A DNA stretch of 64,000 nucleotides from Alphaproteobacteria bacterium (lineage in GTDB: Bacteria > Pseudomonadota > Alphaproteobacteria > Micropepsales > Micropepsaceae), in the NCBI GenBank assembly GCA_028865545.1, contig JAGWJY010000008.1, positions 25,189 through 89,188 on the forward strand, read 5' to 3'. Both the position numbers and the translations under genes were made by a program. The notes below the pieces were generated by a model. The model searched no databases and was not told where the DNA came from. It saw only the letters and a list, made by a program, of their open reading frames with translations. Positions 1 through 64,000 of this stretch are shown piece by piece (positions within the stretch are counted from its first letter, which is position 1; every line of letters begins with the position of its first letter).

Positions 1-1
1 A

Positions 2-1579
2 AAAAGCGGCGGGCTTTTTGCGCCAATTTCCCGCGAGAGCGGCCTGCTGTTCAATAACCTTCTCCTGAGTATCGCCGCTGCCACAGTTCTGCTTGGAACG
101 CTTTACCCGTTGTTTGTCGACGCTCTAGGCCTTGGCAAGATTTCGGTTGGTCCGCCATATTTTGACAGCGTTTTTGTTCCGTTGATGGCGCCGATGATCC
201 TGGTCATGGCAATCGGGCCTTTTCTGTCCTGGCGGCGCGGCAATCTCAAAGACGCCTTGGCACGGCTGAAGCTCGCATTTGTCGTCACAGTTGTGACAAT
301 TGCCGCAACCCTAATGATCGCTGGTACCTCTTCGCGCACGCTCTGGGCATCGCTGGGATTTGGACTGGCGGCGTGGCTATTCTTCGGCAGTCTTATCGAG
401 TGGACCGGACGGATCGGGTTGTTCCGGCGCTCGCTGACCGAAGCAGTACATCGCGCCCGCCATTTGCCGCGGTCCGCCTATGGCATGACCATCGCACATA
501 TGGGGCTCGCGATTGTTCTGGCAGGCATCACCGGTTCTTTGGCCTGGAAGACCGAAATGCTCCAGGTCATGCGCCCCGGTGACAGCGTGATGGTATCTGG
601 CTATCAGCTCACATTCACCGGTGTCGACAATGATGTTAAAGGTCCAAATTACACCGCCTCACGCGCCACTTTCGTCGCCAGCAAAGACGGCCAGTTCGTC
701 GCCAAGATGCAGCCAGAGCGGCGCGTGTATGCGAACCCGCCACAAGACAAGTCGACTGTCGCCATTCATACCAACTTCGTTGACGACCTCTACGCGGTCT
801 TCGGGGAGCCGGACGGGAAAGGAGGCTTCGTCACACATTTCTTCCTAAACCCGCTAGTGCCGTGGATTTTCTTCGGTGCCGTAGTGATGGTTTTCGGCGG
901 CATTGTTTCGTTAAGCGACCGACGCCACCGTGTCGGCGCACCAATTAGGAAAGCTCGCGCTTCTCCGCATGACTCTTCAGCCGAGATGGCGCATCTTAAA
1001 ACAACCGCTGTGAAAAGGATGGAAAATAAAATTCTTCTGCGTGGTTGGGTCTACCTTGTGCCGCTGCTGGCGTTCATCGTCATGGCTGGCTTCTTCATTC
1101 ACCGCCTGCAATTGGTATCGGAAGGGGATGCGCCGAATTTTATTCCGTCGGCCATGATCAACAAGCCAGCGCCGGCGTTTAACCTGCCGCCTCTCTTGGT
1201 GGACAGACCAGGTCTCAAGACCGCCGACTTAAAAGGCAAAGTCACGCTAGTGGACTTCTTTGCATCATGGTGCGTGCCGTGCCGCCAGGAACACCCGGTC
1301 CTAAGACTCGTGACCCAGGCGGGCATCCGCCTCGTCGGCATCAACTACAAGGACAAACCGGCAGACGCCAAAGCTTGGCTCGCCGAGCTGGGTGATCCCT
1401 ACCAGGCAGTAGCCGTCGACGCGCACGGACAGACAGGAATCAATTTCGGGGTCTACGGCGTACCGGAATCCTATCTCGTCGACAAGAATGGCGTAATCCG
1501 CTTCAAGCAGACTGGCCCATTGACGCCAGAAGTCCTGCGGGAAAAATTGATTCCAATGGTAGAGAAGCTAAAGCAGTGA
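2..1579 (+). CDS. ccmF: CcmF-CcmG fusion, C-terminal part (copy A, 5' end outside window)
   Basis: The frame is open from base 2, so the gene starts to the left of the window; 525 codons are visible. The first part aligns by eye with the C-terminal half of CcmF, the membrane haem lyase subunit of cytochrome c maturation System I (GLLFNN, GPPYF and LPRSAYGMT blocks, also present in copy B at 5041-7641). Without a stop it runs into a transmembrane anchor (RGWVYLVPLLAFIVMAGFF) and a thioredoxin-like domain with CVPC at about visible residues 424-427 and the cis-proline block GVYGVPE. That is CcmG/DsbE, which reduces apocytochrome CXXCH thiols in the periplasm. CcmF and CcmG are usually separate genes. 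The stop overlaps the GTG of ccmH (GTGA). An internal start for a separate CcmG cannot be excluded, but the frame is continuous. Confidence 0.93.
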   Translation, partial: KSGGLFAPISRESGLLFNNLLLSIAAATVLLGTLYPLFVDALGLGKISVGPPYFDSVFVPLMAPMILVMAIGPFLSWRRGNLKDALARLKLAFVVTVVTIAATLMIAGTSSRTLWASLGFGLAAWLFFGSLIEWTGRIGLFRRSLTEAVHRARHLPRSAYGMTIAHMGLAIVLAGITGSLAWKTEMLQVMRPGDSVMVSGYQLTFTGVDNDVKGPNYTASRATFVASKDGQFVAKMQPERRVYANPPQDKSTVAIHTNFVDDLYAVFGEPDGKGGFVTHFFLNPLVPWIFFGAVVMVFGGIVSLSDRRHRVGAPIRKARASPHDSSAEMAHLKTTAVKRMENKILLRGWVYLVPLLAFIVMAGFFIHRLQLVSEGDAPNFIPSAMINKPAPAFNLPPLLVDRPGLKTADLKGKVTLVDFFASWCVPCRQEHPVLRLVTQAGIRLVGINYKDKPADAKAWLAELGDPYQAVAVDAHGQTGINFGVYGVPESYLVDKNGVIRFKQTGPLTPEVLREKLIPMVEKLKQ

Positions 1580-2079
1580 AACCTCGTTTCGGAATCCTTT
1601 CGGCCGCTGCCGTGTTTCTGCTGTTTGCCACAGATATGCACTACGCGGCTTTCGCCGTCGAACCCAGCGAGGTGCTTGCCAATCCGGTGCTCGAGGCCCG
1701 CGCCCGGGCCATTAGCAGCGAGTTGCGCTGCCTTGTCTGCCAGAATGAATCCATCGACGAATCGAACGCATCCTTGGCACATGATCTGCGCGTTTTGGTG
1801 CGCAAACGCCTTCTCGCGGGCGATAGTAATGAGCAGGTCAAGGAATACATCGTCGCCAGGTATGGCAATTACGTTCTGTTGAAGCCGCCCTTCATTGAAG
1901 AAACCTATGTACTATGGTTCGGGCCGCTGATCCTGCTACTGGGCGCGACGGCGGCGATCATTCTGTTTTATCGACGCCGCACCGGCCAGTCGTCGGAACC
2001 CACCCCTCTCACGGACGAAGAACGGCGCAGCCTGTCCCTCCTGCTCAGCAAATCTGATGAAAAAGAGGAAGCCCGCTGA
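1576..2079 (+). CDS. ccmH: Cytochrome c maturation protein CcmH (copy A)
   Basis: 167 residues: a signal or anchor segment at the N terminus, then the family signature LRCLVCQNESIDES, whose two cysteines act in thiol-disulphide exchange with apocytochrome c and CcmG. A C-terminal transmembrane helix (LWFGPLILLLGATAAIILFY) is followed by a charged tail. It starts with GTG overlapping the previous stop, and its TGA overlaps the ATG of the next gene, so the three genes are translationally coupled. Length and layout match the short CcmH of alphaproteobacteria, where the TPR part is a separate CcmI. It is paralogous to the copy at 4538-5044. Confidence 0.95.
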   Translation: MKPRFGILSAAAVFLLFATDMHYAAFAVEPSEVLANPVLEARARAISSELRCLVCQNESIDESNASLAHDLRVLVRKRLLAGDSNEQVKEYIVARYGNYVLLKPPFIEETYVLWFGPLILLLGATAAIILFYRRRTGQSSEPTPLTDEERRSLSLLLSKSDEKEEAR

Positions 2080-2957
2080 TGTATTGGATTGCGTTTGCTT
2101 TCCTCACAGTCCTTTGTGTTTCGGCTCTGCTCTACCCGCTTTTGCGCCGAAACCAATCGACTGCGCCAGCGCGTGCCGAATACGACAATCTCGTCTATAG
2201 CAGTCAGTTGTCCGAGATCGCGCAAGAGGTCGATCGCGGTGTATTGAGCCAGGAGCAGGCCGATGCGGCGCGTACTGAAATCCATCGCCGCATGCTATCG
2301 GCAGCTGCCGGAAACAAAAGGACGACTCATTCGGAGGGTAATCGTCGTGCACGCATAGCCGCTGCTGCAGTGATCGCCCTCCTCGTACCAGTAGGATCAG
2401 GCCTGTTATACAGCGCCCTAGGTTCTCCCGGTATGCCGGATCAACCTTATGCCGAACGGCTTAGACATGATCCCAACGTCATAATCGCGTCCACTGCGCA
2501 CAAGCTTGCAGTTCAGCTTGAAAATAAGCCATATGCAGGCGGCTATCAGCGCTTGGCGGAAATATATTTATATTTGAATGAATATGACCGTTCCGCGGCG
2601 GCCTATCAACGTGCCATAGACCTTGGCGACAACAACGCGGATATGTGGTCGCATTTGGGCGAGGCAATCGTTGCCGCAAACAGCGGAACAGTGGTGCCGG
2701 ACGCGTTAAGCGCTTTCACACATGCACTTGGCATCGATGCGAAGGAGCCACGGGCGCGTTATTATCTTGGCTTGGCCGCAGCTCAGGCTCACGAGCTGAA
2801 AACGGCGATCGCCATATGGCGCGATCTGGAAATGGACAGCACCGCCGACGCGCCCTGGCTCCCGCTCCTGCGCCAACGCATCACCGCTTACGCCAAGGCT
2901 GGCGGCTTTGACCCTGCAACAGTCCCTCCAGAGCCACCGCTTCTCAGCAAACCATGA
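2079..2957 (+). CDS. ccmI: CcmI-like TPR protein of cytochrome c maturation (copy A, short form)
   Basis: 292 residues. The N terminus is a transmembrane helix (YWIAFAFLTVLCVSALLYPLL) followed by the CcmI/NrfG block with QLSEIAQEVDRGVLSQEQADAARTEIHRRML, a second transmembrane helix near residue 100, and one set of TPR repeats (GGYQRLAEIYLYLNEYDRSAAAYQRAI). CcmI chaperones apocytochrome c to the CcmFH haem lyase. The protein stops after the first TPR set at FDPATVPPEPPLLSKP. The paralogue at 3088-4536 continues for about 190 residues with a second TPR region, so copy A lacks that C-terminal chaperone part. Start overlaps the ccmH stop (TGATG). Confidence 0.88.
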   Translation: MYWIAFAFLTVLCVSALLYPLLRRNQSTAPARAEYDNLVYSSQLSEIAQEVDRGVLSQEQADAARTEIHRRMLSAAAGNKRTTHSEGNRRARIAAAAVIALLVPVGSGLLYSALGSPGMPDQPYAERLRHDPNVIIASTAHKLAVQLENKPYAGGYQRLAEIYLYLNEYDRSAAAYQRAIDLGDNNADMWSHLGEAIVAANSGTVVPDALSAFTHALGIDAKEPRARYYLGLAAAQAHELKTAIAIWRDLEMDSTADAPWLPLLRQRITAYAKAGGFDPATVPPEPPLLSKP

Positions 2958-3087
2958 CCATCAAAACGAACTCTCCAAACACAGTCTGGATGATCACGAG
3001 CACGCTCCACTCTCAGGTCGTAACGCGCCCGGCGAATCCGCTTCCTGAGCCGGCGCCGCCGCCGACCTGAGCGATGTCCGGCCGCCG

Positions 3088-4536
3088 TCAATGCCCTTTG
3101 ATTTTTCCCGAAAGGATGTCCAAACGGTTGTGGATGCTGATGGCCAGCGGATCTGTCGGATCCGCCACAGATAGAGCCCTGTTCCAGAACAGGCGTGCGC
3201 GCTCCATGTGGCCTGCCTTCTGCTCCGCCAGTCCGACATAATAGAGGGCCTGCAGATTGGTAGGGTCGAGTTTCAGAACACCGCGCATGGTCCTGACATA
3301 ATCCGCCGGCGTGTCGTCGCCCGGTACGGCAGCAGACTTCTGGATTTCCGCAAGAGACAGCTGCACGCCAATATCGCCAGGCTTGAGCTTGACGGCGTGG
3401 TCGATCGCCGCGCGCGCTTTGTCGTGCTCGCCAAGTACGTTGTAGGCATGCGCCAGACGTTGCCAACCAGCCACATCACCGGGGTTCTTCGCCATGCGAT
3501 CCGCAAGCTTCGATACCATGGCGTGGATCATGGTGTCCTGATCATCCGTCGTCGACGTCGGCGCGGCGTCAGCACGCGCTTGGCTGTCCTTGACCGCAAG
3601 CGGGGTGGTGTTCAGGTGCATGGCATTGGTCATTGCAGTGACCGCCACATTCAGCGTCTTCGGTGACGGCGGGCTCGGGGGGACTGATGCCGGATCGAAA
3701 CCACCTTCCTTTGAGAAAGACGAAATATTCTCGCGTACCATCGGCAACCATGGCGCATCCGGAGGAGCGTCTTTTTCGAGATCGCGCCAGATCGCGACCG
3801 CCTGCTTCAGATTCCCGATCTGCGATTCAGCCAGACCGATGTAAAACCGCGCGCGGTTGTCGTGTGGATCGAGCGCCAGCGCATTGCTGAACGCCATCAA
3901 GGCCTCCGGCACAATTGCGCCGCCATTTGCCATAGCGACGGATTCCCCGAACTCGGACCAAGTGGCTGAGTCATTGGCACCGAGAGCAACCGCCTGACGG
4001 TCAGCGTCGGCGGCCTGATCGTAGTCGCGGGAATTGAAATACATCTCCGCTAGGCGCTTGTAACCAGACGCGCTTGGACTGTCCTTCAACAGGTCGGCCA
4101 GCTTTTCCGCCGTCGCGGCGACGACAAATTCTGGGTCATGTTTAAGACGCCAAGCATAGGGCTTTCCTGGTAGATTCGGAGAACCTAGCGCGCCATACAC
4201 TGCGACTGAACCGAGGGGCAAAATAAGAGCGATTGCCATAATTGCTGCGATGCGGGCGTGGCGGCTGTCCAATCGCACAGGTTTGACCGGCGCTTTGAGC
4301 TCAGCGTCTTCGGCTGCCAGCATGCGCCGGTGCACTTCTGCCCGCGCAGCAACAGCCTCGGTTTCGGTCAATAGACCGCGTTCGATCTCCTGCTCGATCT
4401 CTGCCAACTGATTGCGGTAAACAACGATGTCATAATCAACGCGCGGTGGCGCCTCCTCCGACTGCCTTTTCAAGAGCGGCAGAAGGAGTATCATTAGGAC
4501 GGCAAGCATCAACACCGCGAAAATCAGCCACAACAT
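3088..4536 (-). CDS. ccmI: CcmI, apocytochrome c chaperone (copy B, full length)
   Basis: 482 residues. It has an N-terminal transmembrane helix (LWLIFAVLMLAVLMILLLPLL), the typical EQEIERGLLTETEAVAARAEVHRRML coil, a second helix at about 110-130, a first TPR set, a linker, and a second TPR set (VAGWQRLAHAYNVLGEHDKARAAIDHAVKLKPGDIGVQLSLAEI). The role is delivery of apocytochromes to CcmFH. It begins one base after the ccmH stop (4538), so it belongs to the same transcript. It converges with copy A: the two ccmI stops are about 130 bases apart, and I see no intrinsic terminator between them. Confidence 0.93.
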   Translation of the reverse strand: MLWLIFAVLMLAVLMILLLPLLKRQSEEAPPRVDYDIVVYRNQLAEIEQEIERGLLTETEAVAARAEVHRRMLAAEDAELKAPVKPVRLDSRHARIAAIMAIALILPLGSVAVYGALGSPNLPGKPYAWRLKHDPEFVVAATAEKLADLLKDSPSASGYKRLAEMYFNSRDYDQAADADRQAVALGANDSATWSEFGESVAMANGGAIVPEALMAFSNALALDPHDNRARFYIGLAESQIGNLKQAVAIWRDLEKDAPPDAPWLPMVRENISSFSKEGGFDPASVPPSPPSPKTLNVAVTAMTNAMHLNTTPLAVKDSQARADAAPTSTTDDQDTMIHAMVSKLADRMAKNPGDVAGWQRLAHAYNVLGEHDKARAAIDHAVKLKPGDIGVQLSLAEIQKSAAVPGDDTPADYVRTMRGVLKLDPTNLQALYYVGLAEQKAGHMERARLFWNRALSVADPTDPLAISIHNRLDILSGKIKGH

Positions 4537-4537
4537 C

Positions 4538-5044
4538 TTACGTCCCTTTAGTTTCGCCGTCGGTGTTGCCGATCAAAGCGGCAAGACGCCGGGTTTCTTC
4601 GTCCGAAAGTTCTGCCGGCCCTACCGATTGCGTGGAGCGTCTATAATAAACCGCGGCAATGCCTGCCCCGCTCAGCAACAAGACCAGGGGGCCAAACCAC
4701 AGAAGATACGTTTCCGCATCGAATGGCGGCTTCAGCAGGACATAGTTGCCATAGCGGGCCACGATGTACTGCTTGACCTGCTGGTCCGTGTCGCCTGCAA
4801 CGATTCGCTTGCGCACGAGCAGTCGCAGGTCATGCGCCAAATCCGCATCGGAATCATCTATGGATTCGTTCTGGCAGACGAGACAGCGCAGTTGCTTATC
4901 GATGACACGGGCACGAGCTTCGAGCTTGGGATTGGTCAGCATCTCGTCTGGCCGTATCGCCCAAGCTGCACCGGCCGTACCCCACAGGGTTGCCAACAAA
5001 GCCATGTTCGCCAGAATTGCCGAGATTCGTTTGCGGTATCTCAC
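4538..5044 (-). CDS. ccmH: Cytochrome c maturation protein CcmH (copy B)
   Basis: 168 residues with an N-terminal export segment ending near AWA, the catalytic LRCLVCQNESIDDS motif and a C-terminal transmembrane helix (LLWFGPLVLLLSGAGIAAVYY). It is predicted to hold apocytochrome c cysteines reduced next to CcmF in the periplasm. The GTG start overlaps the TGA of the CcmF-CcmG gene (GTGA), exactly as in copy A, and the following ccmI starts one base after its stop. The conserved junctions show the two clusters arose by duplication or from a common cluster architecture. Confidence 0.95.
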   Translation of the reverse strand: MRYRKRISAILANMALLATLWGTAGAAWAIRPDEMLTNPKLEARARVIDKQLRCLVCQNESIDDSDADLAHDLRLLVRKRIVAGDTDQQVKQYIVARYGNYVLLKPPFDAETYLLWFGPLVLLLSGAGIAAVYYRRSTQSVGPAELSDEETRRLAALIGNTDGETKGT

Positions 5045-7641
5045 TTGCCCAATTTCTCCGCCAAGGGAATCAACTGGTTCTTGATGATGTCCGGCGTCAA
5101 CGGCCCCGTCTGCTTGAAGCGGATTACCCCGTTCTTGTCGATCAGATAGGACTCCGGCACACCATAGACCCCAAAATTGAGTCCGGTCTGGCCGTGTGCA
5201 TCTACGGCAACCGTCTTATAGGGGTCGCCCTGCTCCGCCAGCCAAGCTTTGGCGTCTTCCGCTCGGTCTTTGTAATTGATGCCAACCAGCACAATACCGG
5301 CCTTGGCGACCTCCGACAGATAGGGATGCTCCTCGCGGCACGGCACACACCATGAAGCAAAGAAATTGACCAACGTGACCTTGCCGCGCAGATCAGCGGT
5401 CTTGAAGCCGGGTTGCCCCGCCAGCAGCGGCGGCAAGTTGAATTGCGGCGCCGACTTGTTGACCATGACCGACGGGATCAGGTTCGGCGTATCACCTTCG
5501 GCGATCAGATGTATCCGCCAGATGAAGAAGCCGGCCAAAACGGCGAAGGCCAGAAGCGGCACGAGATAGGTCCAACCGCGCGAAGCCGCCCGCCGATCAG
5601 GTACTGCGGTGCGGGGTACTTCCGATTTCATTGCGGTCGCGGCGGCGAGTTTCATCGCGGGCGCAGAGATCTTCGCGCCAAGTCTGCGCAACGGCGCACC
5701 AACGCGGTGATGGCGATCCGTCAGGGAAACAAGGCCACCTAACACCAGCATGATTGCACCAAGGAATAGCCAAGGCACCAACGGATTGTGAAAAATGTGA
5801 ACGACGTACCCGCCACTGCCGTTGGGATCACCGAGAACCAGGTAAAGATCGCTGACGAAGTTCGTGTGGATTGCGACAGTCGACAGAGGCTGTTGCGGGT
5901 TCTCATACATCCGCCGCTCCGGCGTCAGATCGGTCACATAGCGGCCGTCCCTGGTGACGACAAAGCTCGCGCGCGTCGCCACGTAATTCGGCCCCTTGAG
6001 ATTGTCTTCCACGTCGATGAACCTGACGGTGTAGCCGGCGATCGCGGCAGTGTCTCCGGGGCGCATAACGTTGAGATATTCAGTCTTCCAAGCTTGCGAC
6101 CCGGTAATCCCAAGTAGCATGATCGCCAATCCCATATGGCTGATGGTCATGCCATAGGTGGACCGTGGCAGATGGCGAGCCCGGTGCAGCGCATCGCCGA
6201 GCGAGCGCTTGAACAGGCCTATCCTGCCTGCCCATTCCGAGAGGCTACCAAAGAATAACCACGCCGCCAATCCAAACCCGAGCGACGCCCACAGAGATCG
6301 CGAGGATACACCCGCGCCGATCCATACTCCGATGACGGCAACGACGGTCACGACAAACGTGAACTTCATTCGTGACAAGGCCGTCTTCAGATCACCGCGT
6401 TTCCACGATAGGAAGGGGCCGACAGCCATGAGCACGATCAACGGCACCATGAGCGGCACCATCACGATGTTGAAGTATGGCGGGCCGACAGAAACTTTGC
6501 CCAAGTTTAGGGCATCCGCGAACAGCGGGTACAGTGTGCCGAGCAGAACCGTGCCGGCGGCGGTGCTCAGAACGACATTATTAAACAGAAGCCCGCCTTC
6601 ACGCGAGACCGGCGTAAATAATCCGCCCCCCTTGAGCGACGGGGCACGAAAAGCGAATAGCGCCAGCGAACTGCCAGTGACTACGGCCAGAAGGGTTAGG
6701 ATGAAGATGCCGCGGGCTGGATCGCTGGCGAAACTGTGCACCGAGGTGAGAACACCAGAACGCACCAAAAACGTCCCTAGCAACGACAGCGAAAAGGTAA
6801 TGATCGCCAGGAAGATCGTCCACGACTTCATGGTGTCGCGCTTTTCCGCAACGATGGACGAATGCAGCAATGCCGTGCCGGCGAGCCACGGCATCAACGA
6901 AGCATTCTCGACAGGATCCCAGGCCCAATAACCGCCCCAACCGAGCGTGTAGTACGACCACCACATTCCCATGGCGACGCCAAGCGTCAGCGCGCACCAA
7001 GCAACCAGCGTCCAAGGCCGCACCCAGCGCGCCCAGGCCGCGTCGACCCGGCCTTCGATCAACGCCGCGATGGCAAAGGAGAACGCCATCGAGAAGCCGA
7101 CATAACCGAGATAGAGAAACGGCGGATGAAATGCGAGGCCTGGGTCCTGCAGCAGCGGGTTGAGACCGTTACCGTTCAGCGGTGCCGGATCTACACGTAC
7201 GAAAGGATTGGACGTAAGCAGGATGTACAGCAGGAAGCCGACAGCAATCATCCCCTGAACCGCCAGCGCGCGCGCGCGCAGCCCCGGCGGCAGGTCGCGC
7301 CCGAACACAGACACGGCTAAACCATAAAGTACCAAGATCAAGGTCCACAGCATCATGGACCCTTCATGGCTCCCCCACACCCCGGTGATCTTGTAGAGCA
7401 GCGGCTTGTCGGTGTGACTGTTCAGAACGACGTTCAGGACGGAGAAATCGCTCGTGATGTGAGCCCACATCAGCGCGCCGAAGGCGACAGCGACCAGGCA
7501 GAAGCTCGCGAATGCCGACGGCCGGTCCAGACTCATCCATGTCGAGTCACCGCGCGCCGCTCCCAGGAGCGGGACAGTCGCCTGAACGACCGACACAAAG
7601 AGTGCAAGAATCAGGGCAAAAAGACCGACTTCGGCAATCAT
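5041..7641 (-). CDS. ccmF: CcmF-CcmG (haem lyase / thiol reductase) fusion protein (copy B)
   Basis: 866 residues; CcmF alone is normally about 640-660. Residues 1 to about 650 are a polytopic CcmF with the VWGSHEGSMMLW block and the haem-handling WWD-type signature WGGYWAWDPVENASLMPW near residues 235-255. After a linker comes a transmembrane anchor (RGWTYLVPLLAFAVLAGFFIW) and a CcmG/DsbE thioredoxin domain with CVPC at 765-768 and GVYGVPE. Haem lyase and apocytochrome reductase are therefore tethered. The gene is the first of ccmFG-ccmH-ccmI and lies 267 bases downstream of the mtrB-like gene on the same strand, so it may share that operon's control. No ccmA-E is in the window. A small divergent difference from copy A is seen throughout. 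Confidence 0.95.
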   Translation of the reverse strand: MIAEVGLFALILALFVSVVQATVPLLGAARGDSTWMSLDRPSAFASFCLVAVAFGALMWAHITSDFSVLNVVLNSHTDKPLLYKITGVWGSHEGSMMLWTLILVLYGLAVSVFGRDLPPGLRARALAVQGMIAVGFLLYILLTSNPFVRVDPAPLNGNGLNPLLQDPGLAFHPPFLYLGYVGFSMAFSFAIAALIEGRVDAAWARWVRPWTLVAWCALTLGVAMGMWWSYYTLGWGGYWAWDPVENASLMPWLAGTALLHSSIVAEKRDTMKSWTIFLAIITFSLSLLGTFLVRSGVLTSVHSFASDPARGIFILTLLAVVTGSSLALFAFRAPSLKGGGLFTPVSREGGLLFNNVVLSTAAGTVLLGTLYPLFADALNLGKVSVGPPYFNIVMVPLMVPLIVLMAVGPFLSWKRGDLKTALSRMKFTFVVTVVAVIGVWIGAGVSSRSLWASLGFGLAAWLFFGSLSEWAGRIGLFKRSLGDALHRARHLPRSTYGMTISHMGLAIMLLGITGSQAWKTEYLNVMRPGDTAAIAGYTVRFIDVEDNLKGPNYVATRASFVVTRDGRYVTDLTPERRMYENPQQPLSTVAIHTNFVSDLYLVLGDPNGSGGYVVHIFHNPLVPWLFLGAIMLVLGGLVSLTDRHHRVGAPLRRLGAKISAPAMKLAAATAMKSEVPRTAVPDRRAASRGWTYLVPLLAFAVLAGFFIWRIHLIAEGDTPNLIPSVMVNKSAPQFNLPPLLAGQPGFKTADLRGKVTLVNFFASWCVPCREEHPYLSEVAKAGIVLVGINYKDRAEDAKAWLAEQGDPYKTVAVDAHGQTGLNFGVYGVPESYLIDKNGVIRFKQTGPLTPDIIKNQLIPLAEKLGK

Positions 7642-7908
7642 CCGTTCATATCCACGATAGTCCCATCAGGCATGGGAGATCCTACGGCGCTGATCTTTTG
7701 CCTAAGCCAGTCGGCCACGAAATGCGTAATAGTGCGTACGCTGCATCGCCCGACGCCCGGAGCGTATCACCTTGTTCAGACAAGAATTTTTGTCAGCTGC
7801 CGAACTGATAAAAGTGCAGGCAAAACGACCGACACCGACGATCGCGCTTTGTGTTGCGCAATCGCCGGTGCCGAATTACCCCCAGAGCAAACGCCCCCGG
7901 GTGGAAGG

Positions 7909-10275
7909 TCACAACTTCAAGGTCATGGCGGCCATGAAGGTGCTGACATCGTACTTGGCCGGCACATCGCCCGTCAGCACCTGGCCCACGGAAGCTCCAA
8001 CCAATGCCCAGTCGTTCATGTCCAAGCTGGTGAACTGGTAGCTGAAATAGAAGGAGGTGTTAGCCGAGTAGTCGTAGGTGGCGTGCACCTTAACCTGATG
8101 ATTTCCTGACGCCGTGGTGAGCAGCGGGTCGCCGCCATAGGTCTGCCCCGCTTCGCCGCTGGTCCATGAGCCGCTCTGAGCGAAGGCCTGGTCACCATAG
8201 GAGTAGATGTAATCCGCACCGAACTTCAGCTTGTCGTTCGCCCGCCACGTGCCACCGATGCCGGCGGTGTTGATGTCGTAGGTGGACGCCTCGCTGTAAT
8301 AGGTGCCGGGCGCCGTTGTACTGGTACCGTCGTTCAGCGCCCGCATGGCACGATAGGTTCGTAAGAAAGTGTAGTAAGCGTGCACTTCCTCATCCGGGCT
8401 AACTTGATACGACATGTCCGGTCCGGCCTGCACGCTGTAGTCGTGATTGATCCCAAGGCTAGGGTTCACCACGCCACTATAGGTAGCCTGTGGGCTGTGA
8501 TACTGATCATTGCTGTATTTGCCGAAGAAGCTAACAGACGTCTTCTGGCCGATCATACCGGACACCATGCCGGTGACAGCATCCTCGGTACGCGCGGCCT
8601 CATAGAAGGGAATCTGCTGGCACCCGAGGCTGTCGAGCGTGCTACCGCAGTCGGATGCGATCTGAACGAGCCATAGACTGTAGTCCGGGGTCGACGCTGT
8701 GCGATCGGAATGGACATAACCCAGCGAGCCGGTGATGCCGTTCGGCAGGGTTGAGTTGACCTTCACCGACTCCGCGTTTTCCTGCGTGTCGTGCGTGATC
8801 GCATTGCCGCGATGCTCATTACGATAGGTGTAACCGACGGTTACCCTTGTGGACTCAAGGACGTGATAGCCTGCGGTGAGTTCTACTTCCTGCTTAGTCC
8901 AGGATTCCGGCACAGCTTCACGATATTTGAACGATGTCGTGTCGGTCGGATCTCCGTATATCCACATTGCCTTCGTCTGCGGATCGCGCACATCGATCTT
9001 GTAGCTCGCTCGCACGTCCAATTTTGGGAGTGGTCTTGAACTCACAGCGACATTGCTGAAGAAGGTCTGCACCATGCCGTCCAGCGACCCAGGGTTCGAG
9101 GCAAGTTGCACAGCCAGCGCAGGGTTGCTGACGGCGTAGCCCATTTGCGTCGCCGCCGGGAATGGATCGTTCTGCAACTGGACACCGTATACCATGGTCC
9201 CGTACAGCCTGGTTGTCGGGCTTAGATTGTATCCGATTTCGCCAGTGACCGTGTGAGCCTGATTGCTCGGTGGCAATGCGTAGACGCCGGACTGCTGATA
9301 GCTTGTATAGTTATGCGTAACGGGGTCCTGAATCGCCGTGAAGTTCCAGCCCTCAAAGGCGTAGCCGCCTTTGTTATGGTCAATGAAATTGGAGTATTCG
9401 TAGGAGATCGAAGCTTGTAAGTCCGGCGTGGAATAGGCTGCCGACACGACATAGTTATCGGTGTCGTAGTCGATCGGCATCGGAAAGGTGACCATTCCGG
9501 TATTGCTGCCGCCAGTCGTCATTGACTGTTCGAGCGAACCTTCCTTATGTTCGCGGCTGGCCGAGGCGCTGAGCTTCCAGAAACCGAGATCATAGCTGCC
9601 GCTCACGGTGCCTTTGTCCCGACGAGTGCCGATCTGATAGGTCAGTTCAGTGGCCGGGCCATAGTCACCGACATGTGTGCCGGAGGATGACGTGATCCCA
9701 CTCCGCGTCCTGTAGCTGCCATAAAAGCTCGTCGAGGTTGGCGAGTTGTTGAGATAGGCGCCGTTGGCAGCGAGTGCCGCCGAATAGCCTGGCGCGAGGT
9801 TGCCTTCCTTGTCGAGGATTGTCGTGAAGTTGTCCGTCGCTGCGTACGTCATGGCATCATAAGACGCGGAGACGCTCCACTTGCCCTGTTCGCCGGTCTT
9901 TATATCGATCGACGCTTCGGGCGCAAATTTGCCGAAGCCGATATTCACGTTGTCGCCGGTGAATGTGAAGTAGTGCGTCCCACCGCTATCCCACGCGTCA
10001 CGGGTCCCAAGATTCCAGCTGCCAAGCACCCCGATGCCCGAGTTTGGCATGCCGTTGTACCGGCCAAAGGCGGCGGAGGGGTCCGACACCCCTCCTACTC
10101 CGATAGTGACTTCACCGATAGACGACGACGGGTTCTGTACTACGGTAGCTTGAGGCGTCGCCGGCGCGTCGGAGACATCGAAAGCATTACTGTCCTGGGC
10201 TTGTGCGGTCACCGTCAGCGGCAGCAGGCAGGCACTTGCGAGGGCCGCAGCTCTCAGCGTTTGGATCGTGTTCAT
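7909..10275 (-). CDS. MtrB/PioB-family outer-membrane beta-barrel (decahaem-associated porin)
   Basis: 788 residues with a clear Sec signal (MNTIQTLRAAALASACLLPLTVTAQAQ). The mature part is rich in alternating aromatic/polar strands typical of a large barrel (for example YVVSAAYSTPDLQASISYEYSNF, VTVGYTYRNEH) and ends in an aromatic-free MAAMTLKL strand. By family knowledge, MtrB/PioB sheaths a periplasmic decahaem cytochrome through the outer membrane so that electrons can leave or enter the cell. Its assignment rests on length, barrel pattern and its place 12 bases downstream of the decahaem MtrA-like gene. No N-terminal CXXC of the Shewanella MtrB type is seen. Alternative: another large barrel of unknown function. 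Confidence 0.85.
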   Translation of the reverse strand: MNTIQTLRAAALASACLLPLTVTAQAQDSNAFDVSDAPATPQATVVQNPSSSIGEVTIGVGGVSDPSAAFGRYNGMPNSGIGVLGSWNLGTRDAWDSGGTHYFTFTGDNVNIGFGKFAPEASIDIKTGEQGKWSVSASYDAMTYAATDNFTTILDKEGNLAPGYSAALAANGAYLNNSPTSTSFYGSYRTRSGITSSSGTHVGDYGPATELTYQIGTRRDKGTVSGSYDLGFWKLSASASREHKEGSLEQSMTTGGSNTGMVTFPMPIDYDTDNYVVSAAYSTPDLQASISYEYSNFIDHNKGGYAFEGWNFTAIQDPVTHNYTSYQQSGVYALPPSNQAHTVTGEIGYNLSPTTRLYGTMVYGVQLQNDPFPAATQMGYAVSNPALAVQLASNPGSLDGMVQTFFSNVAVSSRPLPKLDVRASYKIDVRDPQTKAMWIYGDPTDTTSFKYREAVPESWTKQEVELTAGYHVLESTRVTVGYTYRNEHRGNAITHDTQENAESVKVNSTLPNGITGSLGYVHSDRTASTPDYSLWLVQIASDCGSTLDSLGCQQIPFYEAARTEDAVTGMVSGMIGQKTSVSFFGKYSNDQYHSPQATYSGVVNPSLGINHDYSVQAGPDMSYQVSPDEEVHAYYTFLRTYRAMRALNDGTSTTAPGTYYSEASTYDINTAGIGGTWRANDKLKFGADYIYSYGDQAFAQSGSWTSGEAGQTYGGDPLLTTASGNHQVKVHATYDYSANTSFYFSYQFTSLDMNDWALVGASVGQVLTGDVPAKYDVSTFMAAMTLKL

Positions 10276-10287
10276 GCGACACCTATT

Positions 10288-11298
10288 TTAGCGGAAGAAG
10301 GTTGAGCCGCTGGGGCTATCCGAACCGTGGATCTGCGAGTGGCAGTTCAAGCAGCTGCGATCGCCGTAGAGATAGAGGCTCCCGCTGTGTGCTGCGACTG
10401 ACTGCTTCGACACGCCGACACCACCCATGTCATTCGTCGCCGCATGGCAATCGAGGCAAAGGAACGGCACCTTTTCCTTCAGCAGGCGCGGATTCACCGA
10501 GCCGTGCGGATTGTGGCAGTTGGTGCAGTCCTCACGAACCGGCTGGTGTTCCCATAGCATTGGGCCGCGCTTGTCCGCATGGCAGCTATAGCAAAGGTCC
10601 GTCACGCGAGCTTTCTTCAGAAGATCGCGGTTCGGTGACCCGTGCGGATTGTGGCAATCCGAGCACGCCACTTTACCCTCGCGGATCGGATGATGAGAGA
10701 ACTGCAACGTAAGCGCCCGCTGTTCCGCATGGCAGGAGAAGCATTTCTCGGGCTGTGTTGCCTTGACCAGGATTGGATCCTTTTTGACGTGGATCGTGTG
10801 GCAGCTCGTGCACGCCAGATTGTTATCCTGATGTTGGCTCCCGGCCCAATCCATTCGTAAGCCGTTCTGATGGCAACTGAGGCAGACCTCGTTGCGCGAA
10901 GATACTGGAGATGCATTAGGACCATTGAAGACGACGGCAGGTTCTGTCTTTTTCTGACCTGGGGCGGGAGCGCTCTCGACATGCGCCTCGCTGGGACCAT
11001 GGCAGGATTCGCATTCGTGCTGACCAAACGGTGACCGAGGGTCGCCTTTAGTGCCGTGTGGCGTTTGGAGAACATCCGTTATGGGCGATTGATCGTGACA
11101 CTTCATGCAAGTTGCGGCACCACGTGCGCTGTACAACGCACCGTTGGAGTCAGTGCTGGCAGGCGCCGCCGCAGCGGTCGCCTGTGGCGCCGCTGCCTGC
11201 GTCGCATCTGCTGCCGACGCTGGCTGTGCCGTGCCAAATATCAGGGCACAAAGCAAAACCAAGACGCCAAGGCCACTTAGGTGATTTATTTTTGTCAT
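10288..11298 (-). CDS. Decahaem c-type cytochrome, MtrA/PioA/DmsE family
   Basis: 336 residues from the ATG at 11298, chosen because it gives a clean signal peptide (MTKINHLSGLGVLVLLCALIF...ASA) and has GGGGA about seven bases upstream. There are ten CXXCH haem sites: CMKCH, CESCH, CLSCH, CTSCH, CFSCH, CSDCH, CYSCH, CTNCH, CLDCH, CLNCH. The repeated CxDCHNPHGS pattern is typical of MtrA/DmsE. It should be a periplasmic wire spanning the MtrB-like barrel. The second gene upstream codes for a tetrahaem quinol dehydrogenase, giving a quinol-to-outside path. No outer-surface decahaem protein (MtrC/OmcA type) is visible nearby. Confidence 0.95.
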   Translation of the reverse strand: MTKINHLSGLGVLVLLCALIFGTAQPASAADATQAAAPQATAAAAPASTDSNGALYSARGAATCMKCHDQSPITDVLQTPHGTKGDPRSPFGQHECESCHGPSEAHVESAPAPGQKKTEPAVVFNGPNASPVSSRNEVCLSCHQNGLRMDWAGSQHQDNNLACTSCHTIHVKKDPILVKATQPEKCFSCHAEQRALTLQFSHHPIREGKVACSDCHNPHGSPNRDLLKKARVTDLCYSCHADKRGPMLWEHQPVREDCTNCHNPHGSVNPRLLKEKVPFLCLDCHAATNDMGGVGVSKQSVAAHSGSLYLYGDRSCLNCHSQIHGSDSPSGSTFFR

Positions 11299-11335
11299 CT
11301 GCTTATCCCCTGCTCTATCGGGGCCCCCTGGGCGA

Positions 11336-12274
11336 TTATTTCTTTTCCACGACGAAATCGGCGTTGCCCTGATCAAGAATCAGAGAGCGTTCGAAGGACA
11401 CGTAGTGGAACCGTTTGGCGGTATGGCCCGCGTGTATCGCGAAGGCGACCGTGTACCGCTTGCCCGCCACGAGAGGCACAAAGCCAACGCCCGCGTCGAG
11501 CTTGCGCGACAGAGTCACCGACCATACGCCATCCTTGTAAGTGGCTTCAGCGGTGACGGCCGTCGGCTTTGTAGCCGCGAGCTTGTCGAAGATGACGCCG
11601 TTTTCCGCAGTTGCGGGAGAGCCCGGATTTAGGCGGGCCTGCCAGTATTCAAGCGAGTAGCCGTCAGCCTTAAGCTTCGCCAATGCATCTGCCGGCACCA
11701 ACGCATCACCACCGCCTTGACGCGTCAGATGGGCGCGAGTTTTTGGAAGATACATTGTGCGGTCGGAATTCCCGGCGCTTGGCATTCCAGCGGAATCATC
11801 ATGGCATGCGCCCCAGCAACCGGCCCGGTTGGCCTCGGGAACCCCACCGCCATCCAACATCATGGTGACCTTGGTGTCGTAGGCGCTATCCATCTTCGAA
11901 TTGGGCTGGCTCCCTTCGGAGAATTCGAGGTGGACATACATGTTTTGTGCATCGTGCTCGAACTGCACCTTTGCGTCGATCGAACCAGGTTTGCCAGGGA
12001 TCGGGGCCGCTTCGTTCTTCTTGCCCGAGACCAGCAGCGCACCCATGTTCTTTTCGTCGCCGATATGACAGGCCGCGCAGTCCTTGCCGGCGCGGAATTT
12101 CTCCGCGCCGGGATGGTCCGTCAGCACCCATTCCCAAGACGACTGTCCAGGATAAAAGAGCTGAACGTCCTTTGCCGGAACGCCCGACCAATTCGGTGCG
12201 GCCATCGCGGCCGAAAAGCTCATGGCACCTGCGATACCCAGCGCCGCGGTCATCGTTTTTGTAGAGAGTTTCAT
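11336..12274 (-). CDS. Dihaem cytochrome with ethylbenzene-dehydrogenase-like haem-binding domain
   Basis: 312 residues with a signal peptide (to about AMAA, residue 26). One classical haem site CAACH lies at 66-70, and a CX3CH site CWGACH at 153-158 is followed by DD. The C-terminal beta-rich part (GVWSVTLSRKLDAG...YTVAFAIHAGHTAKRFHYVSFERSL) resembles the haem-binding subunit family of ethylbenzene/DMSO dehydrogenases (EB_dh) that is often found with NapC-type cytochromes. It starts 10 bases after the tetrahaem cytochrome and ends 37 bases before the MtrA-like gene. It probably ferries electrons between the membrane quinol dehydrogenase and the decahaem protein. That role is inferred from position only. 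Confidence 0.82.
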   Translation of the reverse strand: MKLSTKTMTAALGIAGAMSFSAAMAAPNWSGVPAKDVQLFYPGQSSWEWVLTDHPGAEKFRAGKDCAACHIGDEKNMGALLVSGKKNEAAPIPGKPGSIDAKVQFEHDAQNMYVHLEFSEGSQPNSKMDSAYDTKVTMMLDGGGVPEANRAGCWGACHDDSAGMPSAGNSDRTMYLPKTRAHLTRQGGGDALVPADALAKLKADGYSLEYWQARLNPGSPATAENGVIFDKLAATKPTAVTAEATYKDGVWSVTLSRKLDAGVGFVPLVAGKRYTVAFAIHAGHTAKRFHYVSFERSLILDQGNADFVVEKK

Positions 12275-12284
12275 CGTCTTGTCC

Positions 12285-12923
12285 TCACTGAATATCGAAG
12301 CTGCTGCTGGAAGCCGGCTTTGCCGATGGATCCGCAGGTACGTGATGAGTGATGCCCTTGTGGCAATCGAGGCAATTTTCGTCGGTCTTCATCGCATCCG
12401 TGTGTTGGGCGCGAATACTCGGACGTTGGTCCTCAAGAACCATGTTTGCGTATTTGTGGCAGGCCTTACATTCTGCTGCGTTGTCCGCCTTGAAGCCGGC
12501 CCACACTCGCTTTGCCAATTCGAACCGACGCGCTTGAAATGCTTTCTTGACGCCATCGGGACCCTCACCCGCGAAGACCACGAAGTGTGTCCACAATTCC
12601 AAGCTCGCCATGGCCTTGCGACCTAGGACCGCCGGCCAGTTGTCGTGCGGAACGTGGCATTGGGCACAGACGACGACGACACCTTGCTCGTTCTTGTAAT
12701 GCTTGCTGTGCATGTACTCTTGGTAGACCGTGCTCTCCATCTCGTGACAAGTATGCGCGCAGAAGTTCAGCGAGCTCGTGTAGTCAAGAACGGTCGCGTA
12801 GCTGGCAGCCAAGCCAATCCCAACGAGCACCGACACGCCGGCAACGATGATGAACTTCGATCTGTTGCGTACGAACCCGCCGATACGCTGCGAGGCTGCA
12901 CGTAATTTTTCAACGACTGGCAC
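12285..12923 (-). CDS. NapC/NirT-family membrane tetrahaem c-type cytochrome (quinol dehydrogenase)
   Basis: 212 residues from a GTG preceded by GGGGA. A single N-terminal membrane anchor (FIIVAGVSVLVGIGLAASYATVL) is followed by four haem sites: CAHTCH (55-60, CX3CH), CAQCH, CKACH and CLDCHKGITH, the last being the usual NapC/NirT ending. Family members oxidise membrane quinols and pass electrons to periplasmic cytochromes; CymA plays this part in Shewanella metal reduction. It is the first gene of the cytochrome-porin operon, 185 bases after a MocR regulator on the same strand. The first motif has three residues between the cysteines rather than two. Confidence 0.92.
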   Translation of the reverse strand: MPVVEKLRAASQRIGGFVRNRSKFIIVAGVSVLVGIGLAASYATVLDYTSSLNFCAHTCHEMESTVYQEYMHSKHYKNEQGVVVVCAQCHVPHDNWPAVLGRKAMASLELWTHFVVFAGEGPDGVKKAFQARRFELAKRVWAGFKADNAAECKACHKYANMVLEDQRPSIRAQHTDAMKTDENCLDCHKGITHHVPADPSAKPASSSSFDIQ

Positions 12924-13031
12924 CTGCGTCCCCTTTCTTATTTGCGCGAAATGAATCTCTTCGCGATTAGGACGCGTGATATGTGGCAGCGCTCAATGGC
13001 AAGACGTAGTGCCAAGAGGGGCAAACTTGAT

Positions 13032-13047
13032 GATACCAGGGGGTATC
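13032..13047. promoter_or_regulatory. Inverted repeat GATACC-AGGG-GGTATC before the cytochrome operon
   Basis: A perfect 6-base inverted repeat with a 4-base centre sits about 110 bases upstream of the tetrahaem cytochrome start, in the 185-base gap after the MocR gene. Its ATACC...GGTAT form recalls operators of CsoR/RcnR-type metal or persulphide sensors, but no such regulator is in the window. It could equally be a small RNA hairpin. No FNR/FixK-type TTGAT-N4-ATCAA box was seen in this gap. Confidence 0.3.
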
Positions 13048-13108
13048 GCGCGAAAATGCCGCAATAATACGTAGTTACACGCATATAGCGTTCGCTAGGC
13101 CTTTAAAT

Positions 13109-14572
13109 TCAGGCGTTTAGAGTGTCAGCGAGCCGGGCGACACCCTGACGTAGCTGATCTGTCGTCAATGCCGCATAGCCAAGGATCAGCGCTCGATCAT
13201 GGAAGCGGCAGGTTTCCAAAGCGGCTAGATTCTCACACGTCACGCTTTCGACACTTGTGCCTTGTGCTCTAGCTGCATCGGATAGTGCGCGCGCCGACGG
13301 ATAGCGATCAGGAAGCAACCATGTCAGCTGTGTCCCGATTTCCGTACCTATCAACTCTATTTCGCCGAAGTGTTCCCGCAGTGCCTGAATAAGGCAGTCG
13401 CGACGATCCAAATAAATTTTGCGTACCCGGCGCAAGTGATGATCGTACTCTCCGCTCGTCAGGAGATCGGCTACGACCATCTGCTCCAACCATGGGCAGC
13501 AATCTTCCGCCATGGACTTTATTGCCGTGACGGCGTCAACAAATTCAGACGGTACCACGAGGTAGCCGATGCCAAGTCCGGCGCCAAGCGTCTTGGCAAA
13601 GGAGCCCGTATAGAAAACCAGCCCATATGGGTCGAGAGCAGCAAGCGGCTGGGGCGTCGTCCCGTGATAGCGATATTCGCTGTCGCTGTCGTCCTCTACA
13701 AGATAGGCACCCACATCACGAGCCCATTTAAGCAACGCGTTGCGCCGCGGCTGAGGCATCGTTCCGCCGAGCGGATTTTGCCGTGCGGGCGTGACATAGG
13801 CGATGGAGAAAGCCCCACGCGGTAATTTGTCGATATCCAAGCCATGCTCATCGACAGGAGCGTGAACTATGTCTGCGCCTCTGGCTTCAAAGAAGCTGGC
13901 CATATCGCGATCGCCAGGAGATTCCATAACGACACGATCGCCCCGACGCTGGAACAAATGCGCCACCAGGCTGCACGCCTGTCTCCGGCCGACCACGATT
14001 ATGACCTGCTCGGGCGACGCCATAATACCGCGCGTAGCTGCGAGGTAATCCACGATGACCTGCCTCAGAGACGCAACGCCGGCAGCGGGTTGGGATTTTG
14101 CGAGCCCGTCCGGTTCGCGCTCAAAGACGTTCCGCATGCCCTGAAGCCAAACCTTTGGAGGTAGCAAGTGACTGGCGTCAAATCGCAGAGGGCTGAAATC
14201 TATGATGCCGTCAGGAATGTCCGGATGTGGCACCACGGAACCGTGGAACAAGGCGGGATGTAGGGATGCCTGCCGGGGGACATCTGAAATCGAATTGTTC
14301 GTGAAAGCAGGCTTTGGCTGCTGAGGCGGCGTCGAACAGACAAAGGTGCCGATCGCCGGCCGCGTGTCGAGATACCCTTCACTGATGAGTCGCTCATATG
14401 CGAGGAGAACAGTCGTTCGCGACACGCCAACCTGCTCCGCCAGGAACCTTGTGGCGATGATGCGGGAGTTCGGCTTGAGCTTTCCGGTCAGAATCAGCTG
14501 CCGCAATTGCTCAAAGAGCTGATCCTGCAATGGGATCGACGCTCTGCGATCGAGCTGCAGCGGCAAATTCAT
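13109..14572 (-). CDS. MocR-type transcriptional regulator (GntR HTH + aminotransferase-like domain)
   Basis: 487 residues. Residues 1-75 are a GntR winged helix (LEQ-type ATRFLAEQVGVSRTTVLLAYERLISEGYL), followed by a fold-type I aminotransferase domain with the PLP-binding lysine in GSFAKTLGAGLGIGY (K327) and the aspartate-bearing AYLVEDDSDSEYRY. MocR proteins sense PLP or amino-compound metabolism (PdxR, GabR and others). The effector cannot be told from sequence. Its neighbours, a cytochrome operon downstream on the same strand and a sugar dehydrogenase on the other side, give no obvious target. It may regulate itself or the adjoining operon. Confidence 0.9.
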   Translation of the reverse strand: MNLPLQLDRRASIPLQDQLFEQLRQLILTGKLKPNSRIIATRFLAEQVGVSRTTVLLAYERLISEGYLDTRPAIGTFVCSTPPQQPKPAFTNNSISDVPRQASLHPALFHGSVVPHPDIPDGIIDFSPLRFDASHLLPPKVWLQGMRNVFEREPDGLAKSQPAAGVASLRQVIVDYLAATRGIMASPEQVIIVVGRRQACSLVAHLFQRRGDRVVMESPGDRDMASFFEARGADIVHAPVDEHGLDIDKLPRGAFSIAYVTPARQNPLGGTMPQPRRNALLKWARDVGAYLVEDDSDSEYRYHGTTPQPLAALDPYGLVFYTGSFAKTLGAGLGIGYLVVPSEFVDAVTAIKSMAEDCCPWLEQMVVADLLTSGEYDHHLRRVRKIYLDRRDCLIQALREHFGEIELIGTEIGTQLTWLLPDRYPSARALSDAARAQGTSVESVTCENLAALETCRFHDRALILGYAALTTDQLRQGVARLADTLNA

Positions 14573-15377
14573 GGCTCTCCTCTATGCCACACGTTGCTAT
14601 GCAGGGAGGATGACAGACCATCTGGGGTGCGATCGCACCAGATCGTTGGCCGGTTGCCCCCTCATAAGTCCTTCAATTACAATCCCTTGAGGCCGACCGA
14701 TATACGTACAAATCCTATCGTGCTGCAGTGCCCACAGGCCGCTTGGATCGCGCCAGGTTCGGTACGGTACGAAGTCCCGAAGAGATTAGACTGACCGTAC
14801 GAGGGGTTAGCATTTGCGAGGGGCCTGGGCACCGGCAGCACTACCTGTCCCGTCCGCCGGACTGCAGGAGTACGGCAAAGCGGAATTCAAGCGGATTGTT
14901 TAATGGCAGATTTGCAGACGCGCACAACCGGCATTGTTAACGAGAGCGATTTTCGCTTGAGCCAAAGTGATCCGAAAGCTGCAAATTGTCGTGCGGATAG
15001 CGGAACATAATTCTGCGCGCCAGCCTTCGCTCGCGGAGTTTGTCACCTTAGCCATTGCGATCGCAGCACTTGCCGGTGGCTATAGGTCACTTCCGTGACA
15101 AGGGCGACGTCCAATTGTTGTGCCTAAATGCCAAATTGAGATGCGGTATCCATTCTAAGAGCACAACCAGCGCAGCATTCGTCTTGGTCTCGAGTTCGAC
15201 AACGCGTGTACCTGGACGTGTCCACAATGCAGTTACGCTAATTGAACGCAAAACTCTGGCATATGGCGATTTCGTCCCAACCCAGACATATGAGATCGAC
15301 CTGTGCCATAAGGCTATGAACGTCTTGGGGGGCCGGCGATAAACATATATCATAATGGAGCTACGTCGGGGGTTTTC
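14573..15377. other. About 800 bases without a recognisable gene
   Basis: Between the MocR gene and the sugar dehydrogenase I see only short unconvincing frames on both strands, and base composition is less GC-rich than in the flanking genes. No tRNA, terminator with T-run or insertion-sequence end was found. It should contain the MocR promoter (right side of 14572) and the dehydrogenase promoter (left of 15378). The rest may be decayed coding sequence. Confidence 0.5.
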
Positions 15378-16319
15378 GTGAAACGGCTTCGCATCGGGAT
15401 TGTCGGCGTCGGCAAGATCGCACGGGACGAGCATATTCCTGCGATTTCCGCGAGCCCGTATTTTGAACTGGCGGCTTGCGCCAGCACACACGGCGAAGCC
15501 GAGAGCGTCCCGAATTTTCCGACCCTTAACGCAATGCTGACCGGGTGTCCGGATTTGGACGCCGTAGCGGTCTGCACACCGCCACAAGAGCATTACGAAG
15601 AAGCACGATTGGCTTTGCTGCATGGCAAACACGTGCTTCTTGAGAAACCACCTTGCATGACCACCGTGCAATTGGATCAGTTGGTCCTTCAAGCGCGCCG
15701 GTCAGATCGCACGCTTTTCCAGACTTGGCACGCGCAGCACGGAACGGCAGTTGACGCTGCACAACGCTGGCTCAGATCCCGTGAAGTTCGCCGAGCCCAG
15801 GCGACATGGAAGGAGGACGTTCGTCAATGCCACTCCGGACAAGACTGGATTTGGCAGCTGGGTGGTTTCGGCGTATTCGATGCCGGCATCAATGCCATTT
15901 CGATTTTAACAAAAATCATACCTGAGGCGATCTACGTCAAGACAGCCGATTTGTTCTTTCCCGGAAATTGTGATTCTCCGATTGCTGCGGACGTGACCTT
16001 TGCGACTGACTACGGTGCGGAGGTCAAAGCAGCTTTCGACTTCCGGTATACTGGTGTTCCAACCTGGGAGATCGAGGTGGAGACCGATGACGGAATGTTA
16101 AACCTCACCGCGCACAGGAACTCTCTAACAATTAATGGCAAGCCTGAAGCAGTCGGCACAGTAGTGCCTGAATATGCATCTCTTTATCGACGTTTCGCCG
16201 AATTAATCGAGCGTCATATGTCCGACGTGGACAAACGTCCATTTCAACTTGTGGCGGATTTGTTTCTCGTCGGCCGGCGATTTTTGGTCGAGCCGGTTCT
16301 AGCTACAAAAAAGAGCTAA
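15378..16319 (+). CDS. D-galactose / L-arabinose 1-dehydrogenase (Gfo/Idh/MocA family)
   Basis: 313 residues from a GTG with a G-rich stretch (CGGGGG) 5-6 bases upstream. The Rossmann motif GIVGVGKIA is at 7-15 and EKPP at 89-92. Blocks CTPPQ, WKEDVR, HSGQDWIWQLGGFGVFDAGINA and SDVDKRPFQLVADLFLVGRR match from memory the Pseudomonas D-galactose 1-dehydrogenase and Azospirillum L-arabinose 1-dehydrogenase family. These oxidise the aldose to the lactone with NAD(P)+ in the cytoplasm, the first step of the non-phosphorylative pathway. It lies beside arabinose genes including araA-araB-araD, so substrate could be L-arabinose or D-galactose. No lactonase or sugar-acid dehydratase is seen in the window. 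Confidence 0.87.
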   Translation: MKRLRIGIVGVGKIARDEHIPAISASPYFELAACASTHGEAESVPNFPTLNAMLTGCPDLDAVAVCTPPQEHYEEARLALLHGKHVLLEKPPCMTTVQLDQLVLQARRSDRTLFQTWHAQHGTAVDAAQRWLRSREVRRAQATWKEDVRQCHSGQDWIWQLGGFGVFDAGINAISILTKIIPEAIYVKTADLFFPGNCDSPIAADVTFATDYGAEVKAAFDFRYTGVPTWEIEVETDDGMLNLTAHRNSLTINGKPEAVGTVVPEYASLYRRFAELIERHMSDVDKRPFQLVADLFLVGRRFLVEPVLATKKS

Positions 16320-16480
16320 TACCTCACGCCCCTACGCCGGTGTTCGGGTGAACAGGCCGTTTGGCATCACGCTCGCAACTGCAGCAATTTGACGGCGTGT
16401 CACCCCTGACCAATTTGTGGTTATGCGCAAAAAACATCCCTTTTCTTCTTAAAGTCATCTCGTTGTGATTTTCATCTTGA

Positions 16481-16492
16481 ATTGTCTGATTT
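16481..16492 (+). promoter_or_regulatory. TTGTCTG site upstream of galM
   Basis: ATTGTCTGATTT lies about 65-75 bases before the galM start. Almost the same string (ATTTGTCTGATTT) lies at the same distance before araA (25831), and CAGACAA, its reverse complement, occurs twice before the TonB receptor at 24483. TTGTC-T-GACAA-like half sites are plausible for a GntR/FCD regulator such as the one at 24834. Recurrence is seen; function is inferred. Confidence 0.4.
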
Positions 16493-16555
16493 AATATCCG
16501 CTTCTGCAGCGACGCCACGGGATGCAGCGCTGACCACAAGGAGGAAGTTGACACC

Positions 16556-17713
16556 ATGCTAGGGATCGGTATTTCGCGAGCCAGCTTTACAGGGGTCGCG
16601 CTCGCAATGCTGGCGACGACAGGTTTCGCATACGCGAAGGACGCAACAATGTCTCATATCCAAAAAGCACAGTTTGGACACACACCAGACGGCAAGGCCG
16701 TTGAAATCTACACGCTGACAAACAAAGGCGGCCTGGAAGCACGCGTCATGACCTATGGCGCCACGCTGGTGTCGCTGAAGGCTCCGGACCGCAGCGGACA
16801 TCTGGCTGACATCGTCCTCGGCTTCGACTCGCTTGAACCCTATGTGACTGGGGTGCCGTATTACGGCGCCACGATCGGTCGCTACGCCAACCGCATCGCC
16901 AATGGCCGCTTTACCCTAGACGGTGTCAGCTACCAGCTACCGAAGAATGACGGACCCAATAGTCTGCACGGCGGCGACAAAGGGTTCGACAAACGTGTCT
17001 GGACTGCACAATCCGTCGAAGCCAAGAACGGTCCAGAGCTCAAACTCACCTACGTCAGCGCGGACGGTGAAGAAGGCTATCCCGGCCAACTTACGATCCA
17101 CGTCACCTACCAATTGCGGAACGACAACGCGCTCAGTATCGAATATCAGGCGACCACCACCAAGCCAACGCCCGTCAACTTCACCAACCACTCTTATTTC
17201 AACCTATCGGGTGACTTCAATCGTGACATCCTGCACGACGTGCTGATGATCAATGCAGACAAGTTCACGCCGGTCAACGCGACGCTGATCCCCACTGGTG
17301 AGTTGCGCCCGGTGGCTGGCACGCCATTCGATTTCCGCAAGCCAACGGTTATCGGGGCGCGCATCAATGACGATAATGAGCAGCTTCACTATGCGCATGG
17401 TTATGATGATAACTGGGTTCTGGTGAAGACACATCCGAATGCGATGTCGACGGCGGCCGTGCTGTCTGATCCGGAGACAGGCCGCGTGGTGGAAGTCCGC
17501 ACGACGGAACCTGGAATCCAGTTCTACACGGGCAACTTCCAGGATGGTAAACCGGCCGGCAAAGGCTCGGTCTACAAATACAGAACCGGACTGACGCTGG
17601 AGACACAGCACTTCCCGGATTCACCCAATCAACCGTCGTTTCCCTCAACGATCCTCCGATCGGGCCATCCCTTCGTTTCGCATACGGAGTTCATCTTCCG
17701 CACGGAGAAATAA
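16556..17713 (+). CDS. galM: Aldose 1-epimerase (mutarotase), exported
   Basis: 385 residues. ATG is preceded by AAGGAGGAAG at ideal spacing. An N-terminal signal peptide (ISRASFTGVALAMLATTGFAYA) makes this the periplasmic type of mutarotase, unlike the cytoplasmic E. coli GalM. Family landmarks are GRYANRIANGRF, the histidine in NFTNHSYFNL and the catalytic glutamate in LTLETQHFPDSPNQPSFP. It interconverts alpha and beta anomers of galactose, arabinose or glucose, so that released sugars reach transporters and the 1-dehydrogenase in the right form. It is a single gene closed by a strong terminator at 17737-17766. Confidence 0.95.
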   Translation: MLGIGISRASFTGVALAMLATTGFAYAKDATMSHIQKAQFGHTPDGKAVEIYTLTNKGGLEARVMTYGATLVSLKAPDRSGHLADIVLGFDSLEPYVTGVPYYGATIGRYANRIANGRFTLDGVSYQLPKNDGPNSLHGGDKGFDKRVWTAQSVEAKNGPELKLTYVSADGEEGYPGQLTIHVTYQLRNDNALSIEYQATTTKPTPVNFTNHSYFNLSGDFNRDILHDVLMINADKFTPVNATLIPTGELRPVAGTPFDFRKPTVIGARINDDNEQLHYAHGYDDNWVLVKTHPNAMSTAAVLSDPETGRVVEVRTTEPGIQFYTGNFQDGKPAGKGSVYKYRTGLTLETQHFPDSPNQPSFPSTILRSGHPFVSHTEFIFRTEK

Positions 17714-17736
17714 GCCGATCAATTCTACGAAAACGA

Positions 17737-17766
17737 CAGGAGCGGCTTTCGCCGCTCCTGTTTTTT
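17737..17766 (+). terminator. Intrinsic terminator after galM
   Basis: A perfect 10-base stem, CAGGAGCGGC / GCCGCTCCTG, with a TTTC loop is followed by six T. It ends 40 bases before the stop of the convergent GH51 gene. Confidence 0.95.
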
Positions 17767-17805
17767 CCGTGCAGCAGCCAGAACAGTCCCGCTTGATCGT
17801 TTGCT

Positions 17806-19386
17806 CTACTGCAAACTCAACACCACGACCGACTTCGGCGGTAGCGTTACCTCGAGGTGATGGCCACGGAGCTTGGCCCCCGTGAACGCAACGGGATGCA
17901 CGGCGTCGGGATCGTCAAAGGTGTTGTGGGAGTCCATCGCAGGGCCCGTAAGAATGCTGCCGCCGACCTGCGACGGGTTCGCGCCTTCGATCGTCGTCAA
18001 AATCTTGACCGGCTTGTCCGGGTCGAGATTGACCAGCGAATACTCCAAAACGCCGTTCCTACCCTGCGCGGCCGAAACGCTGATCGCCGGAATCGACTGT
18101 TTGCCATAGGTGTACTGCGCCGTCTTCACGTCACTCGGCAAAAGCGTCGCGCCCTGGAACGGAATGTACATATGGAAGACATGATAGGTCGGCGTCAGGA
18201 TCATTTTCGAACCATCGGTCAGAATCATTGCCTGCAGCACATTGACCATCTGCGCGATATTGGCCATCCGCACGCGATCGGCATGCGACTCGAAGATATT
18301 GAGCGTGGCCGCCGCGACAACGGCGTCGCGGATGGAGTTCTGCTGCCATAGGAAACCAGGATTGTGGCCCGGTGCCGAGTCATACCATGTGCCCCATTCG
18401 TCAACGAAGAAGCCAACCTTTTTCTGCGGGTCGTATTTGTTCATGATCGCAATGTTCTGCTTGATGTAGTCATTGATCTTCAAAGCGTTGACCAGTGTGG
18501 ACATCCACTCGTTTTCACCGAACCCGATGGTCGGCCCCTTGTGTTGCCAGTCATGGGTCGGCGACGGAATGGTGTAGTAGTGGTAGGAGATTGCACCCAT
18601 GTTCTGGTGAACGGTGGACATCAGCACCTTGGTCCAGCTGGTGTCGTCATCGTGCCCACCGCTGGCGATGATGAGAGGACGCTCGCCCGGCGGCGTCTTC
18701 AGGAAGCTAGCGTAACGACGGAAGAGGTCGGCGTAGTACTCCGGCCGCATATCGCCACCACAGCCCCATGTTTCGTTGCCGACGGCAAAGAACGGAATTT
18801 TCCAAGGACGATCACGCCCGCCGTCACGGCGGAGCTTGGTCAGTGTCGTGTCCTGGTCGGACGTCATATACTTGAGCCAGTCGGCCATTTCTCCCGCGGT
18901 GCCGGTTCCAACATTGCCGTTGATGTAGGCCTTTGCGCCAATCATCTCGGCAAAGTCGAGGAATTCGTTGGTACCGAAGGCATTGGTTTCCGGCACACCA
19001 CCCCAATTCGTGTTGACCGTTACCGGCCGCTGCGCCACCGGACCGACGCCGTCACGCCAGTGATATTCATCCGCAAAGCAGCCGCCGGGCCAACGGATCA
19101 CAGGCACGTGCAGGTCTTTGAGCGCCGCCACGACATCGTTCCGATAGCCGTCAGTGTTCGGAATTGGAGAATCCTTGCCCACCCAGATGCCGCCATAAAT
19201 GCCATGGCCCAAGTGCTCTGCGAACTGGCCGAAGATATCCGGATTGATCTCTGCACCAGGCTTGTCCGCGTGGATGACTACGGTTGCGGAAAGCGGCTGT
19301 GAGGATTGAGCTGCAGCGGCACACGGCACCGATAGCAACACTGCAAAAACCGGTGCAATGAAACGAAAAGACCTTGTATCCGGCAT
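17806..19386 (-). CDS. Alpha-L-arabinofuranosidase, GH51, exported
   Basis: 526 residues with a signal peptide (to AAAAQ, about residue 27). GH51 clan-A landmarks are present: RWPGGCFADEYHWRDGVGP, acid/base glutamate in AVGNETWG (E205) and nucleophile in FVDEWGTWY (E330). A beta-sandwich C terminus ends KSVVVLSLQ. It cleaves terminal alpha-L-arabinofuranosyl units from arabinan or arabinoxylan side chains, here probably in the periplasm. Last gene of the minus-strand unit TonB receptor - GH43 - GH43 - GH51; the gap to the preceding GH43 is 77 bases and contains a TAGACAA heptamer, so it may also have its own promoter. Confidence 0.95.
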   Translation of the reverse strand: MPDTRSFRFIAPVFAVLLSVPCAAAAQSSQPLSATVVIHADKPGAEINPDIFGQFAEHLGHGIYGGIWVGKDSPIPNTDGYRNDVVAALKDLHVPVIRWPGGCFADEYHWRDGVGPVAQRPVTVNTNWGGVPETNAFGTNEFLDFAEMIGAKAYINGNVGTGTAGEMADWLKYMTSDQDTTLTKLRRDGGRDRPWKIPFFAVGNETWGCGGDMRPEYYADLFRRYASFLKTPPGERPLIIASGGHDDDTSWTKVLMSTVHQNMGAISYHYYTIPSPTHDWQHKGPTIGFGENEWMSTLVNALKINDYIKQNIAIMNKYDPQKKVGFFVDEWGTWYDSAPGHNPGFLWQQNSIRDAVVAAATLNIFESHADRVRMANIAQMVNVLQAMILTDGSKMILTPTYHVFHMYIPFQGATLLPSDVKTAQYTYGKQSIPAISVSAAQGRNGVLEYSLVNLDPDKPVKILTTIEGANPSQVGGSILTGPAMDSHNTFDDPDAVHPVAFTGAKLRGHHLEVTLPPKSVVVLSLQ

Positions 19387-19435
19387 GACGTCTTCTCCGA
19401 AGTGAACTTTCTCAGGGATTGCTATCTTGCGTTCC

Positions 19436-19442
19436 TAGACAA
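19436..19442 (-). promoter_or_regulatory. Weak TTGTCTA site upstream of the GH51 gene
   Basis: On the minus strand this reads TTGTCTA, one base off the TTGTCTG heptamer seen before galM, araA and the TonB receptor. It lies about 50 bases before the GH51 start. It could be chance; it is listed because of position. Confidence 0.2.
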
Positions 19443-19463
19443 GCGCTTCGACCTGAAGCGCTC

Positions 19464-20498
19464 TCACACGATTGCCGTTGGCCAACCATCTTTCGACCAC
19501 ACGAGTGGTGCGATCCGTAGGGTCGGCGCACCACCGCGGCGCGCATCATAAGCGTGATAGACGATGTAGTCTTGCCCCGGATCGTGCAGAATCGAGCATC
19601 CTCCTGGCCCGCGCCAACGGCCGTAACCGTCGGCTTTGAGGACAACCATGCCGTTGCCGTCGATCATATCGTAATTGTTGTTGTCACCGTATGGCCCCGA
19701 GACGTTTCGCGAGCGTCCGACCACTGTGTAGTAGTTGCTGCCAGCACCACGACAACAGAAATCGAACGAGACGAAGAGATAGTAGTAGCCGGCGCGCTCG
19801 AAGACGAACGGCCCTTCGATCGCGTCCAAAAGCGGATTTTGCTCCGGACGCCGCGCGAGAGAATAAAGTTTCAGATTACCGGGTGGCGGTTTGCCCGTCT
19901 GCGGATCCAACTGAACCGTTTTTATTCCGCTCCAGAAGCTACCAAACGTCAACCAGTGCAGCCCGTGGTCATCGACAATGTGATTTGGGTCTATAGCATT
20001 GAAATTGTCACTGCTTGCCGATTTCAAAACCAGGCCACGATCTACCCACTTATAGTTGGATGAACTGGGGTCCAATGTGCTGTTGGTCGCCAAACCGATA
20101 ACTGAGTGGTTTTTCCCAAATGTTGAGCAGGCGTAATAAAGAAGGTACTGGCCGTTCGCATAGGAAATATCGGGCGCCCAAATTCCACCGGTTTCTGGAA
20201 TCTCCTTGACCGCCCAATCGGGCAGATCGGAAAAGACATATCCGCCCTTTTCCCAGTTGCGTAAGTCTTTCGAATAGCGCCACGGGATTTGGGCCCCCGC
20301 ACCGCCACCCAAATTTGTGCTGAACACGTAGTAAGTGTCGCCTTCACGGATGATGCTGGGATCGTGGACGGGAGAGATGTCTCCGTCCAATTGAGGATTT
20401 AATGGGCTTGGCGTCTGCGCCTGCGATGCAGAAACCGGCAGCACACCAGCGACCCCAGCAAGCAATGAGCCTTGCAGCGCTCTGCGACGGCTGAGCAT
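19464..20498 (-). CDS. Arabinan endo-1,5-alpha-L-arabinosidase, GH43 (first of a tandem pair)
   Basis: 344 residues. The twin-arginine-like leader SRRRALQGSLLAGVAGVLPVSASQAQ suggests Tat export. Five-blade propeller motifs are visible: base aspartate in SPVHDPSII (D46), pKa-setting aspartate in AIDPNHI (D170) and acid glutamate in AIEGPFV (E228). GGIWAPDISY and FDFCCRGAGSNYYTVVGRS are typical of endo-arabinanases. It starts 32 bases after the stop of the related GH43 gene, with GGAGG upstream. The pair probably trims linear arabinan entering through the upstream TonB receptor, feeding the GH51 enzyme. Confidence 0.93.
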   Translation of the reverse strand: MLSRRRALQGSLLAGVAGVLPVSASQAQTPSPLNPQLDGDISPVHDPSIIREGDTYYVFSTNLGGGAGAQIPWRYSKDLRNWEKGGYVFSDLPDWAVKEIPETGGIWAPDISYANGQYLLYYACSTFGKNHSVIGLATNSTLDPSSSNYKWVDRGLVLKSASSDNFNAIDPNHIVDDHGLHWLTFGSFWSGIKTVQLDPQTGKPPPGNLKLYSLARRPEQNPLLDAIEGPFVFERAGYYYLFVSFDFCCRGAGSNYYTVVGRSRNVSGPYGDNNNYDMIDGNGMVVLKADGYGRWRGPGGCSILHDPGQDYIVYHAYDARRGGAPTLRIAPLVWSKDGWPTAIV

Positions 20499-20530
20499 AT
20501 GAAGCCTCCGCTCTTTCGGAAATCACGACG

Positions 20531-21628
20531 TCACATAATCGCCGTCGGCCATCCCTCTTTCGACCAGACCAGCGGCGCTATGCGTAAATTTGGCGCGCCG
20601 TGATTCAGTTTGTCGTAAGCGTGATAGACGATGTAATCCTGACCGCCGTGGTCGCGTAGGATCGCGCAGTGGCCGGGACCGCGCCAACGCTGCTTCTCTT
20701 CTTGGTCTGCCTTGAGAATGACCGAGCCGTAGCCGTTCATCATCGAACGGCCCTCTTCGTCGAGATAGGGCCCTGTGACACTCTTCGAGCGTCCCATCGC
20801 GGTGTAGTAGGTGCTGTTTACGCCCTTGCAGCAATAGTCGTAGGAGGCAAAGAGGTAGTAGTAACCGTCCCGCTCCATGATGTAGTTGGCCTCGATCGTG
20901 TCCAGACCGCCTTCCGGCGTCGGACGTTCGGCGATCGAAAACAAATGTGGATTTTCGGACTCCGGCTTTCCGGTCTTGGGATCGAGCTTAAAGATCTTGA
21001 GCCCGCTCCAGAAACTGCCGAACGCCAACCACTGGTTACCCTGCAAATCTACGACATGTGTAGGATCGATGCAGTTGTAATCGTCCTTCGGGAAGGACTC
21101 GAAGACGACGCCTCGATCATCCCAGTGATAATTGGGCGATTTTGGATCTAACGTCGTGTTGGTCGCCAACCCGATCGCCGAGCGGTTGGAGCCAAAGCTC
21201 GAAACGGCGTAGTACAAATAAAACGTGCCGTTCAGATAGCTGATATCAGGTGCCCAGACACCGATCGTGTCCGGTATCCTCTGCAAGGCCCAAGCCGGTA
21301 TCGCCGGAAACGCATAGCCTTCCAGCTCCCACTTGAGGAGGTCTTTCGACGTGCGGATCGGCACCTGCGCCTGCTTCTTACTGTTCATCGTCGTGCTGAA
21401 TACATAATAGGTATCACCTGCACGGATAATGCTCGGATCATGAACCGGCGTGATGTCGCCCGACATCCGGTCGTTGATGGGCTTTGGCGTTTGCGCCCAA
21501 GCGGCGGTCAGCGTAGGAACCGCGGCGGCAGAAAGGCCCACTGCTACAGAGCCCTGCAAAGCCCTGCGGCGGCTGATCATCTGTAGGAATTTTTGATTTA
21601 GCAGGACGGGCGTGTCGTGTGACGACAT
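20531..21628 (-). CDS. Arabinan endo-1,5-alpha-L-arabinosidase, GH43 (second of a tandem pair)
   Basis: 365 residues from the ATG at 21628, chosen because GAGGAGG stands just upstream; a longer frame to 21787 would run through a hairpin and lacks such a site. Leader MISRRRALQGSVAVGLSAAAVPTLTAAWAQ (Tat-like RR) is nearly the same as that of its neighbour. Catalytic positions are in TPVHDPSII, CIDPTHV and TIEANYI. The acid-glutamate block is EANYI rather than the EGPFV of the sister gene, so substrate or mode of attack may differ. Body motifs YDYCCKGVNSTYYTAMGRS and GVWAPDISY put it in the endo-arabinanase group. Confidence 0.92.
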   Translation of the reverse strand: MSSHDTPVLLNQKFLQMISRRRALQGSVAVGLSAAAVPTLTAAWAQTPKPINDRMSGDITPVHDPSIIRAGDTYYVFSTTMNSKKQAQVPIRTSKDLLKWELEGYAFPAIPAWALQRIPDTIGVWAPDISYLNGTFYLYYAVSSFGSNRSAIGLATNTTLDPKSPNYHWDDRGVVFESFPKDDYNCIDPTHVVDLQGNQWLAFGSFWSGLKIFKLDPKTGKPESENPHLFSIAERPTPEGGLDTIEANYIMERDGYYYLFASYDYCCKGVNSTYYTAMGRSKSVTGPYLDEEGRSMMNGYGSVILKADQEEKQRWRGPGHCAILRDHGGQDYIVYHAYDKLNHGAPNLRIAPLVWSKEGWPTAIM

Positions 21629-21750
21629 CGAAACCTCCTCGTTGCTTGCTTCGTAAAAATTTGGACGGCGGAGAATGATGCGGTGTCCGCAGAACCTCGC
21701 CGCCGTCCATTGGGGAGAGGAACCCCTGTCAATATAGGCCCCCGAAGTCC

Positions 21751-21782
21751 CTGGGCCAAATTCGCTTTTGAATTTGGCCCAG
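21751..21782 (-). other. Perfect 13-base stem-loop between TonB receptor and GH43 genes
   Basis: CTGGGCCAAATTC and GAATTTGGCCCAG pair fully around a 6-base loop, 26 bases after the receptor stop and about 120 bases before the GH43 start. It lacks a run of T on the minus strand, so it is more likely a leaky terminator or an mRNA-stabilising hairpin that sets receptor above enzyme expression. Confidence 0.7.
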
Positions 21783-21807
21783 ATCACTTCCCGCGGAAGC
21801 TTGTCCG

Positions 21808-24483
21808 TTACAACTTGTACCGCAGGCCAAGCGAGATGGTCTGGTCGAAGCGGCGCGTATCACGCGGATAGACAGCGCCAAGAGCTCCATTGCCAAAACT
21901 GTCCTGGAAATCGCTGTTCAGCAGATTTGTGGCATCGAGGGTGAACGTCAAATTGTCGGTGTACTCATAGCTTGCCGACAAATCGAGCCACGGCTGCGAC
22001 TTCGCGTAGATAGTCCCGGGATTCTGGCCACCGCCTGGGGCCGGGCCTTCATTGAAGCCGGACCGCCAGTTATACGCGACACGGAACGACACAGGGCCCT
22101 TCTCGTAAATGCCGACGAGGTTATAGGACCAATGCGAGATGTTCTGGAAGGCTCCGCCGACATAGGTACCGTTTGCCTGAAGGCCAAGCCCGCTCCAAAG
22201 TCCCGGCAGAAAGTCGAAGAACTGCGTGTAACCCACTTCAGCGCCGTCAATATGGCCGGACGGAGAATTCGCGGGCCGACTGACCTGATAGACGATACCC
22301 CCGATCGTGTCGGGGACGACTGAGTTCCCGATATAGCCTGCAACCTGCCGGTAGAAGACTGCGCCGGTCAGCATGTTCGATGCGCCGAAGTAATACTCCA
22401 ACGACAAATCCGCGTTATCCGACTTCTCCGGCGCAAGATTGGGATTGCCGCTTGAGCCAGAACCGAGGAGCGTCGCGGTAGAAGCCGACAGGGAAAGACC
22501 TGGATTAAGTTGTGCAAACGTCGGCCGCGTGACCGTCCGACTCAGAGCTGCACGCAGGAACAGGTCATCCTTAAGCTGGAAGCGCATATTCATGCTCGGC
22601 AACCAGTCCAATGTGCTTTTGCTGCTGTTCGTGGACGTGTACGTGAACGTGTAATGGACGTTGTCGGGCGTCGTAACCACCAGCGAATTGCCCATCATGT
22701 CAGCCTGGGTATCAACAACCCGCAGGCCGATATTGCCGTCAACGGGGACCGTGCCGAGGTTGAAACCGAAGTTTGCCTTGACGTAACCGGCGTAACTCTG
22801 TTCTCGGTCATCGAATGACTGGGTCGGGTCGGCAGGCGGAGCTGTAGTCGCTTGGCCGAACAACGCTCTCATTTGCGCTACGTGCGACACGAGGTAATTC
22901 GGATCCGCATCCACCCATTTCTTGATGCCAAACTGACCGTCGAACTGCGTTCCACTCGTCACGTGGGACGAGCCGGTAAGAGACGCTAAACTCGGAAATG
23001 TCGTACACGCCGTTGAGGCCAGCGCCGCAGTCATGATCGCAAACGTTGGGCTCGATGCAGACGCCGCGCCGCGGCAATCGAGGCCGCCGGCATTGTCCGC
23101 ACGATTTCGAGCGAAACGGTTGGCATAACGCACGCCCGCGTCGAACGACTTGACCAGACTTCCAGGGCCCATGTCGTACGACAGATCGCCCCGCCAATCG
23201 ATCTCGTTACCTGTCTGCTTCGTCCATTGATCGTACCACTGGCGAGTATGGAAGTTCGCAGGGTCAGTCAGGCTCACGCCCGTGACGTTCATATAAGGTG
23301 TGCCAGTGCCCTTATAGTTGAAATCCGCGGTATATCCGTTGTTTGGTGGATAGTACTCTGTGTCTAGAATGTAACCTGTCTGGTAGAAGCGGCTGTCGGT
23401 ATAATCAAGTTCTGTCGACAGCGTCGTTCTGTCTCCAGTCCAAGTCGCACCCGTCGCCATCTGGTACGTGTCGGTTTTCGGCCGGAAGGACTGATTGCTG
23501 GTCAAATCATAACAACCACCTGTTACCGTTTTCACTTCACTGGTGCCAGGGAACACCGTAGCCGTGGCCGGGTTTGCGCAAATCCAGGGAAGCCCGACGA
23601 AGAAGTCGTTCGAGTTCGGATTACGGTAACGCGTGTAGAACAGTTCGGCGTAGACTTCGGTGTTCGCATTCGGCCGCCACTGGGTCGAGAAGTCGACCGC
23701 GCCACGTTCGCGGCTACCCGGGATAGATTGGGCCCCTTCGGTCAGCGGTATGTATGCGGTGCCGCCGGCCCCGGTCGAACCTGCAACCGGCCCGATTGAC
23801 TGGGTTGAAATATAATTGTCGAGAATCTCTTCCTTGTAGTGATCCTTCGAATAAGAAACATCGAGCAAAACGCCGATCTCGCCGATTGACGTGTTCCATC
23901 TGTTGCTCAACAGGATGCTGGCGTTGGGATCGATGTGGCCGGAAAGCGAACTTTCAGTAGCACGGACCGTGCCGGCGACTTCCAATCCATCGAAGTCGAA
24001 CGGCCGATGAAGGCGGACGTCAATCAATCCGGCGATGCCACCTTCCAGATCATTCGCCTCGGACGATTTTTGCACGTCGACCCGAGCTAGAAGCTCGGCA
24101 GGGATATCTTGCAGCGTGATGAACCGCCCCGTCGACGTAAAGATTTCACGCCCATTGAGCAACGTGGCGATGTCAGGCAGACCGCGTATCAGCAACTGGT
24201 CGGATTCCGCTGCGTTGCGACTTATCTGAACGCCAGTGACATGCTGCAAAGCATCGATGACATTGTTATCCGGCAACTTGCCAATGTCTTCGGCCACGAC
24301 CGAGTCGACCATTTGACTGGAGTTTTTCTTAACGTCCTCTGCCGACTGCAAGCTTGCGCGCACGCCTGTGACGACGACTGTCTCAACCTGCTGACCCGAT
24401 GTATCTTGCCCGTAAGCCACGCCTGTGGCCAACGTCATCGCAATCACAGACGCGGACCCGGCCAATACTTTCTTCCACTGCAT
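21808..24483 (-). CDS. TonB-dependent receptor, probably for arabino-oligosaccharides
   Basis: 891 residues. Signal peptide MQWKKVLAGSASVIAMTLATGVAYGQ; TonB-box-like VETVVVTGVRASL; plug with DSVVAEDIGKLPDNNVIDALQHVTGVQISRN, LIRGLPDIATLLNGREIF and NDLEGGIAGLIDVRLHRP; C-terminal barrel ending DQTISLGLRYKL. The AEDIGKLPDxxVxDAL plug is typical of alphaproteobacterial and xanthomonad carbohydrate receptors. First gene of the arabinan operon (receptor - GH43 - GH43 - GH51). The ligand is inferred from those neighbours. Divergent from the GntR regulator gene; two TTGTCTG heptamers lie in the shared promoter region. Confidence 0.95.
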   Translation of the reverse strand: MQWKKVLAGSASVIAMTLATGVAYGQDTSGQQVETVVVTGVRASLQSAEDVKKNSSQMVDSVVAEDIGKLPDNNVIDALQHVTGVQISRNAAESDQLLIRGLPDIATLLNGREIFTSTGRFITLQDIPAELLARVDVQKSSEANDLEGGIAGLIDVRLHRPFDFDGLEVAGTVRATESSLSGHIDPNASILLSNRWNTSIGEIGVLLDVSYSKDHYKEEILDNYISTQSIGPVAGSTGAGGTAYIPLTEGAQSIPGSRERGAVDFSTQWRPNANTEVYAELFYTRYRNPNSNDFFVGLPWICANPATATVFPGTSEVKTVTGGCYDLTSNQSFRPKTDTYQMATGATWTGDRTTLSTELDYTDSRFYQTGYILDTEYYPPNNGYTADFNYKGTGTPYMNVTGVSLTDPANFHTRQWYDQWTKQTGNEIDWRGDLSYDMGPGSLVKSFDAGVRYANRFARNRADNAGGLDCRGAASASSPTFAIMTAALASTACTTFPSLASLTGSSHVTSGTQFDGQFGIKKWVDADPNYLVSHVAQMRALFGQATTAPPADPTQSFDDREQSYAGYVKANFGFNLGTVPVDGNIGLRVVDTQADMMGNSLVVTTPDNVHYTFTYTSTNSSKSTLDWLPSMNMRFQLKDDLFLRAALSRTVTRPTFAQLNPGLSLSASTATLLGSGSSGNPNLAPEKSDNADLSLEYYFGASNMLTGAVFYRQVAGYIGNSVVPDTIGGIVYQVSRPANSPSGHIDGAEVGYTQFFDFLPGLWSGLGLQANGTYVGGAFQNISHWSYNLVGIYEKGPVSFRVAYNWRSGFNEGPAPGGGQNPGTIYAKSQPWLDLSASYEYTDNLTFTLDATNLLNSDFQDSFGNGALGAVYPRDTRRFDQTISLGLRYKL

Positions 24484-24548
24484 AGTTCCCTCCCTGGCAT
24501 CGTCTTTCTAAAGCGCTGATTCGCTCGTCGACGACATCGATCATTACT

Positions 24549-24580
24549 CAGACAAGTAGGTTATTTAATTTCGCAGACAA
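24549..24580 (-). promoter_or_regulatory. Two TTGTCTG heptamers upstream of the TonB receptor
   Basis: CAGACAA occurs at 24549-24555 and again at 24574-24580, 25 bases apart, which reads TTGTCTG on the receptor strand. The pair is 66-97 bases before the receptor ATG, matching the distance of the same heptamer from galM and araA. A GntR/FCD regulator gene starts 250 bases away on the other strand. Candidate operator pair or promoter element. Confidence 0.4.
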
Positions 24581-24833
24581 ATGCAAGGTCATGGCGACGA
24601 AGGCATATTCAATGCCTCGCTCATGTGGCCGATCGGCATCACCACAGAGCTCGGCCGCCAAAAATTGCCTCAATGCGATGCGCTCCACGTTGAAACGCAG
24701 CAGCCCTCATGTCGCGTCCAGGCTTTTAAATTTTGCAGCTCGACCGTGCGCCTTGCGCCCATCAACCCGATTGGACTTACATTCCAATGGGCTATACTAG
24801 GAATTATTGAGATACCGGAGCGGTTCAGTTCCC

Positions 24834-25595
24834 ATGACAAAACTGATGCCACTTGGACGGAAGCATCCGATCAGCAAGGTGCTGCGGTTACACGGCACTA
24901 TCGCTCGCGATCTTGGTACCGCTATCATGTCTGGAGTGTATCAACCTGGCGACCTATTGACGGGCGAGGTTGCTTCCAGCGAGCGGTTGGCAGTTTCCCG
25001 TACCGCTTATCGTGAAGCGGTGCGCATTTTGGCCGCAAAAGGCCTCGTAGAATCCAAACCGAAAGTCGGCACCAAAGTCAGCAGCAAGGACAAATGGCAC
25101 TTGCTCGATCCCGATGTACTCGCCTGGGCTTTCGAGAACGAGCCGGACTTAGATTTGTTGAACAGCTTATTTGAATTGCGCAATATTGTTGAATCGGCAG
25201 CCGCCGCGCTCGCCGCGACTCGTCGCTCGGAGATGCATTTGAAGACGATGCAACGCGCGATTGACGGCATGGCACGCTTCACCTTGGCAACAGAGGCAGG
25301 TCGTCAAGCCGATCAAGACTTTCACACGGCCCTGCTCCAGGCGACGGAAAATCCTTTCATCATGTCCCTGACGACCGGCGTCAACGCTGCAGTCAACACC
25401 ACGACCATGTTCAAACAGCGAAATCGTCCGCTGCCGCGCGACCCCGTGCCGGACCACGTTCGTGTCTTCGAAGCAATTGCGGACAAAAATGCCGTTGGAG
25501 CGCAGAAGGCGATGACTGAGCTCATTCAATTGGCGCGCTTGGATACCCCGACGCCAAAGCGGTCTGCGGCACGACGAACTAGGCGTAAGACGTGA
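24834..25595 (+). CDS. GntR-family transcriptional regulator, FadR/FCD subfamily
   Basis: 253 residues from the ATG at 24834; a TTG at 24807 in the same frame is less likely. Winged helix at about 20-85 (LRLHGTIARDLGTAIMSGVYQPGDLL, SERLAVSRTAYREAVRILAAKGLVESKPKVGTKV), then an all-alpha FCD ligand domain with the metal-type pattern LDLLNSLFELRNIVESAAAALAA and DQDFHTALLQATENPF. The C-terminal tail is arginine-rich. It lies between the divergent arabinan operon and araA-araB-araD, so it most likely controls both in response to an arabinose-derived metabolite. That is inference. Confidence 0.9.
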   Translation: MTKLMPLGRKHPISKVLRLHGTIARDLGTAIMSGVYQPGDLLTGEVASSERLAVSRTAYREAVRILAAKGLVESKPKVGTKVSSKDKWHLLDPDVLAWAFENEPDLDLLNSLFELRNIVESAAAALAATRRSEMHLKTMQRAIDGMARFTLATEAGRQADQDFHTALLQATENPFIMSLTTGVNAAVNTTTMFKQRNRPLPRDPVPDHVRVFEAIADKNAVGAQKAMTELIQLARLDTPTPKRSAARRTRRKT

Positions 25596-25650
25596 ATCGA
25601 AGCCGCGTCGCGCCGCACGCTGTACGACAGCACTTACATCTCCGGCTTGC

Positions 25651-25806
25651 ATGGGCGGTATAACTTATACCGACCAAGGCAGAATCAATGACTTCGACGG
25701 CGCCCTTGCCGCAACGACGGTTCAGGCCGCGCTCTTATACGGCGCACCAGCAAGTACAAAGGGTGCCGCAATCTACATCCGCAGCCTTGCTAAATTGCCC
25801 GCTTAG
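25651..25806 (+). CDS. Possible 51-residue small protein or gene remnant upstream of araA
   Basis: An ATG frame of 51 codons with GC-rich third positions (begins MGGITYTDQGR, ends IRSLAKLPA). No good ribosome binding site precedes it, and I do not recognise the sequence. A perfect palindrome at 25657-25671 overlaps its first codons, which argues for regulatory rather than coding use. Either chance or a decayed fragment is possible. Confidence 0.2.
   Translation: MGGITYTDQGRINDFDGALAATTVQAALLYGAPASTKGAAIYIRSLAKLPA
25657..25671. promoter_or_regulatory. Perfect palindrome GGTATAACTTATACC upstream of araA
   Basis: Seven-base arms around a single C, about 240 bases before the araA start and 60 bases after the GntR stop. 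GntR/FCD operators such as that of UxuR also contain GGTAT...ATACC arms, so this is a good candidate site for the adjacent regulator. The distance from araA is long for simple repression. Confidence 0.4.
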
Positions 25807-25830
25807 CCGATTTTGCGACCGATTTTCTGT

Positions 25831-25842
25831 ATTTGTCTGATT
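25831..25842 (+). promoter_or_regulatory. TTGTCTG site upstream of araA
   Basis: ATTTGTCTGATTT is almost the same as the site before galM (16481) and stands at the same distance, about 70 bases, from the start codon. It may be part of the promoter (a TTGTCT -35) or an operator of the arabinose regulator. Confidence 0.4.
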
Positions 25843-25907
25843 TTTGAGATGCGGCCGCTTTGGGACTGTGGTATCAAGGTCGCGGAAACGCACAACACTC
25901 GAGTGTC

Positions 25908-27419
25908 ATGACGTTTATGAAGAAGTTTGAAGTCTGGTTCGTCACCGGTAGTCAGCATCTGTACGGTCCGGAAACGCTCGATCAGGTCGCCAAAGATTCG
26001 CAGAAGATCGCCAAGGCGCTAGATGCCGCGCCAGCCGTTCCTGTCAGCATCGTGTTCAAACCGGTTCTGGTAACACCAGAGGCGGTGACTGAACTTGTTT
26101 TGGCAGCGAACAGCTCTTGCGAATGCATCGGCATCATCACTTGGTGTCACACGTTTTCGCCGTCGAAGATGTGGATCAACGGCCTCAAACAGCTGCGCAA
26201 GCCCGCCCTTCATTTGCATACACAATACAATCGCGACATTCCTTGGTCGACGATCGACATGGATTTCATGAATCTAAACCAAGCGGCGCATGGCGACCGT
26301 GAGCACGGGTTCATCTGGACTCGCTTGCGTTTGAATCGCAAGGTCGTCGTCGGTCATTGGCAGGAAAAGCAGGTACAGCAAAAGATCGGCGCGTGGACAC
26401 GCGCTGCCGCGGCATGGAACGACTGGCAGGGCGCGAAGTTTGCCCGCTTCGGCGACAACATGCGTGAGGTGGCAGTCACTGAAGGTGACAAGGTCGCAGC
26501 GCAATTCAAGTTCGGCTACTCCGTCAACGGCTACGGCGTGGGTGATCTGGTGGCCGTCATCAACTCCGTCCCCGACAATGAGGTCGATCGGCTCGTCGAG
26601 GAATATGAGAGCACTTATGAGGTGACCTCAGACCTGCGCAAGAACGGTAATCGGCATAAATTCATCCGCGAAGCGGCGCGCATCGAACAAGGAATGCGGA
26701 CGTTCCTAAAGGACGGGGATTTCAAGGGCTTCACTACAACGTTTGAGGACCTTCACGGCCTCGAGCAGCTGCCAGGATTGGCTGTACAACGGCTAATGGC
26801 TGACGGCTATGGTTTTGGCGCGGAAGGTGATTGGAAAACGTCTGCGCTCCTACGAGCCGTCAAGGTCATGGGAACTGGTCTGACGGGCGGCGCGTCTTTT
26901 ATGGAAGACTACACCTACCATCTCGATCCAGCCGGCAAGCTTGTTCTTGGGGCGCATATGCTGGAGGTCTGCCCGTCCATCGCAAGCCGCAAACCATCTC
27001 TGGAAGTGCACGCGTTGGGCATCGGTGGAAAAATGGACCCTGCCCGATTGGTCTTCAATACGCCAGCCGGTCCCGCCACGAACGCGTCGTTGATCGACAT
27101 GGGCAACCGTTTCCGGCTGCTGGTGAACGAAGTCGACGTCGTTTCGCCTGAACATCCGATGCCAAAGCTCCCCGTCGCGCAAGCGGTCTGGAAGCCGCGG
27201 CCGAATCTCGAAGATGCCTGTGCCTCCTGGATATATGCCGGCGGCGCGCATCATGTGGCTTTCAGCCAAGCCGTTACTAGCGAGATGCTGGAAGACTTCG
27301 CCGAGATTGCCGATATCGAGTTCCTGCTGATCGGCGAAAAGACATCGGTTTCCGAGTTCAAGAAAGAGTTGCGTATAAACGAGGTTTATTACGCATTGAA
27401 CCGGGGCTGGGCGATCTAA
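25908..27419 (+). CDS. araA: L-arabinose isomerase
   Basis: 503 residues from the ATG at 25908 (ATG at 25917 is also possible; no strong binding site decides). Family length is about 500. Blocks [63 protein letters not shown] (metal glutamate), [16 protein letters not shown] and [12 protein letters not shown] (metal histidine) are standard. It converts L-arabinose to L-ribulose in the cytoplasm with Mn2+. First gene of araA-araB-araD-symporter; araB follows after 16 bases. Confidence 0.98.
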
Positions 27420-27435
27420 AACAGGTTCATCTTCG

Positions 27436-29103
27436 ATGGGTGCTCAATATACGATCGGTCTCGATTATGGGACAAACTCGGTCCGCGCGCTGTTGGTGGA
27501 CACGGCTGACGGACGGGAAATCGCGACCGCCATCTGGGGATACGAGCACGGGCACTCTGGTGTCATTTTGAGTCATGACCCGAACCTCGCCCGACAGCAC
27601 CCTGCCGACTACTTGAAAGGCGCCGAGATCACCATCGGGCAGGTACTTGCTGAAGCGAGCAGAGCCGTGCAGGGCCTGAAGCCCGAACATGTGGTGGGCA
27701 TCGGCGTGGACACGACAGGCAGCACGCCGTTGCCGGTGGATGCAGACGGTCAGCCGCTCGCGTTCCATAGGGAATTTTCCGATAACCCGGCGGCACTTGC
27801 CTGGCTCTGGAAAGATCACACGTCTTTCGCAGAAGCCGCGGAGATCACCGCGTTGGGCCTGGAAATGCGCCCGCAGATCATGGCCAAAATCGGCGGCATC
27901 TACTCCAGCGAATGGTTCTATAGCAAGATCCTCCACTGCCTGCGCACCGCGCCGAATGTTTTCGATGCCGCCTATTCATGGATCGAACTTGCCGATTTTG
28001 TCCCGGCGGCACTGACCGACACGCTGGCACCGGGCAAATTCACGGCCGGCATCTGCGCATCCGGCCACAAGGCGATGTTCAACAGCGCGTGGGGTGGTTA
28101 TCCGGACAAGGAATTTCTGTCGCGCCTGGACCCAAAGCTCGGCGCTTTGCGCGACCGTCTGCCCAAGCGCGTTTGTGCCGTGGATTCCAGCGTTGGCGGC
28201 CTCTCGGTCGCTTGGGCGAAGAAGACTGGGTTACCGGCGGGAATTCCCGTAGCTGTGGGCGCATTCGATGCGCATCTCGGCGCCATCGGTGCCGGCATAC
28301 AACCCGGCACGCTGGTCAAGATCATGGGTACCAGTACCTGTGACATCACGGTGAAGCGCAATAGTGAGAACCTCGCCGATGTGCCCGGCTTGTGCGGCGT
28401 CGTCGACGGCAGCGTGCTACCGGGCTATTTCGGGCTCGAAGCCGGCCAATCCGCGGTCGGTGACATTTTCGAGTGGTTCGTCGGCTATGTGAAACCAGAA
28501 GGTGGATCGCACGAGGCGCTGACCGCAGGGGCTGCAAGACTTCGACCCGGCGAGTCCGGTCTGATGGCATTGGACTGGAACAACGGCAATCGCACCATTC
28601 TGGTGGATCAACGCCTCACCGGCTTGTTGGTCGGTCAGACGCTTTACACCACGCCAGCAGAAATCTACCGCGCCCTGATCGAGGCCACAGCATACGGCGC
28701 GTTGACGATCATCAACCGCTTCGAGGAATACGGCGTGTCAATTGATCAGGTCGTCAATTGTGGTGGCATCGCGGAAAAGAGTCCGCTTACCATGCAGATT
28801 TACGCTGACATCACCGGCAGGCCGATGAAGGTCTCACGATCAGCGCAAACCCCTGCCCTCGGTGCGGCCATTGCCGCTGCCGTCGTGGCACGAGCTCATC
28901 CGGACTTCGCGTCCGCACAAAGGGCAATGACAGGTTTGAAGCCGGACGTCTTCACACCAGACCCGCAAGCACACACTGTGTACCGTCAACTTTACGCGAT
29001 CTACCACACGCTGCACGATGCGTTCGGCACCAAAGCGTGGCATGGTAGCCTGTATGACGTGATGAAGACGCTGATTGACATCCGCAACCGCGTTCGCAGA
29101 TGA
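27436..29103 (+). CDS. araB: L-ribulokinase
   Basis: 555 residues, FGGY kinase fold. N-terminal IGLDYGTNSVRALLVDTADG is the phosphate-binding motif; GVDTTGSTPLPVD and FHREFSDNPAALAWLWKDHT are ribulokinase-specific; GTSTCDITVKR and NCGGIAEKSPLTMQIYADITGRPM with SAQTPALGAAI form the ATP site of the second domain. Uses ATP to make L-ribulose 5-phosphate. The gene lies between araA and araD, whose most likely start (29108) is 4 bases after its stop. Confidence 0.98.
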   Translation: MGAQYTIGLDYGTNSVRALLVDTADGREIATAIWGYEHGHSGVILSHDPNLARQHPADYLKGAEITIGQVLAEASRAVQGLKPEHVVGIGVDTTGSTPLPVDADGQPLAFHREFSDNPAALAWLWKDHTSFAEAAEITALGLEMRPQIMAKIGGIYSSEWFYSKILHCLRTAPNVFDAAYSWIELADFVPAALTDTLAPGKFTAGICASGHKAMFNSAWGGYPDKEFLSRLDPKLGALRDRLPKRVCAVDSSVGGLSVAWAKKTGLPAGIPVAVGAFDAHLGAIGAGIQPGTLVKIMGTSTCDITVKRNSENLADVPGLCGVVDGSVLPGYFGLEAGQSAVGDIFEWFVGYVKPEGGSHEALTAGAARLRPGESGLMALDWNNGNRTILVDQRLTGLLVGQTLYTTPAEIYRALIEATAYGALTIINRFEEYGVSIDQVVNCGGIAEKSPLTMQIYADITGRPMKVSRSAQTPALGAAIAAAVVARAHPDFASAQRAMTGLKPDVFTPDPQAHTVYRQLYAIYHTLHDAFGTKAWHGSLYDVMKTLIDIRNRVRR

Positions 29104-29107
29104 GCCT

Positions 29108-29800
29108 ATGCTTGAAGAGTTAAAACGGCAGGTATGCCAAGCCAACCTGGATCTGGTTCGGGATGGATTGGTGATTCAGACATGGGGTAATGCCAGCGGC
29201 ATCGATCGCACTCAGGGCCTAGTGGTCATCAAGCCATCCGGTGTCTCTTACGACGGGATGAAACCGGAGCACATGGTTGTGGTTTCACTAGACAACGGCA
29301 AACCAGTGGAAGGAAACCTCAAGCCCAGTTCCGACACGCCAACGCATCTTGTTCTGTACCGTGCATTCAAAGACATCGGCGGTGTCGTTCACACGCACAG
29401 TCTCTACGCGACAGCTTGGGCCCAGGCCAAGCGTGGCATTCCATCTTACGGCACGACCCAGGCTGACTATTGGTATGGCGATGTGCCGTGCACGCGGCTG
29501 ATGACGCCGGATGAAATCAAAGCGGACTATGAGGCAAACACCGGACGGGTGATCGTGGATACCTTCAAGGATTTGGACCCACTGCACCACCCTGCAGTGC
29601 TGGTAGCGAGCCATGGGCCGTTCACTTGGGGCACAGATGTCAATGATGCCGTGCACAACGCAGTGGTGCTCGAATTCATCGCGAAACTGGCAGGCGAAAC
29701 GCTGCGCATCAATCCAGACGTCGACCCGATGCAATCTGTCCTGCTTGACAAGCACTTCCTGAGGAAGCACGGACCGAAAGCGTATTACGGACAAAAATAA
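29108..29800 (+). CDS. araD: L-ribulose-5-phosphate 4-epimerase
   Basis: 230 residues from the ATG at 29108, which gives the usual family length (231 in E. coli); an ATG at 29075 inside the end of araB would add 11 residues. Zinc-binding histidines in GGVVHTHSLY (H95, H97) and VLVASHGPFTWG (H169), substrate blocks WGNASGIDR and IKPSGVSYD. Class II aldolase fold. Converts L-ribulose 5-phosphate to D-xylulose 5-phosphate, completing the phosphorylating pathway started by araA and araB. Confidence 0.97.
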   Translation: MLEELKRQVCQANLDLVRDGLVIQTWGNASGIDRTQGLVVIKPSGVSYDGMKPEHMVVVSLDNGKPVEGNLKPSSDTPTHLVLYRAFKDIGGVVHTHSLYATAWAQAKRGIPSYGTTQADYWYGDVPCTRLMTPDEIKADYEANTGRVIVDTFKDLDPLHHPAVLVASHGPFTWGTDVNDAVHNAVVLEFIAKLAGETLRINPDVDPMQSVLLDKHFLRKHGPKAYYGQK

Positions 29801-29824
29801 CCAAGAGAGCAGGGAACCCAGCCT

Positions 29825-31567
29825 ATGAGTCACAATGCCGTAGCCGCCGGGATGATCAAACCGATCGTCTCAGCGACCCCGATCGACTTGACCATTGTTG
29901 CGATTTACTTTGTTTTCGTCATCGGTATCGGCATTTATCTCAAAAAATACACCAAGACCGGCGAAGACTTCTTCATGGCCGGTCGCGAGATGACGGCGTG
30001 GATTGCCGGCCTGAGTTTTCTGTCGGCCAATCTCGGCGCATTGGAGCTTCTTGGCTGGGCGGGCTCCGCTTATGAGTACGGCATCCTTGCCGTCCACTGG
30101 TATTGGATCGGCGCGATCCCGGCCATGCTGCTGCTCGGCCTGGTAATGATGCCGTTCTACTACGCCTCCAAGACACACTCTGTGCCGGGCTATTTGCAGC
30201 TGCGTTACGGCGGCGCGACTCGCGGCCTCTCGGCGATCAGTTTCGCAGTGATGACCATCCTGATGAGCGGCGTAAATATCTTTGCCATGGCCGCCGTCAT
30301 GCAGGTAGTTCTTGGCTGGGACATGAATTTCAGTATCTGGGCCTCGTCCATCACTATGGGTGTCTATGTCGTATTGGCTGGCCTGCTGTCAGCTATCTTC
30401 AATGAAGTACTGCAGTTCGTGCTCATCTGGCTCGGCTCTTTGCTGATCCCCATCTTAGGTATGGTGCAGGCCGGGGGATGGAGTGGCCTCAAGCAGCATA
30501 TCTTGACGAACTTGGCCCACTTTGGCGTGCAGAACCCCGGAAGTTACGTACATGTGTGGAGCACGCTTGGGCACTTCACCGACAATCCCATGGGCATCAA
30601 CTGGATTGGGATCGTCTTCGGCCTAGGGGCCGTGATCTCCATGGGTTACTGGACGACCGACTTCCTTGTCGTCCAGCGCGTCATGTCCGCCCGTGACCTG
30701 CGTTCCGCCAAAATGGCGCCGATCATCGGCGCGGCCTTCAAAATGTTTGTGCCGATCATAGTGATCTTGCCCGGTTTGCTTGGCCTGGGATTGCTGAGCG
30801 AGCACTTGGTTTCGCAAACCGAAGTGACTGCGGCTGCAGCACATGGGCAGGTCCTCTACAGCTATAACGATGTGCTGCCGTTGATGTTGGCCAAGTATTG
30901 CGGCCCTGGCCTGCTCGGCTTGGGTATCACGGCGCTGATCGCCGGATTTATGTCAGGCATGGCAGGAAACGTCACAGCATTCGCGACTGTTTGGACCCAT
31001 GACATTTACAAACCGATGATGAACCCAAAGGCCTCGGACGCGCACTATCTTGCCATGGGCCGGTGGAGCACAGTCCTGGGTATCCTCGTCAGTATCGGCA
31101 CGGCTTACTTCGTCATGCAGTTTGCGAGCATCATGGACTACGTCCAAGCGCTGTTCAGCTTCTTCATCGCGCCACTGTTCGGCACTGTCATCCTTGGCAT
31201 GCTGTGGAAGCGCACCACTGCTGCGGGCGGCTTTTGGGGCCTGCTGGCCGGCACCGCGAGTTCGATCGCGATGTACTTCTGGGTGGACCTACAGCCGCAA
31301 GCCCTGCAGTACATCGCGCTATCGCCGGACGCCAAGCCTATGGCAGCGGACATGTTTCGCGCACTTTGGAGCTTCGTCATTGTTGTCGTTGTGACGGTCA
31401 CGGTGAGTCTACTCACGCGCCCCAAAGCGGTCAGTGAGCTCAAAGGGTTGGTGATGGGTTGCACGGACATGCCCGACGAAGGAAGCTACCCGCTACTACA
31501 TCGCCCGATGTTTTGGGCGGTTGTAATTTCGATCGTCTTTGTCGCGTTGAACCTTTATTTCTGGTGA
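29825..31567 (+). CDS. Sodium/sugar symporter (SSS family), probable L-arabinose uptake
   Basis: 580 residues with about 14 hydrophobic helices. N-terminal block GEDFFMAGREMTAWIAGLSFLSANLGALELLGWAGSAYEYG is the sodium-site region of SGLT-type solute:sodium symporters; QRVMSARDLRSAK follows helix 7-8. It starts 24 bases after araD with an AGCAGGGA stretch upstream, so it is most probably the arabinose importer of the ara operon. Substrate is inferred from position. A 73-residue membrane protein follows directly. Confidence 0.93.
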   Translation: MSHNAVAAGMIKPIVSATPIDLTIVAIYFVFVIGIGIYLKKYTKTGEDFFMAGREMTAWIAGLSFLSANLGALELLGWAGSAYEYGILAVHWYWIGAIPAMLLLGLVMMPFYYASKTHSVPGYLQLRYGGATRGLSAISFAVMTILMSGVNIFAMAAVMQVVLGWDMNFSIWASSITMGVYVVLAGLLSAIFNEVLQFVLIWLGSLLIPILGMVQAGGWSGLKQHILTNLAHFGVQNPGSYVHVWSTLGHFTDNPMGINWIGIVFGLGAVISMGYWTTDFLVVQRVMSARDLRSAKMAPIIGAAFKMFVPIIVILPGLLGLGLLSEHLVSQTEVTAAAAHGQVLYSYNDVLPLMLAKYCGPGLLGLGITALIAGFMSGMAGNVTAFATVWTHDIYKPMMNPKASDAHYLAMGRWSTVLGILVSIGTAYFVMQFASIMDYVQALFSFFIAPLFGTVILGMLWKRTTAAGGFWGLLAGTASSIAMYFWVDLQPQALQYIALSPDAKPMAADMFRALWSFVIVVVVTVTVSLLTRPKAVSELKGLVMGCTDMPDEGSYPLLHRPMFWAVVISIVFVALNLYFW

Positions 31568-31581
31568 GGAAACGATCAGTC

Positions 31582-31803
31582 ATGTCGAAACACGTAAACT
31601 CCATTTGGTTTCTCATCGGGTTGCAGGTGCTTATCTACGGCGTGCTGATCACCGGGACCGGCATCTGGGAAATCCTCCATCCGCCTTCACATATGGCCGA
31701 TCTGGGCTGGACGCACCCCGCCATCTGGTGGGGGGGCGTCCTGCTCGCGTTAGGCCTCTTCTATGTAATCCGTTTCCGTCCGGCCAAATCTTTCAGGGAT
31801 TAA
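31582..31803 (+). CDS. Small two-helix membrane protein next to the SSS symporter
   Basis: 73 residues from ATG 31582 (GTGAGGAAA upstream). Two hydrophobic helices (IWFLIGLQVLIYGVLITGTGIWEIL and AIWWGGVLLALGLFYVI) are separated by a polar loop with HPPSHMADLGWTHP, and a basic tail (RFRPAKSFRD) follows. I do not recognise a named family. The 14-base spacing from the symporter stop suggests co-translation and a possible accessory subunit for it. The coding case is supported by codon pattern, helix layout and position. Confidence 0.75.
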   Translation: MSKHVNSIWFLIGLQVLIYGVLITGTGIWEILHPPSHMADLGWTHPAIWWGGVLLALGLFYVIRFRPAKSFRD

Positions 31804-32043
31804 AGCCACGCCGAGGATGCGACTGACAACCGCGGCGCCGGCGAGACACCGCCCCGGCGGAGGTAAAGACGTCGGCGACGTCGTGCAGCGCGCTGTCACA
31901 CCCGAACGCATCGCACGCGCGAAATTGCCGCGCATCATACCGAACGTCGACTGCATACAATCATGAGCGCGCCGCAAGCGTGTTCTAAGGAAGGACGCAT
32001 CGAGAGCATTTAAGAAACAGGCAGCTGAGAAGGGGCACCAGCT

Positions 32044-33864
32044 ATGAACAACGAGGTTGTGAAATCTACCGTCAACAAGATCGTCGGTTTCTTTAACGCG
32101 CCGCCTCCTACCCAGGGACCCGTATTCAACTATCTGGACTGGTTGATCGTCGCGCTCTTCGTCATCGCGATGGTGGCGATCGTTGTGTACTCCATGAAAG
32201 AGAAAGCCAAGTCCGGGACGGACTACTTCCTCTCCGGCAGGGACAGCGGCTGGATACAGATCGGCTCTTCTATTTTTTCGTCGAATATCGGTTCCGAACA
32301 CCTCGTCGGCCTAGCCGGCGCGGGGTTCGTTTCCGGCATGGCCATGGCCCATTGGGAAATGCAGGGATGGCTCATTCTGATCCTCGGCTGGGTATTCGTG
32401 CCGCTCTATGACCGCATGAAGGTCTTCACCATGCCGGAGTTTCTGGAACTGCGCTTCAGCCGCGGTTCACGGAATGTCCTGAGCCTGCTTACCATGGCCA
32501 GCCTGGTGCTGACCAAGATGGCGGTCACCATCTATGCCGGCGACGTCGTGATCCGCACGCTGCTTGGCATCAATAGCGTGGACATTTTTGGCTTCCATAT
32601 GGACGTGTTCTGGGCGATTGCCCTGGGCCTCGCCTTCACCACCGGTCTCTACACCGTTCTCGGCGGTCTGCGCGTGATCATGTACACCTCCGTGCTACAA
32701 GCGCCGGTGCTGATCTTCGGTTCACTCTGCATCCTGTATGCGGGATTACATGTCCTCGGACATGGCGATCTCGTGGCGGGCTGGCGCGCGACGGTTGCGG
32801 CCGCGGGTCAGAACATCCACCTCATCCGCGCCATCAACGATCCGCAATGGTCATGGGCTGCCGTTTTGCCCGGTTCGGCGATTATCGGCTTTTGGTATTG
32901 GTGCACCGATCAATACATCGTCCAGCGCGTGCTGGCCGGCAAAAACCAGGCTCATTCGCGGCGTGGCGCCATCCTGGCCGCATTCTTCAAGCTGACGCCC
33001 GTTTTCATCTTCCTGGTGCCCGGCATGGTGGCATACGCCCTGACCAAGGACCCCGCGCTCAGCTTCAAGACCAGCGGCGACGCCGCCTACACCTCGCTGG
33101 TGGCGCAGATTCTGCCGCATGGCCTCAGGGGGTTGGTGGCTTGCGCCATGATCGTCGCACTGATGGCGTCGCTGGGTTCGAAGTTCAACGCTTCCGCCAC
33201 GCTGTTCACGATGGACTTCTTCCGCGAATGGTACCCGAATGCCTCCGGCAAGACCGAAGTGGTCGTCGGCCGCATCGCCACCACCGCGATCGTCATCATG
33301 GGCATCTGCTGGGTGCTGGTGATCAAGAGCCTGCACTCGAATCTCTATGTCTATCTGCAGAGCGTGCAGGGATATCTCTCGCCCGCCATCGCCGTGCTGT
33401 TCATCCTGGGTGTGTTCTGGAAGCGGGCAAACTCGACCGGGGCGCTGTGGGCGTTCCTGGTGGGCGTCGTCGGTGGCTTCGCCCGTCTCGCCGCCGACAT
33501 CTATATGCGCAACGACGATACCTTCGTGAATGGCCTGAAGCAGAGGCTCTTCGAGCACACCATCACGCAGGACCAGTACAACGCCGCGATCGCGCCGATC
33601 CAGGCCAAGTTCGGCTGGATATTCGACATCTGGAACATCCATTGGCTCTATTATTGTCAGATCCTGCTGGTGGTCACGGCGGTTCTGATGGTCACGATCA
33701 GTCTGCTGACCAAGGCGCCGGACCCGAAGACCGTGAAATTCACGTTCTACGGGGCCACAGCCGAAGAGAAGGCCGCGACGCGCGCCAGCTGGAACGCCAT
33801 GGACGTGGTGTTGAGCGCATTGGTCGTCATCGCCTGTGTCGTGTTCTATTACGAGTTCTGGTGA
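32044..33864 (+). CDS. Sodium/sugar symporter (SSS family), second copy
   Basis: 606 residues, about 14 helices. The SGLT-like signature includes GTDYFLSGRDSGWIQIGSSIFSSNIGSEHLVGLAGAGFVSGMAMAHWEMQGW, and FWYWCTDQYIVQRVLAGKNQAHSRRGAILAAF is typical of the galactose/glucose-type symporters. It is preceded by AAGGGG and 240 bases of apparent non-coding sequence after the small membrane protein, so it likely has its own promoter. It ends in a strong terminator. Substrate may be galactose, arabinose or an oligosaccharide; it is more SGLT-like than the first symporter. Confidence 0.93.
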   Translation: MNNEVVKSTVNKIVGFFNAPPPTQGPVFNYLDWLIVALFVIAMVAIVVYSMKEKAKSGTDYFLSGRDSGWIQIGSSIFSSNIGSEHLVGLAGAGFVSGMAMAHWEMQGWLILILGWVFVPLYDRMKVFTMPEFLELRFSRGSRNVLSLLTMASLVLTKMAVTIYAGDVVIRTLLGINSVDIFGFHMDVFWAIALGLAFTTGLYTVLGGLRVIMYTSVLQAPVLIFGSLCILYAGLHVLGHGDLVAGWRATVAAAGQNIHLIRAINDPQWSWAAVLPGSAIIGFWYWCTDQYIVQRVLAGKNQAHSRRGAILAAFFKLTPVFIFLVPGMVAYALTKDPALSFKTSGDAAYTSLVAQILPHGLRGLVACAMIVALMASLGSKFNASATLFTMDFFREWYPNASGKTEVVVGRIATTAIVIMGICWVLVIKSLHSNLYVYLQSVQGYLSPAIAVLFILGVFWKRANSTGALWAFLVGVVGGFARLAADIYMRNDDTFVNGLKQRLFEHTITQDQYNAAIAPIQAKFGWIFDIWNIHWLYYCQILLVVTAVLMVTISLLTKAPDPKTVKFTFYGATAEEKAATRASWNAMDVVLSALVVIACVVFYYEFW

Positions 33865-33894
33865 CCATCCCGGGCGTCATGGCCCGTTTGTGCG

Positions 33895-33933
33895 GCAGGC
33901 GGCGGGAACCCACTTCCCGCCGCCTGCTTTTTT
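33895..33933 (+). terminator. Intrinsic terminator after the second symporter
   Basis: A 14-base perfect stem, GCAGGCGGCGGGAA / TTCCCGCCGCCTGC, with a CCCAC loop is followed by six T. It ends 4 bases before the stop of the convergent GH127 gene; the minus strand has no T-run, so it serves the symporter only. Confidence 0.95.
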
Positions 33934-33937
33934 GCAC

Positions 33938-35764
33938 CTACGCGACGACGTTCTGGTAGAGCCGCGTTGCTTCCTGCCCGACGGCGAAGAACGGCTTGAA
34001 GACCTGCGTGCCTTCGGGCGTAACGGCGCGCCATTCGGCGCCCGCGCCCACCTGCTTCACACCCGTCAGATCTTGACGATGGAACGGCAGGAATCTGGGA
34101 CCGACAGCGAACAGCGCCAGCGGGCCCTGCATCACGGCAAGCTGACCCGGATGCTTGTCGTCCACCGCCTCGAAGCGCAGCGGCATGTCGAGAGCCAGAT
34201 TGATGCGGTCGCCGTTGCGCCAAGTGCGTTGGATATCGAAGAAGCGCCCCGGTTCGATCGCATCGGCCAAGCTCCGGCCGTTGACCGCCACGCGCGTGCC
34301 CTTCCCCGCCCAGGCCGGAATGCGCAGCGACAGGGAGAAGGTCTCCTCCGTCGGAGTGGCAACGGCGATCTCGACGTCGGGCGACAGTGGGTAATGCGTC
34401 GTCTGGCGCAAGGTGACGATCCCCCCGGCGCGCCGCCAGCGCAGCTGCGACGGCGTATAGAGATTGACGGCGACGCCGTTGGCTTTCGTCAGATAGGCGC
34501 TGATGCCGTAGTCCGCCACCACCTGCCCGATCGTCCCGGAGCAGCAGGTGCAGTGGTAATCGTGGTAGAACTTGGCGCCGATGGCATTGTAGTCGGAGTA
34601 GTAGAATGCCGTGCCGTCGGGCTTCATCGGCAGGGCGCCGAGGATCGCGTTGTAGAGCACGCGCTCCATGCTGTCGCCGTAGCGGCTGTCGCCCGTCACC
34701 GACATCAGATAGCGCACCGCCTTGAAGTGGCCATAGGAGCCGCACGGCGTCTCGAAGCTGGCATGGGTGGTGTTGAGGGAGTCGCCGAGCGTGCCGGAAC
34801 CCGGCGTGATGAACCCTTCATTAGGCCCCCAACCGCCTGTGGCAAAGCTCTGCGCCAGAATGAAATCGAAGCCGTTCTTCGCGGCGCGCAGATGTTTGGT
34901 GCTGCCATCCACGAAATACGCCTGCATGGCAGAACTGAGCGCGTTCATGTGACTGTAGGCATGCTTGCCCGGCAGGACGTTGTCCCCCGCGGCAAGCGGA
35001 TCGAAATATTCGCGGTCGAGCAGGAAGCGCTGTGCGAGCTTGTGGAAACGTTCGCCGGCGCCGCGCCGGTAGGCGAGATAGAGGTTCTCCGGCAGCGTGT
35101 AGGATTCGTCCCAGCCGAAGGCGATATTTGGATGGGGCAGCACCGCCATTTCGGCGCGCGTCAGCGCCTTCTCAGGCAGATGGGGAAGCGCCGCATCGGT
35201 CGCGCGGTTCAGGACGTCGAGCGCGTCGCGGCATCCGGCAAACGCATAAGCGTCGAGCAGGCCGATATTGGTCTTGTCGAAGGTGTAAGCCGGCAAGGCG
35301 TAGCCGTCGTAGAAGTGCGGCGTGATCGTCGGTGCAAAGCCGGCAACCAGGCGAGAGACCTTCTCGGCCGTGGCACGGTCGCCGGTGATCGCATGGGCAC
35401 GCGCCAGACCGGAAATATACTGCCCGAAGCAGTGGCCCGGGATGAAGCCGCGGAAATCGGCGGGCACATTGTAATGCGCGACCGCGTTGTACCAGCCCCC
35501 GAGATCGGGACCCGGCGCCGGCTGTCCGGCCGCTTCCCGGAACGGCTTGAGCAACGCGTCGTCGTCCATCGCCAGCAGCGTCTGGTGCTGCGCGCGGAAC
35601 TGCTCGAGCATGGGACCGTCGAGCAATGTCACATCGGCGTAACCGGCCGGGCTCAACATCGGCGCGGTCGGCGACGTCGCCGCGGTTCCCTGACCTGCAA
35701 AAGCACCTGTAGCCAACACCGCACTGCCGGCCTTCATCACGGATCGACGAGAGTACTGCCCCAT
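33938..35764 (-). CDS. Beta-L-arabinofuranosidase-like glycoside hydrolase, GH127/DUF1680 family, Tat-exported
   Basis: 608 residues. Tat-type leader SRRSVMKAGSAVLATGAFAGQGTAA. Then an (alpha/alpha)6 barrel with DGYALPAYTFDKTNIGLLDAY and YSHMNALSSAMQAY, and a C-terminal beta sandwich. In the Bifidobacterium enzyme HypBA1 a glutamate and three cysteines bind zinc; here the counterparts are E338 and C341 (ETPCGSYGH) and C407-C408 (CTCCSGT). The usual E-x-C is E-x-x-C, so it may be a distinct subgroup. It probably releases beta-linked L-arabinofuranose in the periplasm. Single gene, divergent from the MFS transporter region. Confidence 0.85.
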   Translation of the reverse strand: MGQYSRRSVMKAGSAVLATGAFAGQGTAATSPTAPMLSPAGYADVTLLDGPMLEQFRAQHQTLLAMDDDALLKPFREAAGQPAPGPDLGGWYNAVAHYNVPADFRGFIPGHCFGQYISGLARAHAITGDRATAEKVSRLVAGFAPTITPHFYDGYALPAYTFDKTNIGLLDAYAFAGCRDALDVLNRATDAALPHLPEKALTRAEMAVLPHPNIAFGWDESYTLPENLYLAYRRGAGERFHKLAQRFLLDREYFDPLAAGDNVLPGKHAYSHMNALSSAMQAYFVDGSTKHLRAAKNGFDFILAQSFATGGWGPNEGFITPGSGTLGDSLNTTHASFETPCGSYGHFKAVRYLMSVTGDSRYGDSMERVLYNAILGALPMKPDGTAFYYSDYNAIGAKFYHDYHCTCCSGTIGQVVADYGISAYLTKANGVAVNLYTPSQLRWRRAGGIVTLRQTTHYPLSPDVEIAVATPTEETFSLSLRIPAWAGKGTRVAVNGRSLADAIEPGRFFDIQRTWRNGDRINLALDMPLRFEAVDDKHPGQLAVMQGPLALFAVGPRFLPFHRQDLTGVKQVGAGAEWRAVTPEGTQVFKPFFAVGQEATRLYQNVVA

Positions 35765-35882
35765 TTCCTGTTCCTCCGATGTATTTCTCGTACAATAGCC
35801 TATTACGCCATCGGCCAGGAAATTCCACCTTTTCGGCGATAGGGGGATCCCGCCCGCTCAGGTCAAACGGCCAGCACATACG

Positions 35883-35910
35883 AAAAAACGGGTGCCGCGT
35901 CGGCACCCGT
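35883..35910 (-). terminator. Orphan intrinsic terminator on the minus strand
   Basis: A 10-base stem ACGGGTGCCG / CGGCACCCGT with a 3-base loop, preceded on the plus strand by AAAAAA, which gives six T after the stem on the minus strand. No protein gene lies upstream of it on that strand for more than 3 kb (the LacI gene ends at 38001 and a plus-strand gene intervenes), so it probably ends a non-coding transcript. Confidence 0.8.
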
Positions 35911-36245
35911 TATCCATCAAGATGTGTGGTGCGCGCGGAAAGCCCGTCTTTTCGCTGAAAGCTACGGCAAGCCCTAGGAATCCGCACGTCAGGCGGCAAA
36001 CCAATAAGCACCTTTGCTTCCCATCGGGTTTTGCGAAGCCGTATCACCACTCACCATGGCATCGTTCGTCGGCTTCGCGTGGTGGTGCGCGCGACGTGCA
36101 CCCAGCCCGCTCTATGACGTGGTCTGCGCCGTTCTTCGTTCAGCTCGGACCGTTCGGATAGTCCCGTGTCATTGCCGTCTTCCTCCAACACTCAATACTG
36201 ATGTGGGAACGGCAAAACCCGCTTTCAACCCCAGACAGTATTGAC
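35883..36245 (-). ncRNA. Candidate non-coding RNA or structured leader ending in the orphan terminator
   Basis: The minus strand from about 36245 to the terminator has no convincing protein gene. It holds a strong GGAGG followed after 9 bases by ATG of a 10-residue frame (MTRDYPNGPS, 36172-36140), then base-pairing segments such as GGAC...GTCC within 36140-36170, and finishes at the 35883-35910 hairpin. I checked by eye for tmRNA, RNase P RNA and 6S-like signatures and found none. The 5' end is arbitrary. It could instead be a dispersed repeat of the kind common in Rhizobiales intergenic DNA. Confidence 0.4.
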
Positions 36246-36335
36246 AAATTGACGCATACCTGTGCGAGCATTCATAAGGAGCAATTGCAGCACCGCGGCG
36301 CGGCATGACGCCAACGCGGAAAGCGCCTTCCGGCC

Positions 36336-36348
36336 GAATACGTATGCA
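36336..36348 (+). promoter_or_regulatory. LacI-type operator candidate 1 (GAATACGTATGCA), upstream of MFS gene
   Basis: Exact match, in one or the other orientation, to three further sites at 45811, 47992 and 48047. The core GAATAC|GTATGC is a near-palindrome with central CG as in LacI-family operators. It lies 130 bases before the MFS start. Confidence 0.75.
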
Positions 36349-36478
36349 TCGCGGTGTTGGCGGCTCACGGCCGCCGCTATGATGCCGCAACAAAAATAAG
36401 ACCACGTTCAGGGACGGAAATGAGACAACTTACATTGCAGCCAGCGGCGCCCCATCGCGGTGCCGCGAGGCCGACCAT

Positions 36479-37996
36479 ATGCCGGATATGAGCGTGCCGC
36501 AGGACGGTGCCCCGGCGCGCGCCAAGCCGCGGCTTTCATACTGGCATATCTGGAACATGTGCTTCGGCTTCCTCGGTCTGCAATTCGGACTGGGACTGCA
36601 GAACGCCAATGTCAGCCGCATCTTTCAGACCCTGGGCGCGGGGCTGGATCAGATTCCGGCGTTGTGGATCGCCGCTCCGCTGACCGGCCTTCTGGTCCAG
36701 CCGCTGGTCGGTTATCTCTCCGACCGTACCTGGAGCAGGCTTGGAAGACGCAGGCCTTATCTGCTTGTCGGCGCCCTGCTGTCTTCGACAGCCCTGCTGA
36801 TCATGCCGATGTCGCCGTTCCTCTGGATCGCAGCCGTGATGCTGTGGATGCTGGACGCGTCGATCAACACGTCGATGCAGCCCTTCCGCGCCTTCGTCGG
36901 CGACCAGCTGCCGGTCGAGCAGAGGGCGGCCGGCTATGCCATGCAAAGTTTCTTCATCGGGATCGGCGCGGTCGTCGCCAGCATGCTTCCCTGGCTGTTC
37001 GCTCATGCCGGCGTCAGCAACGTGTCGCCGGCGCCGAACGTCGTTCCGGACACGGTGCGTTATTCCTTCTTCTGCGGCGCCGCGGTCCTGTTCCTGACCG
37101 TCTTATGGACCGTCGTCTCCACACGCGAATATCCGCCCGAGGTGCTGAACGCCTTTGAAGACGCGGCGCCGCCGCTGCCCGAAGCGGCCATCGGTTCCGG
37201 GCGCAATCGCCGCAAAGGGCTGCTGTGGAGCGTCGTCGGCGCCGCCGCGATCTTCACCGTCTATCACTTCGGTCTGGACCAGCAGCTTTATCTCGTCTGC
37301 GCCGGGGCGCTGCTCTGGGGCATCGCGCTGCTGGTACAGGGAGCCGGAAAGCCTCACGGGCTGTTCGGTTCGATCATGTACAATATCGAGACCATGCCGG
37401 ACACGATGCGCCTGCTGGCGCCGGTGCAGTTTTTCTCCTGGCTGGCGCTGTTTTCGATGTGGATCTACACGACGTCGGCGGTGGCCCAGGTGTATTTCGG
37501 TTCGAGCGATCCGAGTTCGGCCGCTTACAACGACGGCGCCAACTGGGTGGGCGTGCTGTTTGCCGCCTATAACGGATTTGCCGCGCTTGCCGCGATCGTG
37601 ATCCCGCTGTTCGTGCGGCGCTTCGGCATGCGCTGGACCCATCTCGTCAATGTCTGGCTGGGCGGTGCGGGATTTCTGTCGTTCCTTTTCATCCGCAACC
37701 CCGATTGGCTGCTGCTTTCGATGGTGGGCGTCGGCATCGCCTGGGCCTCCATCCTGTCGCTGCCCTATGCGCTGCTGTCCGACAGCCTGCCGGCCGAGCG
37801 CATGGGCGTCTATATGGGCATCTTCAATTTCTTCATCGTCATCCCGCAGCTGGTGGCGGCAAGCGTGCTCGGCTTCTTTCTCAAGGTTCTGTTCGGCGGC
37901 GCGCCGATCTATGCGCTGGCGCTGGGCGGCGTGTGCTTTTTCCTGTCGGGCATATTGGTGCTGCGCCTGCCGAAGGTCGAAAAGCAATCTGCCTAG
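36479..37996 (+). CDS. MFS sugar transporter (maltose-type, SLC45-like)
   Basis: 505 residues with 12 predicted helices. The loop 2-3 signature GYLSDRTWSRLGRRRPYLLVGALL and block GLQNANVSRIFQTLGA fit the proton-coupled maltose/sucrose transporter group often found beside TonB maltose receptors in Caulobacter-like bacteria. A long charged central loop (ISTREYPPEVLNAFEDA... RNRRKGLLW) separates the two halves. Inner-membrane import of maltodextrin products is inferred from the surrounding GH13, glucokinase and LacI genes and from the operator at 36336. Its stop is 4 bases from the stop of the convergent LacI gene. Confidence 0.92.
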   Translation: MPDMSVPQDGAPARAKPRLSYWHIWNMCFGFLGLQFGLGLQNANVSRIFQTLGAGLDQIPALWIAAPLTGLLVQPLVGYLSDRTWSRLGRRRPYLLVGALLSSTALLIMPMSPFLWIAAVMLWMLDASINTSMQPFRAFVGDQLPVEQRAAGYAMQSFFIGIGAVVASMLPWLFAHAGVSNVSPAPNVVPDTVRYSFFCGAAVLFLTVLWTVVSTREYPPEVLNAFEDAAPPLPEAAIGSGRNRRKGLLWSVVGAAAIFTVYHFGLDQQLYLVCAGALLWGIALLVQGAGKPHGLFGSIMYNIETMPDTMRLLAPVQFFSWLALFSMWIYTTSAVAQVYFGSSDPSSAAYNDGANWVGVLFAAYNGFAALAAIVIPLFVRRFGMRWTHLVNVWLGGAGFLSFLFIRNPDWLLLSMVGVGIAWASILSLPYALLSDSLPAERMGVYMGIFNFFIVIPQLVAASVLGFFLKVLFGGAPIYALALGGVCFFLSGILVLRLPKVEKQSA

Positions 37997-38000
37997 AAAA

Positions 38001-39101
38001 TCAGGAAATGGCCGCGCCGCCGCAAGAGCCGCGCACCATGAGTTTCGCAGGCAGCACGATGCTTTCCGCCGCTTCACCCTCGACCAATTGCAGCAGGGTT
38101 TTCACCAGGATCTCACCGGCGAGCCAGGTATCCTGCATCACCGTGGTCAGCGGCGGATTGACGAGGCTGGCCGCGGGAATGTCGTCGAAACCGACGACGG
38201 AAACTTTGCCCGGCACGTTGAGACCGGCCTCCTGCAGCGCGCGCATCGCACCGATGGCGATCAGATCGCTGGCGGCAAGCACCGCATCGAAGGGTTTGCC
38301 GCGATTGATGAGTTCGCGCGCCGCCTGATAGCCGGACGATTCCGTGGTGATGGCGTCCACCTGCAATTCGGGTGAGACCGAAAGCCCCGCGGCCGCGAGC
38401 GCACCGGCATAGCCGCGATAACGATCGGAGAATTCCGGAGAATGGCTTGAGGCATCGCCCAGGAAGGTGATGTTTTTCCGCCCGAGCGACAGCAGATGGC
38501 GCGTCGCATCAAAACCGCCCTGGAAATTGTCGCAGCCGATCGACAGTCCCGGCTGTCCTTGCTGCACCGCGCCCCAGCAGACGAAGTGCGTCCCCTGCTC
38601 CACCAGCTGCTCCAGCCGTTCGCGGTAGGTCAGATAATCGCCATAACCCAAGAGGATCAATCCGTCGGCCTTGCCGCTGTCCTCGTAATCGACGTGCCAG
38701 TTGTGAGAGAACTGCTGGAAGGAAATGAGCAGGTCGTAGCCATGCCGCGCGCAGGCGCGCGTGATCGAGCCCAGCATGGAGAGGAAGAAGGGATTGATCA
38801 GCGAGTCGTCGGAGGTCGGATCCTCGAAAAACAGCAGGGCCAGCGTGTTGGAGTGCTGGCACCGCAGGTTCGAGGCGTTCTTGTCGACTTTGTAATTGAG
38901 CTGCTGCGCAATGGCGGCGATGCGCCGGCGCGTGTCTTCGCTGACGTTCGGATCGCCACGCAGCGCGCGCGACACGGTCGATTGGGAAACGCCCGCACGA
39001 TAGGCGATGTCGAAAGATGTGGGCCTTGCGGTCCCACGGGCCTTTACGTCACTCACCCCGATCTGATTCCGTTTCAAGCTCCCCTCGGGAATATGCCACA
39101 T
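38001..39101 (-). CDS. LacI-family transcriptional regulator of the maltose/starch locus
   Basis: 366 residues from the ATG at 39101, preferred because GGGAGG stands five bases upstream; a longer frame to 39155 exists. The helix-turn-helix is at about 28-75 (TSFDIAYRAGVSQSTVSRALRGDPNVSEDTRRRIAAIAQQLNY), followed by a periplasmic-binding-protein-like sensor domain (FVCWGAVQQGQPGLSIGCDNFQGG, VVGFDDIPAASLVNPPLTTV). Last gene of the minus-strand run TonB receptor - GH13 - GH13 - lacI. The four palindromic sites described elsewhere are its likely targets. Similar regulators answer to maltose or maltodextrins. Confidence 0.92.
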   Translation of the reverse strand: MWHIPEGSLKRNQIGVSDVKARGTARPTSFDIAYRAGVSQSTVSRALRGDPNVSEDTRRRIAAIAQQLNYKVDKNASNLRCQHSNTLALLFFEDPTSDDSLINPFFLSMLGSITRACARHGYDLLISFQQFSHNWHVDYEDSGKADGLILLGYGDYLTYRERLEQLVEQGTHFVCWGAVQQGQPGLSIGCDNFQGGFDATRHLLSLGRKNITFLGDASSHSPEFSDRYRGYAGALAAAGLSVSPELQVDAITTESSGYQAARELINRGKPFDAVLAASDLIAIGAMRALQEAGLNVPGKVSVVGFDDIPAASLVNPPLTTVMQDTWLAGEILVKTLLQLVEGEAAESIVLPAKLMVRGSCGGAAIS

Positions 39102-39290
39102 CAGGGCCTCCCGCGCTTGAGATTTAGTGTCACTTGGCGTCGATGGTCCGGCCATTCTGTCCCGCGTTGTTGCACTTCGTCACCCCGCTGTTGCGCCGCC
39201 GCAGCCGCCTTCAAGCACCGGATGCCGTGGGGTAACTTTGAGCCGATGACAGGGCTTTCCGCCTGCCCAGGGTCACGGTTAACGAGGCCG

Positions 39291-40919
39291 CTATGCCAAG
39301 CGTTCTGCCACGGCGCCGGAAAGCGGCGGGAGAATCCCATCGGCAACGCCGCCGACCTGTTTCAACACCCGCCAACGCTCGCCGGCGGGCGGCTTCCACG
39401 TCTCGGCCGCCGACCCGAAATTGAACAGGCAGATCAGTTGCTGGCCGGCGCTTCGGCGCTCGAAAACCAGGAAGGTTTCCGAGGCCTCCGTCACATGCAG
39501 GGCCCCTTCCTTGAGGGCTTCGCTCTTGCGGCGCAGCGCGAGCAGCTCGCGGGTCACCGCCAGCGGCGAATGCGGCAGGCGCTCCTGGCCGTCAACGGCG
39601 AGCGCGGCATGGCTGGCGCCGATCGGCAGCCAAGGCTTGGCGCTCGAAAATCCGGCATGGGCTTGCGCCGTCTGCCAGGGCATCGGGGTGCGGGCGCCGT
39701 CGCGCCCAAGCGTCAGCGGCCAATTGGCAATGGCTTCCGGGTCCTTCAGATCTTCAAAGGGAATCTCGGCCTGCGGCAAGCCGAGTTCCTCACCCTGATA
39801 GAGGAAGATGTTGCCGCGCAGACAGACGAGCAGCAGCATGGACAGCTTGACGTAAGCCTCGTGCTCCTCCGGCCCGGCCCAGCGGGAAATCGCGCGCGGC
39901 GCGTCATGATTGGAGAAGGCCCAACTCGGCCAACCCGTTCCAGGCGTGTCCGGCCAGGCCTCGAGCGCATTCTTCACCAGCGCCGGCGTAAGCTTGTCGG
40001 CATACAAGAAGTTGAAACCATAGGCGCTGTGCAGCAGCTTGTTGCCCTGCGTGTAGAGCTGCATGACCGGTTCGGGATTCTCGCCGCCGATTTCGGCGAC
40101 CATGAAGCGCTCGCCATATTCGTCCACCACCGCGCGGATGCGCTCCAGGAATTTCGTGATGTCGGGATGCGACTTGTTGTGCAGTTGCAGCTGGAAGTCG
40201 CAGGAACGCGTGCGCGCGCGGCCGTTGGCGGGCGCCGGCGGATTGTCGGTGAGCGCCGGATCGTGCATGGCGTAATTGATCGCATCGAGCCGGAAGCCGT
40301 CGACGCCGCGATCCAGCCAAAACCGCGCACAGTCGAGCAGCGCCCGCTGAACGGCGTCGTTGCGGACGTTGAGCGCCGGCTGCTCGGCCAGGAAATTGTG
40401 GAGATAATACTGGCCGCGCCGCGCGTCCCAGGTCCAGGCCGGCCCGCCGAACACCGACTGCCAGTTGGACGGAGGCGAACCGTCCGGCCTGGCGTCGGCC
40501 CAGACATACCAGTCGGCACGCCCGCCCGTGCGGCTCGAGCGGCTTTCCTGAAACCAGGGATGAAGATCGGAGGTGTGCGAGTAGACCTGATCGATGACGA
40601 TGCGCAGCCCCAGCTGATGCGCGCGCTGAACCAGGCGGTCGAAATCGCCCAGCGTGCCGAAGATCGGATCGACATCGCAATAATCGGAAACGTCGTAGCC
40701 GAAATCCCGCATCGGCGAGGTGAAGAACGGAGACAGCCAGATGGCTTCGACGCCGAGCGAGGCGACATAGTCGAGACGGGCGGTGATCCCCGGCAGGTCG
40801 CCCATGCCGTCACCGTTGGAATCGGCAAAGCTGCGCGGATAAATCTGATAGATGGCCGCGCCGCGCCACCACGCGCGGCTGGTGCCCTTCTCCGACTGTG
40901 GTTTGACCAGCAAACTCAT
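39291..40919 (-). CDS. Alpha-glucosidase, GH13, cytoplasmic
   Basis: 542 residues from the ATG at 40919, which overlaps the stop of the preceding gene (ATGA). No signal peptide, so cytoplasmic. GH13 conserved regions: I DQVYSH, II GFRLDAINYAM (nucleophile Asp), III VAEIGG (acid Glu), IV FSNHDAPR (stabilising Asp). N terminus WWRGAAIYQIYPRSFADSNGDGMGDLPGI is the oligo-1,6-/alpha-glucosidase type (GH13_23-like). Splits maltose and short maltodextrins to glucose for the glucokinase at 48204. Translationally coupled to the exported GH13 enzyme. Confidence 0.95.
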   Translation of the reverse strand: MSLLVKPQSEKGTSRAWWRGAAIYQIYPRSFADSNGDGMGDLPGITARLDYVASLGVEAIWLSPFFTSPMRDFGYDVSDYCDVDPIFGTLGDFDRLVQRAHQLGLRIVIDQVYSHTSDLHPWFQESRSSRTGGRADWYVWADARPDGSPPSNWQSVFGGPAWTWDARRGQYYLHNFLAEQPALNVRNDAVQRALLDCARFWLDRGVDGFRLDAINYAMHDPALTDNPPAPANGRARTRSCDFQLQLHNKSHPDITKFLERIRAVVDEYGERFMVAEIGGENPEPVMQLYTQGNKLLHSAYGFNFLYADKLTPALVKNALEAWPDTPGTGWPSWAFSNHDAPRAISRWAGPEEHEAYVKLSMLLLVCLRGNIFLYQGEELGLPQAEIPFEDLKDPEAIANWPLTLGRDGARTPMPWQTAQAHAGFSSAKPWLPIGASHAALAVDGQERLPHSPLAVTRELLALRRKSEALKEGALHVTEASETFLVFERRSAGQQLICLFNFGSAAETWKPPAGERWRVLKQVGGVADGILPPLSGAVAERLA

Positions 40920-42793
40920 TTGTCGTCTCCGGCGGCGCATACGACATAGTCGAGCGGCGCCAGATTCACGTGGTAACTGCCGGGGGCGCTCGGCGCCGGG
41001 GCGCATTCGCCATGCAGCGACGCAAAATGCCTGGATGCCGGATCGACCTCGACCTGGACGCTGAGCGGCGCGGTCGAGGTGTTGAAAGCGATCACGATTT
41101 CGCGCCCGGTGTTCGGATCGATGCGGGACACGGCGAACAGGCCCGGCTTGTCGGAATAATCGCGTATGATTTGCCGCCCTCTCGTCAGCGCCGGATGGCT
41201 CTCGCGCAGCCGGGCCATCTCCGCGATGGCGCGATAGATCGGATGGTCGCGGTCGAAATTGCCGGCGGCCGTCGTCGACGTCGTGCCGATCAGCTTCTCG
41301 CTGTTGTAGAGCGCCACTTTGCTTGGAAACATGTCCTCGCGCGCCGCCTGATCGCCGCCGGTGCCGGCGAACCCCTGCTCGTCGCCATAATAGACGGTCG
41401 GCACGCCGCGCAGCGTGAACATCATCGCGTAACCCAGTATGACGCGCTTCATGTCGTCGCCGTCGGACTCATGGGGAAAGGCCTGACGGACGAAATAGCC
41501 GAAGCGGCCCTGATCGTGATTGCTGATGAAGGTGGGAAGACCCATTGCCGTCTGGTAGCCGTCCGCGTAAAGGACATCGTCCGCGAACAGCCGCGCCAGC
41601 ACGTCGGGGCCTTTGCTGCCCGCCACCGTCTGGCGGACCGCCAGAGCAAACGGGTAATCCAGCACATACGGGATGTCGTCCTGGCGCGTGTGGCGGGCGT
41701 TCTTGGCGACGTCGACATCGTCCATCCCCACCTCGCCGAAGACGTGGAAATGCGGAATGCCGTCGGCCTTGGCGCGCGCCAATATGGCCGGGATGAACTT
41801 CTGCCAGAATTCCGGATTGACGTGCTGCTCGGTGTCGATGCGGAAGCCGTCGATGCGGTATTTGTCGATCCAGGCATCGAAGATGTCGATCATGCCCTGC
41901 ACGACGCGCGGGTTCTCAGTATACAGATCGTCGAGGCCGCCGAAATCGCCCATCGTCGAGCTTTCGTTCTCGAAGGTCGAATTGCCCCTGTTGTGGTAAT
42001 AGATCGGGTTGTTGAGCCAATCCGGCACCTTCTCGTGCTCTTCGCCTTTGGGGACGTAAGGCGTGTAGGCGTAATCGGGGTTCACCAGCTTGGCGAAATT
42101 CGCCGCGGTCTGGTATTGCGGGGCGTCGCCCATGAAGCCGTCGTTGATCGGCGGGCCGTTCACCCCGCCTTGACGGCTGTAGGGATAATCGGCGCGCGAG
42201 CGGTAAGGGCACGCGCCGGCGTTGACGATGTTGGAGACCGGGCACTCGCGATACTGGATGACGTCGGCGGTGTGGTTCACGACGATGTCCATGTAGAACT
42301 TCATGTTGCGGGCATGGACGTCGTCGACCAGCTTTTTGAAATCGGCGTCGGTCCCGAGATGCGGGTCGACGCGCGTGAAATCGGTGATCCAATAGCCGTG
42401 ATACCCCGCCGATTCGTGCCCCGGCGGACCCTGCACGGGCTTGTTCTTGAAGATGGGCGTCAGCCAAACGGCGGTGGCGCCGAGGCCTTGGATGTAATCC
42501 AGGCGCTTCATCACGCCCTTCAGATCGCCGCCGTGATAGAAGGCCTTGTCGGTGGGGTCGTAGCCCGTTTTGAGCCGGCCGCCCTTCAGCCCGCCGCGGT
42601 CGTTGGCCCGGTCGCCGTTCTCGAAACGATCCGGCAGCAGAAAATAGATGATTTCGTCCTGCGGCAGGCGCTGCAGATAATTCACGGCCGGCGCGCTCTG
42701 GGCGTGCGCCGCCGCCCATCCGATGCCGATCAGCGACCCCACAAAGACTGCAAGATGTGCGGCGGGTTTCAATAGAAGGCGTAAGTTCTGCAT
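40916..42793 (-). CDS. Exported alpha-amylase-family enzyme, GH13
   Basis: 625 residues from the ATG at 42793, chosen because it gives the signal peptide MQNLRLLLKPAAHLAVFVGSLIGIGWAAAHAQ; in-frame starts further upstream exist. GH13 regions: I DIVVNHTAD, II GFRIDTEQHV, III FGEVGMDDV, IV FISNHDQGR. An extra calcium- or loop-rich insert (VNGPPINDGFMGDAPQYQ) lies after region I. C-terminal all-beta domain. Probably a periplasmic or outer-membrane amylase cutting maltodextrins imported by the TonB receptor 122 bases upstream. Confidence 0.92.
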   Translation of the reverse strand: MQNLRLLLKPAAHLAVFVGSLIGIGWAAAHAQSAPAVNYLQRLPQDEIIYFLLPDRFENGDRANDRGGLKGGRLKTGYDPTDKAFYHGGDLKGVMKRLDYIQGLGATAVWLTPIFKNKPVQGPPGHESAGYHGYWITDFTRVDPHLGTDADFKKLVDDVHARNMKFYMDIVVNHTADVIQYRECPVSNIVNAGACPYRSRADYPYSRQGGVNGPPINDGFMGDAPQYQTAANFAKLVNPDYAYTPYVPKGEEHEKVPDWLNNPIYYHNRGNSTFENESSTMGDFGGLDDLYTENPRVVQGMIDIFDAWIDKYRIDGFRIDTEQHVNPEFWQKFIPAILARAKADGIPHFHVFGEVGMDDVDVAKNARHTRQDDIPYVLDYPFALAVRQTVAGSKGPDVLARLFADDVLYADGYQTAMGLPTFISNHDQGRFGYFVRQAFPHESDGDDMKRVILGYAMMFTLRGVPTVYYGDEQGFAGTGGDQAAREDMFPSKVALYNSEKLIGTTSTTAAGNFDRDHPIYRAIAEMARLRESHPALTRGRQIIRDYSDKPGLFAVSRIDPNTGREIVIAFNTSTAPLSVQVEVDPASRHFASLHGECAPAPSAPGSYHVNLAPLDYVVCAAGDDK

Positions 42794-42915
42794 CTTCCGT
42801 TTCGGCCCCTCACTGGGTTCCGCCGGCCATAATGAACTAAACGGAGAAATCATGTCGCTCACTGAGCCGTGCCGGAATGAGCGCGGTCCTCCGACGGGAA
42901 GACCGCGCCACTCCA

Positions 42916-45672
42916 TCAGTACTTATACGACATGCCGAAGAGAAGGTTGGTCCCGAACAGCTTGTAGTATTCCGGGTGATGCGTGTTGCCGGCAAGATAG
43001 CTGTTCATCGGCGTATCGGTGAGGTTTTCTCCCGCGAAGCTCCAGGTTATGTCGTGCCAATTATACGACACCTGGACGTCGACCGTGTTCTCCGATGCCC
43101 CCTCGATAGACTGCAGCGTGCCGTCGAAGTTCGGCACTTCCTGCACATAGGAACTGCGATAGCGGTCGTTGATACGGAAGGAGAAGCCGCTCTTTTCGTA
43201 GTAGAAGCTGACATTGCCGGAGAACTTCGAAAGTTCCGGAATCTGCTTGTTGGGAGACGTGTTCGGGTCCGGGATGGCCACCGAACTCGCCAGCATGGTT
43301 CCCTGGGCCTGGACACCAAAACCGTCCAGGACGGAGGCAATGTGAGACAGGGCGAAGTTGCCGCCGATGACGACACCCTCCAATGAGCCACCATTACCGT
43401 TCACATACTCGGTGACCGCGCCTTGCCACAGCTGCGGCGTCGGCGTCCCGAGGCTCGAATAGGGGTGGAAGTCGCCGATCGTCGTCTTGTCGTAGATGAA
43501 GGACTCAAGGTTCTTGTAGAAACCTTCCACAAAAATGGCCTCGCCCGGCGCGTAGTAATATTCGTAGGTGACGTCGACGTCGTCCGACCGCCAGGGCTTC
43601 AGCGTCGGATTGGCCAGCGTCCCGCTCCAGGGCGAGGTCGCCAGGCTCGTCGAGTTGGCCTTCGTGGAGTCGTAATTGACGGTGGTGCCGCCGCCCATCG
43701 AGTCGAAGCGCGGCCTTGCCATCGAACGCCCGGCACCCAAGCGGATCTGTTTGTCGTCCGTGAGCTGCCAGGTCAGATTCAAGCTGGGCAGAATGTCCCA
43801 GTACTGTGTTTCGACGGAGTAAGGCGTGAAGGTGTAGTTGGGCCAGTTGCCGCTCTGCGCGGCGGCGTCGACTGTCTGATCGCTGTGCACAAACTGTACG
43901 CCGACATTACCGGTCAGCGCCTTGCCCATGAGTTGCGCATCGATCCGGCTCTCGATGTAAGGCGTCAAGACCTTCTCACGAACATCCCAATTATGCACCA
44001 CCTCGTCGTTGCGCTCGAGGTAGGTATAGGCGCCGCTGGTCCAGGCGGTCTTGGGATTGATGCTGAACATGGCCGGCAAGCCGAACGCGCTCAGATCCGT
44101 CGGCCTCAAGAGCCAGCCTGAAGGAATGGGCTGCGACTCGTTCTGGCTGTTGAGAGCGCCAATGCCTTCGTGGTCGATATAGTCCTTCGTGCGCATGGAA
44201 TAGCTGACGCCAAGCTCGATATCGGCGAAAATGCTGCCGCCAAGATCACGCTGCACCGACCAGGTGGTATCCCGGATGACGTCATTGGAGAGTATGTGCT
44301 GGTTATAAGCGGAGCCGTACATGGCGCCGAAATTTCCGCCGACGGTTCCGTTCGGCCACGACGTCGGCCACCATCCCTGTTGCCACGACAGGTTTTCCCC
44401 AAGGGCGATCGCCGGATTGTTGGCCAGCTGCAGGGACCAACTGGAGATACCGATCATGCCTTGCGCGCCGGCACCCGCAGTCAGCGTCGCGGTACTCGTG
44501 TTCTGCGTCCCGTTGGTGCCAAAGCCACTGTAGAGTTCGATACGGGAATTGTTGCGATCGGCTTCGGAGAAGCCAAAATCGGCCTTTAACGACCACGGGC
44601 CGGCGCTGTAGACGGCGGTACCACCCAGCGAATACTGCTTCGAGCGGTCGTCGTAACTGTAGTTCAGCAGCTGCGGTGTCACGATCCAACTGCTGACGCC
44701 CTGGCTCGGCGTGCCGACCGCCGTTGCGTTGCCGCAGCAGGCTGTCTGGATTTCAGCGCCACGGATAATCGCGCTGTCGTCGTAAAAGGAATAGAACCCG
44801 TCGACCGTAACCTGGAAGTGTGACGACGGCCTGTATTGGACCGTGCTGATGACGCCGGTGCGGGCCAGCGTGTCGCTGCGAACCTGATCCTGGAGACCGG
44901 ACACGACATCATTTGGCTGGTTGAAACCGTAAGGATGCTGCGCGTAAATCTGGTTGGGCGAGGACATGGTCGCAAATCCCACCATGACGCCCAGCTTATC
45001 GTTATCAAACTGGTCGACATAGGAGACGTTGACGCGTCCGCCCAAGGCAGAGGCGCCCGGCTGCAGCGCGCCGCGTGTATCGTATTCGCCCTGCCCGCCG
45101 ACCACGATGGTCGTCTTGTCGTAATCAAGCGGACGAATGGTCTCGAGGTCGACCGTGGCGATTGCGGAATTCACGAGAGCAGCATCGCCGGTCTTGTAGA
45201 CCTTGACAGCGCTCATGAGCTCGGCCGGATATTGATCGAACTGAATAACGCGGTTGTTGTCGGTTGAAGCCTGCGGGCGCCCGTTGAACAGCGTCGCCGT
45301 CATCGATGGCGGCAAGCCGTTAACCGAAATATCCTGCCAGTGGCCGTTGTTGTCGCGCTGGGATGCAAGGCCCGGCAAACGGGCGAGCGAGTCGGCGATG
45401 GACGAGTCGGGCAGCTTGCCGATGTCTTCCGCCGTGATCGCCTCGATGATGTCTTCGCTGTGCTTTTTCAAATCGAGCGAGGCCGCGATGCTCGCACGAA
45501 AACCGGTCACCACGACCGTTTCCACCGATGCGTTCGACTGGTCCGTCTGTGCCATCGCGGCGGTGCCCGTCGCCAGCAGTAATGCGGCGACGCTCGTCGC
45601 CGTTGCACCGAAAGCGGCGATGCGCCGCTTAAGAGCCGGCCGTGCGGCCTGGCCAAACTGAAACTGATCCAT
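42916..45672 (-). CDS. TonB-dependent receptor, probably for maltodextrins
   Basis: 918 residues. Long leader with RR and hydrophobic core ending AAMAQ (about residue 42), TonB-box-like VETVVVTGFRASI, plug with EAITAEDIGKLPDSSIADSLARLPGLASQR, SVNGLPPSMTATLFNGRPQ and DQYPAELMSAVKVYK, C-terminal barrel ending in LLFGMSYKY. The plug closely follows that of Caulobacter MalA-type receptors. First gene of receptor - GH13 - GH13 - lacI; operator candidate 2 lies 138 bases upstream. Confidence 0.95.
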   Translation of the reverse strand: MDQFQFGQAARPALKRRIAAFGATATSVAALLLATGTAAMAQTDQSNASVETVVVTGFRASIAASLDLKKHSEDIIEAITAEDIGKLPDSSIADSLARLPGLASQRDNNGHWQDISVNGLPPSMTATLFNGRPQASTDNNRVIQFDQYPAELMSAVKVYKTGDAALVNSAIATVDLETIRPLDYDKTTIVVGGQGEYDTRGALQPGASALGGRVNVSYVDQFDNDKLGVMVGFATMSSPNQIYAQHPYGFNQPNDVVSGLQDQVRSDTLARTGVISTVQYRPSSHFQVTVDGFYSFYDDSAIIRGAEIQTACCGNATAVGTPSQGVSSWIVTPQLLNYSYDDRSKQYSLGGTAVYSAGPWSLKADFGFSEADRNNSRIELYSGFGTNGTQNTSTATLTAGAGAQGMIGISSWSLQLANNPAIALGENLSWQQGWWPTSWPNGTVGGNFGAMYGSAYNQHILSNDVIRDTTWSVQRDLGGSIFADIELGVSYSMRTKDYIDHEGIGALNSQNESQPIPSGWLLRPTDLSAFGLPAMFSINPKTAWTSGAYTYLERNDEVVHNWDVREKVLTPYIESRIDAQLMGKALTGNVGVQFVHSDQTVDAAAQSGNWPNYTFTPYSVETQYWDILPSLNLTWQLTDDKQIRLGAGRSMARPRFDSMGGGTTVNYDSTKANSTSLATSPWSGTLANPTLKPWRSDDVDVTYEYYYAPGEAIFVEGFYKNLESFIYDKTTIGDFHPYSSLGTPTPQLWQGAVTEYVNGNGGSLEGVVIGGNFALSHIASVLDGFGVQAQGTMLASSVAIPDPNTSPNKQIPELSKFSGNVSFYYEKSGFSFRINDRYRSSYVQEVPNFDGTLQSIEGASENTVDVQVSYNWHDITWSFAGENLTDTPMNSYLAGNTHHPEYYKLFGTNLLFGMSYKY

Positions 45673-45810
45673 TTATTTCTCCCCGAATACTTGTGACCGG
45701 CACAAGACACTTGCCCTCAGGTTCGTTCCTAACGGGTCATGTTCTGCAATCGAATGGCGATTGCGTGCTCGGGCGGATCATCGTTTGCACCCGTTGCGAA
45801 GCCAACACTC

Positions 45811-45823
45811 TGCATACGTATTC
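45811..45823 (-). promoter_or_regulatory. LacI-type operator candidate 2 (TGCATACGTATTC), upstream of TonB receptor
   Basis: Reverse complement of the 36336 site, 138 bases before the receptor ATG, in a 430-base gap with no gene. On the receptor strand it reads GAATACGTATGCA, the same orientation relative to the start as in the other three cases. Confidence 0.75.
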
Positions 45824-46015
45824 ACAATTGATGCGGCGGCTAATTCGAAACGCCGTGGCATTTCTACCAAACCGCAAAGTCATCACCACGGACGCCTCTT
45901 CCAAGAGAGTGTTAGCGGTCACAATGTCCAAGCTGCCGCCACGGCACCAGCGTCGCAACGCCGCACGGCGGCAATCGGCGATACCAAAACAGTGCCAACG
46001 CGTTTCTGCGGGCAA

Positions 46016-46066
46016 CGGAATACGCGCCCGGGCCTGATCGTCAGATGAACGGCATGGCGTATTCCG
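46016..46066. repeat. Inverted repeat CGGAATACGC ... GCGTATTCCG with inner hairpin
   Basis: Ten-base perfect arms at 46016-46025 and 46057-46066 enclose a second small hairpin (CTGA-TCG-TCAG, 46034-46044). It lies 38 bases past the stop of the GH13 gene at 46104 and about 350 bases before the TonB receptor. There is no T-run, so it is not a standard terminator. The GAATACG arms resemble half of the LacI operator, so it could be a pair of weak auxiliary sites. Confidence 0.5.
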
Positions 46067-46103
46067 CCCGGCTGCACGATCCGCGCAGCCACACCGGCAT
46101 CTC

Positions 46104-47843
46104 CTATTTCACCCGCCCGACATAGACGCCAAAGGGCGGTAACTCCACATCCGTCAATGAGCTGGGCGCCTGCGCGCCCGGCGTTTCCAGCAATCTCTCA
46201 AGCTGCTTGCCGCGGACACCATATGACTCCAGATCAAAGCTGGTCTTCCGAGGTTGTGCCGTAAAGTTGCACGCCACAACGACGGCTTCGCCGTCGGGCG
46301 CGATGCGCAGCCACGACAACACATTCGGATCGTTGACGTTGAGCATTACCTGCCGGCCCGTGTGCAGCGCCGCATCCGTGTGCTTGAGCCGGATCAGTTC
46401 CTTGTACCAGGTCAAGATCGAAGCCGGCTTATCTTCCTCCACTGCGACGTTCGCCGTCTGATAACTTGGCGGGATAGGCAGCCATGTCTTGGCATTGGGG
46501 GATGAGAAGCCCGCGTTGGCACCAGCACTCCATTGCATCGGCGTGCGTTCGCCGTCACGCCCCTTATCCTTGGGCCAGCCGACAATGCCGACGGGATCAC
46601 GCACGTCCGCCTTGCGCGTCGGCGGCGTCGTGACCATGCCGACCTCGTCGCCGTAATAGAATAAAGCGGTGCCGCGCGAAGCAAAGAGCACGGTCGCCAG
46701 AACCCGGCCGATATCCTGATTGTGCACGCCGTCGCCATAACGATCCCAGCGGGGGTTATCGTGATTGTCGAAGATAAGGAGCGGCTCATTGCCGTCGATG
46801 TCCGTTTCGACCTCATTGAGGCGGCGGCGAAACAGGTTCACATCGAGCTTGTTGATGAAGCCGACCTGCATATCCATCGGCAATTCGAGTTCGTCTTCAT
46901 GGCTACCGTACATGGCGCGCAGATCGGCAATCGAGCTCACATAGGTCTCACCGATCAGAACGACATGGCGGCCGACATAGCTGTCCGCCACCTTGCGCAA
47001 TTGGCGCAGCACATCGTGGATTTGCGGCAGATTGTTGGTGCGCGTGTCATCCAGTTTTGGATCGCCAAAGGCGTTGATTACCGGCTTTCCAGACGTATCG
47101 CGCACGATGCCTTCGTCACGCAGCTTGGGGTCTTCATACAGCGTGGTGATAGCGTCGAGGCGGAACCCCGCGACCCCTCGCCGAATCCAGAAGCGCTCAA
47201 CGTCGTACATCGCCTTGCGGACCGCCGGATTGCGCCAGTTGAGGTCCGGCTGCTGGATGTAGAATTTGTGGTAGTACCATTGCTTGGTTTTGGCGTCGTA
47301 CTGCCAGGCCGAGTGGCCGAAGACAGACTGCCAATTGTTCGGCGGTTGCCCCGGGCCTTTGCCGTCGCGCCAGATATACCAGTCGCGCTTGGGGTTGTTG
47401 CGGGAACTCTCAGATTCCTGGAACCATGGGTGCTTGTCCGAAGTATGGTTCAGCACCAGATCCATGATGATACGGATATTGCGCTTCTTCGCTTCCGCCA
47501 CCAGGTGATCGAAGTCCTGCAAAGTGCCGTACTGCGGATCAATGCTGTCGTAATTGGAGATATCGTAGCCGAAATCGACTTGCGGCGACGGATAGATCGG
47601 CGTCAACCATATGGCGTCGACGCCGAGCGATTTCAGATAATCGAGCCTTGACGTGATGCCATTGATATCACCGACGCCGTCACCGTTGGAATCCTGAAAA
47701 CTACGCGGATAAATCTCATAGATGACCGCCCCTTTCCACCAAGGCCGCGAACTGGCCGATGCGGGCGACTGCGCCAGGGCGGCGGTTCCGAGCATGGCGG
47801 CGCCGAGCGCGACGACAGCACACCAGCGTGCCAATGCCTTCAT
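46104..47843 (-). CDS. Exported alpha-glucosidase, GH13
   Basis: 579 residues with a signal peptide (MKALARWCAVVALGAAMLGTAALAQ). GH13 regions: I DLVLNHTSD, II GFRLDAITTLYED, III LIGETYVSS, IV FDNHDNPR. N-terminal WWKGAVIYEIYPRSFQDSNGDGVGDINGI parallels the cytoplasmic enzyme at 39291, so the two are paralogues acting in different compartments. Releases glucose from short alpha-glucans in the periplasm. Single gene, divergent from glucokinase; two operator candidates lie between them. Confidence 0.95.
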   Translation of the reverse strand: MKALARWCAVVALGAAMLGTAALAQSPASASSRPWWKGAVIYEIYPRSFQDSNGDGVGDINGITSRLDYLKSLGVDAIWLTPIYPSPQVDFGYDISNYDSIDPQYGTLQDFDHLVAEAKKRNIRIIMDLVLNHTSDKHPWFQESESSRNNPKRDWYIWRDGKGPGQPPNNWQSVFGHSAWQYDAKTKQWYYHKFYIQQPDLNWRNPAVRKAMYDVERFWIRRGVAGFRLDAITTLYEDPKLRDEGIVRDTSGKPVINAFGDPKLDDTRTNNLPQIHDVLRQLRKVADSYVGRHVVLIGETYVSSIADLRAMYGSHEDELELPMDMQVGFINKLDVNLFRRRLNEVETDIDGNEPLLIFDNHDNPRWDRYGDGVHNQDIGRVLATVLFASRGTALFYYGDEVGMVTTPPTRKADVRDPVGIVGWPKDKGRDGERTPMQWSAGANAGFSSPNAKTWLPIPPSYQTANVAVEEDKPASILTWYKELIRLKHTDAALHTGRQVMLNVNDPNVLSWLRIAPDGEAVVVACNFTAQPRKTSFDLESYGVRGKQLERLLETPGAQAPSSLTDVELPPFGVYVGRVK

Positions 47844-47991
47844 TTGCTTAACTCCCTGGAGGGAGCTGGCCGGCGATAGGCGCGCACCCTGTTGTTGCGG
47901 GATGGATTCTTGACGCCACCCTCACAAATTTCGATACCCTATCGGAAGCGTGCCCGACAAATACCTCCGATGCAAAGTTGACCTGGTGCCC

Positions 47992-48004
47992 TGCATACGT
48001 ATTC
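47992..48004 (-). promoter_or_regulatory. LacI-type operator candidate 3, GH13 side of the divergent promoter region
   Basis: TGCATACGTATTC, 148 bases before the GH13 start at 47843. It is 55 bases from candidate 4 in the opposite orientation, so each site faces its own gene. Confidence 0.75.
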
Positions 48005-48046
48005 GGGCGCATCCTTCAAGCGGCCGGTCCGTCAGAGTCATTGTAT

Positions 48047-48059
48047 GAATACGTATGCA
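48047..48059 (+). promoter_or_regulatory. LacI-type operator candidate 4, glucokinase side of the divergent promoter region
   Basis: GAATACGTATGCA, 144 bases before the glucokinase ATG. Flanking bases (TGTAT before, TGCA after) extend the dyad slightly. Confidence 0.75.
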
Positions 48060-48203
48060 TGCAATTGGCAGCCTGTCTCACCGGAGTAAGTTCCAAAACC
48101 GGGACGCTGGAAGACGACGGGAGAAGCCCGACATGAGAATAACGGGACCCGTGACGGTCAAGGTGCCGTCTGTCTGCGCCGCATTCACCGACGTGCCGCA
48201 TCA

Positions 48204-49241
48204 ATGACATTCGCTCCGCTTCGCGAACTCGGCGCAACGTCTACCGGGCAACGCCATTTGACCGAGAGATCGTCGTCTCAGTTGCGCCTCGTCAGCGACA
48301 TCGGCGGGACCAATGTCCGGCTCGCCGTGGCCGACCTTTCGAACAAAGCACCGCGCCTCGACCTCTGCCGCCATTTCCTGCGTGCCGATTTTGCACGGTT
48401 CGAAGATGTGGTCGAACTCTACTTGCGTGAAGAAAAGGTGGCGGGAAACATCGGCAGCGCCGTCGTCGCCGTCGCCGGTCCGGTCGAGAACGGAGAGGTC
48501 AGACTAACCAACGGCCAGTGGCACATTTCCGAAGGGGCGCTGAAGCATTTCGGCTTCACGCGCGTCAGGCTCGTGAATGACTACGTCGCGCTCGCGTTAT
48601 CGGCCGTACATCTCGGCGCCGACGAACTCGGCGCCATCGGCAGCGCCAGCAATGGCGGCTCGGACGGCACCATCGCCATCGTGGGAGCCGGCACGGGCCT
48701 GGGGGTCTCCGCGCTGGTTCGCGGCGCGGAAGGCGTCTGCGTCACAGCGACCGAGGGCGGACATATTGGCCTGGCACCCGAAGATGACGTCGAGATCGAG
48801 ATTCTCAGATTGCTGACGCAGCGCTTCGGGCGCGTGTCCGCAGAGCGCGTGCTCTCCGGTCCCGGGTTGACCAATCTGCATTGGGCGCTTGGCAATTTGC
48901 AGGGCGAAATTCCGGAATCGCTGCCGCCGGACGAGATTGCACGCCGGGCCACGTCGCGCACGGACGCGCTTTGTGTGGCGGCGCTCGACCGGTTTTGCGG
49001 CTTCTATGGCAGCTTTGCCGGCGATATCGCTCTGGCGTACGGCGCACGCGGCGGCGTGTATCTGGGTGGCGGAATCGCGCCCCGCTATCTCGATTGGCTG
49101 CGGGCCAGCAGCTTCCGGCACAGATTCGAGAATAAAGGCCGTCTGCACGGCTATGTCGCCACCATCGAGACGAAGGTCATCATTTCACCTTACGCAACAT
49201 TGCTGGGTGCAGCCTGCAGCTCGCTGGACGGGAGCAGATAG
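48204..49241 (+). CDS. glk: Glucokinase
   Basis: 345 residues, of which the first 28 precede the family start LVSDIGGTNVRLAVADL (ATP phosphate motif). Further landmarks: AVAGPVENGEVRLTNGQW, LVNDYVALALS, GAGTGLGVSALV, ATEGGHIGLAP, and LGGGIAPRYLDWL near the C terminus. This is the bacterial Glk family, not ROK. Phosphorylates glucose released by the alpha-glucosidases, the entry to glycolysis or the Entner-Doudoroff route. Under a LacI-type operator, so probably induced with the locus. Confidence 0.95.
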   Translation: MTFAPLRELGATSTGQRHLTERSSSQLRLVSDIGGTNVRLAVADLSNKAPRLDLCRHFLRADFARFEDVVELYLREEKVAGNIGSAVVAVAGPVENGEVRLTNGQWHISEGALKHFGFTRVRLVNDYVALALSAVHLGADELGAIGSASNGGSDGTIAIVGAGTGLGVSALVRGAEGVCVTATEGGHIGLAPEDDVEIEILRLLTQRFGRVSAERVLSGPGLTNLHWALGNLQGEIPESLPPDEIARRATSRTDALCVAALDRFCGFYGSFAGDIALAYGARGGVYLGGGIAPRYLDWLRASSFRHRFENKGRLHGYVATIETKVIISPYATLLGAACSSLDGSR

Positions 49242-49396
49242 TTCGCTCGTGCCTTTGCCGATGGCGTTTGGCAGTCCGTGGAATTGTCGCCGCCGTCAGG
49301 CGACCGCCAGGCATTCGATCGTGGCGCGAAGTCCGGCCGCAGCACCGGATCCATTGCCCGGCAGCGGCTCAAAACGACCTAACCCATTGAAACCAA

Positions 49397-49473
<77 letters not shown>

Positions 49474-49582
49474 ATCTTGGAGCCAAGCCAAGGAGGACGG
49501 GCTTTTTAGGCAAGAGGGGGGCCGCTGTCCAGCGCCCCCCTCCGTTACGCCCCCCAAGAATTTTTCGAGGAAATACCTCTCA

Positions 49583-50908
49583 TTAATGGTAGGCGAGCTG
49601 CAGCCCCACCAACGTGACCCCCATGTTGACCGACCCGGTCAAAGAGCCCCGCGCCGCGTTTCCGGGGTCCGCCACGGACAGGGCGATCGCGGCGTGGCTG
49701 GCGAACAGATGACTGATGCCGAAATCGACGTCGATATGGTCGTTCCAGCGATAGCCGACGCCGCCGGACAGCCAGATGCGGCTTGAATCCGGGATGCCGG
49801 GGGTCCGCCACTGGTTGCGGGTCGGCGATTCGTCGTAGCCCGTGCCCAGGCGCAGGGTCCATTGCTCGTCCGGGCGATACTCGGCGCCCAGCGACCCGAA
49901 CCAGGTGTCCTTGTAGTTCATCGTGCTCAGATCGGGCGACTGCACCGGATTGCCGGCGGTGATCAGCAGCTGCTTGAAAGCACTCCAGCCCGTCCACTCG
50001 ACGGTGGCCAGCGCCGTCCATTGGTCGTCGAGCTGCCAGCGGGTGCCGAAGGTGGCGACCGCAGGCGTCGCGAACGGCGCCGACGCCGTGGTATCGGCAA
50101 AGGCCCCGGTCATCGCCTTCAGCGTGGCGCCGATCCCGTACGGATCGAGGGTGAAGACCTCGTTTCCCTGCAAGGTGTGATCGATCTGCGAGCGGTAGGA
50201 GAGTCCCAGCGACATATCCGGGCACGGCTTCCATTGCGCGCCGACGACATAGCCCTCGGCCCAGTCGTCGGCCTTCAGCATGGCGAAGCCGTCCATCGCG
50301 CCGGGCATGGCGCCCGGGAAATGATACAGCGCGCCGATGGTGCCGAAGTCGATCGCCTTGCCCAGCGAGCCCTTGACGTACTGCACCTGCACGCCGACGC
50401 CGACCGAAAGCTCGGGCGTCGGCTGATAGGCGACCATGGGCGTGATGTTGTAGGTCTTCACATTGCTCATGGTGGCGTAGTAGCGGCCCACCCAGTTGTT
50501 GGCGTAGTCCGTGATCATCCCCCAGGGCGAGGTGACCGAGAGACCGAGGGAGATCTGGTCGGTGACGCGGGCGCGCAGCGCGAAGGCGGGAACGAGCGCG
50601 GTGTTGACGATGTTGTTGGGATTGCCGACGCCGGCGATCGGCGTTCCCGCGGCCGTCCTGGCGGTGAAGACACCGTTCGAGAAAGGCAGCACGCCGGTGG
50701 CGCTTGCGGAAACGTCCCAATCCTTCACGTCGCCCAGCAGCGCGGGGTTGAAGGCGATGGTCGAGGCTTCGTCGCCGCTGGCGGCAGCACCGGCATAAGC
50801 CGTGCCCATGGTGCGGGCGCTGAATTCGCGCAAGCCGTAGCCTGTCGCATACGCCGACGTCGTGAGCACGCAAGACGCCAAAAGAATTGTCAGTGACGCA
50901 CGGCGCAT
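49583..50908 (-). CDS. OmpP1/FadL-family outer-membrane transport protein
   Basis: 441 residues from the ATG at 50908 (GGGGAGGCGG upstream). Signal peptide MRRASLTILLASCVLTTSAYA. Mature N terminus TGYGLREFSARTMGTAYAGAAASGDEASTIAFNPALL is the FadL hallmark (N-terminal plug, NPA block), followed by barrel strands with SPWGMITDY and a C terminus GVTLVGLQLAYH. The family moves long-chain fatty acids or other hydrophobic compounds across the outer membrane. The substrate here is unknown; neighbours give no hint. Confidence 0.92.
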   Translation of the reverse strand: MRRASLTILLASCVLTTSAYATGYGLREFSARTMGTAYAGAAASGDEASTIAFNPALLGDVKDWDVSASATGVLPFSNGVFTARTAAGTPIAGVGNPNNIVNTALVPAFALRARVTDQISLGLSVTSPWGMITDYANNWVGRYYATMSNVKTYNITPMVAYQPTPELSVGVGVQVQYVKGSLGKAIDFGTIGALYHFPGAMPGAMDGFAMLKADDWAEGYVVGAQWKPCPDMSLGLSYRSQIDHTLQGNEVFTLDPYGIGATLKAMTGAFADTTASAPFATPAVATFGTRWQLDDQWTALATVEWTGWSAFKQLLITAGNPVQSPDLSTMNYKDTWFGSLGAEYRPDEQWTLRLGTGYDESPTRNQWRTPGIPDSSRIWLSGGVGYRWNDHIDVDFGISHLFASHAAIALSVADPGNAARGSLTGSVNMGVTLVGLQLAYH

Positions 50909-50971
50909 GAAACCGCCTCCCCGTTTTGTGTTGTTACTTTGAAGCAATCATAACAACGGGGGAGAGCGTCG

Positions 50972-51187
50972 CTAAGCTAGGTGCGACAATTGGGACGCGG
51001 CGTCGTCATCGTCGGGATCGTCTTCTTCCACGGCAGGAATCGCGTAAGCGCCTTTCAGCCAACGACCGAGATCGAGATCCGCACAACGCTGCGAGCAGAA
51101 CGGACGAAATTGCGCGACTGAGACTTTCTTGCAAATCGGGCACGCGCCCGTCCCAGATTTTTTGCGTCCGCTTTCAGGTTCCGACAT
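50972..51187 (-). CDS. yacG: DNA gyrase inhibitor / zinc-binding protein YacG
   Basis: 71 residues from the ATG at 51187; an in-frame start at 51214 would add nine. Zinc ribbon CPICKK...FCSQRC followed by ADLDLGRWL, the YacG signature, and an acidic tail (EEDDPDDDDA). Family members bind GyrB and inhibit gyrase in E. coli. The start lies inside the last codons of rng, the common alphaproteobacterial arrangement. Confidence 0.93.
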   Translation of the reverse strand: MSEPESGRKKSGTGACPICKKVSVAQFRPFCSQRCADLDLGRWLKGAYAIPAVEEDDPDDDDAASQLSHLA

Positions 51188-52658
51188 CGAAGCGTTCCCG
51201 GCTGCAGTTTTCATCGGCGACGAAGTCTACCGCGGGGGCCCCCCTACGTGCGAGGGCGGTGCGCAGTTTTTCGCCCTGCCCCGCGAGCCAGGCGACCACC
51301 TCCGGCGCGGCATGTACGCGGATCGTCTTGCCGGGGGCGGCACGAGCCCCGGCCTCCACCCGCCGCAGGATATCCATCGCCACGGCGTCGGGCCGGCGGA
51401 CGTTCCCCTGCCCCGCGCAGCTCCCGCAGCTCTCCCCGACCAGCGACGCGAGGGGCTCGCGCACGCGCTTGCGGGTCAGTTCGACGAGGCCGAACTGCGA
51501 CATGGGAGAAATCGTGACCGGCACGCCGTCCTTGGCGAGATGCTCGGTGAGGGCCGCGACGACGCGCTCGGCATGCGCCGCGTCGCGCATATGAATGAAG
51601 TCGACGACGACCAGCCCGCCGATGCCGCGCAGCCGCAACTGCCGGCCGATCTCCTGCGCCGCTTCGAGGTTCACCGCGAAACCGGTGTCCTCGATCGCCG
51701 AGGCATGGGTGAAGCTGCCCGAATTGACGTCGACGGCGGTCAGCGCCTCGGTGCGCTCGATGGTGATCCAGCCGCCGCAAGGCAGCGCCACGCGCGGATG
51801 CAGCAGCCCGTCGATGTCGCTTTCGAGGTCGTGCATGTCGAACAGCGCGCCGGGGCCGGTGAAGAGTTCGATGCGGCTTTCCACGCCCGGCACGGCGCGT
51901 CGGCAAAACGCGCGCGCCGACTCCGCCGCCTCGGCATCGTCGATCAGGATGCGCGCCGTGTCGTCGTGAACGCCGTCGCGGATGGCGCGCGCCACGGCAT
52001 CGAGATCGCGGTGCAGCAGCGCGGGCGGCTTCGCCTGTTTGCGCGCCGCCAGGATCGCCCGCCACTCCTGCGCCAGGCGCACGGCGTCGTCGCGCAGGCC
52101 GTCGCCTTCCGCGCCGATGGCGGCGGTGCGGAAAATATAGCCGGCGCCGGGAAAAAGATCGTCGCCGGTGTCGTTGACCAGCGCCTCGCCCAGCGCCGCA
52201 AGGCGCCTGCGTTCGGCCTCGTCCTCGATGCGGCGCGACAGCGCGACGCCGGACTGATAGGGCGCCAGCACGCAAAGCCGGCCCGGAATGGTGACGGATG
52301 CCGACAGGCGCGCGCCTTTCTCGCCGATGGGATCCTTGATGATCTGCACCAGAACCTCGTCGCCCTCGCGCACCAATTCGCCGATGGCCGGCTCGCCGGA
52401 GGCATCGCCGAGGCAGCGCGCTTCATGCGCCCCGAGGAAGCCGGCGCGGTCCTGGCCGATCTCGACGAAAGCCGCCTGCACCGCGGGCACCACGCGCACG
52501 GCGCGGCCGAGCACGATGTCGCCGACGGAACTGCGCCCCGCGCCGCTTTCGTCGTCGCCGAGCACGCGCTCGCAGCTCAGCGCCTGGAGCCTGCCGTTTT
52601 CGACCATGGCGACGCGGATTTCCGCCGCGCCGATATTGATGAGGATTTCCTGCGCCAT
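51174..52658 (-). CDS. rng: Ribonuclease E/G family protein (RNase G)
   Basis: 494 residues. N-terminal S1-like part (AAFVEIGQDRAGFLGAHE), catalytic DNase-I-like region with magnesium aspartates in LTAVDVNSGSF and LVVVDFIHM, and a shortened zinc-link CGSCAGQG. RNase E/G cuts single-stranded A/U-rich RNA (rRNA processing, mRNA decay). The length and lack of a long C-terminal scaffold mark it as RNase G rather than RNase E. AAGG lies 5-8 bases before the ATG. Confidence 0.93.
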   Translation of the reverse strand: MAQEILINIGAAEIRVAMVENGRLQALSCERVLGDDESGAGRSSVGDIVLGRAVRVVPAVQAAFVEIGQDRAGFLGAHEARCLGDASGEPAIGELVREGDEVLVQIIKDPIGEKGARLSASVTIPGRLCVLAPYQSGVALSRRIEDEAERRRLAALGEALVNDTGDDLFPGAGYIFRTAAIGAEGDGLRDDAVRLAQEWRAILAARKQAKPPALLHRDLDAVARAIRDGVHDDTARILIDDAEAAESARAFCRRAVPGVESRIELFTGPGALFDMHDLESDIDGLLHPRVALPCGGWITIERTEALTAVDVNSGSFTHASAIEDTGFAVNLEAAQEIGRQLRLRGIGGLVVVDFIHMRDAAHAERVVAALTEHLAKDGVPVTISPMSQFGLVELTRKRVREPLASLVGESCGSCAGQGNVRRPDAVAMDILRRVEAGARAAPGKTIRVHAAPEVVAWLAGQGEKLRTALARRGAPAVDFVADENCSRERFDVGT

Positions 52659-52728
52659 GGGACCTTGAAGGTTGGAACGACAACTTAAAGCGCGTTGCCG
52701 TTCGATGCATTATATTCTTGCTGCGCCT

Positions 52729-52773
52729 CGTCATGGTTCGAGGCTCCGCTGCGCGGAGCACCTCACCATGACG
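52729..52773. repeat. Palindromic intergenic repeat unit
   Basis: Outer arms CGTCATGGT (52729-52737) and ACCATGACG (52765-52773), inner arms GCTCCGC / GCGGAGC (52743-52759) around TGC. The 'CTCATGGT...ACCATGA(C/G)G with GC-rich inner stem' form is that of short dispersed palindromes I recall from many alphaproteobacterial intergenic regions. Only one copy is seen in this window. Confidence 0.6.
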
Positions 52774-53285
52774 ATCACAATGGGCATGCAAAAGACTTCC
52801 GCAGCGCGCGAGCGCTCGGAGGTTTGCGTCTCCCCTCGCTTTGGACAAACGAGGGGCGGTGCGGGACGCCACGAGGGGCGTGCGCACGGTACTTCTCTCG
52901 TCCGCGCCTTGTGAGCCACGGACACGACTGGGCCACCTCACGGCGCCCCGCACCCGGCGATTTTCGGTGCCCTTCCGTCCGCGCTTTCCCCGGTCGCCCC
53001 TCCTGAAGGGCCAATCTGTGTTCTCTCTCCGAGAGCACAGACGGGACTTGCGTCCCCCGGCTTAGCAATCGTCTCGCGCGTGTCGCCCTCTCCCCGTCAG
53101 GATTTGTGGGCGGACGCGGCGAACGGCTGCACCCCTGACTCCATCCGGTGCGTTACGCCGGACTTCCTCAGACGCCGATTGCACCCCGCGATACGGACGG
53201 TCCGGGCCGCCCCCTCATGGGGTCCAACAATACTGATGTGGGGACTAATCCCCGCAATTAAAGGGGGTGCGACAGAATTATACAG
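52774..53285. other. Non-coding stretch with several hairpins between rng and rpoC
   Basis: About 500 bases with only low-complexity arginine/proline-rich frames and no gene. Hairpins seen: CCCCTCG/CGAGGGG (52832-52856), CTGTG...CTCTC/GAGAG...CACAG (53016-53040), GGGAC-TTGC-GTCCC (53043-53056). The block near 53221-53242 shares a 15-base string with the intergenic region at 36193. It resembles, from memory, repeated intergenic DNA of Rhizobiales that is often mis-annotated as small proteins. Identity as a repeat or RNA is unproven. Confidence 0.5.
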
Positions 53286-53337
53286 CCGGTGCGTGTAATA
53301 CGCAGAGTCATCCGCATCCGGTCAGCGCCGGCAACGG

Positions 53338-53367
53338 AAAAGGGCCGGTCTTGCGACCGGCCCTTTT
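53338..53367 (-). terminator. Intrinsic terminator of the rplK-rpoC operon
   Basis: AAAAGGGCCGGTC - TTGC - GACCGGCCCTTTT, a perfect 13-base dyad 50 bases past the rpoC stop. It works in both directions by symmetry; on the minus strand it ends with four T. Confidence 0.92.
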
Positions 53368-53417
53368 GCCGATACCTCGATATGCCGGCGACGCCTGTAC
53401 CGCCGCCTAACGCCGCA

Positions 53418-57611
<4,194 letters not shown>

Positions 57612-57663
57612 TACGAGCTTTCCTTTCAAACTTTCGCCATGACCGGACAAGCCGGCCATGTAA

Positions 57664-61746
<4,083 letters not shown>

Positions 61747-61782
61747 TCCACGTTCCTTAATCCACATCACTAAGAGCGAAAA

Positions 61783-61826
61783 CCACCGCCCCTTCGAAGC
61801 GCTGTTGGCGCTCCGAAGGGAGGTGG
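61783..61826 (-). promoter_or_regulatory. Intercistronic hairpin between rplL and rpoB
   Basis: Arms CCACC...CCCTTCG...GCGC and GCGC...CGAAGGG...GGTGG form a long, slightly bulged stem with a TGTTG loop. E. coli has an attenuator and an RNase III processing site at the same place, which lowers rpoB relative to rplL expression. A similar role is inferred here. Confidence 0.6.
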
Positions 61827-61875
61827 GTGAACGAAATATGCACGCGCACGCGGTTTTTCAAGCCGCCGCGCCTCC

Positions 61876-62250
61876 TTACTTCAACTCGACCTTCGCGCCT
61901 GCGTCTTCGAGCTGCTTTTTGATCTTGGCCGCTTCATCCTTGTTCACATCGGCTTTGACCTCTTTGGGAGCGCCCTCAACGAGGTCTTTCGCTTCCTTCA
62001 GGCCCAGGCCGGTGATCGCGCGGATTTCCTTGATGACATTGATCTTTTTGTCGCCAGCGGAGGCCAAGATGACCGTGAATTCGGTCTTCTCTGCCGCCGG
62101 AGCCGCCGCCGCTGCAGCCGGCGCGGCCGCGGCCGCGACAGGAGCAGCCGCTGAAACGCCCCACTTGTCCTCGAGCAGCTTCGCAAGCTCCGCCGCTTCC
62201 AGGACCGTAAGGCCCGACAAATCTTCAACCAGTTTTTCGATCTTCGACAT
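61876..62250 (-). CDS. rplL: 50S ribosomal protein L7/L12
   Basis: 124 residues. N-terminal dimerisation helix ([26 protein letters not shown]), flexible alanine-rich hinge, and C-terminal factor-binding domain ([43 protein letters not shown]). Recruits translation GTPases to the ribosome stalk. Starts 51 bases after rplJ. Confidence 0.99.
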
Positions 62251-62301
62251 TTCTAAGTTCCTTCAAGTGTTTACGGGTTTGAATGTTGTTTGGATGTCGC
62301 C

Positions 62302-62820
62302 TTAAGCCGCTTCTTTGTTGGAATATGCGCCGATGACGCGGGCAAGCTGTCCGGCAGGCGCCTGAATGACGCCGGCAACTTTCGTCGCCGGAGCCAGCAG
62401 AAGACCGACAATCTTGCCTCTCAGCTCATCGAGCGACGGCAGGCTCGCGAGGGCCTTCACTCCCTCTGCATCGAGCATCGTCGCTCCGACCGAGCCACCC
62501 AGGATCACGAGTTTCGCGTTGTCCTTGGCGTAAGCCACCACCACCTTCGAAGCCGCGATCGGGTCGTTGCTAAATGCAATGCCCGTCGGACCTTTGAAGA
62601 GATGAGAGATGGCTTCCACGGCCGTTCCCTGAAGCGCACGAACGGCAAGACGGTTCTTTGCCACTTTGAACGATGCTCCGGCCGCACGCATGCGCGACCG
62701 CAGATCGCCCATCTGGGCAACCGTCATACCGGAATAGTGGGCGACTACCACGGAGCCGGCATTCGCGAAGACGCCTTTCAGCTCTTCGACAACTTCCGAC
62801 TTTTTGGCCTTCTCCACTGT
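62302..62820 (-). CDS. rplJ: 50S ribosomal protein L10
   Basis: 172 residues from the GTG at 62820, preferred because AAGGAGA stands about five bases upstream; an in-frame TTG at 62841 would add seven residues. Blocks [39 protein letters not shown] and [18 protein letters not shown] are typical. Anchors L7/L12 dimers to 23S rRNA and, in many bacteria, represses its own operon by binding the leader. Confidence 0.97.
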
Positions 62821-62841
62821 GCTCTCCTTCTCAACCGGCAA

Positions 62842-63047
62842 TGCTTGACGATCCGCACCACCGCCCTGTGACCAGATCGCGAGCCATGCCCGCGATCACT
62901 CCTGCCCCAGGGTTCAAACCCGATCTTGCGAAGGCTGCGCCTCCGAATCTCGGTTCTCGCCCCGTCTGCGCTGGAACTTTTAAGTCCCTACGGACTCCAG
63001 CGGTCTCGGACAGGTTCCGGCGATCGTCCGCCGGAATTCATAACTCC
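62842..63047 (-). promoter_or_regulatory. L10-type leader between rplA and rplJ
   Basis: A 206-base non-coding stretch. A perfect 8-base hairpin TTCCGGCG/CGCCGGAA (63015-63036) follows the rplA stop. Downstream on the minus strand GCTGGA (63001-62996) pairs with TCCAGC (62975-62970), followed by GCAGACGGGGCGAGAACCG, close to the kink-turn core of L10 leaders as I remember it. L10 or the L10-L12 complex would bind here to control rplJ-rplL translation. Confidence 0.6.
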
Positions 63048-63758
63048 TTACGCTTCCGCGCTCGCTGCGCCGACGGACGGGAGCGCGATCTTCACGCCCG
63101 GGCCCATCGTCGAACTGATGGAAACTTTTTTCACATAAGTACCCTTGGCGCCTTGCGGCCGGGCCTTGATGACGCTGTCGACGAACGTTTTCACGTTCTG
63201 AACGATCGCATCTTCGGTGAAACTCGCTTTGCCGACGCCAGCCTGCACGATGCCCGCCTTCTCGACGCGAAATTCCACTGCACCGCCCTTGGCGTCCTTG
63301 ATCGCGCCCGCAACATCCATCGTCACGGTACCGACCTTCGGGTTCGGCATCAGGCCGCGTGGGCCCAGCACCTTACCGAGGCGTCCGACGACACCCATCA
63401 TGTCCGGTGTGGCGATACAGCGGTCGAAGTTGATCTCGCCCTTCTGCACTTGCTCGGCCAAATCTTCGGCACCGACGATATCCGCGCCGGCAGCCCGCGC
63501 CTCATCGGCCTTCGGCCCCTTCGCGAACACGGCAACGCGCTGGGTACGGCCCGTGCCATTCGGCAGGGCGACGACGCCACGCACCATCTGATCGGCGTGA
63601 CGCGGATCGACACCCAAGTTGATCGCCAGTTCGATCGTCTCATCGAACTTCGCAGTGGCGCGCGACTTTATCAGCTTCACGGCCTCTTCCACGGAATAGG
63701 CCTTGTTGGCGTCGACGCCTTCGACAACTTTCTTGAATCTTTTCGACATCTTTGTCAT
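63048..63758 (-). CDS. rplA: 50S ribosomal protein L1
   Basis: 236 residues. ATG at 63758 preceded by GGGGTAA; a second ATG nine bases downstream (MSKRFKK) is also possible. Typical blocks: [67 protein letters not shown] and [19 protein letters not shown]. Binds 23S rRNA at the L1 stalk. Starts 5 bases after the rplK stop. Confidence 0.99.
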
Positions 63759-63763
63759 GGCGG

Positions 63764-64000
63764 TTACCCCTTGACCTCGATGCCCATTGAACGCGCCGAA
63801 CCCTCGATCAGGCGCATGGCCATGTCGACGTCGTTTGCGTTCAAATCCTTCATCTTGGCTTCGGCGATCTGGCGAACCTGCGCCTTCGTCACCGAACCCG
63901 CGAAATCGCGCCCTGGCGCCTTCGATCCGGATTCGAGTCTCGCCGCCTTCTTGAGAAAATAAGACGCCGGGGGCGTCTTCATCTCGAAGGTGAACGACTT
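63764..64000 (-). CDS. rplK: 50S ribosomal protein L11, C-terminal part (5' end outside window)
   Basis: 79 codons are in the window. The visible part begins [33 protein letters not shown] and ends RSMGIEVKG, the RNA-binding C-terminal domain of L11 (GTPase centre). The gene continues past base 64000. First visible gene of rplK-rplA-rplJ-rplL-rpoB-rpoC. Confidence 0.98.

Follow-up and report, generated by a model that had tools for sequence, protein, structure and literature searches.

A ccmFG-ccmH-ccmI gene set beside an MtrAB-type conduit operon in Micropepsaceae: probably a general cytochrome c synthetase

The stretch of DNA analysed here (the window: 64,000 nt of an Alphaproteobacteria bacterium of the Micropepsaceae, assembly GCA_028865545.1, contig JAGWJY010000008.1, positions 25,189-89,188) probably carries two neighbouring units, a porin-cytochrome conduit operon and a general cytochrome c synthetase (ccmFG-ccmH-ccmI) that is kept beside the conduit and is not a lyase for special haem sites. 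The second Ccm ligation set that the initial annotation had placed behind the porin-cytochrome operon is borne out, and within the genus its association with the conduit is conserved and not random. It is likely to be general and not reserved for special haem sites because a relative assembled as a single contig (G053) has it as its only set.

Profile searches confirmed the family of each of the seven minus-strand genes from napC to ccmI, which had been assigned from the sequence alone (Table 1). Decahaem cytochrome and porin are encoded by adjoining genes and score above the TIGR03508 and TIGR03509 cut-offs, respectively, as expected of an MtrAB/PioAB-type conduit. The napC product has three CX2CH motifs and one CX3CH motif (CAHTCH); the latter is kept in 4/4 aligned orthologues and in the relative found in G007. 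Motif counts reproduce the 16 haem sites reported earlier for the module (10 + 2 + 4), 14 of them CX2CH and two CX3CH. The ATG at 11298 is more likely to be the mtrA start than the TTG at 11376, which would create an overlap with the EB_dh gene. The profile for extracellular cytochromes of the MtrC/OmcA family (TIGR03507) matched in 0/10 genomes, and the control genomes too were without a match over the cut-off; a surface cytochrome of another family may be present. The MocR/PdxR-type gene adjoins napC in all four type I loci covering that stretch (G031, G048, G029 and the window) and was not seen beside napC in G021. The separate ccm set (copy A: ccmFG, ccmH and ccmI) is likewise real, its start lying outside the window. 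From the range of 12-267 bases given previously for the gaps, the maximum (mtrB/ccmFG) stands; the minimum is replaced by a 4-base overlap (ccmH/ccmFG) and a single base (ccmI/ccmH).

Table 1. Features of the conduit and ccm region (window coordinates).
Feature	Position	Strand	Remarks
ccmFG copy A, 3′ part	1..1579	+	gene begins some 1 kb ahead of the window, at L004 9138-11768
ccmH copy A	1576..2079	+	PF03918 164.1 bits
ccmI copy A, 292 aa	2079..2957	+	single TPR domain; TIGR03142
ccmI copy B, 482 aa	3088..4536	-	two TPR domains; TIGR03142, PF23914
ccmH copy B	4538..5044	-	LRCLVC; PF03918 168.6 bits
ccmFG copy B	5041..7641	-	CcmF synthetase-CcmG thioredoxin fusion (WCVPC); TIGR00353 629 bits, TIGR00385 174 bits
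TACGCA direct repeat	7722..7738	-	10-base period; 97 bases before ccmFG
Intrinsic-terminator-like hairpin	7829..7874	-	19 pairs, 12 G-C; tail TCGTTTTGCC; within 267-base mtrB/ccmFG gap
mtrB/pioB outer-membrane porin	7909..10275	-	PF11854 275 bits; TIGR03509 250.5 bits (cut-off 240.05)
mtrA/DmsE-type decahaem cytochrome	10288..11298	-	TIGR03508 311.6 bits (cut-off 192.2); 10 CX2CH
EB_dh-like dihaem cytochrome	11336..12274	-	PF09459 109 bits; 1 CX2CH + 1 CX3CH (CWGACH); orthologues aligned
napC-type tetrahaem quinol dehydrogenase candidate	12285..12923	-	GTG start; PF03264 (NapC/NirT family) 161 bits
MocR/PdxR-type regulator	13109..14572	-	upstream of napC; NF052282 367.7 bits

The CcmFG of copy B joins a CcmF part (PF16327 and PF01578) to a DsbE/CcmG thioredoxin domain (TIGR00385). 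With LRCxxC in CcmH, WCxxC in CcmG and TPR domains in CcmI, copy B has the motifs of a System I (Ccm) synthetase CcmF-CcmH-CcmI, and haem ligation activity is predicted for it. It is 73% identical to copy A in CcmFG and 62% in CcmH. All 123 near-invariant CcmF columns are kept in both copies alike, including the GWGGYWAWD motif and H172, H260, H302 and H502, which we take to be the haem-ligand histidines, and linked and unlinked fused CcmFG rows have fixed differences at five residues only. To judge from dN/dS (0.08-0.18 for the copy B genes and 0.06-0.08 for copy A CcmFG, values that are rough because dS is near 1), purifying selection is acting on both copies.

Ten surveyed genomes of the genus encode an MtrA with 56% or more identity to that of the window. 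The same CcmFG lineage lies behind mtrAB in all ten (the linked set), so the proposed coupling did not fail through absence of the arrangement from related genomes. The mtrAB pair ahead of ccmFG varies (mtrB identity to the window's, 29-87%), and the ccm lineage is constant. In four genomes TIGR00353 matches nothing but the linked CcmFG: G053 (one contig, 99% complete) and the drafts G010 (92%), G021 (95%) and G026 (82%). Their remaining PF01578 matches are CcmC-sized frames only, and cytochrome c1 is present in all four. A further CcmF accompanies the linked one in the other six, fused in G000, G031 and G048 and unfused in G009, G051 and G029, which leaves room for specialisation there because the second CcmF was kept. 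G053 has a full System I in its cluster, in the order mtrA-mtrB-monohaem cytochrome-ccmFG-H-I-C-E-A-B. No ccm match was found in the 15-20 kb stretches covering the MtrA genes of G045, G069 and G011, whose products are over the cut-off and 38-40% identical to the window's, nor in those covering the additional MtrA loci in G051 (C6) and G048 (C48).

Between mtrB and ccmFG lies a 19-bp hairpin with a T-rich tail that was overlooked in the initial annotation. Its stem is the longest among the 17 terminator-like sites in 2900-13300 (shuffle mean 8.6), and 0/100 shuffles were as low as its dG of -35.8. A long hairpin stands between conduit and ccmFG in seven of the ten linked loci, with a T-run in five of the seven; one further locus has a short hairpin with a T-run, and 2/10 gaps are without a hairpin. 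Because of these hairpins, a single seven-gene transcript from napC to ccmI appears doubtful. Read-through or co-transcription is possible, since a search for a sigma-70-like promoter in the window's mtrB/ccmFG gap found none, two gaps are hairpin-free, two of the seven long hairpins have no T-run, and the G048 hairpin is not better than shuffles (95/100 as low).

The general-synthetase reading can be put as follows. The genus would have acquired the cluster from a Rhodospirillales-like source, with the imported CcmFG taking the place of the native unfused CcmF in several lineages; the deep branches of the CcmF tree behind this import step are weak (SH-aLRT 83-96). Next to the first unit, the NapC-dihaem-MtrA-MtrB conduit operon, the second unit (ccmFG-ccmH-ccmI) would be kept so that haem-ligation capacity is at hand. 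Its products would serve ordinary cytochromes as well as MtrA, NapC and the dihaem protein, ligating haem delivered by the single CcmC and a presumed CcmE, and copies A and B would overlap functionally in the window genome. A benefit of having conduit and maturation capacity side by side may explain why the linkage persists.

Mtr-type conduits perform poorly when produced in foreign hosts, haem ligation being one limiting factor; natural clusters with their own synthetase therefore show what accompanies a working conduit. The genus amounts to a natural experiment in which one CcmFG lineage occurs as the only synthetase, as an additional copy or unlinked, and CcmI carries or lacks a second TPR domain, so that the role of this domain for multihaem apocytochromes is directly testable.

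It is conceivable, if unlikely, that copy B, left behind mtrB by a duplication or transfer, has no functional tie to the conduit, the linkage reflecting shared descent of one insertion. The ten linked CcmFG rows form one clade in two trees (98; 100/99), and therefore one linkage event may explain all ten; one CcmF tree comprised 67 of the 80 extracted rows (13 removed for size), the 80 coming from 79 loci, a part of those fetched. The hairpin that divides the conduit and ccm units also agrees with this view, as does the rarity of linkage elsewhere. TIGR03508 is above its cut-off in 27/398 phylum genomes and 5/385 class genomes; among the 29 of these outside the genus, many of them drafts in which contig ends could hide linkage, MtrA and CcmF are at most 10 kb apart in one (G708) and 17.6 kb apart in G186, and G575 gave no CcmF match. 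What speaks against a mere leftover is that the linkage survives replacement of the adjoining mtrAB pair and neighbouring genes, that both copies are under apparent purifying selection, that the linked CcmF is the sole one found in four genomes, and that mtrAB stands among ccm genes in G708, a separate case, with further cases described in PMC8805035. An ancient phylum-wide mtr-ccm linkage is not seen. In the CcmF tree, G058, fused by the length rule, is placed on a long branch that does not belong to the fused clade.

CcmI showed an unexpected difference. The second TPR domain is present in 10/10 complete conduit-side CcmI and in 0/8 unlinked paralogues (lacking in 3/3 copy-A-type and 5/5 others), as scored with a profile trained on the linked CcmI rows themselves. 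This difference in domain content between linked and unlinked sets counts against the general-synthetase view. A search behind copy A ccmI found no remnant of the domain. Improbable, in our estimate, is a course in which the conduit island took over maturation: a Rhodospirillales-type ccmFG-fusion cluster would have settled behind mtrAB and displaced the native CcmF in several lineages, two-TPR CcmI being kept for decahaem apocytochromes and paralogues freed from the conduit losing the domain. The window genome would then use copy B for large multihaem clients and the trimmed copy A for small ones. Doubtful, too, is a division of labour at the chaperone level, with shared chemistry, the two-TPR CcmI of copy B handling long multihaem apocytochromes and the one-TPR CcmI of copy A small ones. 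The distribution of the domain fits it, and TPR domains of CcmI and NrfG are reported to bind apocytochrome C-termini (PMC3884852). Yet the domain, whose role is putative, is probably an ancestral trait, not an adaptation to the conduit, because it occurs, full or partial, in 52/59 outgroup CcmI rows, and the pattern could stem from a single event: the linked, A and U rows form three clades of no settled branching order (A+U p-AU 0.177; M+U 0.335). Given these clades, a recent origin of copy A by duplication of B is unsupported.

It is very unlikely that copy B is the dedicated haem lyase of the initial annotation, serving only or mainly the conduit module, including its two CX3CH sites, in the manner of NrfEFG or SirEFG, even though two complete ligation sets occur in one genome, copy B is tightly linked to the conduit with short gaps, and such lyases are known (PMC6976685). 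The set stands beside another CcmF in the window genome; in four of the ten relatives it is the only CcmF found, and cytochrome c1 is present there. Nor do the CX3CH sites explain the second set, as linked set and CX3CH NapC each occur alone: five genomes (G053, G010, G026, G009, G051) have the former without a relative of the latter, and G007 has CX3CH NapC and EB_dh genes with one unlinked CcmFG and no MtrA match. Homologues of CymA and ImcH are reported to have CX3CH sites as well (PMC6295460). The near-invariant CcmF columns show no divergence, and the hairpin within the conduit/ccmFG gap argues in the same direction. NrfEFG of E. coli and SirEFG of Shewanella are similar in having extra CcmF/CcmH/CcmI-like genes near anaerobic-respiration cytochromes and a TPR part in CcmI/NrfG, but are described as serving CXXCK or CX12NKGCH sites beside a general set (PMC6976685). 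Copy B passes the NF007691 model (NrfE subfamily; 445.3, cut-off 394) and stays under the cut-offs of the models specific for NrfE/F/G (TIGR03145, 629 vs 927.3 bits; TIGR03147, 84 vs 159.2; NF007692, 38.2 vs 306).

MtrAB and DmsEF of Shewanella combine a decahaem cytochrome with an MtrB/PioB porin. PioAB of Rhodopseudomonas, as described in PMC6831781, does likewise. Unlike these, the window has napC and an EB_dh-type dihaem gene before the pair and ccmFG-H-I after it. Operons of ccmA-I beside mtrCAB have already been published (Baker et al., mBio 2022, PMC8805035): complete sets adjoin mtrCAB in six clusters, without duplicate System I genes in those assemblies as far as that account goes, and the ccm genes are proposed as passengers of conduit transfer. 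Like ours, those clusters place System I maturation genes next to a conduit of the MtrAB type; in G053 the adjacent set is full and is the only one found in that genome. In contrast with what is described there, the window has ccmFG-H-I only, with a second genomic copy and a CcmF-CcmG fusion, in an alphaproteobacterial host without an MtrC-family match and with a hairpin between the units. New relative to that paper is thus a set that is partial, duplicated, alphaproteobacterial and sometimes the cell's only CcmF, apparently of single origin. A search of titles and abstracts, with subscription journals mostly outside its scope, found no publication on the arrangement in Micropepsaceae.

A shared operator or regulon of the conduit and ccm units through the TACGCA repeat was considered and rejected. 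Similar repeats precede ccmFG in seven of the ten linked loci (missing in G009, G010 and G026) against 0/8 unlinked fused loci, a comparison in which the motif was derived from the same linked loci, several unlinked gene starts are approximate and shuffles were mononucleotide. The three matches in the window are not significant (equalled by 21/100 shuffles). The other exact site in the genome (C68) is not near cytochrome genes, and a one-mismatch repeat before napC (13068-13084) is not kept in the alignment of five napC upstream stretches. Genome-wide, nine sites with up to one mismatch were counted, compared to four for the reversed control.

The window lies on contig C26 of a 3.4 Mb draft genome (G000; 95.7% complete). 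The initial annotation was right about its gene content and its second ccm set: a seven-gene series encodes a conduit module with 16 haem sites, including one CX3CH motif in NapC and one in the dihaem protein, and ends in ccmFG-ccmH-ccmI (copy B), tail to tail with a further ccmFG-ccmH-ccmI set (copy A). The copies are 73% identical in CcmFG, 62% in CcmH and 49% in CcmI, and profile matches give two CcmF and one CcmC in the genome. The best reading, which we consider fairly probable, is that copy B is a general synthetase tethered to the conduit island.

Location of the gene clusters and loci discussed (G, genomes compared; C, contigs; L, fetched loci)
Feature	Location	Strand	Content or setting
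Seven-gene series	napC (12923) to ccmI (3088)	minus	NapC, EB_dh dihaem, decahaem MtrA/DmsE, MtrB/PioB, CcmF-CcmG fusion, CcmH, CcmI
Copy B	3088..7641	minus	ccmFG-ccmH-ccmI
Copy A	1..2957	plus	ccmFG (starting before the window)-ccmH-ccmI
Flavodoxin_5 (PF12724) gene	L123:10788-11333 (G053)		5′ of mtrA in type II clusters; similar frames in L124, L119, L121
Nine-haem cytochrome and cytochrome b561 genes	L123:15186-17150 (G053)		divergent from the mtrAB-ccm cluster
Second unfused CcmF of G016	L176 (G016:C1:1094000-1113500)
G708 locus	L248 (G708:C68:47000-66000)		mtrA-mtrB and a TetR-like gene between ccmB-like and ccmC-E-F-G; distant phylum member

The proposal that copy B is a haem lyase dedicated to this module found no support. 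The linked CcmFG (encoded behind mtrAB) is the only match to the CcmF model TIGR00353 in four genomes, G010, G021, G026 and the single-contig G053 (99% complete), in all of which cytochrome c1 is present and the other PF01578 matches are CcmC-sized. A second CcmF is kept in the six other linked genomes (fused in G000, G031 and G048, native in G009, G051 and G029), so that specialisation is possible there. The CX3CH sites fail both ways as the reason for copy B: a search for relatives of the window's CX3CH NapC found none in linked genomes G053, G010, G026, G009 and G051, and in G007, which gave no MtrA match, genes for CX3CH NapC and EB_dh occur alongside a single, unlinked CcmFG. CX3CH is described in CymA homologues of R. 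ferrireducens and in ImcH (PMC6295460).

Matches over cut-off to the decahaem MtrA/DmsE model TIGR03508 occur in 13 of 120 relatives (window genome included). In ten of them MtrA shares 56% identity or more with that of the window, and all ten carry a single CcmFG lineage behind mtrAB; nine have mtrA and ccmFG on one contig, and in G029 ccmFG is preceded by part of mtrB where the contig ends. Several of the ten are closely related (G010/G026; G000/G031), so they do not count as ten independent cases. In the remaining three (G045, G069, G011) MtrA is a different one (38–40%), and the 15–20 kb fetched gave no ccm match. In G043, which is 79% complete and gave no MtrA match, copies A and B are arranged tail to tail, B being truncated by a contig end. 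The ccm lineage is constant, but the mtrAB pair adjoining it varies between relatives (mtrB 29–87% identical to that of the window), and a small monohaem cytochrome gene separates mtrB from ccmFG in G053, G010, G026 and G048. The type II cluster of G053 goes on with ccmC-ccmE-ccmA-ccmB, a full System I behind the conduit. Since a Flavodoxin_5 gene, presumably HemG-like, precedes mtrA, type II clusters would group haem synthesis, conduit and maturation genes; the nine-haem cytochrome and cytochrome b561 of G053 may stand in for napC as quinol entry in such clusters.

TIGR03508 matches over cut-off were found in 5/385 genomes of the class and 27/398 of the phylum. CcmF lies less than 10 kb from MtrA in one of the 29 such genomes outside the genus, G708, where the association is apparently independent; in G186, which has two CcmF, the distance is 17.6 kb. 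Linkage of mtrA and ccm is thus uncommon across the survey but invariable in this lineage, and appears to have arisen elsewhere. Rhizomicrobium electricum is exoelectrogenic. Six mtrCAB clusters, in a set with one alphaproteobacterial MtrCAB, are reported to adjoin complete ccmA-I operons, and two further clusters to adjoin partial operons that contig ends truncate; the authors found no duplicate System I genes in these assemblies and term the ccm genes passengers (PMC8805035). The window cluster is a variant of the kind described there.

In most of the genus CcmF is an unfused protein of ~660 aa, 45–52% identical to the window's. The 18 rows of fused CcmFG form one clade (support 100) with a Telmatospirillum MAG as neighbour (96), and the 27 rows of unfused CcmF from the genus stand apart (86, under the star line). 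This fits import from a Rhodospirillales-like donor, deep branches being weak. Within the fused clade the ten linked rows form one group (98; 100/99 in a mixture-model tree of full-length rows), beside copy-A-type (G000, G031, G043) and other unlinked (G007, G032, G038, G042, G048) groups; the tree does not fix their branching order. Five genus members (G016, G001, G034, G036, G068) have two unfused CcmF; the second, perhaps an Nrf-like lyase, has its own branch, joined by the single CcmF of G045, and in G016 it has a weak multihaem match ~11 kb away.

Both copies keep 123/123 near-invariant CcmF columns (80 rows), and linked and unlinked fused CcmF rows show only five fixed residue differences. 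The dN/dS values, rough with dS near 1, are 0.08–0.12 (FG), 0.16–0.18 (H) and 0.08–0.17 (I) for copy B and 0.06–0.08 for copy A CcmFG. The clear point of difference is CcmI, the apocytochrome chaperone. All ten complete linked-type CcmI (473–493 aa; G043 copy B counted) have a second TPR domain, absent from 3/3 copy-A-type and 5/5 other unlinked CcmI (292–303 aa); that of G031 is in two halves on two contigs. Because most outgroup CcmI have this domain (29 full, 23 partial, 7 none in 59 rows), its absence from the unlinked copies is probably due to loss. Should one of the two copies be derived in this respect, it would be A, the reverse of the initial assumption.

A 19 bp hairpin with a T-rich tail (dG −35.8; 0/100 shuffles as low) lies in the 267-base gap between mtrB and ccmFG. 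The equivalent gap has a long hairpin, of varying sequence, in G031, G021 (both without the T-run), G029, G053, G010 and G026 (0–4/100). No gap hairpin was found in G009 (7/100) or G051 (58/100), and the short stem and T-run of G048 are no better than shuffles (95/100); the type I mtrB of G048, followed by no ccm gene, also ends in such a hairpin (2/100). A scan of the gap in the window gave no sigma-70-like promoter. On these sequence features the conduit operon probably terminates in the gap, and ccm would be expressed by read-through or from its own promoter.

A block 5′ of napC (12924-13108; TTGCGGCA..., CTGGTATNATC, TGGCNCTACG) is kept in all five type I (napC-bearing) loci (window, G031, G021, G048, G029) and is a candidate binding site for the adjoining MocR-type regulator or another factor. 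Beyond the cluster, 16556-33864 holds epimerase-, arabinofuranosidase-, kinase- and transporter-like frames, by the appearance of their translations alone an arabinose/arabinan utilisation neighbourhood.
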